Below are positions 1-41,544 of a stretch of 41,544 nt of DNA, one piece after another. The number at the start of each line of letters is the position of its first letter. Position 1 is the first letter of the stretch. Both the position numbers and the translations under genes were made by a program. The DNA is from Cytophagia bacterium (GTDB lineage Bacteria > Bacteroidota > Bacteroidia > Cytophagales > Microscillaceae), in contig RDZP01000009.1 in assembly GCA_004294005.1 (NCBI GenBank), positions 1 through 41,544 on the forward strand, given 5' to 3'. The notes below the pieces were generated by a model. The model had not been told where the DNA came from and ran no database searches. It worked only from the letters and a program-made list of their open reading frames with translations.

Positions 1-161
1 AAAGACTTTTATTGAGGTTTAGAATTCAAAATTAGTCTTTTCTTTTTTTATTTCAAAAAAAAAATTTAAAAAAACCTAAAAAATAGTAGGGTAGAGTAAA
101 AATTTAGTAAATATATATATATTAATTTTTTATTTACATGTAGATATTATAAAAAGGGTTA

Positions 162-354
162 GTGTAAAATTTTTGTATATTAGTTAAAACGGCAAAATAT
201 TTAATATGTAACAGCGAGGATTATCCTCACTTGTTTGTATAAAGGGCGAGGACAAGCCTCGTCCTTGCAATCATATTTTTCACAAAAAAACATCATTTTT
301 TTACGTAGATACATATTTTTCTTAAAATTTCAAACATATACAAAATTTTTACAC
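162..354. repeat. MITE-like element with 19-bp inverted termini and nested hairpins
   Basis: The bases at 162-180 and 336-354 are inverted copies of each other (GTGTAAAA...GTATAT) with one central mismatch. Between them lie two palindromes: one at 214-230 around GAGGATTATCCTC, and a longer, imperfect one at 246-268 (GCGAGGAC...GTCCTTGC). The interior is clearly more GC-rich than its surroundings. No reading frame of note is present. Short elements with inverted ends and a folded interior resemble MITEs, but I see no clear target-site duplication, so the class is an inference. The rest of 1-472 is AT-rich and shows nothing I can name. Confidence 0.45.
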
Positions 355-502
355 AGAAGATTATTATGCAGTTTCTAAAATCTGGTATGCTTGTGATAGT
401 TTTAGGTTTTTTAGACTTAAATCAATTAGAGAGAAAAATATAAATATTCATTTTTTTCATTATTTTCTATCTATCATATTAGGTTTTGAAAAATAAATTC
501 CT

Positions 503-510
503 TATCTTTG
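503..510 (+). promoter_or_regulatory. -7 promoter box of methyltransferase copy 1
   Basis: TATCTTTG matches the Bacteroidota -7 consensus TAnnTTTG. It lies 21 bases before the ATG at 532. A TTG inside this box could be read as an in-frame start but must precede the transcript, so it is not the start. The same box in the same setting recurs before copy 2. Confidence 0.65.
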
Positions 511-531
511 TTGAATAAAAATTTTAGATGT

Positions 532-1869
532 ATGGAAAAAGATAAAATTGACTATGTAATTTTAGAAAGTTCAGAAGGACAAATCGAACTGCACAGAGGT
601 CGAGGTGGTTATAATTGGAAAGGACAAAAAGGCAAAAAAGTTGAATGGATTTTACCAATAAAAGTGCAAGACAATGCAGACGAAGTTTTAAAAGAAATTT
701 ATAATTTGTCTGAATGGAACCTTGTAGGCAAAGGCAAAGAATGTAGCTATGATAGCAAAGATTTACGCTCTGTTATTTGGCAAAAAATATTTCCTTTAAT
801 TTCAGTTGCTGATTTACCACAAGTGAATGAAAAAAGTAATTTGACAGATTTAGAGCGACTCAATAAAACAAGAACCAAACGAAGATATAATGATGACGAA
901 GATATGGTTTCGATAGAAAGCGATGAATGTTATACTTTTTATGATGATGTAGATACAATCGTAAATCATTTTGGAATGGATTATTGGAAAAACAAAGTCG
1001 TGTATATGAATTGTGATGATGCAGGACAATCAGGCTTTTGGATTTATTTTTATAATAATTTTGAAAAATTACAATTAAAACAAATCATTTCAACCCATTT
1101 TGATGGCTCAAAATTAGACTTTTCTGGTTCTCTTTTTAGTAATCAATACAGTGAATATGACGGATTTATTGTAAAATATGATGGTAAAAAGATTTTAAGA
1201 ATGCCACCGATTGGTGAAAAATCAAAATTTCACGGTTCGTATAATGATAATGAATGTATGCGTATTGCCAAAAACGAAGCAGATGTTATTATTACCAATC
1301 CACCTTTTTCAAAATTTGAACATTTTTATAAATGTATGTTATCAACAAAAAAAGATATTATTTGTATTGGAAATGGTGCGGCAGTTCAATATACTTGGAC
1401 AAAAGAACTATGGAACAACAAAAAAATATCAGTTTTAACTTCTGAATTTCATTGGTTTTTAACACCAACATATAAAAAGAAAAGAGCACTTACTTATGTT
1501 TTTACAAATATTTACCAAAACCACACAACAGACAAAATAAAAACATTAAACGAAATTCTAAATCAATATTATGATGATAAAGGTATGCTTGTTGTAGATA
1601 ATTTTGTGCCAAACGATTATTACAAGCCATTTGCCATTTCTGTCAGTCCAATCAAAAATGGTGTGTTAAATAGCGGTTACAAATTATTACAATCCAGTTA
1701 TCGCCCTGTTGTAGATAATAAATATAAATTTAAAAGAACAATCATCATCAAAGAACTCAATGAGAAAGGAGAGCCAAATATTGAGTTTGATAATATAAAG
1801 TTTGAAGAAGCAAAGATTAAAAAAGAAAAAAAAGATAATTTATTTGATGAGAAAGATAAAAAAACGTAA
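532..1869 (+). CDS. EcoRI-family adenine-specific DNA methyltransferase, copy 1
   Basis: Predicted N6-adenine DNA methyltransferase of the EcoRI methylase family (Pfam EcoRI_methylase), 445 residues from the ATG at 532. Residues 1 to about 115 form an N-terminal part absent from a minimal methylase. The catalytic part starts near residue 135. It has the family motif NCDDAGQSGFWIYF (SAM-site region) and the amino-methylase motif NPPF at 256-259, followed by SKFEHF. The C-terminal part keeps the family's ISVSPI and GYKLLQ stretches, and the tail is Lys/Glu-rich. Its 85%-like twin follows directly. No endonuclease gene is adjacent, so it is either an orphan methylase or part of a system cut off by the window edge. 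The protein ends about 12 residues earlier than the twin because its stop codon lies in a hairpin repeat. The family call is firm; the recognition site is unknown. Confidence 0.85.
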   Translation: MEKDKIDYVILESSEGQIELHRGRGGYNWKGQKGKKVEWILPIKVQDNADEVLKEIYNLSEWNLVGKGKECSYDSKDLRSVIWQKIFPLISVADLPQVNEKSNLTDLERLNKTRTKRRYNDDEDMVSIESDECYTFYDDVDTIVNHFGMDYWKNKVVYMNCDDAGQSGFWIYFYNNFEKLQLKQIISTHFDGSKLDFSGSLFSNQYSEYDGFIVKYDGKKILRMPPIGEKSKFHGSYNDNECMRIAKNEADVIITNPPFSKFEHFYKCMLSTKKDIICIGNGAAVQYTWTKELWNNKKISVLTSEFHWFLTPTYKKKRALTYVFTNIYQNHTTDKIKTLNEILNQYYDDKGMLVVDNFVPNDYYKPFAISVSPIKNGVLNSGYKLLQSSYRPVVDNKYKFKRTIIIKELNEKGEPNIEFDNIKFEEAKIKKEKKDNLFDEKDKKT

Positions 1870-1918
1870 CAACGGGCTTTAGCCTTTTGACCACAATAGG
1901 CTAAACTCCATTGGTACA
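1865..1918. repeat. REP-like hairpin, copy A
   Basis: Imperfect inverted repeat: the left arm GTAACAACGGGCTTTAGCC pairs with the complement of GGCTAAACTCCATTGGTAC. It overlaps the last bases of methyltransferase copy 1 and supplies its TAA stop. A sister hairpin follows copy 2. It may also act as a transcript-end structure. Confidence 0.75.
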
Positions 1919-1979
1919 TACTTTCATAGAAAGTCTAATATTTTTTAACATCATATTAGGTTTTGAAAAATAAATTCCT

Positions 1980-1987
1980 TATCTTTG
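1980..1987 (+). promoter_or_regulatory. -7 promoter box of methyltransferase copy 2
   Basis: TATCTTTG, identical to the box before copy 1 and embedded in about 50 nearly identical bases. The ATG at 2009 follows after 21 bases. The in-frame TTG at 1985 is inside the box and is rejected as a start. Confidence 0.65.
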
Positions 1988-2008
1988 TTGAATAAAAAAT
2001 TTAGATGT

Positions 2009-3382
2009 ATGGAAAAAGATAAAATTGACTATGTGATTTTAGAAAGTTCAGAAGGACAAATAGAATTACACAGAGGTCGTGGCGGTTACAAGTGGAAAGG
2101 ACAAAAAGGCAAAAAAGTTGAATGGATATTACCCATAAAAGTCGAAGATAATGCTGATGAAATTCTAAAAATTATTTATGGATTACCTGAATGGAATTCT
2201 GTGGGTAAAGGTAGAGAATGTAGTTTGGATAGCAAAGATTTACGTGCTGCTATTTGGCAAAAAATATTTCCTTTGATTTCTCTATTCGCTTTGCTACAAG
2301 TAAATGAAAAAAGTAGTCTAACTGGACAGGTACGAATGAATAAAACGCAAAGTAAAGGAAGATACAACGATGATGAAGATATGGTTTCTATTGAAAGCGA
2401 TGAGTGTTATACTTTTTATGATGATGTAGATACAATCGTAAATCATTTTGGAGCAGATTATTGGAAAAATAAAGTCGTGTACATGAATTGTGATGATGCA
2501 GGACAATCAGGCTTTTGGATTTACTTTTATAATAACTTTGAAAAACTGCAATTAAAACAAATTATTTCGACACATTTTGACGGCTCTAAATTGGATTTTT
2601 CGGGTTCTCTTTTTAGTAATCAATACAATGACTATGATGGATTTATTGTAAAATATGACGGCAAAAAGATTATAAGAATACCACCGATTGGTGAAAAATC
2701 AAAATTTCACGGTTCGTATAATGATAATGAGTGTATGCGTATTGCCAAAAACGAAGCAGACGTTATTATTACCAATCCTCCTTTTTCAAAGTTTGAACAT
2801 TTTTGGAAATGTATGCAATCCACAGGAAAAGATGTAATTTGTTTAGGAAATAAAACAGCAGCTCAATATACTTGGACAAAAGATTTATGGAACAATAATA
2901 AAATATTTGTTCTTCCACATAGATTTGATTGGTTTTTAACACCAACATACAAGAAAAAAAATGCTATAGCATTGGTATATACTAACATACTACAGACACA
3001 TAAAACAGAAAAAATAAAACCATTGAGTAAAATTTCAAAACAATATTATGATGATAAAGGTATGCTTGTCGTAGATAATTTTGTTCCCGACGATTATTAC
3101 AAACCTTTTGCGATTTCTGTTAGTCCAATACAACGGGGAGTATTAAATAGCGGTTACAAATTACTACAATGTATGTATAATCCTTATGTGAATGGAAAAC
3201 GTAAATTTACAAGAACAATAATCGTAAAAGAACTCAATGAGAAAGGAGAGCCAAATATTGAGTTTGATAATATGAAATTTGAAGAAGCAAAGATTAAAAA
3301 AGAAAAAAAAGATAATTTATTTGATGAGAAAGATAAAAAAACCACAACTACGTTAAGTGTTTCAAAAAAACAAAAAGAATAA
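2009..3382 (+). CDS. EcoRI-family adenine-specific DNA methyltransferase, copy 2
   Basis: Paralogue of the preceding gene, 457 residues, with the same layout: an N-terminal part to about 115, the NCDDAGQSGFWIYF motif, NPPF at 256-259, then the C-terminal family motifs. Both copies keep every catalytic motif I can see, so both look functional. Differences cluster in the N-terminal part (about 45-125) and in residues 263-350 after the NPPF motif, where substitutions such as SEFHWF/HRFDWF occur. Residues 126-262 are nearly identical. The C-terminus runs 13 residues past the shared KDKKT. Its own promoter means expression need not depend on copy 1. It could modify a different site or strand from copy 1, but nothing in the sequence decides this. 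Confidence 0.85.
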   Translation: MEKDKIDYVILESSEGQIELHRGRGGYKWKGQKGKKVEWILPIKVEDNADEILKIIYGLPEWNSVGKGRECSLDSKDLRAAIWQKIFPLISLFALLQVNEKSSLTGQVRMNKTQSKGRYNDDEDMVSIESDECYTFYDDVDTIVNHFGADYWKNKVVYMNCDDAGQSGFWIYFYNNFEKLQLKQIISTHFDGSKLDFSGSLFSNQYNDYDGFIVKYDGKKIIRIPPIGEKSKFHGSYNDNECMRIAKNEADVIITNPPFSKFEHFWKCMQSTGKDVICLGNKTAAQYTWTKDLWNNNKIFVLPHRFDWFLTPTYKKKNAIALVYTNILQTHKTEKIKPLSKISKQYYDDKGMLVVDNFVPDDYYKPFAISVSPIQRGVLNSGYKLLQCMYNPYVNGKRKFTRTIIVKELNEKGEPNIEFDNMKFEEAKIKKEKKDNLFDEKDKKTTTTLSVSKKQKE

Positions 3383-3422
3383 AACTTGTACGTTTGTACA
3401 CTGCCATTAAATCAAGAAAAAA

Positions 3423-3477
3423 CGTACCAACGGACTTCAGTCTGTTGATGGCAAGAGGCTAAAGCCCGTTGGTACAT
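3423..3477. repeat. REP-like hairpin, copy B
   Basis: Starts CGTACCAACGG and ends CCGTTGGTACATT, so the outer 10 bases form a perfect inverted repeat; the inner arms are imperfect (GACTTCAGTC against GGCTAAAGCC). It is a sister of the hairpin at 1865-1918 and lies 40 bases past the stop of copy 2. The remaining 100 bases to the end of ruvA show nothing else. Confidence 0.75.
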
Positions 3478-3577
3478 TCATTTTTTATAGCCTACGAACA
3501 TCAAAATATTACTTTATGTAACTTTTATTTTTTATTTATGTCCAATTTTTGTTAAAATGATATATTTATTGCATCAT

Positions 3578-4183
3578 TTAAGACTGCAATGCAAATTTTA
3601 TCATTTGTTCAGTAGAAATATCTGCCCCATGTTTTTTGATAACTGCATCAATATTTTTTTCTGCGATTGTTTTTGAAATGCCCAATGCCATCAAAGCCGC
3701 CAAGCTGTCTGCTTTTGTTTTCATAATACGTGCAGTATGTCCACCTCCAGAGGTAGAACTGATAGCGGTAATTTCCAAATAATCTTTTTTGATTTTATCT
3801 TTCAATTCTAAAATCAATCTTTGTGCAGTTTTCAAACCAATGCCTTTTATTTTTTGAATTGCCGCCACGTTTTCTTGCACGATTGCGTTTTTTATTTCCG
3901 CTATTGTCATTGAAGAGAGAATTATCATTGCTGTATTAGCACCCACTCCTGATACTTCTATAAGATGTAAAAACAAAAATTTTTCTTGAATATCCAAAAA
4001 ACCATACAAACTATGTGCATCTTCCTTGATTTGTAAGTGTGTATGTAATTGACAATCTGTATTTTCGACCAACAACTCAGAAGTAGGCACCGAAACACGC
4101 ACAAAATAACCTACGCCTTGCACTTCTATCAACACAAAAGTTGTTTCTTTTTGTGTTATTTTTCCTTTCAAATATGCTATCAT
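3578..4183 (-). CDS. ruvA: Holliday junction branch migration protein RuvA
   Basis: RuvA tetramers bind four-way junctions and load the RuvB motor in recombinational repair. The protein has 201 residues, normal for the family. It begins MIAYLKGKI and has the N-terminal OB-fold (about 1-62). Two helix-hairpin-helix segments follow: VSGVGANTAMIILS near residue 77, and IKGIGLKTAQRLILELKDKI near residue 112. The C-terminal RuvB-binding domain (about 150-201) includes the ALMALGIS stretch. The gene starts 3 bases after the stop of the PAP2 gene, so the two are probably co-transcribed. No ruvB or ruvC is nearby. Confidence 0.96.
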   Translation of the reverse strand: MIAYLKGKITQKETTFVLIEVQGVGYFVRVSVPTSELLVENTDCQLHTHLQIKEDAHSLYGFLDIQEKFLFLHLIEVSGVGANTAMIILSSMTIAEIKNAIVQENVAAIQKIKGIGLKTAQRLILELKDKIKKDYLEITAISSTSGGGHTARIMKTKADSLAALMALGISKTIAEKNIDAVIKKHGADISTEQMIKFALQS

Positions 4184-4186
4184 TTT

Positions 4187-4795
4187 TTATAAAATAAATT
4201 TCTTTTTTTTGCTATACAAATACACTAACACACTCACCATTGTTCCTAATAATGCCCCAAAATAAGTATCAATCCAAAAATGTTGTAATAAATATACTCT
4301 TGACAATGCCACCAAAAAAGCCAAAAATATCCAAAAAATTGTATATTTTTCAGTTTTCCCCCACAAGCAAAATACAATCAATAAAGCAAAAGTAGTCGTT
4401 GTATGCCCTGATGGAAAACTATTACTAAAACTAATTTCTGATTGTTTTGATAATACATAATAAATATTTTGTATCTTTAATTCATCAAAAAATGCGGCAG
4501 GTCTTGGTGCTATCGGAAAAACAATTTGTTTTAAAAATAAAGACAAAAGACCTGAAATTGCAAAAGTTATTCCAATCAAAACTGCAATTCTCCAACGATA
4601 AAAAAGCATTAAAATTACCATTAAAATAGAAAAAAGTCCATCACCTATAAAAGTAATATAATAAAAAAGAAAATCAAAAAATGAATGATGTTGTTGATTG
4701 AGCCACAATTCAAATTGACCTTTTTTAAAAAAAATAATCAACAAAGCACCCAAAAAAAAATAAATAAAAAGAGTAATCAATAGTGTTTTTTTCAT
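4187..4795 (-). CDS. PAP2-family membrane phosphatase
   Basis: Integral membrane phosphatase of the PAP2 (phosphatidic acid phosphatase 2) superfamily, 202 residues. Members remove phosphate from lipid phosphates such as undecaprenyl pyrophosphate or phosphatidylglycerol phosphate. The sequence shows K89 and R98-P99 of the first motif, PSGH at 128-131, and SR-x5-H-x3-D at 165-176, the latter two in standard form. The spacing between K89 and RP is two residues longer than the usual K-x6-RP. Hydrophobic segments lie at about 5-23, 42-66, 70-90, 133-145, 153-168 and 176-194. It is first in a two-gene unit with ruvA. The substrate cannot be told from sequence. Confidence 0.9.
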   Translation of the reverse strand: MKKTLLITLFIYFFLGALLIIFFKKGQFELWLNQQHHSFFDFLFYYITFIGDGLFSILMVILMLFYRWRIAVLIGITFAISGLLSLFLKQIVFPIAPRPAAFFDELKIQNIYYVLSKQSEISFSNSFPSGHTTTTFALLIVFCLWGKTEKYTIFWIFLAFLVALSRVYLLQHFWIDTYFGALLGTMVSVLVYLYSKKKKFIL

Positions 4796-4815
4796 TTCTG
4801 TATGATAAATATGTG

Positions 4816-4823
4816 CAAAATTA
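4816..4823 (-). promoter_or_regulatory. -7 promoter box of the PAP2-ruvA unit
   Basis: On the minus strand the sequence is TAATTTTG, matching TAnnTTTG, 20 bases before the PAP2 ATG. No convincing -33 TTTG is seen. Confidence 0.5.
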
Positions 4824-4886
4824 AGTTTTTTTATGGAGATTCTTAAAATTTATAGGGAAAAATATGAAAAATTCATAAAAAATTCA

Positions 4887-4894
4887 TACTTTTG
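4887..4894 (+). promoter_or_regulatory. -7 promoter box of the histidine kinase
   Basis: TACTTTTG matches TAnnTTTG, 52 bases before the ATG at 4947. With the minus-strand box at 4816-4823 it makes this a divergent promoter region. Confidence 0.5.
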
Positions 4895-4946
4895 CAAAAA
4901 ATTACACGTATAACTTGGTAAGTACAACGACAAAAAACACTACCAA

Positions 4947-6662
4947 ATGTTCTTTCTAAATCAAAAATATTTAAAAAAAATACTTCCTTTTGTATTTTTT
5001 TTATTGGTACTCAATACACATTATTTTCTATCTGCACAATGTTTCAGGTTGGATAGTTTACGTACTGCACTCACAACGTTAAAAGCAAAGCCTGATACCG
5101 CTTGGGTAAATACTTCTAATCTTTTATCTAACGAATATTTTATTAACAAACAATATGGACAAGCAGAATTTTATGCCTCACAAGCTTATCGAATTGCTTT
5201 ACAAATCAAATATCAAATAGGACAAGGTGATGCTTTGGTTTGTTTGGGTAATATTTATTTTAAAGATGAGGTAAAAAGAAAAACATTTTGTATTGAAAGC
5301 TATAAAAAAGCCTTAGAAATCTATCAAGCAACTAAAAATGATGAAAAAATATCTAATGCTCATAAAATAATTGCTGATTATTATTATAATCAATCTTATT
5401 TAGAAAACGAATTTTATAAACTATCACTCGAAAATTATATCAAAGCACTCAATTACATAGAAAAATCTGATAAATTAAAAGCAGGTGAGATTTGTGTTAA
5501 TCTTGGTATTTTATATGATAAATTAGGTGATGAAGCAAAAAGTACACAATTTTTTTTAAAAGCGGTCAATCTAAGAAGTGAAGTAGAAGACAAAGATGTT
5601 GATAATCCTCACCTTTTTTCAAAGGCACAAAAATTTTATGACTTACAAATCAAACAAAGAGAAAATTATCTTTATGTTTTTGTTGGTGGTGCTATTTTTT
5701 TAACTTTAGTCATTATTTTGTTGATAATAATTGTAGTGCAAAGGCAAAAAAGTAACAAAGCATTGGAAACACAAAAAAATGAAATAGAAATACAAAAAAA
5801 TGAAATAGAACAAAGTCACGAAGAAATAGAAGCACAAAGAGATGAACTATTGGCAAAAAATGAAATCATAGAACATGCACAAAAAGAAATAAAAAAAGCA
5901 AATGATACTTTGACAGATATGAACGAACATCTCAACGAATTAGTAAGACATAGAACAGATGAGATTTTTAAGACAAATACAGAATTGATGAAAGTAAACG
6001 AAGAATTAGATGTACTTATCTATCGTGCTTCACACGATTTTAAAGGGCCTGTTGCTACTTTAGTTGGTTTATCTCAATTAGCCACAATGACTTCTACACC
6101 TGATAATCCTACTATGGAATATATCCAAAAAATAGAAGAAACTTCTCATAAAATGGATAGAATGTTAGATAAATTACATCAAATTAGTTATTTAAGAGAA
6201 AAAGAAATAGAATTATCACGTATTGATTTTGAAGAATTGATACAAGCTATTCAAGATAAATTTGAAACAATTATCATAGAAAATAAAATTACTTTTGAAA
6301 CTAATATAGAAACATATGGCTTTGAAAGTGATTATGAAATTTTAGAAATTGTAATACAAAATTTGATAGAAAATGCTATTAATTTTCGTACACAAGACCC
6401 TGAAAAAGCGCCTCATATTTCTTTGAAAGTAAAAGAACATTTTGATTGGTTGTATATTATGATTAGAGATAATGGCACAGGGATTTCAATTGAACATCTC
6501 CCCCAAATTTATGATATGTTTTTTAGGGGTTCCGAACTTTCAAAAGGCAATGGATTAGGTTTATATGTTGTAAAAAGTGCTTTGGATAGACTTAAAATAG
6601 AGGTAGAAGTAACCTCATTAGAAAATTCTTATACTGATTTTCATATCAAAATTCCGAAATAA
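4947..6662 (+). CDS. TPR-containing sensor histidine kinase
   Basis: Membrane sensor kinase of 571 residues. Residues 1-31 form a signal sequence ending LSAQ. About 50-230 are TPR-like helical repeats, including EFYASQAYRIAL and SYKKALEIYQ, placed outside the cytoplasm. One membrane segment spans about 241-266 (YLYVFVGGAIFLTLVIILL). A charged coiled coil with EIE/NEI repeats runs from 270 to about 345. The HisKA helix carries ASHDFKGPV with phospho-acceptor H363. The ATPase domain has the N-box QNLIENAINF, DNGTGIS and GNGLGLYVV. All kinase boxes are present, so it should be active. No response regulator is adjacent, so its partner is unknown. The last four residues are KIPK, and the gene runs convergent with the epimerase gene, 56 bases apart with no obvious terminator. 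Confidence 0.92.
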   Translation: MFFLNQKYLKKILPFVFFLLVLNTHYFLSAQCFRLDSLRTALTTLKAKPDTAWVNTSNLLSNEYFINKQYGQAEFYASQAYRIALQIKYQIGQGDALVCLGNIYFKDEVKRKTFCIESYKKALEIYQATKNDEKISNAHKIIADYYYNQSYLENEFYKLSLENYIKALNYIEKSDKLKAGEICVNLGILYDKLGDEAKSTQFFLKAVNLRSEVEDKDVDNPHLFSKAQKFYDLQIKQRENYLYVFVGGAIFLTLVIILLIIIVVQRQKSNKALETQKNEIEIQKNEIEQSHEEIEAQRDELLAKNEIIEHAQKEIKKANDTLTDMNEHLNELVRHRTDEIFKTNTELMKVNEELDVLIYRASHDFKGPVATLVGLSQLATMTSTPDNPTMEYIQKIEETSHKMDRMLDKLHQISYLREKEIELSRIDFEELIQAIQDKFETIIIENKITFETNIETYGFESDYEILEIVIQNLIENAINFRTQDPEKAPHISLKVKEHFDWLYIMIRDNGTGISIEHLPQIYDMFFRGSELSKGNGLGLYVVKSALDRLKIEVEVTSLENSYTDFHIKIPK

Positions 6663-6718
6663 TTTACCTTCTTTCAATTGAAATAATACTTCCACTTCAA
6701 AATATTGTTCTTTTTCTT

Positions 6719-7705
6719 TTATTTTTTTGTTATAAATGATTGCCAAGCCTTTTTTAAACCTTCCTCTATTTTTATTCTTGGTTGATAATTTAACAATTTT
6801 TGTGCTTTTGAAATATCTGCTAAAGAATCTCTCACATCTCCCCTCCTATTCTCTCTGTAAGTAGGCTCAATTTTTACATTGGCTAATTGTTGAATAATTT
6901 GAAACAATGAATTCAAAGAAGTTCTATCACCCACTGCTACATTATAGACTTGATTGATTGCATCAACGTTTTGTGTAAATCCTGCCAAAATATTTGCTTG
7001 TACTGCATTTTCAACAAAAGTAAAATCCCTTGTTTGTTCTCCATCACCATTGATAAAAGGCGATTTTTGTTCGGTCAATGCTTTCATAAAAATAGGAATC
7101 ACTGCGGCATATTCTCCTTGATGACTTTGTCTTTGTCCAAATACATTAAAATAACGTAACCCAATGAGTTCCATATTATAGGTTTTAGCAAAAACATCAG
7201 CATATAATTCATTGACATATTTTGTAACCGCATAAGGTGAAAGTGGTTTTCCGATAATATCTTCTTGTTTGGGCAATGTTTGACTATCACCATAAGTAGA
7301 AGAGGAAGCAGCATAAACCATTCTTTTGATATTGTTATCACGCACTGCCACCAACATATTCAAAAAACCATCAATATTCACTTGATTAGTGGTAATAGGG
7401 TCATTAATACTTCGTGGAACAGAGCCTAATGCTGCTTGATGCAATACAATATCAATGTCTTTACAAGCCTCTTGACAAGTGTTCAAATCTCTAATATCAC
7501 CTTTTATGAAGTTACAATTAGGTTGTTGGATAAATGTTTCAATATTTTCAAAAAAACCTGTTGCCAAATTATCCAAAATTCTTACTTCTTTTGCATTGTA
7601 TTTTAATAAATATTCGACAATATTAGAACCGATGAAGCCTGCACCACCCGTTACTAAAAAACGATAATTGGCTAAATCTTGAGAATGAAAAGGAATTTCG
7701 TACAT
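6719..7705 (-). CDS. wbpP: UDP-N-acetylhexosamine 4-epimerase, WbpP/TviC type
   Basis: Short-chain dehydrogenase-type epimerase, 328 residues. The NAD-binding motif GGAGFIG is at 20-26. The catalytic residues are S136 in SSSTYGD and Y158-x3-K162 in YAVTK. The stretch HQAALGSVPRSINDP is characteristic of WbpP, which interconverts UDP-GlcNAc and UDP-GalNAc (or their uronic acids), rather than of GalE. The product would feed cell-surface polysaccharide or O-antigen. It starts 3 bases after the stop of the acyl-CoA-binding protein gene, so the two share a transcript. No glycosyltransferases are nearby. A plain UDP-glucose 4-epimerase is the alternative. Confidence 0.85.
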   Translation of the reverse strand: MYEIPFHSQDLANYRFLVTGGAGFIGSNIVEYLLKYNAKEVRILDNLATGFFENIETFIQQPNCNFIKGDIRDLNTCQEACKDIDIVLHQAALGSVPRSINDPITTNQVNIDGFLNMLVAVRDNNIKRMVYAASSSTYGDSQTLPKQEDIIGKPLSPYAVTKYVNELYADVFAKTYNMELIGLRYFNVFGQRQSHQGEYAAVIPIFMKALTEQKSPFINGDGEQTRDFTFVENAVQANILAGFTQNVDAINQVYNVAVGDRTSLNSLFQIIQQLANVKIEPTYRENRRGDVRDSLADISKAQKLLNYQPRIKIEEGLKKAWQSFITKK

Positions 7706-7708
7706 TTT

Positions 7709-7966
7709 TTATTGTGTCAATGAATTGATTAAATCTATATAGTTTTGTTGTGCTTCTTCTTTTGATTTACCTTTTTGTTCTTCCCAAGCCTTGTATTTTG
7801 CTTGCCCAACCATATCAAAAAAACCCGGTTTATCGCCTTTTACATCTCCTTCGGTGGATTGTTTAAATAAGGCGTAAATTTTCAAAAGAATATCATTACT
7901 TGGTTTGGTAGCGATTGTTTTTGATTTAATTTTTGCTTCTTCGAATTGTTGCTCTAATGACATCAT
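7709..7966 (-). CDS. Acyl-CoA-binding protein
   Basis: Small soluble four-helix protein of the ACBP family that binds long-chain acyl-CoA esters and buffers or delivers them. It has 85 residues, the normal size. Family signatures seen are LEQQFEEAKIKSK, the LLKIYALFKQSTEGDV helix (YALFKQ-type motif), KPGFFDMVGQAKYKAW with the conserved K-x3-W, and the final AQQNYIDLINSL. Two adjacent ATGs exist (7966 and 7963); either could start. It has its own divergent promoter box at 8001-8008 and is followed directly by the epimerase gene. Confidence 0.92.
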   Translation of the reverse strand: MMSLEQQFEEAKIKSKTIATKPSNDILLKIYALFKQSTEGDVKGDKPGFFDMVGQAKYKAWEEQKGKSKEEAQQNYIDLINSLTQ

Positions 7967-8000
7967 CTATTTTTTTGTTTTGAGTAATCGTTATAAAGTG

Positions 8001-8008
8001 CAAAGTTA
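8001..8008 (-). promoter_or_regulatory. -7 promoter box of the ACBP-epimerase unit
   Basis: The minus strand reads TAACTTTG, 34 bases before the ATG at 7966. The same octamer is repeated on the plus strand at 8069-8076. Confidence 0.6.
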
Positions 8009-8068
8009 AAAAAAATATTCTAAATAAAAAAATATGTTAAAAAAATATTACATTATGATAAAAAAACG

Positions 8069-8076
8069 TAACTTTG
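8069..8076 (+). promoter_or_regulatory. -7 promoter box of the lipoprotein gene
   Basis: TAACTTTG followed by GCACCTTAA; 53 bases before the ATG at 8130. Together with the minus-strand box it accounts for the divergent intergenic region 7967-8129. Confidence 0.6.
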
Positions 8077-8129
8077 CACCTTAATCTAAAAATAATTTAT
8101 TATTTATCTAAAAACATTATCCAAAAATT

Positions 8130-9407
8130 ATGCGTCTTTTGAACTTAATCACTTTATTAACTATTATTGCTCTCTTTTTTGCGTGTGGAAACAACGAAAA
8201 CAAAGAAAATAATGACACTAACAAAAATACGGAAAACCAAAAACCAAAAGAAGAACCAAGACCAAAAATCAACGAAGAACTCACTGCATTATCTCAAATT
8301 ATGGCAGGTGCAGAAGTTACTTACAAAACACCTTTGACCGATTCTATCACAAAATCAGTACAAGGAAAACAACACTTCAAAGAATTTAATGATGGCTTTA
8401 ATAAATTAGATAAAGAACGTCTTTCTAAAATGAGAGAATGGTCTAAAACTGAATTAAGTGATTTTAATGCAGGTGGAAAAACTTTATTTTATCCATTTAG
8501 CGGTCCAGATATTTTGATTGCTTATGAATTTTTCCCAAATTGTGATAATTATTTGATGTTTGGATTAGAGAAAGATGGCAATTTACCAAATTTGAATAAA
8601 TTACCTAATAATTATTTAGGTGGATTGAGAACTGCCTTGAGAGATTTATTTACAAGAGGTTATTTTATTACAAGCCACATGGGAGGATTATGGGGACAAG
8701 GTGTATTACCTTTTTTAAATATTTTCTTGGTGCGTACAGGCAATGAAATTATTGATGCAAAACGTTTTTATGTAGATGAAAGTGGCAAACCCGTATTGAT
8801 GAATCTCGAAGACCCTAACGCAAAAATAGACCCAAAAGCACCAAAAGACAACAGAGTGAAAGGTGTAATGGTTGAATTTTTGAATAAAAACCGTAAAAAA
8901 AGCCAAAAAGTATATTATATCGGTGGTGATGTGAGTGATAGAGCAATGAAAGGTAATAACTCAGTTGTTAAATTTATTCAAGGTTTTTCTGATAAAGTTA
9001 CTTTTATTAAATCTGCTTCTTATATTTTGCATAACTCTGATTTTGCAGTATTTCGTAATTTGATATTGAACGAAACTTCTGCGGTTTTGCAAGATGATAC
9101 TGGCGTTAGATACTCTGTTTATCAAGAAAATGGTTGGAGCGTAAAAATGTATGGTAATTATGATTTTCCTGTAGCAGATTTTGGTCGTTATACTTATCAA
9201 TCTGATGTCGCAAAAATCTATAAAGAAGACAAAAGCATTCCAAAATTGAACTTTACTTATGGTTATCATTGGAAAACTGATAAATCAAGCGTATTTGTAG
9301 CACGCAAAGGCAATGGCGAAAAACAAGTAGCAAAAGATGAAAAAGAAACACCTAAAAAAGATGAAAAAGAAACAACTAAAGGTGATAAAGTAAAAGAGAA
9401 AAAATAA
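8130..9407 (+). CDS. Lipoprotein of unknown function
   Basis: 425 residues with a lipoprotein signal: a hydrophobic stretch followed by LFFAC, lipidated Cys at 19. Residues 20-50 are a charged Asn/Lys/Glu linker. Residues 55-400 are a single folded region with no motif I can name. It contains conserved-looking aromatic stretches such as TLFYPFSGPDILIAYEFFPN and FITSHMGGLWGQGVLPF, and a late segment FGRYTYQSDVAKIYK. The C-terminal 25 residues are Lys/Glu repeats (KDEKETPKKDEKE). It is predicted to be anchored to a membrane from the periplasmic or outer side. It is a single-gene unit with its own promoter and a strong terminator after it. Function unknown. Confidence 0.85.
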   Translation: MRLLNLITLLTIIALFFACGNNENKENNDTNKNTENQKPKEEPRPKINEELTALSQIMAGAEVTYKTPLTDSITKSVQGKQHFKEFNDGFNKLDKERLSKMREWSKTELSDFNAGGKTLFYPFSGPDILIAYEFFPNCDNYLMFGLEKDGNLPNLNKLPNNYLGGLRTALRDLFTRGYFITSHMGGLWGQGVLPFLNIFLVRTGNEIIDAKRFYVDESGKPVLMNLEDPNAKIDPKAPKDNRVKGVMVEFLNKNRKKSQKVYYIGGDVSDRAMKGNNSVVKFIQGFSDKVTFIKSASYILHNSDFAVFRNLILNETSAVLQDDTGVRYSVYQENGWSVKMYGNYDFPVADFGRYTYQSDVAKIYKEDKSIPKLNFTYGYHWKTDKSSVFVARKGNGEKQVAKDEKETPKKDEKETTKGDKVKEKK

Positions 9408-9430
9408 TTTTTCTATTGAAAATACAACTA

Positions 9431-9466
9431 AAAAACACAAGAAAAATATATTTTTCTTGTGTTTTT
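9431..9466. terminator. Bidirectional terminator, perfect 18-bp arms
   Basis: AAAAACACAAGAAAAATA at 9431-9448 is followed directly by its exact reverse complement at 9449-9466, with T runs on both strands. It lies between the convergent lipoprotein and FAH-family genes and can serve both. Confidence 0.9.
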
Positions 9467-9496
9467 TTATTGCTTTTTTTTAGATACCTAAAAAAA

Positions 9497-10111
9497 TTAT
9501 TTCACTTCAAAATCAAACATTTCTTTTTGTTCAATAAACCCTTTTAATCTATCTCCAATTTTAACTGCACCCACACCTGCGGGAGTTCCTGTAAAAATCA
9601 AATCACCCGTTTTCAAAGTAAAATATTTGGATAAATGATGTATTATTTGATTAAAATCAAACAACACCAAACCTGTATTCCCTTTTTGTTTTATTTCTCC
9701 ATTGATTTCTAAATGAAAATTAATATTTTTTAAGTCTGCAAATTCATTCACAGCAATAAAATGATTAGAAATAGGTGCAGAACCATTAAAAGCCTTTGCG
9801 ATTTCCCAAGGCAATCCTTTTTCTTTTGCTTTTGTTTGTAAATCACGTGCAGTAAAATCTATACCCAATCCAATGGCATCAAAATATTTATGAGCAAACT
9901 CAACAGCAATATTTTTACCTTCTTTACAAACTCTTAATACCAATTCCACTTCGTGATGAATATCTTGACTAAACGAAGGCAAATAAAAAGCCTCATTATT
10001 GCGTAAAATTGCAGTATCAGGTTTCAAAAAAATGACAGGTTCATCAGGAATTTCATTATTTAATTCTTGAATATGGGCTACATAATTACGACCAATCGCT
10101 AATATTTTCAT
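9497..10111 (-). CDS. Fumarylacetoacetate hydrolase (FAH) family protein
   Basis: Metal-dependent C-C hydrolase or isomerase of the FAH superfamily, 204 residues from MKILAIGRNY. Seen in order: IFLKPDTAIL, the metal-ligand motif HHEVELVLRV, IGLGIDFTARDLQ, and the closing GDLIFTGTPAGVGAVKIGD typical of the family. Relatives act on acylpyruvates, oxaloacetate tautomers or homoprotocatechuate products. The substrate cannot be fixed here, and no pathway genes are adjacent. An in-frame extension up to 10171 exists but would start upstream of the promoter at 10138-10167, so the ATG at 10111 is chosen. Confidence 0.92.
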   Translation of the reverse strand: MKILAIGRNYVAHIQELNNEIPDEPVIFLKPDTAILRNNEAFYLPSFSQDIHHEVELVLRVCKEGKNIAVEFAHKYFDAIGLGIDFTARDLQTKAKEKGLPWEIAKAFNGSAPISNHFIAVNEFADLKNINFHLEINGEIKQKGNTGLVLFDFNQIIHHLSKYFTLKTGDLIFTGTPAGVGAVKIGDRLKGFIEQKEMFDFEVK

Positions 10112-10137
10112 TTTATTTATTTTTTTAATTATAAACG

Positions 10138-10167
10138 CAAAGGTAAATAAAAATTTATAAATACAAA
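10138..10167 (-). promoter_or_regulatory. Promoter of the FAH-family gene with both boxes
   Basis: On the minus strand TTTG (10167-10164), 18 bases, then TACCTTTG (10145-10138). This is the best match in the window to the Bacteroidota two-box promoter. The ATG follows 26 bases later. Confidence 0.7.
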
Positions 10168-10192
10168 CCAAGCAATTTTATTTTTTATAAAA

Positions 10193-10226
10193 AAATGATA
10201 GTATCATGTTTGTATGATTATCATTT
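10193..10226 (-). terminator. Terminator of the secreted T9SS protein gene
   Basis: AAATGATA and TATCATTT form the outer arms, with ATCAT/ATGAT pairing inside. On the minus strand the stem is followed by seven T. It lies about 70 bases past the stop at 10296. Confidence 0.7.
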
Positions 10227-10295
10227 ATCAAAAGATAAATTAAAAATTTTACAAATACAATACTATCAAAATTGATAAAGAAGTAAAAATAAAAA

Positions 10296-11270
10296 TTATT
10301 TGATAACTACTTTTTTAGTGGTTATTTTTCCATTTTGTTCGATATTCACAATATAAACACCTGCTTGATTATCAGTTTTTAGGTTGATTTGTTGTGAATA
10401 TTTTCCTGAAAATTCTTTTGTGGTATGTTCAAAAACTACTTTTCCTATTGGATTAATAATCGTAATTCTCGCAGTTGTTTTTTCTTTTGAATCAATTTGC
10501 AAAGAAAAATTACCATCATTAGGATTAGGAAAAATGTTAATATTATCTGCTATTGTTTCATTATTACTTTCTTTCTTTTTATCTTTTGTGATAACAACAG
10601 TACGTTTTGTAGTGATAGTTGCTTTTTTTCCGTCTCCCAAGTCTACTTCTTTTGTTTTTTCAGTAGTCCCTTCTTTCATACCATCAAAATTTTCAAAACC
10701 TTCAAAGTTTTCAAAAATGTGTATTTTATCAAAGTTTTTTAATTCATCAAGTTTACTTAATTCTTTTAAATCTCCAAAAACTTTAATTTCACAATTTTTT
10801 CTTGCTGAATCAGAAAAGAAATAAAAATTTTGACCATTTTTAAGATTTTTTTGTATTTCTTGTTTGATTCCGTCCATATCTATTTTGATAGATTGGTCAA
10901 AATTTTCATTTTTATCATCGAAATTAAATTTTTTGATAGTGATTTTTGGTTTTGTTTGACCGTCTTTTTTGCTATCAAACAAGATTACATTGCCATCTTT
11001 ACTATTTTCGATGTTCATTTCAAAGTTTTTGATATCAATGTCTTTTCCTAATGCTTCTAATTCTTTTTTAACACTTTCAGGCATTTCTTCATTATCTTTG
11101 CCGTTCCATTCAAAGTTTTTTTCTTTTCCATCTTTTGATGATTTGACTTTGATTTTAATTTTTTTAGAAGATTTTGTTTTTGTTTCGCTTTCTTGTGCGA
11201 ATGTAGTTTGGCTAAACAATCCAAGTAGGAGAGCCAAAACAATAAATGGAATAAAAAGAAGATTTTTCAT
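10296..11270 (-). CDS. Small secreted protein with T9SS sorting domain
   Basis: 324 residues. Signal peptide MKNLLFIPFIVLALLLGLFS with cleavage near TFAQ (about 26). Residues 30-230 are highly charged and low in complexity, rich in Lys, Asp, Glu and Asn, with many FEGFENF-like and DGKE-like pieces and no recognisable catalytic motif. From about 243 the T9SS type A sorting domain appears: NINIFPNPNDGNFSLQI, then the final GVYIVNIEQNGKITTKKVVIK. The domain directs export across the outer membrane and attachment to the surface or release. It is a single gene with its own promoter box and terminator. The role of the charged body is unknown. Confidence 0.85.
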   Translation of the reverse strand: MKNLLFIPFIVLALLLGLFSQTTFAQESETKTKSSKKIKIKVKSSKDGKEKNFEWNGKDNEEMPESVKKELEALGKDIDIKNFEMNIENSKDGNVILFDSKKDGQTKPKITIKKFNFDDKNENFDQSIKIDMDGIKQEIQKNLKNGQNFYFFSDSARKNCEIKVFGDLKELSKLDELKNFDKIHIFENFEGFENFDGMKEGTTEKTKEVDLGDGKKATITTKRTVVITKDKKKESNNETIADNINIFPNPNDGNFSLQIDSKEKTTARITIINPIGKVVFEHTTKEFSGKYSQQINLKTDNQAGVYIVNIEQNGKITTKKVVIK

Positions 11271-11309
11271 GAGAATATGATTTTTTTATGTTTATGAATT
11301 TTAACACTG

Positions 11310-11317
11310 CAAAGTTA
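11310..11317 (-). promoter_or_regulatory. -7 promoter box of the secreted T9SS protein gene
   Basis: The minus strand reads TAACTTTG, 39 bases before the ATG at 11270. The 11318-11500 stretch between this and the helicase promoter shows only AT-rich sequence. Confidence 0.55.
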
Positions 11318-11500
11318 ATCATCTATTGAATAGGTTGAGGTTAAAGCACCGTTAAAAAAAGTTAAAAGATGTTAAAGGATTTTTTAAAGCAAGAAATTCA
11401 AAAAAAATAACATTTAAATTGTATTAAGCCATATAGGCATAAATACTTCAATTTCTTTCTTAAAATTGTAACTTTTTTTGCAATTCTCAAAAAAAATAAC

Positions 11501-11508
11501 TAATTTTG
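11501..11508 (+). promoter_or_regulatory. -7 promoter box of the helicase-ABC unit
   Basis: TAATTTTG, 18 bases before the ATG at 11527. Its final TTG is in frame with the helicase and could be mistaken for the start. Confidence 0.6.
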
Positions 11509-11526
11509 CTATTTAATGCTATAAAA

Positions 11527-14451
11527 ATGGAACAAAAAAAACCACTTTTTAAAATTTATAGTTCTTCTGCTGGCTCAGGAAAAACTTATACATTGACCAA
11601 AGAATATCTTAAATTAGCACTCGTAAAAGATAGTGCTGATTATTTTAGACATATCTTAGCCATCACTTTCACAAATGATGCAACCAACGAAATGAAAGAA
11701 CGAATCGTCAAAGATTTGTTTAATTTTGCTTATTTTGATAAATTAGAAAAAAATACACTCAAAAAAAGTGAAGATAAACTTGAGCAAATTGCAAAAGAAC
11801 TTCAACAAGACAAAGAAATTTTGAGAGAAAGAGCAAGAAAAATATTTGGAAAAATTTTGTATAATTATGCTGATTTTTCAGTCAGTACTATCGATAAATT
11901 TGTCAATAAAGTTACAAATGCTTTTACAAGAGAATTAGAATTGCCTTATAATTATGAAATAGAACTCGACCACGAAACCTTAGTCAAAAATGCAACAGAC
12001 AGAGTTTTAGAAAAAATAGGACAAGAACAAAATAAAACTATTTCTGACTTTGTGATGGGCTGGATAAAAGAAAAAATAGGCGGCGGAGAAGACTGGTCAA
12101 CCGTTGGAGAAGAACTCGTCAGTGTTGCAAGGCAATTATCCAACGAAAAAGCCTATCAATCTATCCAAAATTTGATGCTATTCGAAATCGAAGACTTTGA
12201 AAATCTAAGAAAACATATCAAAGATTATATCAAAAATACAGAAAAAAAAATAAAAGAATTAGGAAAAAAAGCATTAGACATCATCGATTTGCACCAAATC
12301 CCTCACGAATTCTTTTCAAGTGGTGCTATCCCAAAGTATTTTCAAAAAGCAACCTCAAAATTGAAAGATTTATTGGCAGGAACAGGAATAGACAGCGCAT
12401 TAAAAATGTTCGAAAACGATAAATGGACTCCACAAAAACCAAAAAAAGAACTTGCCGACTTCTCTGATGCTCTCGAAAGCATCAAACCTGCTATCAAACA
12501 AATCGCAGACGAAATAGAAAGCATAAGAACAGGAGAATCAAAACAAAGATTGTATCTCTACGAACTAATAGACGAAAATTTACCCAAACTCGCCTTGCTC
12601 AAAGAGATTGAAAAGGAATTGGAAGACATCAAAAAAGAAAATAATTCTATTCATATCTCGGACTCAACCAAAAAAATTGCAGAAATTATCGCCACAGAGC
12701 CTGTTCCTTATATTTACGAAAGAGTAGGCGAAAAATATAACCATATTTTGATAGATGAATTTCAAGATACTTCGGTTTTACAATGGCATAATTTACTTCC
12801 TTTGGTCGAAAATGGACTGAGCGAAGGTAATTTTAACTTAATCGTTGGTGATGCAAAACAAGCCATTTATCGTTGGAGAGGTGGAGAAATGGAACAATTA
12901 GTCTATTTATACAATGGCGACTTCGATAATTTATCCCAATTCGCAGATAAAAACAAAAATGAGTTTTCACAAGATAGATACAGCACTTTAGCACAATATT
13001 TTACGCCTGAAAACCTCAATTCCAATTATAGAAGCACAAAAGAAATCATTAGTTTTAATAATCATTTCTTTGAAACCCTTAAAAATACTCCATTTGGAGA
13101 GATGTTTCCTTTGTTACCAAAAGTATATGACAAAGATTTTGCACAAATATTCCCTGAAAGAGATGATATGAAAGGTGGACGTGTCGAAATTGAGTTTTTA
13201 GAAGGAAAAAACAAAGAAGAAACGACATTAGAAGCCCTTAACAAAACTTATCAAATTATAATAAACCTCAAAAATGAAGGTTGGAGTCTTGGTGATATTA
13301 CTCTTTTGGTCAGAAGAAACAAAGAAGGAAGTAGTTTAGCGGTCTTTTTGAAAGAAAAAGGCATTAACATTGTATCAGCAGAAGCACTTTTGTTGAGTAA
13401 TGATGATAGAGTGGTCTTTATGGTCGCAATGTTGAAAGTTTTGTATCGCCCCGATGACAAAATGTCCAAACACATCGCACTTACTTGGTTTTATAAGATT
13501 GTTAAAAAACATATTCTTACGCCTGAAGAAAATAATTTGATTGGTGAAATCACTGAAAAGTCTATTTTATTCTTTTACGATAAATTTAGAGAAGAAGGTT
13601 TTGAACTTAATTTTATCAAACTTGCTACTTTAAACCTTTACGAATTGGCTGAAAAGATAATAGGTATATTCGGACTCTTAGAAAACCAACCTAAATTAGA
13701 ATACTTGTTTCGTTTCTTAGATGTTTTATTGCAATTTAACCAACAAAAGCAAGCTACTTTGGGTGATTTTGTTGAATATTGGGACAAAAAGAAAGATTCA
13801 TTGAGTATCAACGCCAATGCAAGCGAAGATGCCGTCATTATTACTACAATTCATAAGTCTAAAGGACTCGAATATCCAATTGTGATAATGCCTTTTGTAG
13901 ATTGGGACTTGTATCCACGCCATACAAGTACGCTTTGGATAGATTTGAAAGAAAATGACATCTGTTTTGAATCAAAAGGTAAAACAAAAAGATTAGACAC
14001 TTCATTAGTATATTATGATAGAAAATTGACAGAGGTTTTTCCACACATTGCATTGCAGTATCATATCGAAAAAGAGAAATCTTTTTTAGAAAATATGAAT
14101 TTGTTATATGTAGCGTTCACAAGACCTGTCTATCGATTGTATTTATTGGCAAAAAATGCAGCGTATAAAAAAGAACCAAAGAACGCATCAGAAGCAGAAA
14201 GAAGTACATCAGTCGCTCATTTGCTTCGTATGTATGTGGAACATTTGAATCAATCAAAACCAATCGATATAACAGAAAATCCACCGCAAATTATAGTCGG
14301 TGAAACGAATGTTATTAAAAATGGCACCTTAGTACCTGTCCAAAAAGAGAAAAAAAATGAAGATGAAATCTTTTGGTTAGAAGATATGGTTTCTACGGAT
14401 ATACATAAAAAGTTAAAACTTAAAAATTTAAAAAAGAAAAAGAAACAATAA
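11527..14451 (+). CDS. UvrD/AddA-like superfamily 1 helicase without nuclease domain
   Basis: ATP-driven 3'-5' DNA helicase, 974 residues. The motifs appear in order: Walker A AGSGKT at 15-20, motif Ia LAITFTNDATNEMKER, motif II DEFQDT at 410-415, motif III VGDAKQAIYRWRGG, motif IV LNSNYRST, motif V TTIHKSKGLEYP and motif VI LYVAFTR. The order and the long insert between Ia and II match AddA/RecB-type exonuclease helicases. Those carry a C-terminal PD-(D/E)XK nuclease. Here the protein stops about 110 residues after motif VI in a Lys-rich tail (LKKKKKQ), so the nuclease is missing. The stop overlaps the ATG of the ABC transporter gene. The start at 11527 is preferred over the TTG in the promoter. 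Likely role: DNA repair or recombination. No AddB-like partner is visible. Confidence 0.9.
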   Translation: MEQKKPLFKIYSSSAGSGKTYTLTKEYLKLALVKDSADYFRHILAITFTNDATNEMKERIVKDLFNFAYFDKLEKNTLKKSEDKLEQIAKELQQDKEILRERARKIFGKILYNYADFSVSTIDKFVNKVTNAFTRELELPYNYEIELDHETLVKNATDRVLEKIGQEQNKTISDFVMGWIKEKIGGGEDWSTVGEELVSVARQLSNEKAYQSIQNLMLFEIEDFENLRKHIKDYIKNTEKKIKELGKKALDIIDLHQIPHEFFSSGAIPKYFQKATSKLKDLLAGTGIDSALKMFENDKWTPQKPKKELADFSDALESIKPAIKQIADEIESIRTGESKQRLYLYELIDENLPKLALLKEIEKELEDIKKENNSIHISDSTKKIAEIIATEPVPYIYERVGEKYNHILIDEFQDTSVLQWHNLLPLVENGLSEGNFNLIVGDAKQAIYRWRGGEMEQLVYLYNGDFDNLSQFADKNKNEFSQDRYSTLAQYFTPENLNSNYRSTKEIISFNNHFFETLKNTPFGEMFPLLPKVYDKDFAQIFPERDDMKGGRVEIEFLEGKNKEETTLEALNKTYQIIINLKNEGWSLGDITLLVRRNKEGSSLAVFLKEKGINIVSAEALLLSNDDRVVFMVAMLKVLYRPDDKMSKHIALTWFYKIVKKHILTPEENNLIGEITEKSILFFYDKFREEGFELNFIKLATLNLYELAEKIIGIFGLLENQPKLEYLFRFLDVLLQFNQQKQATLGDFVEYWDKKKDSLSINANASEDAVIITTIHKSKGLEYPIVIMPFVDWDLYPRHTSTLWIDLKENDICFESKGKTKRLDTSLVYYDRKLTEVFPHIALQYHIEKEKSFLENMNLLYVAFTRPVYRLYLLAKNAAYKKEPKNASEAERSTSVAHLLRMYVEHLNQSKPIDITENPPQIIVGETNVIKNGTLVPVQKEKKNEDEIFWLEDMVSTDIHKKLKLKNLKKKKKQ

Positions 14452-16247
14452 TGAACAATACTACTACTATTAACACAAAAAATAAAAAAAGTTGGACACA
14501 ATTAAAGCCTATTTTCGCTTTTGTGATGCCTTACAAATGGAAAATGATTATTGGAATGGTATTTTTGTCTTTTTCAATCTTTACTTCTTTGATAATTCCT
14601 GTTTTATCAGGAAAATTTTTAGATGTAGCCATTGGTAAAACTGACGCTATTTTTGGTTCTATCGCTCAAGTTGGCTTTTGGTTTGCCGTTGTTCTTATTA
14701 TTCAAGCTTTTTTCTCTTTCTTTAGAATATTTTTATTCTCTCAAGTCAGTGAAAAAGCAATGGCAGATATTCAAACCGCTTTGTACGCTAAAATTTTAAC
14801 ACTTCCATTCACTTTTTTTGAACAAAGACGCGTTGGAGAACTCACAAGCAGGCTTAACGCTGATGTTTCACAACTACAAAACACACTTTCTTTTAATTTA
14901 GCAGAGTTTATCAGACAAATTTTAACTATTATCGTCGGTACAACTTATCTATTTATTCAATCTACTCAACTCACTATCTTTATGGTGATGATTTTTCCTG
15001 TGTTAGTCATCTTGGCAATCATTTTTGGGAAGTATATCAGAAAGATGGCAAAGAAAACACAAGATGAATTGGCAAGTGCTAACGTTATCGTTGAAGAAAC
15101 TTTCCAAAGTATTCAAGTGGTGAAGTCTTTTACCAATGAAAAATGGGAAACGAATCGCTATCAAACTCGATTAAACAACGTTGTAAGTCAAGCATTAAAG
15201 GTCGCAGTTTTTAGAGGTTTTTTTACTTCTTTTGTCATTGCTATTTTATTTGGTGGATTGGTTTTGGTATTGGGTTATGGTGCAAGTTTGGTGAGTGAAG
15301 GCAAAATGTCTGTCGGTGATTTGACAACTTTTATTATCTTTTCTGCTTTTATTGGCGGCTCTTTGGGTGGTACAAGCGAATTATATGGACAATTACAGAA
15401 AAGTTTGGGTGCATCTGAAAGAATTTTGGAAATATTAGAAGAAAAATCAGAATATAGCAACGATAAAGATACAACAAAAAAAGATGATTTATTTATCAAA
15501 GTAGATACAATTGAGCTTCAAGACGTTCATTTTGCTTATGAATCTCGCCCTGATGTAAAAGTTTTGCAAGGATTGAATCTATCTATCAAAGGAGGTGAAA
15601 AAATTGCACTTGTAGGTGCAAGTGGTGCAGGAAAATCAACAACTATTCAACTTTTAAGCCGATATTACAACATCAACGAGGGAAATATCAGTATTAACAA
15701 TCAAAATATCAACGATTTTGAACTCGATTACCTTAGAAAAAACATTGGATTAGTCCCACAAGAGATTCTTCTTTTTGGTGGTACGATTCGTGAAAACATT
15801 GCTTATGGAAAACCTAACTCCGCAGAAAATGAAATTGTTGATGCCGCTGAAAAAGCCTACGCAATGCAGTTCATCAAAGACTTTCCCGATGGCTTAGATA
15901 CCGTTGTAGGTGAAAGAGGAGTTAAATTATCAGGAGGTCAAAAACAAAGAATTGCCATTGCAAGAGCCATTTTGAAAAATCCAATGATTTTAATCCTTGA
16001 TGAAGCCACAAGTTCTTTAGATGCTGAGTCTGAAAAATGGGTACAATTAGCTTTAGAAGTTTTAATGAAAGACAGAACGACCATTATTATCGCTCACAGG
16101 CTCGCTACTATTAAAAAAGTAGATAGAATTTACGTATTACAAGACGGAAAAAGTGTTGAATTTGGTACACACAACGATTTATTGAAAAAAGAAAACGGTA
16201 TTTATAAAAAATTAGTCAATTTACAGATGCAAAACACTGAAAATTAG
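14451..16247 (+). CDS. ABC transporter, fused membrane and ATPase domains (MsbA-like)
   Basis: Homodimeric-type exporter half, 598 residues. The membrane domain (about 20-320) has six hydrophobic segments, starting FAFVMPYKWKMIIGMVF, and the FFEQRRVGELTSRLNADV coupling region. The ATPase domain has Walker A GASGAGKST at 389-397, the Q-loop in GLVPQEILLF, signature LSGGQ at 493-497, Walker B ILILDEATSSLD (D517, E518) and the switch His in IIAHRLAT. Relatives export lipids, lipid A, peptides or drugs. Its ATG overlaps the helicase stop (TAATG), so the two are translationally coupled, although they share no obvious function. Confidence 0.93.
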   Translation: MNNTTTINTKNKKSWTQLKPIFAFVMPYKWKMIIGMVFLSFSIFTSLIIPVLSGKFLDVAIGKTDAIFGSIAQVGFWFAVVLIIQAFFSFFRIFLFSQVSEKAMADIQTALYAKILTLPFTFFEQRRVGELTSRLNADVSQLQNTLSFNLAEFIRQILTIIVGTTYLFIQSTQLTIFMVMIFPVLVILAIIFGKYIRKMAKKTQDELASANVIVEETFQSIQVVKSFTNEKWETNRYQTRLNNVVSQALKVAVFRGFFTSFVIAILFGGLVLVLGYGASLVSEGKMSVGDLTTFIIFSAFIGGSLGGTSELYGQLQKSLGASERILEILEEKSEYSNDKDTTKKDDLFIKVDTIELQDVHFAYESRPDVKVLQGLNLSIKGGEKIALVGASGAGKSTTIQLLSRYYNINEGNISINNQNINDFELDYLRKNIGLVPQEILLFGGTIRENIAYGKPNSAENEIVDAAEKAYAMQFIKDFPDGLDTVVGERGVKLSGGQKQRIAIARAILKNPMILILDEATSSLDAESEKWVQLALEVLMKDRTTIIIAHRLATIKKVDRIYVLQDGKSVEFGTHNDLLKKENGIYKKLVNLQMQNTEN

Positions 16248-16275
16248 TCTATTATACAACTTAAAACAAACAGAT

Positions 16276-16327
16276 AAACCAATAAGACATTCATTATCAA
16301 AGATAATAAATGTCTTATTGGTTTTTT
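16276..16327. terminator. Bidirectional terminator after the ABC transporter gene
   Basis: AAACCAATAAGACATT (16276-16291) pairs with AATGTCTTATTGGTTT (16309-16324), with ATTATC/GATAAT pairing inside and a three-base loop. T runs follow on the plus strand. It sits between the convergent ABC transporter and prfB genes. Confidence 0.9.
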
Positions 16328-16355
16328 ATTTGCTTATCAAAACAATGAATTTTCT

Positions 16356-17430
16356 TTATTGCATCATCAAAAAAGCCTTCATAAACTCATTCAAATCTCC
16401 GTCTAAGACGTTTTGCACGTCTGTACGAGAAATTCCTGTCCTTACATCTTTGACTTGTTGATTATAAATTACATAGTTTCTAATTTGAGAACCGAAATCA
16501 ATCTTTTTCTTTGTGCCTTCAATCCTTGCTTTCTCCTCATTCTTTTTGTCTAACTCAATTTGATACAATCTTGACTTTAATAGCTGCATTGCTTTCTCTC
16601 TATTTTGTAATTGAGAGCGTTGCTCTTGACAAGCTGCCACAATTCCCGAAGGAATATGTCTAACTCTTACAGCAGTTTCAACTTTATTGACATTTTGACC
16701 GCCTGCACCACCTGCTCTAAAAGTATCCCATTCCAAATCAGCAGGATTTATTTCAATCTCGATACCATCATCAACAATCGGATAAGCAAAAACAGCCCCT
16801 AATGTTGTTTGACGTTTTCCTGCAGCATTAAAAGGTGAAACTCTTGCCAATCTATGCACGCCTATTTCACTTTTGAGATAACCATAAGCAAAATCTCCTT
16901 TAAATTCTAAGGTAGCAGACTTACAACCTGCGACGTCTCCTGCTTGATAATCGATTTCTGTTACTTTATAACCGTTTTTTTCGCCCCATAAAATATACAT
17001 TCTCATCAACATTTCTGCCCAATCATTGCTTTCTGTACCTCCTGCACCCGAATTTATCTCAACAATGGCATCTAACTCATCGCCTTCTTCATTGAGCATC
17101 TTTTTAAACTCTAATTCTTCGACAGCTTTAAGTGTAGTTTGATAAGCAAGTTCAATGTCATCTTCTGTACCTTCTCCCAAAGCTAAAAACTTTAACAATG
17201 TATCCAAATCATCAATCAATACAATGATTTTTTCAATTGGTACAGTCCAAGACTTAATAGTTTTGATGTTTTTAAGTAACTTTTCAGCGTCTTTGGGATT
17301 ATCCCAAAAGTCTGAGGCAAGCGTTAAAGCCTCTTTTTCTTTGATTTCTTCTAACTTTTTATCGAAGTCAAAGAAACCTCCTTAAAGTCTCTAAACGACT
17401 TTTTAAATCTCTGTGCTGTTCTTGTGTCAT
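16356..17430 (-). CDS. prfB: Peptide chain release factor 2, expressed by +1 frameshift
   Basis: RF2 ends translation at UGA and UAA. The gene is read in two frames: codons 1-20 from the ATG at 17430 down to 17371, then, after skipping T17370, from 17369 down to 16356, giving 357 residues. The zero frame ends in an in-frame TGA (17370-17368) right after CTT. The second frame continues [15 protein letters not shown], the normal RF2 N-terminus. The codon-recognition SPF motif is at 198-200 and the peptidyl-hydrolysis GGQ motif at 243-245 ([10 protein letters not shown]). The gene lies 23 bases after the lectin gene on the same strand. The in-frame TTG at 17219 is not the start. The gene is intact, not a pseudogene. 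Confidence 0.95.
17367..17382 (-). promoter_or_regulatory. Programmed +1 frameshift site of prfB
   Basis: The minus strand reads AGGAGGTTTCTTTGAC. A Shine-Dalgarno-like AGGAGG stands three bases before CTT-TGA-C, the standard RF2 recoding arrangement. Low RF2 leaves the TGA unread and favours the slip from CTT to TTT, an autoregulatory loop known from the family. Confidence 0.95.
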
Positions 17431-17453
17431 AAATATATTAAAATAGATAAATT

Positions 17454-18584
17454 TTATTTTTCTTCGTACATTATTTCAATCGAATCACTTGCTTTCATAT
17501 TAGAATTGAGAAATGTTTTATGTGTTTTTTTGCCGTCTTTGATAGCAATAGCAACGGTATTAGGTGGAGAACTTCCTAAATTGATAGCGTGCAAGATTAA
17601 ATAGTTATTTTTACCTTCCAAATCGATTTCAATAATCTTTTTTCTTTTTTTAATGGTAAAATTTTCTAATATCCATTTATTGTTATAGTTCAAAGAAATA
17701 ATATCACCATCTTCCAAACCTTGGTCCCAGACTTCAAGTGTAATTTTACGTGATTTTACTTTAATTTTATTCTTTCCAACAATAGTTCTATCCTCTAATG
17801 TCTTTGGTTTTTCTATTACAATAGGCTTATTTTCTACTACAACAGGCTTTTCAAGATATTCTTCAAAACTCCAACTATGTATTTCGTGCTGTGAAAAAGC
17901 AGCACCTGTACTTGAAGTAAAACCTATCCACATTTTTTCGTTGTTTTCTAAATTAATGGTAGTAGCAAGGTCGATTTCTTTGTCAATTACTTTATTTCCA
18001 TTTAAAAAAATAAGCATTTTTTTATCTTTATACTCAATGTTTACCTTGTGAACTTTTCCATCTTTCAATACAACAGGTAAAATAGCGTTACGCACAAGTG
18101 TCGCACCAATTGTAGCTACATTTTGGTCTGCTCCTTTGCTTTGTATTGCAATATGATTGTCGTTTTCATCATCATTTGCCCAAGTATCCAACTCTACAGC
18201 AACACTATTTTTAATGCCTTCATAACCTATCCCTCCTCCTACTAATCCTTGATCGACTGCAGTACTATTGTTATGAAAAACAAAAGCAATACCGTCTGCA
18301 CCTGCAACGTTTGTTTCCCAACTAATATCGTTTTTATGAATACGAAAAGTAAATTCAGTTTTAAAACCATGCTTTATGTTTACTTTTTGTTGCGTGTGCC
18401 AAAGACCACCTCTTTGTGAAAGTTCAGAATTAGTCAATACAATGTTTTTATTATCTTTGTAAGCATTCCCTTCTAAGGTTATACCTTGTGATTTAGCGAA
18501 ATTTTTGTAATCAAAACGGTATTGAGCGGTTATATATGTTGTATATAAACATAAAATAGCCATTAAAACGTATTTTTTTTTCAT
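17454..18584 (-). CDS. Secreted L-type (legume) lectin-fold protein
   Basis: 376 residues. Signal peptide MKKKYVLMAILCLYTTYITA, cleavage near 21. Residues about 30-245 form a legume-lectin-like sandwich. It has GGLWHTQQKV, FTFRIHKND, the metal-site region GADGIAFVFHNN and VAVELDTWAND with DNHIAI, then WIGFTSSTGA near the end. A Pro/Lys linker (about 246-270) follows. A second beta domain of about 100 residues (LEVWDQGLEDGDIISLNYN, then LGSSPPNTVAIAI) resembles C-terminal domains of other Bacteroidota secreted proteins. It probably binds sugars outside the cell, but I see no typical T9SS sorting signal at the end. It lies upstream of prfB with 23 bases between, so the two may share transcription. 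Confidence 0.82.
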   Translation of the reverse strand: MKKKYVLMAILCLYTTYITAQYRFDYKNFAKSQGITLEGNAYKDNKNIVLTNSELSQRGGLWHTQQKVNIKHGFKTEFTFRIHKNDISWETNVAGADGIAFVFHNNSTAVDQGLVGGGIGYEGIKNSVAVELDTWANDDENDNHIAIQSKGADQNVATIGATLVRNAILPVVLKDGKVHKVNIEYKDKKMLIFLNGNKVIDKEIDLATTINLENNEKMWIGFTSSTGAAFSQHEIHSWSFEEYLEKPVVVENKPIVIEKPKTLEDRTIVGKNKIKVKSRKITLEVWDQGLEDGDIISLNYNNKWILENFTIKKRKKIIEIDLEGKNNYLILHAINLGSSPPNTVAIAIKDGKKTHKTFLNSNMKASDSIEIMYEEK

Positions 18585-18673
18585 AATAATAAATGTATAT
18601 GTAGATTTTCTTTGTAAATATACAAATTAATTACTAAAAAATTACAATTGAATGTATTTTTTTTTATTAATAT

Positions 18674-20071
18674 CTATTCCCACATTGATTTTCCTACTGC
18701 CCACGATAAAGTTGCCCTTGCTTTTTCAAATTTCATCTTTTGAGATTCTAATTTAATTTGTGATTCTATCAATTTTGTTTCTTGCGTGTTAATCAAAAAC
18801 AAAGAACCTTCTCCACTCAAAAAACGTTTGTACTCTCCATCTACTAATATTTGATAATTCGCCACCATTGATGTTTGTTCTACAATCTGCAAACGAAGAT
18901 TTAACAATTCATTGTATGCTTTTCTGATTTCAGTTTCAATATCTCTTTCTGTTTGTTTTAGTTCTAACTCATTTTGGAACTTTTTTATCTTTGCTTGCCC
19001 TAATTTACCTCTTTCTTTTCTTAAAAACAACGGAAATTCAAATTGAAAACCAACTTTATAGTTATTTTGAGCATTTAATCTTGTACTTGATGTTGTTGGT
19101 TGTATATTTTGTAAAAGTGCATATTCTAAATTAGCCGTTGGTAACAAATTATTTTGTGCTAACTGTCTATCCACATCAAGTTGATTGACTTTCCCTTTTA
19201 TTTTAAGGATTTCAGGATGATTTTCTTTTGCGTAAACTACTAATGTTTCTATTTCATTCGTCGGGTTAGATTGCCAATTTGGATTTTCAGGCATTACTTG
19301 TTCCGCTAAAACCATTGGAATATCATTATCACCCCAAATATAATTCATAATCGTTAGTCTTATATTCTTTACTTCTAAACTTGCTTGATTAAATTGTATT
19401 ATTCTTTCTTGTAACACAATCTTTGCTTGCACTGAATCTATCGCTGCTAACTCTCCTGACTGCACTCTTATTTTTACCCCTCTAAACCTATTCTCTGCTA
19501 ATTCTATTCCTTTTATCAAATAAAACAATTCTCTTTCTGTAAAATACCATTCCCAATAATCTTTTGCTACTGATAAGAGAATTTTGTTAATAATTTTGAT
19601 TTTATCTGCCAATGCAATGCTTTGAAATATCTTTGCTTGCTTCAACGTTGCTCGTCTTTGGTCTATCCATAAATCTTTTCCTAACGCGATTTGTATTCCC
19701 ATTGTTGCTAAGCCATTATTATCCGTTGTATTTTCAGGATTTAATAAATCACCACTGCTCCTCTCCGCTCCCACAAAAAAATCACCTATCCAATTAGGTA
19801 TTTTTAGCTTTCCATCAAGATGATCATAGTAATTTTTCTTATCAAATTCCTTTCTACTGTATGAAGTTGCTAACTTTGGGTCAAATCCACCTTTTGCCAT
19901 TCTTAGTTCTTCCTTCGCAAAGTCAGGTAACGTGCTTGCTTGTTTAATTAAAGGATGATAAGCCATTATTTGTTCGTATAATTCTTTTAAAGTCAATACA
20001 TTTGTTTGTGCTGATAGATTAAAATAAGGCGATGATAAGACAATAAAAAGCAATAAAAGATATTTTTTCAT
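18674..20071 (-). CDS. TolC-family outer membrane efflux protein
   Basis: 465 residues. Signal peptide MKKYLLLLFIVLSS with cleavage near LSAQ (22). Two related halves of long coiled helices form the TolC barrel-tunnel: LKELYEQIMAYHPLIKQA near the start, AKIVLQERIIQF mid-protein, and IETEIRKAYNELLNLRLQIVEQ in the second half. It forms an outer-membrane channel for exporters. Usually such genes sit beside an adaptor and an inner-membrane pump, but none is adjacent. The closest transporter is the ABC exporter at 14451-16247, on the other strand. No promoter box is clear in the 181 bases upstream. Confidence 0.88.
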   Translation of the reverse strand: MKKYLLLLFIVLSSPYFNLSAQTNVLTLKELYEQIMAYHPLIKQASTLPDFAKEELRMAKGGFDPKLATSYSRKEFDKKNYYDHLDGKLKIPNWIGDFFVGAERSSGDLLNPENTTDNNGLATMGIQIALGKDLWIDQRRATLKQAKIFQSIALADKIKIINKILLSVAKDYWEWYFTERELFYLIKGIELAENRFRGVKIRVQSGELAAIDSVQAKIVLQERIIQFNQASLEVKNIRLTIMNYIWGDNDIPMVLAEQVMPENPNWQSNPTNEIETLVVYAKENHPEILKIKGKVNQLDVDRQLAQNNLLPTANLEYALLQNIQPTTSSTRLNAQNNYKVGFQFEFPLFLRKERGKLGQAKIKKFQNELELKQTERDIETEIRKAYNELLNLRLQIVEQTSMVANYQILVDGEYKRFLSGEGSLFLINTQETKLIESQIKLESQKMKFEKARATLSWAVGKSMWE

Positions 20072-20201
20072 TGAAAATAAAAAATTGATTAAGATGTTTT
20101 ACTATAAAAAACCAATTTTAAGTGTAAATTGTTTCAAAATGATAAAAAAAAATAGAAAAAAAAGTGAGATAATCAAAACTATTAGCAGTAAATAGATTAT
20201 A

Positions 20202-20237
20202 AAAAAAACCTTTATTAGTATTAACAAAGGTTTTTTT
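20202..20237 (-). terminator. Terminator after the 119-residue protein gene
   Basis: AAAAAACCTTT and AAAGGTTTTTTT pair around a 12-base loop. On the minus strand the stem ends in a run of eight T. It starts 15 bases past the stop at 20253. Confidence 0.85.
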
Positions 20238-20252
20238 AAAAATAATAAAGTA

Positions 20253-20612
20253 TTATTCTTTCATTTTTTTCTTTTTAACTGCTTCATCTACTTCAAAACC
20301 AAACTCTCCTAATCTTTTAGGCTCGTTTCTATACAATGCTTTAAGCAAATCACGACTTTGTCTAAGCAAGTCATCAATCGGAACAACCAATAAATCTCTT
20401 TGTTCGTGTGCTTGTTCAGCCATTCTAAGATATTCTTTTGCTTGTTTATGGTATTCGATTGCTTTTCTTACATTGTCTAATTGGTTATTCCAATTCAGAG
20501 GCTGTAAAGGGGACTCTTTACCTAATTCTTCGTGTTTTTTAGCGACTAATTCAGCTAAATTTAAGACTTCTTCAGTATTTCTACTAATTTTTACACGCAC
20601 TATTTTTGCCAT
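20253..20612 (-). CDS. Conserved-looking small protein, function unknown
   Basis: 119 residues from MAKIVRVKIS. It begins with a short strand, then LNLAELVAKKHEELG, a Pro/Leu-rich turn (ESPLQPLNWNNQ) and long charged helices (AIEYHKQAKEYLRMAEQAHEQRD, then LLRQSRDLLKALYRNEPKRLGEFGFEV), ending in a Lys run. It has no signal peptide or membrane segment. It looks like small cytoplasmic helical proteins I have seen in other Bacteroidota, none with a known role. The frame stays open to 20753, but the extra residues are AT-driven Ile/Tyr/Phe runs, so the ATG at 20612 is used. It is a single-gene unit. Confidence 0.75.
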   Translation of the reverse strand: MAKIVRVKISRNTEEVLNLAELVAKKHEELGKESPLQPLNWNNQLDNVRKAIEYHKQAKEYLRMAEQAHEQRDLLVVPIDDLLRQSRDLLKALYRNEPKRLGEFGFEVDEAVKKKKMKE

Positions 20613-20770
20613 GTTACAAATTTTAAAGATGATAATATAATAATCGAGATAAAATATTGGAAATATTATGTACGTATAACTATGTTTTAAAATAAATTGT
20701 TTGTATTTAATATAAAAAAATACACATTTTTTTATATTTTTTATACTTGACAATAAGAATTTAATACAAT

Positions 20771-20891
20771 AGTTGGGCGATTACGGGCTATCGTGCAAAG
20801 CACAGAGCCAAAAAAGAGAGAAAAAACTCGCAAAGCCTCGTTTTTTTCTCTTTTCGTCTCTGCAAGTCTGCTTCTATCCCTATCGCAAACT
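20771..20891 (-). repeat. Intergenic repeat element with long stem-loop
   Basis: A stretch richer in GC than its surroundings. On the minus strand it runs from AGTTTGCGATAGGGATAGAA to ATCGCCCAACT. Its middle has the inverted repeat AAAAGAGAGAAAAAAC against GTTTTTTTCTCTTTT (20812-20854) around CAAAG. From memory, very similar stretches occur between genes in many Bacteroidota and are often annotated as spurious short proteins. I regard the open frame through it as non-coding. Confidence 0.6.
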
Positions 20892-21056
20892 ACAAAATAC
20901 ACTTTATCTACTAAAAATATATCAATTATAAGAGTATTGAAACTATAAAAATAATATATCAAAGTATATTTAAGAGAATTTTTATACTTAAAGTTGTATC
21001 TAAAAATATTAAAAAGTATTTTTAAATACAATTTTAGGAGTAAAAACAACAAAACC

Positions 21057-21264
21057 GCCTTTGTAAACGCTTACATTACCTTTGTAAACGCTTACATTGC
21101 CTTTGTAAACGCTTACATTGCCTTTGTAAACGCTTACATTGCCTTTGTAAACACTTACATTGCCTTTGTAAACACTTACATTGCCTTTGTAAACACTTAC
21201 ATTGCCTTTGTAAACACTTACATTGCCTTTGTAAACGCTTACATTGCCTTTGTAAACACTTACA
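21057..21264. repeat. Ten tandem 21-bp repeats with an internal inverted repeat
   Basis: Ten head-to-tail units of 21 bp, each starting GCCTTTGTAAAC (unit 2 starts ACCTTTG) and ending TTACATT; the tenth is cut after TTACA. Units 1-4 and 9 have CGC in the middle, units 5-8 and 10 have CAC. Each holds the inverted pair TGTAA-n4-TTACA. The unit length is a multiple of three, so both strands stay open, but the frames lack any other sign of coding. No CRISPR-like unique spacers are present. The array lies between the terminator of the giant gene and the repeat at 20771-20891. Flanking bases 20613-20770 and 20892-21056 show nothing else. Confidence 0.92.
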
Positions 21265-21298
21265 CAATATATTTTAGTTATTGTATAGCTATAAAAAC

Positions 21299-21334
21299 AA
21301 ATATAGACAACCTTTTTAGTGATTGTCTATATTT
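21299..21334 (-). terminator. Terminator of the giant adhesin gene
   Basis: AAATATAGACAA (21299-21310) and TTGTCTATATTT (21323-21334) are perfect inverted arms with a 12-base loop. On the minus strand the stem runs into TTTGTTTTT. It starts 19 bases past the stop. Confidence 0.85.
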
Positions 21335-21353
21335 TGTAAGCATAAATTATGAA

Positions 21354-24300
21354 TTATCTTTTAATAATTTTTTTCCTTGCTTGGTATTTTCCTGTACGCC
21401 ATTCTACAAAATACATTCCGTTAGCGACATTAGTTAAATCTAATAATTCACTAAGTTCAATGTCTGTCTTTTGTCCTTTGTATTGAGTGATTATTTTTCC
21501 ATTTACATCAGTTATTGTCCATTCGTATTCTCCTTGAATAGGCAAATTGATGATTGCTTTTGCTTTGTCGCTTGTCGGATTAGGATAAATAGACAAATAG
21601 TTAGAAACATCAAAGCTTTCAAGTGCATTAGGGTCGCCTACTATGAACAAATTAGAAGTAGAAGCACAACCATCTATGGTCATAATGACAAAATAAGTAC
21701 CATTTTCAGTAGTTGGATACTCTGGCAAAGTAGCGCTTGGAATAGGAACATAATTTTTAAACCATTGATAAGTGTTTGCATCTCTAATAGAAGCCTTTAA
21801 CTTACTATCTTCATAAGTAATTGTAACAGGCGTAGCAGTTCCTTGTGCTATAATGAGTATATTATTGAAAGTAGAATCGGCACAAAGTCCTAAACCTGTT
21901 CCTACACTAATATAACATTTGTATTTACCCGTTGCATTTGCCAAATAAGTAGAAAAAATAGCACCTGCAATAGGTTCACCGTTTTTGTGCCATTGGTATC
22001 TTGCTCCGAAAGGACGTTTTGTAAGAATTAAAGCGGCGGATTTTCCTGCACAAACAGTTGTATTACCTGTTCCTACATCATCACGCAACACTGCAATAGA
22101 GCCTAAGTTACATACAGCGTCTGCACAAGAAATATTACTATAATCAGAATAACCACCTGCGGATACGGCTCTGACTCTATAACAATAAAGTTGTCCTTCT
22201 ACCAAATTAAGTGTATCACTAAAACTTCTATCACCTATGACTGCTGTATTAAATATCGTTCCTACACGTACATAAGGAGCGGAATTGCCGTTGGCTCTTT
22301 CTATTTCGAATCTTATTTGAGATGAAATATTATTATATCTCCATACTAAGTCGATTTGTCTTTTGGAAAGGGCTTGTGCCTGCAATGCAAAAGGTGGCGT
22401 AGTAGGTGAAGCGTTAGGGTCAATAGATGTAATGATATTGATACTATTGCTATAAGGTGAAATACCTACAAAAGACCTTGCTCTTACTCTATAACGGTAT
22501 TCAAAGAAAGCAAAAACATCTTCATCAATATAAGTAACTGTATTTCCTGCTCCTAGCATTGCTCCCACGCTTGCGATTCTGGTAAATTGGTTGTTAGTAA
22601 AGATACTGGCACGCTCCACATCAAAAGAAGTTTCATCTACAGAGTTATCTGTCCAAGTAAGTGTAATTTTATTAAACGTAATAGAGTTTGCTTGCAAATT
22701 TGTAGGGACATTTACGACTGCTTGTCCGATAACTACTAAACTTGCTTGGCTCCAAAGTGTAGTACCATTGCTTACTTTAGCACGAATACGATAATAATAA
22801 AGACCTGCACCTATATTAGTGTCATCAAAAGTAATCAAAGTATTATTGGTCGTATTCAAAATAGTTGTAGCATTAGCGAAAGCATCACTTAAATCTCTCT
22901 GAATTTCAAATCCTGTACCCGTAACAAGAGGGAAAGCGTCCCAAGTGAGCCTTGTAGAACTTCCTGACAAAGCAGTTGCTGAAAAGTTAGTTGGTGCAGG
23001 CAACATTGGGTCAATTTTAACCGCTACACTACCATTATAAGTGTCTATTCCACCATTGGCAACACCACCATCATCTCGCACACTAAAATTGATAGTGGCT
23101 TGTGCTGGGTTTGTTACGATTGCAGTTTGATTTACTCTATATTGAATATTCAAAGTCATATTTCCTGCAGTCGTATTAAGGGCAGGCGTAGGCGTAGCAC
23201 TTACGATTTCCAATATAGCAGGATTACTTGAAGTTACATTTGCTTGTATAAACCTTTGCGTTGCTTCGTTAGCAGGACCAGTTGCAAAATTAAGACTCAA
23301 TGTTGCTATTGGAGAAGTCAAAGTCATATTAGGAAGTATTGCAGGGCTTTGACTAATCAACACAGGAATATCATTGACAGGTGTAATGTTTACATTGATA
23401 GTAATAGTTGCTGTTCCACCTTCTCCATCTAACAAAGTAACATTAAAAGTATCTGTTCCATTTTCATTTAGATTAGGGGTATAAGTAAATGAAGGAATAT
23501 TTGTATTGTTTGTATTGACTACAACATTTCCTTTAGTAGGTTGTGTAGATATACTCCAATCAAAGTTAGTGAATGGAGTATTAGAATCTATATCAGTTGC
23601 ATTTAATGAGAACGAATTAGAGTTATCTTCAAGCGTGATAATGTTGAATAAAGTTCCTTGTGTGATAACGGGATTATTATTGAGTAATTCTACAGAAATA
23701 TTAGCAATATTTATGCAATTATTGCTATTTGTTTCGGTTAGTTGTATTGTTCCCGATGCAGGACTTGTTCCCCAAGTTACAGAAATGGTATTTGTACCTT
23801 GTCCTGTTGTAATAGTGCCGTTTGTTACATTCCATACATAAATATTACCTGTGCCTGTTGCGTTATAAGTTTGAGTACTACCTCTTAATATACTCAAGTT
23901 TCCCGTAATACTTGGCGTTGGTAGAAGATTAATAGTGATATTTTGGCTGGTAGTAGTTTCGCAATTTGTTGCGGTAACTGTTTCTACTAATTGTATTGCT
24001 CCTATACCTGCTGTTCCCCAAATTACAGAAATACTATTTGTATTTTGTCCACTATTGATAATACCTCCTGTGATTGTCCAAAAATATGTACTACCTACTA
24101 CATTTGTAACAGAATAATTTTGAGAACTATTAGCACAAATAATATTATTACCTATGATGGTTGGCGTTGGTAAGGCGTTAATGGTAATGTTGGTATTAGG
24201 TGAAACACTACTACAACCTGTGGTTGTTATTGTTTCTGTTAATTGCAAAGTACCAGCACCAGCGATGCCCCAAGTTACATTTATTTGATTTGTACCTTGT

Positions 24301-27300
24301 CCACTATCAATAGTACCTCCTGTGATTGTCCAAAGATAAGTATTGCCTACTACATTTAGAACAGAATATATTTGAGAACTATTGGCACAAACGGCATTAT
24401 TACCCGTAATGGTTGGTGTTGGTAAAGCGTTAATAGTAATGTTGGTATTAGGTGAAACACTACTACAACCTGTGGTCGTTATTGTTTCTGTTAATTGCAA
24501 AGTACCAGCACCAGCAATGTCCCAAGTTACATTTATTTCATTTGTACCTTGTCCACTATTGATAATACCTCCTGTGATTGTCCAAAGATAAGCATTGCCT
24601 ACTACATTTGTAACAGAATATATTTGAGAACTATTAGCACAAACAATATTATTACCTGCGATGGTTGGCGTTGGTAAAGCGTTAATAGTAATGTTTTGGT
24701 TAGTAGTTGCCAAACAACCTGTGGCTGTTATAGTTTCTAACACAGATACATTGCCTATACCTGTTACTCCCCAAATTACATCTATCGTATTTGTACCTTG
24801 TCCGTTAGAGATAACTCCTCCTGTGATTGTCCAAGAATATATATTACCTACTACATTTGTAACAGAATATATTTGAGGACTATTAGCACAAACAATATTA
24901 TTACCTATAATGGTTGACGTTGGTAAAGCATTGATAACAATGTTTTGAGCAACAGCGATGGCGCAACTTGTTGCAGTAACTATTTCAACTACTTGTACCG
25001 TTCTTACACCTGCCGTTCCCCAAGTTACGCTTATACTATTTGTATTTTGTCCTGAATCAATCGTACCACCTGTGATTGTCCAAATATAAGTATTACCTAC
25101 TACATTTGTAACAGAATAGATTTCGGAACTATTGGCACAAACGGCATTATTACCTATAATGGTTGGCGTTGGCAAAGGATTAACGGTACTTGTTGGAATA
25201 CTCACGTTTTGTGTAGTAGCGTTGGTACTTGTATGAGCAATATTGCCACTTGCACCATTAGTCGCACTTGTTATTTGACGGACGTAAATAGTAGTATTGG
25301 CTACATTTCCACTTGTAGGAGTCAAGTTAAGTGAATTTGCAAAACCTGTTCCTGTTGTAGTAGAAATTTGAAAGCCTGTTGGTGCGTTAATAACAATATC
25401 AGTTGCTAAGTTAGTGCCTGAAACGGTATAAGTTTGTTCTGTTGAGGCTGTTCCTGCACAAGAAGTAAAGGCAGACAAAGCAGAAGGAGAAACTACAATC
25501 GTAGGTAGTGAGAATACAGAGAAGTATTTTGTCGTTCCGCCAAGTCCTGTGATATTGGTTACACTTCCAGATGTACCTGATGCACTATTATTGAGCAAAG
25601 GCAAAGCATTATCCCAAGAGGAAACGTATTCTTTGATAGTAGTAGCCGCTACACTTGGATTTTGCCAATTTAAAGATAAATTAGTTACGTTTTGAGATGA
25701 GTTAATTGCCCAAACAATAGGCACATTATTTAAAAATCCTGCAGGAAGTTGTGGCAAACCATTGGTATTTTGCTCTCCTACTCTTACAAATACAATATCA
25801 TTAGCAATCGTTGCGTAAGTCAAGCTTGCAGGAGCGTATTGTGGTGTAGTACCACCACCCACAGGAAAATTATAAGTAGTTGCACTTGTAATATTTCTTG
25901 TTAATCCACCACTTCCATTGGTTTCAATGTAACTACTTGTATTGCCTCCTACGATAGCATTGGCTGCATTGTTAGTAATTGTTAAAGTATTTGTTCCTAA
26001 TCGCAATATCCCACTTGCCAAAGTCAAAGTATTGTTTACAGTCGCGTTTCCTTGCAAGGTTTTTATATTACTACCAGCAATTTCGAGGTTTTGGTAATTG
26101 GGACTTGCAAAAACTTGTTGAGTTGTGCCACCATAGACTACTTTTGCGGCGGTATTTGCACCTGTTGTATAGGTAGTAATGGCATTGTTAGTACCATTTA
26201 GATTGAGTGTATGGGCAAGACTTGTACCTCCTGACATATCTATTGTGCCGTTGGCATTGATTAAATCTCCCGTAATGGTTAGAGTTCTTGCTGTTGTGTT
26301 ACCAAAATTTATAGTTGCATTATTGGTTGTCAAATTTCCTGCTACATTTACATCTCCTTCAAGTGCTTTTATGCTACCTGAATTACCCACAATATCGAGA
26401 TTACCATAACGGTTTAATCCTGTACCTGATAATGCCTTCACATTTTGCGTACCTGTGAGGGCTGTATATCCGAAAGTTGAGTTTGGGTGAAGGTCATAAT
26501 TTGTAAAACCAGCAGGATAAGTGGTAGCAGTAGTAAATATGGTATTTATTACTTGTTTGAATGTTTTGTTTGTGCCAGAAGTGGTAATAGCACCACCTGT
26601 TAAAACATTTAATACACTATTTGTTCTAAGTTCAAGATTACCATTAATAATCATTGGAGTTGCAAGATTTTTGCTTCCACTTGTACCACTAATAATAACG
26701 TTATTAAAATCAAGAGTTCCAAATTTATTTGGAATATCGTAAGTTGAACTTCCATAAAACTCTACTAAGCCATTGTTTGATGGAACTAAAAAATTATTTG
26801 TGGTTACGGTTGGTAATAAAGTTTGACTTGACATTACCTTGGCTCCAGAGGTTGTGCAGTTTAAATCTGTAATTATATTACTTAAACCTGTGGTACTGTT
26901 GCTAAAATCAAGAACACTATTTCCAGATGTTAAATTAATAGTATTGTTAAGTTTTATATCTGTCTGACCAGTAACAGAAATGGTATGTGCGCCAATATTC
27001 ACAATAGCATTATCATTTGGGGTGCAGTTACAAGACGCTCCTAAATGTTTTAAAATATTATCTGTTGACCAAGTTCCAGGTGCGTTCCAATTACCGTTGG
27101 TTATGCTATAATATGTCCCTCCAAAGAAAAAAGATGGAGAAAATCTTGAAGTTCCGTTCGTATTATCTGTTGCAGTAGCAGTAATATTACTTCCTACTGT
27201 AAATGTACCTGTCAAAGACCACACACCACTTGCTGCAGTTGTTGTACCTTTGTAAATACGTCCTTGTGTTTCTAAGGGGTTATTTTCAAAAACCTCTATC

Positions 27301-30300
27301 ACATCACCAGTGATACCGAAACCCGAAACCGAAGTAGGTGTTGCAGCACTAATACTAGGTGCTACTTTGTCGTTATTACCAATGTTTAGCGAACCTGCTA
27401 AGGATATACCTCCTGAGGTATTATTATAGATATTGTTACCTGAAACACGATTATTTATTGCACCAAAACTACCCCCTTCTATCAAAACACCTGCCCCTGA
27501 GTTATTGGCAATGATATTTGCCTCGCCTGCTAAGGTGCCACCTATGATTACATTATTAGCGGCGCTGGTTATATTACCTGTTATAGTAATACCATTGCTC
27601 ATATTAGGAAGGCTTCCTATACCGTTAGCCGTTGTGCCTATGAGATTACCCCTGACAATAGTCCCGCTTGCTCGAATATACAGACCGCCAAGACTACCAT
27701 TACCACTGATGAGATTATTTAGAACTTGATTGCCTGTACCTGTGGCACCAAGTGCAATGCCTCGCTGAGCATTAGGGCGAGCAATAGTCCCTGTAATGTC
27801 TGTTCCTATATAATTTCCTTGAATGATATTATTATTAGAACCAGTTACTACCCCAGTAAAATTACTATTGGAAATAATGTTAAATGATGCAGGATTAATC
27901 GTTCCTGACCACCCTAAAATATTCCCACCTACTGTGCCTGCCATTTCTACTCCATTCATATTAGTAGCAGGAGTAAAACCATTAGTACGCAAGCCTATAT
28001 AACAGCCCTCTATACTGGTATTAGTAGTCGTACCATTAAGCCTAATTGTAGACTGATTACCTGAATTAGAAGGCACACCATAAATAGATAAACCTTTGAT
28101 AGTGGAATTACTTGCCGAATTTAAAGTAAGTGCCGCATGATTAGGTGGGTTTGCCCCTGAACCTATTCCTGCCGCATTGATTTCTACTCTTAACTGTGCA
28201 TTATTACCCGCATTAAATAAATTGCTATTCGGACTACTACCATACGCAGAATAACCATCAAGCAACACAGGTTCCGATATATTAGGCAAAACGGAGGTAA
28301 GTGCAATAGTGCTTACCGTAGAGGTATTTGCTTGCTGAATACTAAAATCTATATAATCTGTATCTGTATCTGTATTTGCTTCTGTAATTGCTTGACGTAG
28401 AGAGCCTAAGCCTGCACTTCCGTTATCTGTATCATCTGTAACACGCAAAGCCCACAAAGCACCGTTTTGTAAAGTACCATTGTTACCACCTACTATATCT
28501 ACAGCTTGGGTTTGAACACCTGTTGTTGCATCATCATCAAAATTCCAATAGGCTGCTGCACCATTGGGTGTTTGGGTAGCCATATCTAATTGGATTTGGG
28601 CTTGAGTACGTGCCACATTAAAAATTCTCACCTCATCTACTTGTCCTTTGTAATAACCGTAGGTAATATCAGAGCGTTCTCCAATAAAAAGATTAACTGA
28701 TGGAGGATTTGGAGGAGTAGTATTGGCGGGACCAGCAATACGATTGAGCACGACCCCATCTGCATAATAAGCCCAAATGCCTCCATTTCTGACGATAGCT
28801 AAGTGCGTCCAGCGATTGAGCGTAATAATGTAGTCCGTCTGGATATAGCCAATACCAATCAATTCAACCATAAATCGCCCATTCCCGTCAATAAACATCG
28901 AATAACCAAGACCATTCCTGATAATCTGTCCGCCTACTCGACTTAACTTTACCCATGCTTCTACGGTGAAGTTATCTGTTGCAGTACTTGGCGTATTGGC
29001 AACAATATGTTCTGTGCCTCCATTCAAATATATTCCTCTATTTCCCAAAGGTTGCGTAGGCAAACAAGCAGGTGAAATAGCATCATTTGAGATAGTCCAA
29101 CCTTTGCTATTTGTTAAGGTGTTTCTTGCATTAATTGCTGTGCAATATATTCTGCTCGTAGCTCCCAAAGTTACTCCTGTAGGTGCGCCTGCCTGTCCAG
29201 CCCAACCAATAAGGGTAGCATCATAATTAGCAGTGTTCATACCACAGTTATTGAGCATATCGGTCATATTTACTCCTAATGTTCTTAATTGCCAAGTAGC
29301 CAAAGATTGATTAAAAGCAATAGCATTTTCAAACATATTAGCCATCGTAGTAACATTGTTTACGTTCCAGCTGCTGATATCTTGATTAAATGAACCAGCA
29401 AAAGCAAACATATTAGCCATATTGGTAAATCTGGTGGTTTTCGTCCCCCAATTCAATATTACCCCGCCATTGTTAAAAGCCCCAGCACCGTAAAACATAC
29501 TGAGAGCGGATATATTAGATATAGTACTAAAGTTCCAATTGCTAAGGTCTTGATTGAAAGCAGAAGCAAATTGAAACATCCCATCGAAAGATGTTACATT
29601 ACTTACATTCCAACTACTTATATCCCTGTTAAAGACAGAGGCACCATTGAACATACCTTGCATACTAGTAACATTGCTTACATTCCAAGAACTGATATTT
29701 CCATTGAAAGCACTACAATCTCTAAACATACCTTGCATATTATTAGCAGGACTCAAAATTGGTATATCTGTAGCAGTATAGGTCAGATTTGAACATCCCC
29801 AAAATGAATTTTGCATACTTGCCCATGCAATATCTCCCCATTGTTCTATAGTACGTAGTTTGGTTCTGTTCGTGGCATTATTATCCATGTAGAAATGCGG
29901 GAATGTGCCTATAATATCTATTTGATAGACACTGTTATTCTGCAAACCCGTAATAGTGTAATCAGCTGTCTGCCCTATGATACTATTACCCTCTTGTACA
30001 CCTGGATTTGTAAGATTTCTCCAACTTACACCATAGTTATATGCTCCGCTTGCAGCACGGGTAGGAATTAAAATTTGTGTATCAGTAGTTATCCAAGTGG
30101 TGCGGAAAGGATTAGATACTACTGCTGACTGTGGAGTAGAAAAAGCCGAAGTTCCATTCGTTACGTCTGTAGCGGTAGATGTGATAGCATTAGCAAGCGT
30201 AAATGTACCTACGAAACCCCAAGTACCTGCTATTACTGTAGTTTGTCCTTTGTAAGTGCGTCCTTGTGTTTCTAAAGGATTATTTTCAAATATTTCTATG

Positions 30301-33300
30301 ATATCACCCGTTACGCCTGTACCTGTGATGAAAGAGGTTGTGGCAGAGGTGATAAATGGAGCGCTTTTACTACCATTACCTGTACCATTCAAATTGATAG
30401 CGGTTGTATTGCTAAATATATTATTTTGAGAAATTTTGTTAGCACTGCTTACCGAATTAATATTGACAGCAGTAGCACCATTTCGCATTATCAAACCTTG
30501 TAAAGTAGAATTATTAGCATTGACATCAAAAATATTATTACTATTTCCATTTATATCTATCCTTAGTTGTGTATCACTACCCAATGCACTGAATCCATCT
30601 ACAAAAACAGGGTTTGAAATATTAGGTAAGGCACCACCCAAAGTTATTGTTCTTAATGTAGGGGTGATATTATCAATACTAAAATCAATATAATCTTTAT
30701 CTGTATCTGTATTTGCTTCTGTAATTGCTTGACGTAGAGAGCCTAAACCTGCACTTCCTGTATCTGTGTTATCTGTTACACGCATCGCCCATAAAGCACC
30801 ATTTTGTAATGTACCATTATTAGAACCTGCTATATCTACGGCTTGGGTTTGAACACCTGCTGCTGCATCATCATCAAAATTCCAATAAGCCGATGCACCA
30901 TTCGGTGTTTGGGTGGACATATCTAATTGGATTTGGGAAGCATCTCGGACAGATGAAAAAATACGAACTTCGTCTATTTGTCCAGTAAATACATCTTGTG
31001 GGAGTCCACCATTGAAAATTGCACCTATCCGTAGCGGAAATGTATTAGTATTTGTTATTAGCAAATTGTTATCTGTGCCAGAGGCTTGTAACACCCCATC
31101 TATGTAAATCGCATAAGAGCGTGGCGTTTGCTTATACACTAGCGCCACATGACTCCATTTGTTAAATGTAATAGAATTGAGGGGTGTAGTAATATTTGTA
31201 CCATCTGCATCTGAAAAAAAGAGAAGACTATTTCCACTATTTTCTAAGTGTGAAAATAGAATATCCGAAGCATTATTTCCAACACTCCATTTTGAAAAGA
31301 TAACATTCTGTCTATTCGTGCCCGTGCGTGTTGGTTTAATCCAAGCCTCCGCCGTAAATTCTGTTTGGAAAGTTGTTCCTAAAACATTGCCAATGTTTAC
31401 ATAATCATTCTGCCCATCAAAATACAAACCTCTATTGCCTAAAGGTTGGGTGGGAATAGGTGTAATAGTTTGTAAGCCACCATTAGAAACCGCAGAAAAG
31501 AAACTTGTGTTGCCTGTTGCAAAAGTAAAATCAGTAATGGCAGGTGCAATGATACTGATTGTATTACCATTAGCTGCGCCACCTCCAACATCAGCGGTAA
31601 CAAAGAAATAACCTGTACCTACAGGGATAGTTATTGACGGTAAGCCTGTAAAAGTCTGCACACCTGCGGTTGCAGGGGTAATAGTAGCAAAAGTAGCATC
31701 ACCCACATCTAAAATATTATCAGTAGAATAACGTAATTTCAAATTAGTAATATCAGCAGTAGCATAAGTACCTCCCGTTGTAAGTTTTAACTCTGTTAGC
31801 GTTGCATCTAAAGAGGTAACGACTGTACTAAATTGATACAATATATTATCAGTTGTTTCTTTTAGTATGTTGCCTGCAGTAACTACCGGATTTGGATTAA
31901 TAACAATTATTGGAACAGGAGCAGGTGTAAACATTGCAAAATCTCTATTCCCTGAGTTCCCCGCAGAAATAATAGCAGAGGCGGTTTGAGTGCCTGCTGT
32001 ATAGGTTGTTATAATACCTGTATTTGTCCAAGCACTACTATTTTGATGAATTTTAGCATTAAAAGGTAGTGTAGCACTTTGATTACTCACATTCCAATCA
32101 AATTTTATATTTGGATTGGTAGCGCCTGACGTAGCTATATTCCAAATTCTATTTACTTTTGGGCTTTCGGTAATAGTATTTGCTTCATCTCTTACCGAAA
32201 CGCCCACACTTCCAAAATTACCTGTATTGGTAAAAGTCAAAGGTGTATAATCCGAAGTGGTAGCACCAATAGGAAACTCCACATTTCCTATTGTTGCATC
32301 TACATTTAATCTATTAAATTGCCCTCCTGCACTCGTAACAATATACTTACTACTACTGAATGGCGTTCCTAAAAGTTGTGTTGCATACGACGTGCCACTA
32401 AGTTGTAAGGTATTTGCACTTGTTATCAACTTTCCAGCAGTGAGCGTTAAAGAACGGAATACCGTTGTATTATCTTGCAAAGTTACTGTAGGAATTGCAG
32501 GCAAAGTTGCAGTATTATTTATCTCCAAATCAAAAAAAGTAGTAGCACCTGAGATAGTTTGAGGAGTTGTACCATTGAAAGTTACTTTGTTTGAATTTGC
32601 TAAGAAATTAGCACCTACATTGTTGGTAAAATCTCCTGCAACGGTAATGTTACCTGATAAGGTTTTTGTAACAGTGTTATCACTGATTACTAAATTCTGA
32701 TAAGCAGTAGTAACAATATTTTGGGGAAAACCACTCGCATATTCTACGGTATTGCTTGGTGTTGAGGCACTTAGAGTAATACCAAAAGAACCTCCAAGTT
32801 TTAAATAACTTCCTCCATTATTATTAAAAATAGAACTTCCGTCAGTTGTTATATTTCCTGCAACATTCATTGTTGCATTATTGTTGATAGTACCTGTATT
32901 TAGAGTAATTGAAGCAGGGGTATTTGTAAGATTATAGATATTACTCGAGCCATTAAAATTAAGCAAAGGGGTACCAGAACCTGATGGTGTAAATAAAGAT
33001 GCCCCAAAATTCATATTTCCATCAAAGTTTATAGTTGGACTTCCTGAACCTATTTCTACTCCACCTGTAAAATTGATGGGTGATGCACTACTATTTAATA
33101 CATTTAGATTACTCAAAGGATTAAGCACTACATTACTTGTGCTTGTAAAACTTCCTGAACTTCCAACCGTAATGTTATTTTTAAAAGTATTCGTGCCTGC
33201 TGCGTTTGTATCATTAAAAGTGCCATCGATTGTACTTATACCACTGACAGTAAGGTTAATTGCTTGCGGGTCAAAACTACCACCACTATTGATAACAAAA

Positions 33301-36300
33301 TCCTTATTGATTGTTAAAGCATCGCCTACCCCATTAAATGAAGCAGGTGCTGATAAAACAGTAAAATCATTATCTATTGTCATTCCTCCAAATTCAAAAC
33401 TACCTATTCCTACCCCCTCTATTTCTACATTTTGAAAATTAGTAATAGCACTAAGTTTCTCAGGAATATTATAATTACTACCATAAAAAACTACTTTGTT
33501 GGTATTATCATAAGTACCAATGTTTGTAATTGAAGGTATTAAATCTGCACCACCTACACGAATTGTACTTCCTCCTGATGGGGCAGTGAGTGTATTGATA
33601 CTTGGAGGTCCGTCCCAACTACCTGAAAACTGTAAAACAGCTTTATTACCTACTGATAATGTACCAATGGTAAAGAAATTATTACTACCACTTGGTGCTA
33701 CATTAAGTCTTCCACCATTGTTTAACGCATCTCCATCTACTAAGGTTAGATTTGCTACATTGATATTAGAACTTGGTGGGATAGTTACAATGTGGTTTTG
33801 TTGAATGATTACATTATCTGTTGGTGAACTTGGTGCTATTCCACCTACCCAAGTACCCCCATCATTCCAATTTCCTGATTGAACAGAGGTGTAGGTAGTA
33901 GCCGAAAATACTGCAAAAGTATTTGTTGTATTTGCAAATTGTGTTACACCACTTGAAGTAGCCTCTTGTGTTCCTATCGATGTAGGTCTTACACTATTAA
34001 AATTTTGTATAATCTTGGCAGTTCCAGCATTAAAACTAACCTCATTGGCAACTTCCCAACCGAATTTAAGGAGAGCGATGGACGCATCTGCCCCTTGTTG
34101 TATTCTCCATACAGCGTCAATTTTTTCGGTGGCATTAAAATTAGGCAAAGACAAAGTATTTGGCTTTGCTGCTCTTACTGATATATTACCCACTGGCACA
34201 GTGGAATAAATAACTTTTACAGGTGTGTAGGTATAGGTATTGGATGCTATTTCTATTCCAATCGGGAATAAATGCTCACTGAAAGGTATGAAATTAACTC
34301 TATTAAAATTACCTGCACTACCATTAGTTACTACATAACTATTGGCACTAATGCTTAAATTTGGTTCAAAACCACTATAACTAAAATTATATTCACCCAA
34401 TAATACTTTTCCACTCATTAGGTTTAGCTGGTCACTTACATTTACTGACTGCCCAAGTATTATGTTGCCTGAAGATTTGTTGATAACAAGACGAGTAAAA
34501 TCTGTAACAGCAGTGCCTCCAATGGTTTGAGTAACTGCGGTGCCATTAAAATGTACTGGAAAGTTATTAGAGTCAAATATGTCAGGCAAAGTTAAATCAT
34601 TAGTAAAATCTCCAAGTACAAATATTTGGTCTGTTAAAGCTTTACTGCCTGTGCCAGTCAATACCAAATGGTAATAAGTGGCGGGTAGAATAGTTTGTCC
34701 GCTACTCCCGTTATACTCTACTGTATTCCCTACTGCTGACGCATTGAAAAAATCGGGAGCAAAATTCCCACTTAGTTTTAAATAAGCATTTGTAAGGTTG
34801 TTGAAAGTAGCACCTGTTGAGTTTACGTTACCTGTAATGCTAAGTGTACCTGAATTATTGATGATAGTATTCTGAATAATTAAATTACCTAAAATATTAT
34901 AGGTTTTTGTTGCGTCACCTGCAAAATTGATAGTTGGAGTATTAGAACTATTGACCTCAAAATTTCCTGCAAAGTCCATATTACCATCGAAGGTAATAGC
35001 ATTATCAGAATTGATTTGCAAGGAAAGACCAAATGACATAGGGCTTGCACTATTATTTACAACACTCATATTTACCGCAGGAGAAATATTAACCTGACTT
35101 TGACTTGAAAAAGTCCCTGAACTTCCAACTGTAATGTTATCTTTAAAGGTGTGAAAATTTGTATTATTGGTATCAGTAAAAGAACCATCAATAATAGTCG
35201 TCCCCTCCACTGTAATATTTCTCTCCAAAGGATTAAAAGTTCCTGCAGTAATTTTGAAATTTTTATTTACAATACAACCTAAACCACCACTTACAGGCAA
35301 AGTAATCGTCTGCACTGCTGCATTGATTTCTAAGTTGGGGTAATTAACAGCCCCAAAAGTAGGAGGAATTTCATAGCCATTTGTACCTGTATAAAATTCT
35401 ACTGTGCCGTCTGTGAAGTTATTAGTGGTAATGGTAGGTAAAGTAATAGGACTACTTGTTGAAGTGAAACGGAGTCTGCCTGTGCCTTGTAAATTGCTTA
35501 TTGGATTTAGGGCTGTTGTATTGTTACCAAAATCTAAAACCCCATTTACCTCTAAGTTTGTAATATTTACTAAGATAGTGGTAGTAATATTTACCCTATG
35601 TCCTGCTTTAATTATAACATTATCACCTGCATTAGGTACACAACCACAGCTTGATCCGTCATGACCTGTTGATGACCAAGTTCCAGATGCCCAATCTGCA
35701 CCAGTAGTTGAAATATTTGTAGCATCATCTCGGCTATAATAAGTTGTACCAGCCAAAGGCACAAAAACTCCATACGTACCAAAATCAGGTGAAGCACTAT
35801 AAGGTATATTAAAACCTGATGAATAAGAAGCCAAAGGTGCTGCCCAATTGGTCCCGTTGTGTCTATACAAACTTCCTGAAGAAAGTAAACTTGTTTCACT
35901 GATGGCAGTCCAATTGAAGGTAAGTGATGATATAGTAGCAGTACCTGTTGTTAATATATTCCACACGTATTTTACGTAAGGATTACCTGCAATAGTTGGA
36001 AAACTATTTATTCCTTGTTCTTGTACTGTAAACTTCAAATCAGGAGTTTCTGTAACACTATAATTAAAAAGAGTAATATGCATAGCACTAACTGGACTAC
36101 CTATTGGAATAGTTACATCTGGGACTATTGCAGCTCCATTATTATTTGTTACATTAAAGTATGCCTGTGGACTTAAAGTATTGTTATAAAACCAAGAATT
36201 AACATTTGTATTGAAAGATGCTTGACTTGCATTAAACACTGCTTGCGAAATATTAAAATCAAAATCATTTTGATTGATTTTATTATTATTTCCCAAAGTA

Positions 36301-39300
36301 AAAACAGTGCCACCAGTGTTAAGAGTGATTACACCTGTCATAATTTTATCAGCAATAGAAGTTTGTGTAACAAATTCTAAGTTTTGATAAGTAGTTCCAA
36401 TTATTTGCTGTGTACCTAATTGTCTATTATAACGAACCAATGAACCACTTGTGCCTGTTATCAATGTTCCAATAGCATTATTTTCTCCTCTAAGTTCTAA
36501 GGTATGGGTGGCACTCGATAAGTCAATCGTCCCATTTCCACTCACATCACGATTGACGGTTACAGTTTTGGCTACTCCCCCAAAAACCATAGCAGTTGAA
36601 CTACCACTTAGCAATAAGTTAGTCGCAACCGTAAAATTACCTGTAAGATTTTTAACATTATTTCCTACTAAAAGAAGATTGCCATAAGTAATATTATTTC
36701 TTATATCTTGGGGTATTGTAGCATAATATACGACCGTAGATGTTGTATTTAAGGTATAAGTTCCAAATCCCGAAGGAAAATTACTTGCTCCTACTCTTAA
36801 CAAAGCATTGGCAGCTATGGTTAGTGTGTTTGTGCCTGTTACGGTAGTAGTGCCTATATCTACACCACCCACATTTGTATTGTTAATGGTTAGATTATTA
36901 AATGCAGATGTAGAACTTCCACCTATGGTTTGAGCTGTTGTTGTATTTGCGAAGGTAATGGTACTTGTAACTCCTGTTATGATAGTAGCTCCATTATTAG
37001 TCCAATCTCCTGTTATACTTACAGGAAAAATACCAAAATCTTTATTGCTCCCACCCGAAAATTGTATGTTGTTGAAAGTAGAGATTAGACCTATATTTTG
37101 ATTTATCGCACCATTATAATGTACAGTATTGGGTACAGCCGTAAAATTACAAGTAGATGTAGGGGCATTAGCACTTGCGTAATTAAGGGTAGCCCCTGCA
37201 TTGTTGTTGAATGTGCCACCCGTTAAGTTTCCTGTCAAACTGAGTGTTTTATTGTTATTGAATACAGAAGCAGTAGTTCCTAAGGTCAGCGTTCCGCCCA
37301 TTGTTATACTATTTGTAGCGTTGTTTGTAACAGTTTTGTTATTGGTTACTGTTACCGCTGCATTACCAAAATTGATAGGATTTGTAACACCTGAAATGGT
37401 AACAGCTGCAGTACCCGCAGAGAAACTAAAAGCGGTGCCTGTTGAGAGAGTAAATGTACCATTTACTATTAAATTACTTGATAAATTAATATTAACATAA
37501 CCCAAGTTACTAAATGTAGTACCTGTTTTTACTTCTAATTCTCCACCAATATTTAAAGTATTGGCTGAACCTGCTCCTTGCAAAGCACCAGCATTTATCA
37601 CCAAATTTTTAGTTATAAAAGTACCTGTAGTGGGTAATGTTTTTGTACCTCCATTTATCCATACATCAGGATAACCTGTACCTGTATTACCTAAATTTAA
37701 AGGAATTGTATAGTTTCCACCATCAAACCAAACTACTGTATTATTAGTAACAAAAGCATTTCTAAAATGAGACGCATTGGTAATATTAGACGCACCCGCA
37801 ACGGTGGACATACGGAAAGTATTGATAGAATTACCATTACTACTTAATGTAGCAATAATAGGTGAAAAAGTCCCTACATTAAGCGTTGCCCCATTGTTTA
37901 TGGCTAAATTATTTACGATTACACTTGCTATATCTACTGTTATTATCGTTCCAGAACCTGTGATAATCACATCATCACCTGTGAGAGGAACACCTACAGG
38001 TGACCAAATTGCAGGATTATTCCAATTTCCTGAGGCGGAAGCAGTTTTGGCAGAAAGAATAAATACCGTAAAAAATCTTTCTGTATTCATAGGCAAAGTA
38101 GCACCCAAAGGACTAGTAACTTGCGTGCCAATAGCACTCCCGCCCTGTGATACCCAAGAAGTACCATTATAAAAACGACTTGATGCACCTGTTATAGTTC
38201 CTGTAACATTAGCAGCCTGCCAATTCATCTGAACACTATTGGCAGTAATAGCCACTGAAGAACTTACTCCCCATTGCACATTGAGATTAGCAGTAGTGGA
38301 AGGCAATGAAGGCGTACCCGTAGATAGTAATCTTAATTTTATATCTGTATTGGCAGATGGAGTAATGCTCAATGGATTGTATGTAGCACCTATGCCAACA
38401 GGAAAAATATATGGATTATTTGATAGTAAATTATTCCTTATAAAAGTAGAAGTAGGATTATTAATAACTATATAGGATATTGATGTTGGTGTGATGGGTA
38501 ATATTTGATTTGAAGCAGTAGGATTAGAAAGCGTTAAATTATTATTATTTATATACATTAGTCCTCTGGTCAGAGTAAGTGTATTGAGTATGGTGATAAA
38601 ATTATTAAAAGCTACACCATCAGTGCTTGCAGTTTTATTAATGACTACGTTATACAAAGTAACAGATTCAGTTGTAACAAAACCAGTATTGGCATTAGCG
38701 CCCGTAAAAGTAAATGTACCATTCCTATGCAGTATATTCGACGAACCACCCACATTTAATATCCCTTTAATATCAACTGTATAAGTAGCATTTACTACAT
38801 CAAGGATTACATTATTAAGTAACTCTAAATTTTCATTGACTGTGAGTGGTGCAGTTAAAGATAAGGTTCTGTTATTGCTTAATCTCAGTTTATGATAAGT
38901 GGCTGCTCTAATGTTATGATTGCCACTTCCATTGTACCAAAAAGTACTTCCCCCAGCACTTACATTAAAGTTTGTAACCGTAGGCGCTGCATTTCCTACA
39001 TAATTTAAGTAACCATTTGGATTATTAATAAATGTACCTGTCCCTATCAAATTACTTGTAGTAGTTGGAGCGCCTGGTCCACCATCATTGGAGTTAGCTA
39101 GAGTTCCAATAATATTAATCCCGTCACCATCTAATAATTCAACATCTCCAATAGACGATAATACAGTTACACTTATAGAAGAGTTTATCGTAGCTGTTGC
39201 TTGTCCCGCAGTACCTGCATTGAAAGTCATATTAGAAGCGCTACTATTTGTAATGCTAAGATTAGTAACGAATGAATAATTTGAAATATTGATATTAAAA

Positions 39301-39737
39301 GTTCCCGCATTAGTTATATTCCCTCCAAAAGAAAAAGATGAAACGCCTCCAGAAGCGGTAAAACTACCACCACTAATGACGTTAATAACCCCAAATGTAT
39401 TCGTACCACCCGCCACATTGTCTATAAAAGTACCATTGACTGTAGTAGTACCTGTAACTGTTATATTATTTCCTTGTGGGTTAAGCGTAACACCAGCATT
39501 AATAGTCAATGTTCCGATATCAGAAATTGTGGAGGTTATCGTAACATTGTGTGCAATCGTAACCGTAGCCCCTGAAATAGGTACAGTACCACCAACCCAT
39601 GTACTACCTGCACCCCAAGGACCTGCTTGAGAAGTCGTCTGCCCCATTACCCTCTCCCCTATTCCCATAAACATCAAAAGGAAGATGAATAAATAGATAA
39701 TTTTATTGATTGTATTGGAGGTAAAAAAAGAAAGCAT
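21354..39737 (-). CDS. Giant multidomain T9SS-secreted adhesin-like protein
   Basis: About 6,127 residues from MLSFFTSNTI, rich in Asn, Thr, Ser and Gly. A signal peptide ends near VMGQ (about 33). Long beta-strand repeats (VNGTFT, NNLTINN, QTIGG) fill much of the N-terminal 2,700 residues. They are divided by GNW-type modules near 35, 565, 1332, 1946 and 4205 (for example SGNWNDGGTWVGG...DNVII). LamG-like domains lie at about 2768-2963 and 3565-3738, each followed by GLGSLRQAITEAN and beta-helix repeats. BspA/DUF285 repeats are at 3297-3508. Six PKD-like repeats are at 4850-5360, a cadherin-like domain to 5456, three fibronectin type III domains at 5578-5870, Ig-like domains to about 6035, and a T9SS type A sorting domain (LSIYPNPTSD) at 6040-6127. 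It probably sits on the cell surface for adhesion. The frame is open for 18.5 kb without a break. An in-frame ATG at 39848 would add 37 residues before the signal peptide and is less likely. Confidence 0.9.
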   Translation of the reverse strand: MLSFFTSNTINKIIYLFIFLLMFMGIGERVMGQTTSQAGPWGAGSTWVGGTVPISGATVTIAHNVTITSTISDIGTLTINAGVTLNPQGNNITVTGTTTVNGTFIDNVAGGTNTFGVINVISGGSFTASGGVSSFSFGGNITNAGTFNINISNYSFVTNLSITNSSASNMTFNAGTAGQATATINSSISVTVLSSIGDVELLDGDGINIIGTLANSNDGGPGAPTTTSNLIGTGTFINNPNGYLNYVGNAAPTVTNFNVSAGGSTFWYNGSGNHNIRAATYHKLRLSNNRTLSLTAPLTVNENLELLNNVILDVVNATYTVDIKGILNVGGSSNILHRNGTFTFTGANANTGFVTTESVTLYNVVINKTASTDGVAFNNFITILNTLTLTRGLMYINNNNLTLSNPTASNQILPITPTSISYIVINNPTSTFIRNNLLSNNPYIFPVGIGATYNPLSITPSANTDIKLRLLSTGTPSLPSTTANLNVQWGVSSSVAITANSVQMNWQAANVTGTITGASSRFYNGTSWVSQGGSAIGTQVTSPLGATLPMNTERFFTVFILSAKTASASGNWNNPAIWSPVGVPLTGDDVIITGSGTIITVDIASVIVNNLAINNGATLNVGTFSPIIATLSSNGNSINTFRMSTVAGASNITNASHFRNAFVTNNTVVWFDGGNYTIPLNLGNTGTGYPDVWINGGTKTLPTTGTFITKNLVINAGALQGAGSANTLNIGGELEVKTGTTFSNLGYVNINLSSNLIVNGTFTLSTGTAFSFSAGTAAVTISGVTNPINFGNAAVTVTNNKTVTNNATNSITMGGTLTLGTTASVFNNNKTLSLTGNLTGGTFNNNAGATLNYASANAPTSTCNFTAVPNTVHYNGAINQNIGLISTFNNIQFSGGSNKDFGIFPVSITGDWTNNGATIITGVTSTITFANTTTAQTIGGSSTSAFNNLTINNTNVGGVDIGTTTVTGTNTLTIAANALLRVGASNFPSGFGTYTLNTTSTVVYYATIPQDIRNNITYGNLLLVGNNVKNLTGNFTVATNLLLSGSSTAMVFGGVAKTVTVNRDVSGNGTIDLSSATHTLELRGENNAIGTLITGTSGSLVRYNRQLGTQQIIGTTYQNLEFVTQTSIADKIMTGVITLNTGGTVFTLGNNNKINQNDFDFNISQAVFNASQASFNTNVNSWFYNNTLSPQAYFNVTNNNGAAIVPDVTIPIGSPVSAMHITLFNYSVTETPDLKFTVQEQGINSFPTIAGNPYVKYVWNILTTGTATISSLTFNWTAISETSLLSSGSLYRHNGTNWAAPLASYSSGFNIPYSASPDFGTYGVFVPLAGTTYYSRDDATNISTTGADWASGTWSSTGHDGSSCGCVPNAGDNVIIKAGHRVNITTTILVNITNLEVNGVLDFGNNTTALNPISNLQGTGRLRFTSTSSPITLPTITTNNFTDGTVEFYTGTNGYEIPPTFGAVNYPNLEINAAVQTITLPVSGGLGCIVNKNFKITAGTFNPLERNITVEGTTIIDGSFTDTNNTNFHTFKDNITVGSSGTFSSQSQVNISPAVNMSVVNNSASPMSFGLSLQINSDNAITFDGNMDFAGNFEVNSSNTPTINFAGDATKTYNILGNLIIQNTIINNSGTLSITGNVNSTGATFNNLTNAYLKLSGNFAPDFFNASAVGNTVEYNGSSGQTILPATYYHLVLTGTGSKALTDQIFVLGDFTNDLTLPDIFDSNNFPVHFNGTAVTQTIGGTAVTDFTRLVINKSSGNIILGQSVNVSDQLNLMSGKVLLGEYNFSYSGFEPNLSISANSYVVTNGSAGNFNRVNFIPFSEHLFPIGIEIASNTYTYTPVKVIYSTVPVGNISVRAAKPNTLSLPNFNATEKIDAVWRIQQGADASIALLKFGWEVANEVSFNAGTAKIIQNFNSVRPTSIGTQEATSSGVTQFANTTNTFAVFSATTYTSVQSGNWNDGGTWVGGIAPSSPTDNVIIQQNHIVTIPPSSNINVANLTLVDGDALNNGGRLNVAPSGSNNFFTIGTLSVGNKAVLQFSGSWDGPPSINTLTAPSGGSTIRVGGADLIPSITNIGTYDNTNKVVFYGSNYNIPEKLSAITNFQNVEIEGVGIGSFEFGGMTIDNDFTVLSAPASFNGVGDALTINKDFVINSGGSFDPQAINLTVSGISTIDGTFNDTNAAGTNTFKNNITVGSSGSFTSTSNVVLNPLSNLNVLNSSASPINFTGGVEIGSGSPTINFDGNMNFGASLFTPSGSGTPLLNFNGSSNIYNLTNTPASITLNTGTINNNATMNVAGNITTDGSSIFNNNGGSYLKLGGSFGITLSASTPSNTVEYASGFPQNIVTTAYQNLVISDNTVTKTLSGNITVAGDFTNNVGANFLANSNKVTFNGTTPQTISGATTFFDLEINNTATLPAIPTVTLQDNTTVFRSLTLTAGKLITSANTLQLSGTSYATQLLGTPFSSSKYIVTSAGGQFNRLNVDATIGNVEFPIGATTSDYTPLTFTNTGNFGSVGVSVRDEANTITESPKVNRIWNIATSGATNPNIKFDWNVSNQSATLPFNAKIHQNSSAWTNTGIITTYTAGTQTASAIISAGNSGNRDFAMFTPAPVPIIVINPNPVVTAGNILKETTDNILYQFSTVVTSLDATLTELKLTTGGTYATADITNLKLRYSTDNILDVGDATFATITPATAGVQTFTGLPSITIPVGTGYFFVTADVGGGAANGNTISIIAPAITDFTFATGNTSFFSAVSNGGLQTITPIPTQPLGNRGLYFDGQNDYVNIGNVLGTTFQTEFTAEAWIKPTRTGTNRQNVIFSKWSVGNNASDILFSHLENSGNSLLFFSDADGTNITTPLNSITFNKWSHVALVYKQTPRSYAIYIDGVLQASGTDNNLLITNTNTFPLRIGAIFNGGLPQDVFTGQIDEVRIFSSVRDASQIQLDMSTQTPNGASAYWNFDDDAAAGVQTQAVDIAGSNNGTLQNGALWAMRVTDNTDTGSAGLGSLRQAITEANTDTDKDYIDFSIDNITPTLRTITLGGALPNISNPVFVDGFSALGSDTQLRIDINGNSNNIFDVNANNSTLQGLIMRNGATAVNINSVSSANKISQNNIFSNTTAINLNGTGNGSKSAPFITSATTSFITGTGVTGDIIEIFENNPLETQGRTYKGQTTVIAGTWGFVGTFTLANAITSTATDVTNGTSAFSTPQSAVVSNPFRTTWITTDTQILIPTRAASGAYNYGVSWRNLTNPGVQEGNSIIGQTADYTITGLQNNSVYQIDIIGTFPHFYMDNNATNRTKLRTIEQWGDIAWASMQNSFWGCSNLTYTATDIPILSPANNMQGMFRDCSAFNGNISSWNVSNVTSMQGMFNGASVFNRDISSWNVSNVTSFDGMFQFASAFNQDLSNWNFSTISNISALSMFYGAGAFNNGGVILNWGTKTTRFTNMANMFAFAGSFNQDISSWNVNNVTTMANMFENAIAFNQSLATWQLRTLGVNMTDMLNNCGMNTANYDATLIGWAGQAGAPTGVTLGATSRIYCTAINARNTLTNSKGWTISNDAISPACLPTQPLGNRGIYLNGGTEHIVANTPSTATDNFTVEAWVKLSRVGGQIIRNGLGYSMFIDGNGRFMVELIGIGYIQTDYIITLNRWTHLAIVRNGGIWAYYADGVVLNRIAGPANTTPPNPPSVNLFIGERSDITYGYYKGQVDEVRIFNVARTQAQIQLDMATQTPNGAAAYWNFDDDATTGVQTQAVDIVGGNNGTLQNGALWALRVTDDTDNGSAGLGSLRQAITEANTDTDTDYIDFSIQQANTSTVSTIALTSVLPNISEPVLLDGYSAYGSSPNSNLFNAGNNAQLRVEINAAGIGSGANPPNHAALTLNSASNSTIKGLSIYGVPSNSGNQSTIRLNGTTTNTSIEGCYIGLRTNGFTPATNMNGVEMAGTVGGNILGWSGTINPASFNIISNSNFTGVVTGSNNNIIQGNYIGTDITGTIARPNAQRGIALGATGTGNQVLNNLISGNGSLGGLYIRASGTIVRGNLIGTTANGIGSLPNMSNGITITGNITSAANNVIIGGTLAGEANIIANNSGAGVLIEGGSFGAINNRVSGNNIYNNTSGGISLAGSLNIGNNDKVAPSISAATPTSVSGFGITGDVIEVFENNPLETQGRIYKGTTTAASGVWSLTGTFTVGSNITATATDNTNGTSRFSPSFFFGGTYYSITNGNWNAPGTWSTDNILKHLGASCNCTPNDNAIVNIGAHTISVTGQTDIKLNNTINLTSGNSVLDFSNSTTGLSNIITDLNCTTSGAKVMSSQTLLPTVTTNNFLVPSNNGLVEFYGSSTYDIPNKFGTLDFNNVIISGTSGSKNLATPMIINGNLELRTNSVLNVLTGGAITTSGTNKTFKQVINTIFTTATTYPAGFTNYDLHPNSTFGYTALTGTQNVKALSGTGLNRYGNLDIVGNSGSIKALEGDVNVAGNLTTNNATINFGNTTARTLTITGDLINANGTIDMSGGTSLAHTLNLNGTNNAITTYTTGANTAAKVVYGGTTQQVFASPNYQNLEIAGSNIKTLQGNATVNNTLTLASGILRLGTNTLTITNNAANAIVGGNTSSYIETNGSGGLTRNITSATTYNFPVGGGTTPQYAPASLTYATIANDIVFVRVGEQNTNGLPQLPAGFLNNVPIVWAINSSQNVTNLSLNWQNPSVAATTIKEYVSSWDNALPLLNNSASGTSGSVTNITGLGGTTKYFSVFSLPTIVVSPSALSAFTSCAGTASTEQTYTVSGTNLATDIVINAPTGFQISTTTGTGFANSLNLTPTSGNVANTTIYVRQITSATNGASGNIAHTSTNATTQNVSIPTSTVNPLPTPTIIGNNAVCANSSEIYSVTNVVGNTYIWTITGGTIDSGQNTNSISVTWGTAGVRTVQVVEIVTATSCAIAVAQNIVINALPTSTIIGNNIVCANSPQIYSVTNVVGNIYSWTITGGVISNGQGTNTIDVIWGVTGIGNVSVLETITATGCLATTNQNITINALPTPTIAGNNIVCANSSQIYSVTNVVGNAYLWTITGGIINSGQGTNEINVTWDIAGAGTLQLTETITTTGCSSVSPNTNITINALPTPTITGNNAVCANSSQIYSVLNVVGNTYLWTITGGTIDSGQGTNQINVTWGIAGAGTLQLTETITTTGCSSVSPNTNITINALPTPTIIGNNIICANSSQNYSVTNVVGSTYFWTITGGIINSGQNTNSISVIWGTAGIGAIQLVETVTATNCETTTSQNITINLLPTPSITGNLSILRGSTQTYNATGTGNIYVWNVTNGTITTGQGTNTISVTWGTSPASGTIQLTETNSNNCINIANISVELLNNNPVITQGTLFNIITLEDNSNSFSLNATDIDSNTPFTNFDWSISTQPTKGNVVVNTNNTNIPSFTYTPNLNENGTDTFNVTLLDGEGGTATITINVNITPVNDIPVLISQSPAILPNMTLTSPIATLSLNFATGPANEATQRFIQANVTSSNPAILEIVSATPTPALNTTAGNMTLNIQYRVNQTAIVTNPAQATINFSVRDDGGVANGGIDTYNGSVAVKIDPMLPAPTNFSATALSGSSTRLTWDAFPLVTGTGFEIQRDLSDAFANATTILNTTNNTLITFDDTNIGAGLYYYRIRAKVSNGTTLWSQASLVVIGQAVVNVPTNLQANSITFNKITLTWTDNSVDETSFDVERASIFTNNQFTRIASVGAMLGAGNTVTYIDEDVFAFFEYRYRVRARSFVGISPYSNSINIITSIDPNASPTTPPFALQAQALSKRQIDLVWRYNNISSQIRFEIERANGNSAPYVRVGTIFNTAVIGDRSFSDTLNLVEGQLYCYRVRAVSAGGYSDYSNISCADAVCNLGSIAVLRDDVGTGNTTVCAGKSAALILTKRPFGARYQWHKNGEPIAGAIFSTYLANATGKYKCYISVGTGLGLCADSTFNNILIIAQGTATPVTITYEDSKLKASIRDANTYQWFKNYVPIPSATLPEYPTTENGTYFVIMTIDGCASTSNLFIVGDPNALESFDVSNYLSIYPNPTSDKAKAIINLPIQGEYEWTITDVNGKIITQYKGQKTDIELSELLDLTNVANGMYFVEWRTGKYQARKKIIKR
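23660..25190 (-). repeat. Six PKD-like coding repeats of about 250 bp
   Basis: Six consecutive units of 82-84 residues with the core NNIVCANSSQIYSVTNVVGN, WTITGG and a closing NITINALP. Units 3 and 4 are nearly identical at the DNA level as well (about 24165-24665), the sixth is the most diverged and lacks the CAN motif. PKD domains are common spacers and binding modules in T9SS proteins. Confidence 0.88.
29215..29850 (-). repeat. BspA/DUF285-type 25-residue coding repeats
   Basis: Repeats with the pattern ISSWNVSNVTSMQGMF, about 25 residues each, with 6-7 recognisable copies. This is the BspA-like surface repeat first known from Mycoplasma and Bacteroidota surface proteins. The block is enclosed by the two LamG-containing modules. 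Confidence 0.88.
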
Positions 39738-39885
39738 AGTTTTTTGTATGTATGATAAATGAGATATTTTTGTGTGCAAAGAAAAAGGTATGTTACAATG
39801 ATTATGAAAACATGTATGTTTTGAAAGCAGATTGTATAAAATGTTCATAATTGGATTATTTTTTTGTATTCTTACATTGATTACA

Positions 39886-39893
39886 CAAAGATA
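39886..39893 (-). promoter_or_regulatory. -7 promoter box of the giant adhesin gene
   Basis: The minus strand reads TATCTTTG. The leader to the ATG at 39737 would be about 140 bases, longer than elsewhere in the window, and contains the perfect inverted repeat AAAACAT-GT-ATGTTTT at 39807-39822. No -33 TTTG is seen. The rest of the gap to 40060 is AT-rich; I see no clear box for the sigma factor gene. Confidence 0.5.
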
Positions 39894-40060
39894 CGAAAAG
39901 TAATTGAATTTTGTTGATTTATGATAAAAAAAATGTCCATTTTTTTACATTTTTGATTTTTTAAGGATTTTTCTTACATTATTTTTTATTTATCTGTAAT
40001 GTTTTTAGCGTTTCATCGTCTCACTCAATAAGAACAAAACATCAAATTGAATTGGACAAT

Positions 40061-40576
40061 ATGGATTTGCAAAATTTTCAAAAAGAAATATGGATTTATA
40101 GAAATAAACTATTACGTTTTGCTAATCAACTGTTACATCAAGCCTCTGATGCTGAAGATATTGTGCAAGAAGTATTTTTGAGAATGTGGAAAATGGGTGA
40201 AAAATTAAACGAATACAATAGCAAAGAAGCGTTGGCAATGCAAATTACAAAAAATTTGTGTGCAGACAAACGAAAATTAAAGCAAAGTCAAAATTATGCC
40301 TTAGAAGACAATGCGTACAGAACTTTATCTGATGCACCTTCGCCTCACAAAACCACCGAGTTGAAAGATACTAAAAGTTGGATTGATTTTGCTATCACAC
40401 AATTACCTGAAAATCAACAAGTTATAATCAAATTAAGAGATATTGAAGAATATGAATTTGAAGAAATAGCTGAAATTTTGAAAATGGACATTAATGCTAT
40501 AAGAGTAAATTTATCAAGAGCAAGAAAAAAAATACGTGATTTTTTGACCGAAAAAGAAAATTATGAACAAAAATAA
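40061..40576 (+). CDS. ECF-type RNA polymerase sigma factor
   Basis: Extracytoplasmic-function sigma-70 factor, 171 residues. Region 2 is at about 10-75, with ASDAEDIVQEVFLRMWK. A short linker follows. Region 4 is at about 112-165: ITQLPENQQVIIKLRDIEEYEFEEIAEIL, then INAIRVNLSRARKKIRDFL, a helix-turn-helix. No region 1 or 3 is present, as expected for ECF factors. The ATG at 40061 is preferred over a TTG at 40052. It overlaps the next gene by 14 bases, which marks the pair as a sigma/anti-sigma unit. It is divergent from the giant adhesin gene. Its target promoters are unknown. Confidence 0.93.
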   Translation: MDLQNFQKEIWIYRNKLLRFANQLLHQASDAEDIVQEVFLRMWKMGEKLNEYNSKEALAMQITKNLCADKRKLKQSQNYALEDNAYRTLSDAPSPHKTTELKDTKSWIDFAITQLPENQQVIIKLRDIEEYEFEEIAEILKMDINAIRVNLSRARKKIRDFLTEKENYEQK

Positions 40577-41363
40577 AATGATGGATACAAACGAAATAAA
40601 AATTTTATTAGAAAAATATGACGAAGGTCAAACTTCCTTAGAAGAAGAAAAAAAACTTAAAAAATATTTTCAAGAAAACAAAAATATTCCAAAGGAATGG
40701 AAAATATATCAACAAGAATTTGATTATTTTATCCAACAATCTATGCCTTTTTTTAAACAAAATGAACAAGAGAGTTGGCAAAAATTGACAACAAAAATCA
40801 ATAATCAACTACCAAAAAAACGATTACAATTTTCATTAAATATCAAAATAATGAGTGGAATTGCGGCTGGTATTTTATTATTATCTATTGGATTTGTATT
40901 GGGAAAACTGAGCAATCATACCAAACAGAATACAGAAAATTTGAGTGTAGAAATTCAAGATTTGAAACAAATAATGATGCAATCACTGCTGAAAAATAAT
41001 TCTGCAGGTGATAGATTACAGGCAGTTCAATATGCCACTGAAATCAAAAAAAGAGATAAAGATGATGTCAAAACTATTGTCAATACCTTAGCAGAAACAT
41101 TGCAAAATGATGAAAATACCAATGTAAGACTTGCTGCTGCCAATGCACTTTTAGGTTATAAAGATGATTATCCAAATGTAACTTCTATTTTAGTAAAGGC
41201 TTTATCAAACCAAGATGACCCTGTGGTACAGATTGCCTTGATTAATTCTTTATTAGCATTAAAAATAAAAGAAGCAAAAAAACCAATTGAGAAGATTTTG
41301 GAAGAGCAAAAAATGCCCGAAGAAGTCAAAAAAATGATTGAAGTACAATTAAAAAATATATAA
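40563..41363 (+). CDS. Putative anti-sigma factor with extracytoplasmic HEAT-like repeats
   Basis: 266 residues. Residues 1-95 are cytoplasmic and helical, with a pattern (LLEKYDEGQTSLEEEKKLKKYF) seen in short anti-sigma-type proteins of Bacteroidota. One membrane segment lies at about 95-115 (IAAGILLLSIGFVLGKL). Residues 120-150 may form a coiled coil. From about 150 the protein shows helical pairs of the HEAT type: VKTIVNTLAETLQNDENTNV and RLAAANALLGY, then TSILVKALSNQDDPVVQIAL and INSLLALK. The part outside could sense a ligand or protein and release the sigma factor. The ATG at 40563 overlaps the sigma gene; ATGs at 40578 and 40581 are alternatives. The role is inferred from position and layout. 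Confidence 0.78.
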   Translation: MNKNKMMDTNEIKILLEKYDEGQTSLEEEKKLKKYFQENKNIPKEWKIYQQEFDYFIQQSMPFFKQNEQESWQKLTTKINNQLPKKRLQFSLNIKIMSGIAAGILLLSIGFVLGKLSNHTKQNTENLSVEIQDLKQIMMQSLLKNNSAGDRLQAVQYATEIKKRDKDDVKTIVNTLAETLQNDENTNVRLAAANALLGYKDDYPNVTSILVKALSNQDDPVVQIALINSLLALKIKEAKKPIEKILEEQKMPEEVKKMIEVQLKNI

Positions 41364-41371
41364 TTTTATTG

Positions 41372-41406
41372 AGGAAGGTTGATTTAATTCACTTTCCTTT
41401 TTTTAT
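41372..41406 (+). terminator. Terminator after the sigma/anti-sigma unit
   Basis: AGGAAGGTTGA and TTCACTTTCCT form an imperfect stem followed by a run of T. It starts about 9 bases past the stop. Confidence 0.75.
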
Positions 41407-41469
41407 GTAAAATATAGAAATACTCGTTCTTCTAACATTTATACAGATAAAATTTTAGAAAAGTAAAAA

Positions 41470-41506
41470 ATCCGTTCAAATCCGTAAAATCCGCGTTATC
41501 CGCGTG
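41470..41506. repeat. ATCCG-type intergenic repeat
   Basis: ATCCG occurs at 41470, 41480, 41489 and 41498, every 9-10 bases, followed by CGTGCC. From memory, similar ATCCG/CGGAT repeats are widespread between bacterial genes. The window ends 38 bases later with no further feature. Confidence 0.6.
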
Positions 41507-41544
41507 CCTCCTGCTATAAATTTCCGTATAAAGTTTAGTAGAAC

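Follow-up and report, generated by a model that had tools for sequence, protein, structure and literature searches.

The window analysed here, 41,544 nucleotides long, is a whole contig of a 2.78-Mb MAG (217 contigs, 79.8 % complete). Its minus strand carries a single uninterrupted frame of 6,164 codons followed by TAA, the sole stop, at the very end. The sequence-only reading had described one uninterrupted gene starting at 39737; this was confirmed, with the start moved 37 codons upstream to the ATG at 39848, position 39737 being Met38 in the same frame. The longer start is favoured by a promoter-like TATCTTTG element that ends 37 nt upstream of this ATG; TATCTTTG is −7-like, the Bacteroidota −7 consensus being TAnnTTTG. 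A chance frame was ruled out: when these 18.5 kb were shuffled 200 times by mononucleotide, the longest stop-free run averaged 118 codons and never exceeded 189, and in the remaining five frames of the real DNA it came to 57–165 codons. The gene looks monocistronic because a terminator-like hairpin with a T-run lies 19 nt after its stop; the hairpin had a folding z of −5.4, and none of 200 shuffles folded as well. An Rfam search of the window returned no matches. The features of the gene and its product are as follows.

39886..39893, minus strand: promoter-like TATCTTTG element (pattern)
21354..39848, minus strand: complete giant gene (frame and shuffles)
39639..39848, minus strand: N-terminal extension with signal-peptide-like hydrophobic segment, aa 1–70 (inspection)
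38055..39641, minus strand: beta-helix module 1, aa 70–598 (self-BLAST, alignment)
35754..38045, minus strand: beta-helix module 2, aa 602–1365 (self-BLAST, alignment)
33894..35753, minus strand: beta-helix module 3, aa 1366–1985 (weak G8 match; AlphaFold2 model)
31929..33893, minus strand: beta-helix module 4, aa 1986–2640 (self-BLAST, alignment)
30927..31418, minus strand: Laminin_G_3 domain 1, aa 2811–2974 (Pfam, 89.9 bits)
30129..30926, minus strand: post-LamG 1 region, aa 2975–3240 (aligns with the CSLREA-like/beta-helix region after LamG 2)
29073..30131, minus strand: DUF285/PARCEL block, aa 3240–3592 (six repeat units of ~25 aa each)
28590..29024, minus strand: Laminin_G_3 domain 2, aa 3609–3753 (Pfam, 80.9 bits)
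27129..28589, minus strand: CSLREA-like and right-handed beta-helix region 2, aa 3754–4240 (sub-threshold matches)
25485..27128, minus strand: beta-helix module 5, aa 4241–4788 (self-BLAST, alignment)
23679..25187, minus strand: six PKD_6-like repeats of ~84 aa each, aa 4888–5390 (profile, self-comparison)
23388..23681, minus strand: Big_9/tandem-95 cadherin-like domain, aa 5390–5487 (profile)
22134..23006, minus strand: three fibronectin type III (fn3) domains, aa 5615–5905 (profile)
21870..22067, minus strand: Ig-like domain (Ig_7), aa 5928–5993 (sub-threshold match)
21357..21590, minus strand: T9SS type A sorting domain (TIGR04183/Por_Secre_tail), aa 6087–6164 (profile)
21299..21334, minus strand: intrinsic-terminator-like hairpin with a 14-bp stem, then a T-run

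Codon-position GC was 0.396/0.480/0.222 in the giant gene, compared with 0.413/0.289/0.221 in the 14 other window genes pooled. The higher GC of the giant gene can be attributed to amino-acid content (Thr 14 %, Asn 12 %, Gly 10 % and Ser 9 %), as the excess lies in second codon positions. In third positions the giant gene agrees with the other 14, and hence it shows no foreign composition; a recent arrival from a compositionally different genome was unsupported.

In the window, 21057–21264 is occupied by ten units of 21 bp that have TGTAARYGTTTACA as their core; the array starts 89 nt after the stop of the giant gene. A second ten-unit array in the same genome (C182:321–544, L181) likewise begins 89 nt past a stop codon, that of a same-strand gene whose product carries a T9SS sorting domain. 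When the MAG was searched for two adjacent units with up to three mismatches, the 19 matches fell in these two places only, and the reversed control gave none. The two 89-nt spacers were identical at 37 of 89 positions (shuffles had a mean of 30, with 122 of 2,000 as high) and are not clearly related. The array pattern was absent from the other 56 of the 57 genomes searched and, as exact matches, from the viral collection. The TGTAARYGTTTACA core may resemble LacI-family operators. Two such arrays are too few for a functional claim.

Downstream of the giant gene and on the same strand are genes for a TolC-like outer-membrane protein (18677–20071) and a secreted-looking L-type (legume-like) lectin (17457–18584). 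The region 40052–41363, divergent from the giant gene, holds a gene for an ECF sigma factor of the PG0214/GFO_1088 family (190 bits, cut-off 130), overlapped by that of a HEAT-repeat protein with one hydrophobic segment. At 508–3382, two successive genes match EcoRI-type adenine methyltransferase over a similar stretch and are by appearance a tandem duplicate.

Domain architecture and probable export route

The mosaic build ending in a T9SS sorting domain, as proposed in the sequence-only reading, was borne out by Pfam/NCBIfam profile searches of the 646-kDa protein. The count of at least eight kinds of domain was not sustained at curated Pfam cut-offs, above which six families were found before the sorting domain (G8, Laminin_G_3, DUF285, PKD_6, Big_9 and fn3); eight are reached only by counting weak matches, those below cut-off being Ig_7, Beta_helix, BNR_assoc_N and CSLREA. 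Cadherin_5 also exceeded its cut-off, but on the Big_9 stretch.

The five beta-helix modules are diverged and range from ~530 to ~760 aa each. The G8 match scored 29.7 bits in a 1,500-aa piece and 21.6 bits in module 3 alone (cut-off 22.9); being borderline and found in one of the nine aligned modules, G8 was dropped as a name for all of them. On either side of the PARCEL block stands a LamG module (aa ~2795–3240 and 3590–4240); the two include CSLREA-like and beta-helix regions, and the region after LamG 1 had no family of its own in the Pfam/NCBIfam scans. The PARCEL block, which scored 168.7 bits with DUF285 and 55–58 bits with TIGR02167, contains a tandem 25-residue amphipathic repeat; its DNA held one 13-nt palindromic pair, 85 % complementary, in 601 nt, in a search made without the motif discovery of the PARCEL paper. 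A Cys pair 58 residues apart was present in five of the six PKD_6-like repeats.

Structure prediction by segment, as the sequence-only reading had suggested, yielded a model for module 3. AlphaFold2, run with the nine aligned modules, gave a mean pLDDT of 82.3, a pTM of 0.83 and strands that are short and evenly spaced between residues ~45 and ~400, a model that supports a parallel beta-helix. The ‘beta-helix’ label of modules 1, 2, 4 and 5 follows from their alignment with module 3. Foldseek found no match to the module 3 model in the PDB at E ≤ 0.001, and no PDB sequence matched the module profile at E ≤ 0.1. The best neighbours in VIA-align included pertactin (Z 15.2, rmsd 5.5, 376 aligned), and further neighbours were the HMW1 secretion domain (Z 13.4), the Awp1 adhesin domain (13.1), phage tailspikes (12–14), a PL6 alginate lyase (12.6) and the fucoidan lyase FdlA (11.9). 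Comprising lyases and depolymerases as well as adhesins, these are beta-helix neighbours of a general kind only, and the predicted structure does not decide between adhesin and enzyme. A model of LamG module 2, built with three sequences, had a mean pLDDT of 38.7 and was not used.

The sorting domain scored 42.8 bits with TIGR04183 (cut-off 23) and 42.5 bits with PF18962 (cut-off 27). There were 37 type A sorting-domain matches in the MAG, 35 of them over the cut-off. SprA (2,430 bits) and PorU (1,333 bits) were also present, both over their cut-offs, and the best PorV match in this 79.8 % complete genome was 22 bits against a cut-off of 250. The sorting domain, SprA and PorU support the prediction that the giant protein is a T9SS type A substrate, and its location would be the cell surface. 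By inspection alone, aa ~48–70 form a hydrophobic segment followed by small residues before a Gln; this N-terminal signal segment would take the protein through the Sec pathway to the periplasm, where the C-terminal sorting domain would direct it to the SprA translocon. Type A proteins of Porphyromonas, in the available text of two sources, have their sorting domain cut off by PorU and are tied to A-LPS (PMC9143113, PMC5445135). PorU may likewise detach the sorting domain of the giant protein and join the new C-terminus to surface lipopolysaccharide.

Relatives, selection and module turnover

The C-terminal 3,000 residues had matches in 33 of 37 genomes and the N-terminal 3,000 residues in 20 of 37, counts that include the MAG itself and in which most matches cover part of the query. 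In named genomes, the closest C-terminal regions belonged to MAGs labelled Cytophagales bacterium or Bacteroidetes bacterium, the best being 42 % identical.

A genome of the same genus (G001) contained a homologue split at two contig ends (L074:1275–14255, 4,327 aa; L068:1–2622, 873 aa), the pieces sharing a 32-nt end and together spanning at least 5,190 codons. Exact repeats, 86 and 123 nt long, occur in this homologue, and the contig breaks fall among them. Like the giant protein it possesses LamG/CSLREA-like regions, PKD-like repeats, fn3 domains and the sorting domain, with four beta-helix modules; unlike the giant protein it has no DUF285 and no Big_9 but carries one extra LamG as well as Ig_7 domains. 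No DUF285 match was found anywhere in the G001 genome, and the spread of this family was patchy (16 of 37 genomes). Because the homologue is split between contigs and has neighbouring ORFs that, by inspection, are unlike those of the window, orthology with the giant gene is not proved.

Comparison of the giant gene with the G001 homologue gave 71 % identity over the last 552 aligned codons (~555 aa; dS 1.30, dN 0.22, ratio ~0.17), 44 % in the N-terminal part (2,351 aligned codons; dS 1.40, dN 0.56, ratio ~0.40) and 53 % in the LamG/CSLREA region (dN/dS ~0.38), the ratios being rough because dS values of 1.3–1.4 are near saturation. They were calculated for these three stretches by the Nei–Gojobori method with a custom script. 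The claim that the gene is under selection is supported; it is these ratios, and not the open frame by itself, that speak for it.

Inside the giant gene, one LamG module matches the other at 90 % identity over 263 nt (window 28338–28600 and 30675–30937), with a dS of 0.26 in a 70-aa core compared with 1.01 over 282 aligned codons. Gene conversion, or else a partial duplication of recent date, would account for the similarity. The giant protein is best read as having an anchor end that is conserved and a distal part that changes fast: in the one same-genus comparison, the anchor end evolves slowly, and the distal part changes as modules are gained, lost and duplicated in frame.

Probable function and place among giant surface proteins

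It is probable that this giant multi-domain protein is exported by the T9SS as a type A substrate and serves as an adhesin. The protein would be anchored at the surface, with an adhesive role and a division into stalk and tip. The stalk would consist of the fn3 domains, the Ig-like domain and the disulfide-capable PKD-like repeats by the anchor; contact with polysaccharide surfaces or with other cells would fall to the distal part, made up of the beta-helix, LamG and PARCEL modules.

The same distal modules could be read as a polysaccharide-degrading or -binding enzyme scaffold, in which LamG binds glycans and at least one beta-helix module cleaves them. LamG domains are present, the PL6 alginate lyase, FdlA and tailspike depolymerases are among the VIA-align neighbours of module 3, and there is a weak BNR_assoc_N match at aa 2661–2740; however, no catalytic family exceeded its cut-off in the pieces scanned and the five modules have diverged, with only 7 invariant columns across the nine aligned modules, which makes a scaffold of this kind unlikely. 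A gliding adhesin that moves along cell tracks, like SprB of Flavobacterium johnsoniae, is very unlikely, although the two proteins are similar in length (6,164 and 6,497 aa; PMC9870892) and GldJ/GldK-like matches occur in the MAG. The GldJ matches were below cut-off (137 vs 458 bits), the sorting domain is type A (TIGR04183) with no type B model among the matches at E ≤ 0.01, and no PorP/SprF-like partner was found among the window neighbours scanned, the contig ending 1.7 kb past the gene start. SprB is itself a giant, repetitive, T9SS-exported surface adhesin (PMC9870892; PMC9143113), but as described in the available text it has a type B sorting domain and is held by its partner SprF (PMC9143113, PMC5445135), whereas the giant protein is of type A and had no such neighbour among those scanned. 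Its type A sorting domain means that it is not grouped with SprB despite the similar length.

Type A proteins come off when the anchoring lipopolysaccharide is missing (PMC5445135, available text), and giant proteins of Apilactobacillus kunkeei have been found in culture supernatant (PMC12863079, available text), which would agree with an extracellular-matrix protein that is exported by the T9SS and released unanchored; with PorU present in the MAG, this is improbable. As for the palindromic 21-bp array, we give rather little credence to a lineage-specific diversification or control arrangement in which a constant anchor and stalk are combined with an in-frame exchangeable middle (PARCEL/LamG cassettes, local gene conversion) and the array acts as a protein-binding or recombination site. 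Least of all is the gene likely to be an assembly artefact or to be decaying. The MAG is a short-read-type assembly in 217 contigs and the sister assembly (G001) is broken inside the PKD repeats, but the longest exact internal repeat of the giant gene is 49 nt and no 51-mer occurs twice, so that assembly collapse is unlikely; the frame is intact throughout, and dN/dS was below 1 in the regions tested.

The adhesin reading, which we prefer, can be set beside several known systems. Type A cargo of Porphyromonas gingivalis likewise has the C-terminal sorting domain, with the PorU sortase encoded here as well; the giant protein differs in being far longer, in its beta-helix, LamG, PARCEL and PKD-like modules and in that PorV was not found. 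With PARCEL/DUF285 proteins, as presented in the available text of PMC2996958, it shares the 25-residue amphipathic repeats and the patchy presence, but here a single repeat block of ~140 aa stands in a much larger protein, and no periodic palindrome was found in the 601 nt of DNA examined. The Giant1–5 proteins of A. kunkeei are also extracellular, with a signal peptide, repeats, a conserved C-terminus and an N-terminal beta-solenoid (PMC12863079); they are from a Gram-positive organism and, in the part of that source available, have other domains and no T9SS; the likeness is by analogy only. G8-domain beta-helix proteins (CEMIP/TMEM2/fibrocystin type) have the parallel beta-helix in common with the module 3 model, G8 itself being a borderline match in one of nine modules.

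The suggestion that the length of the protein approaches the upper range for bacterial proteins did not stand. SprB is longer, and so is a frame in another genome from this order (G033:C33), which runs for 9,981 codons from stop to stop and corresponds to a frame of ~9,970 codons over two abutting loci (L069, 381–20000; L070, 1–10302). According to the available text of PMC11573180, UniProtKB held 41,754 proteins with 5,000 aa or more; a sizable share were bacterial, with surface proteins among the main groups of these. The A. kunkeei giants span 3,000–8,000 aa (PMC12863079, available text). A probable adhesin, the giant protein well illustrates a class of giant bacterial adhesins that is already known; it does not represent a new one.

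The locus offers a clean and complete case of a giant protein of the T9SS type A group in an uncultured lineage, and the same-genus homologue distinguishes its conserved end from the rebuilt one. Should type A anchoring hold the 646-kDa chain, then the covalent lipopolysaccharide route, beside that of SprB/SprF, would suit proteins of such sizes; otherwise, the giant protein adds to a well-populated class.
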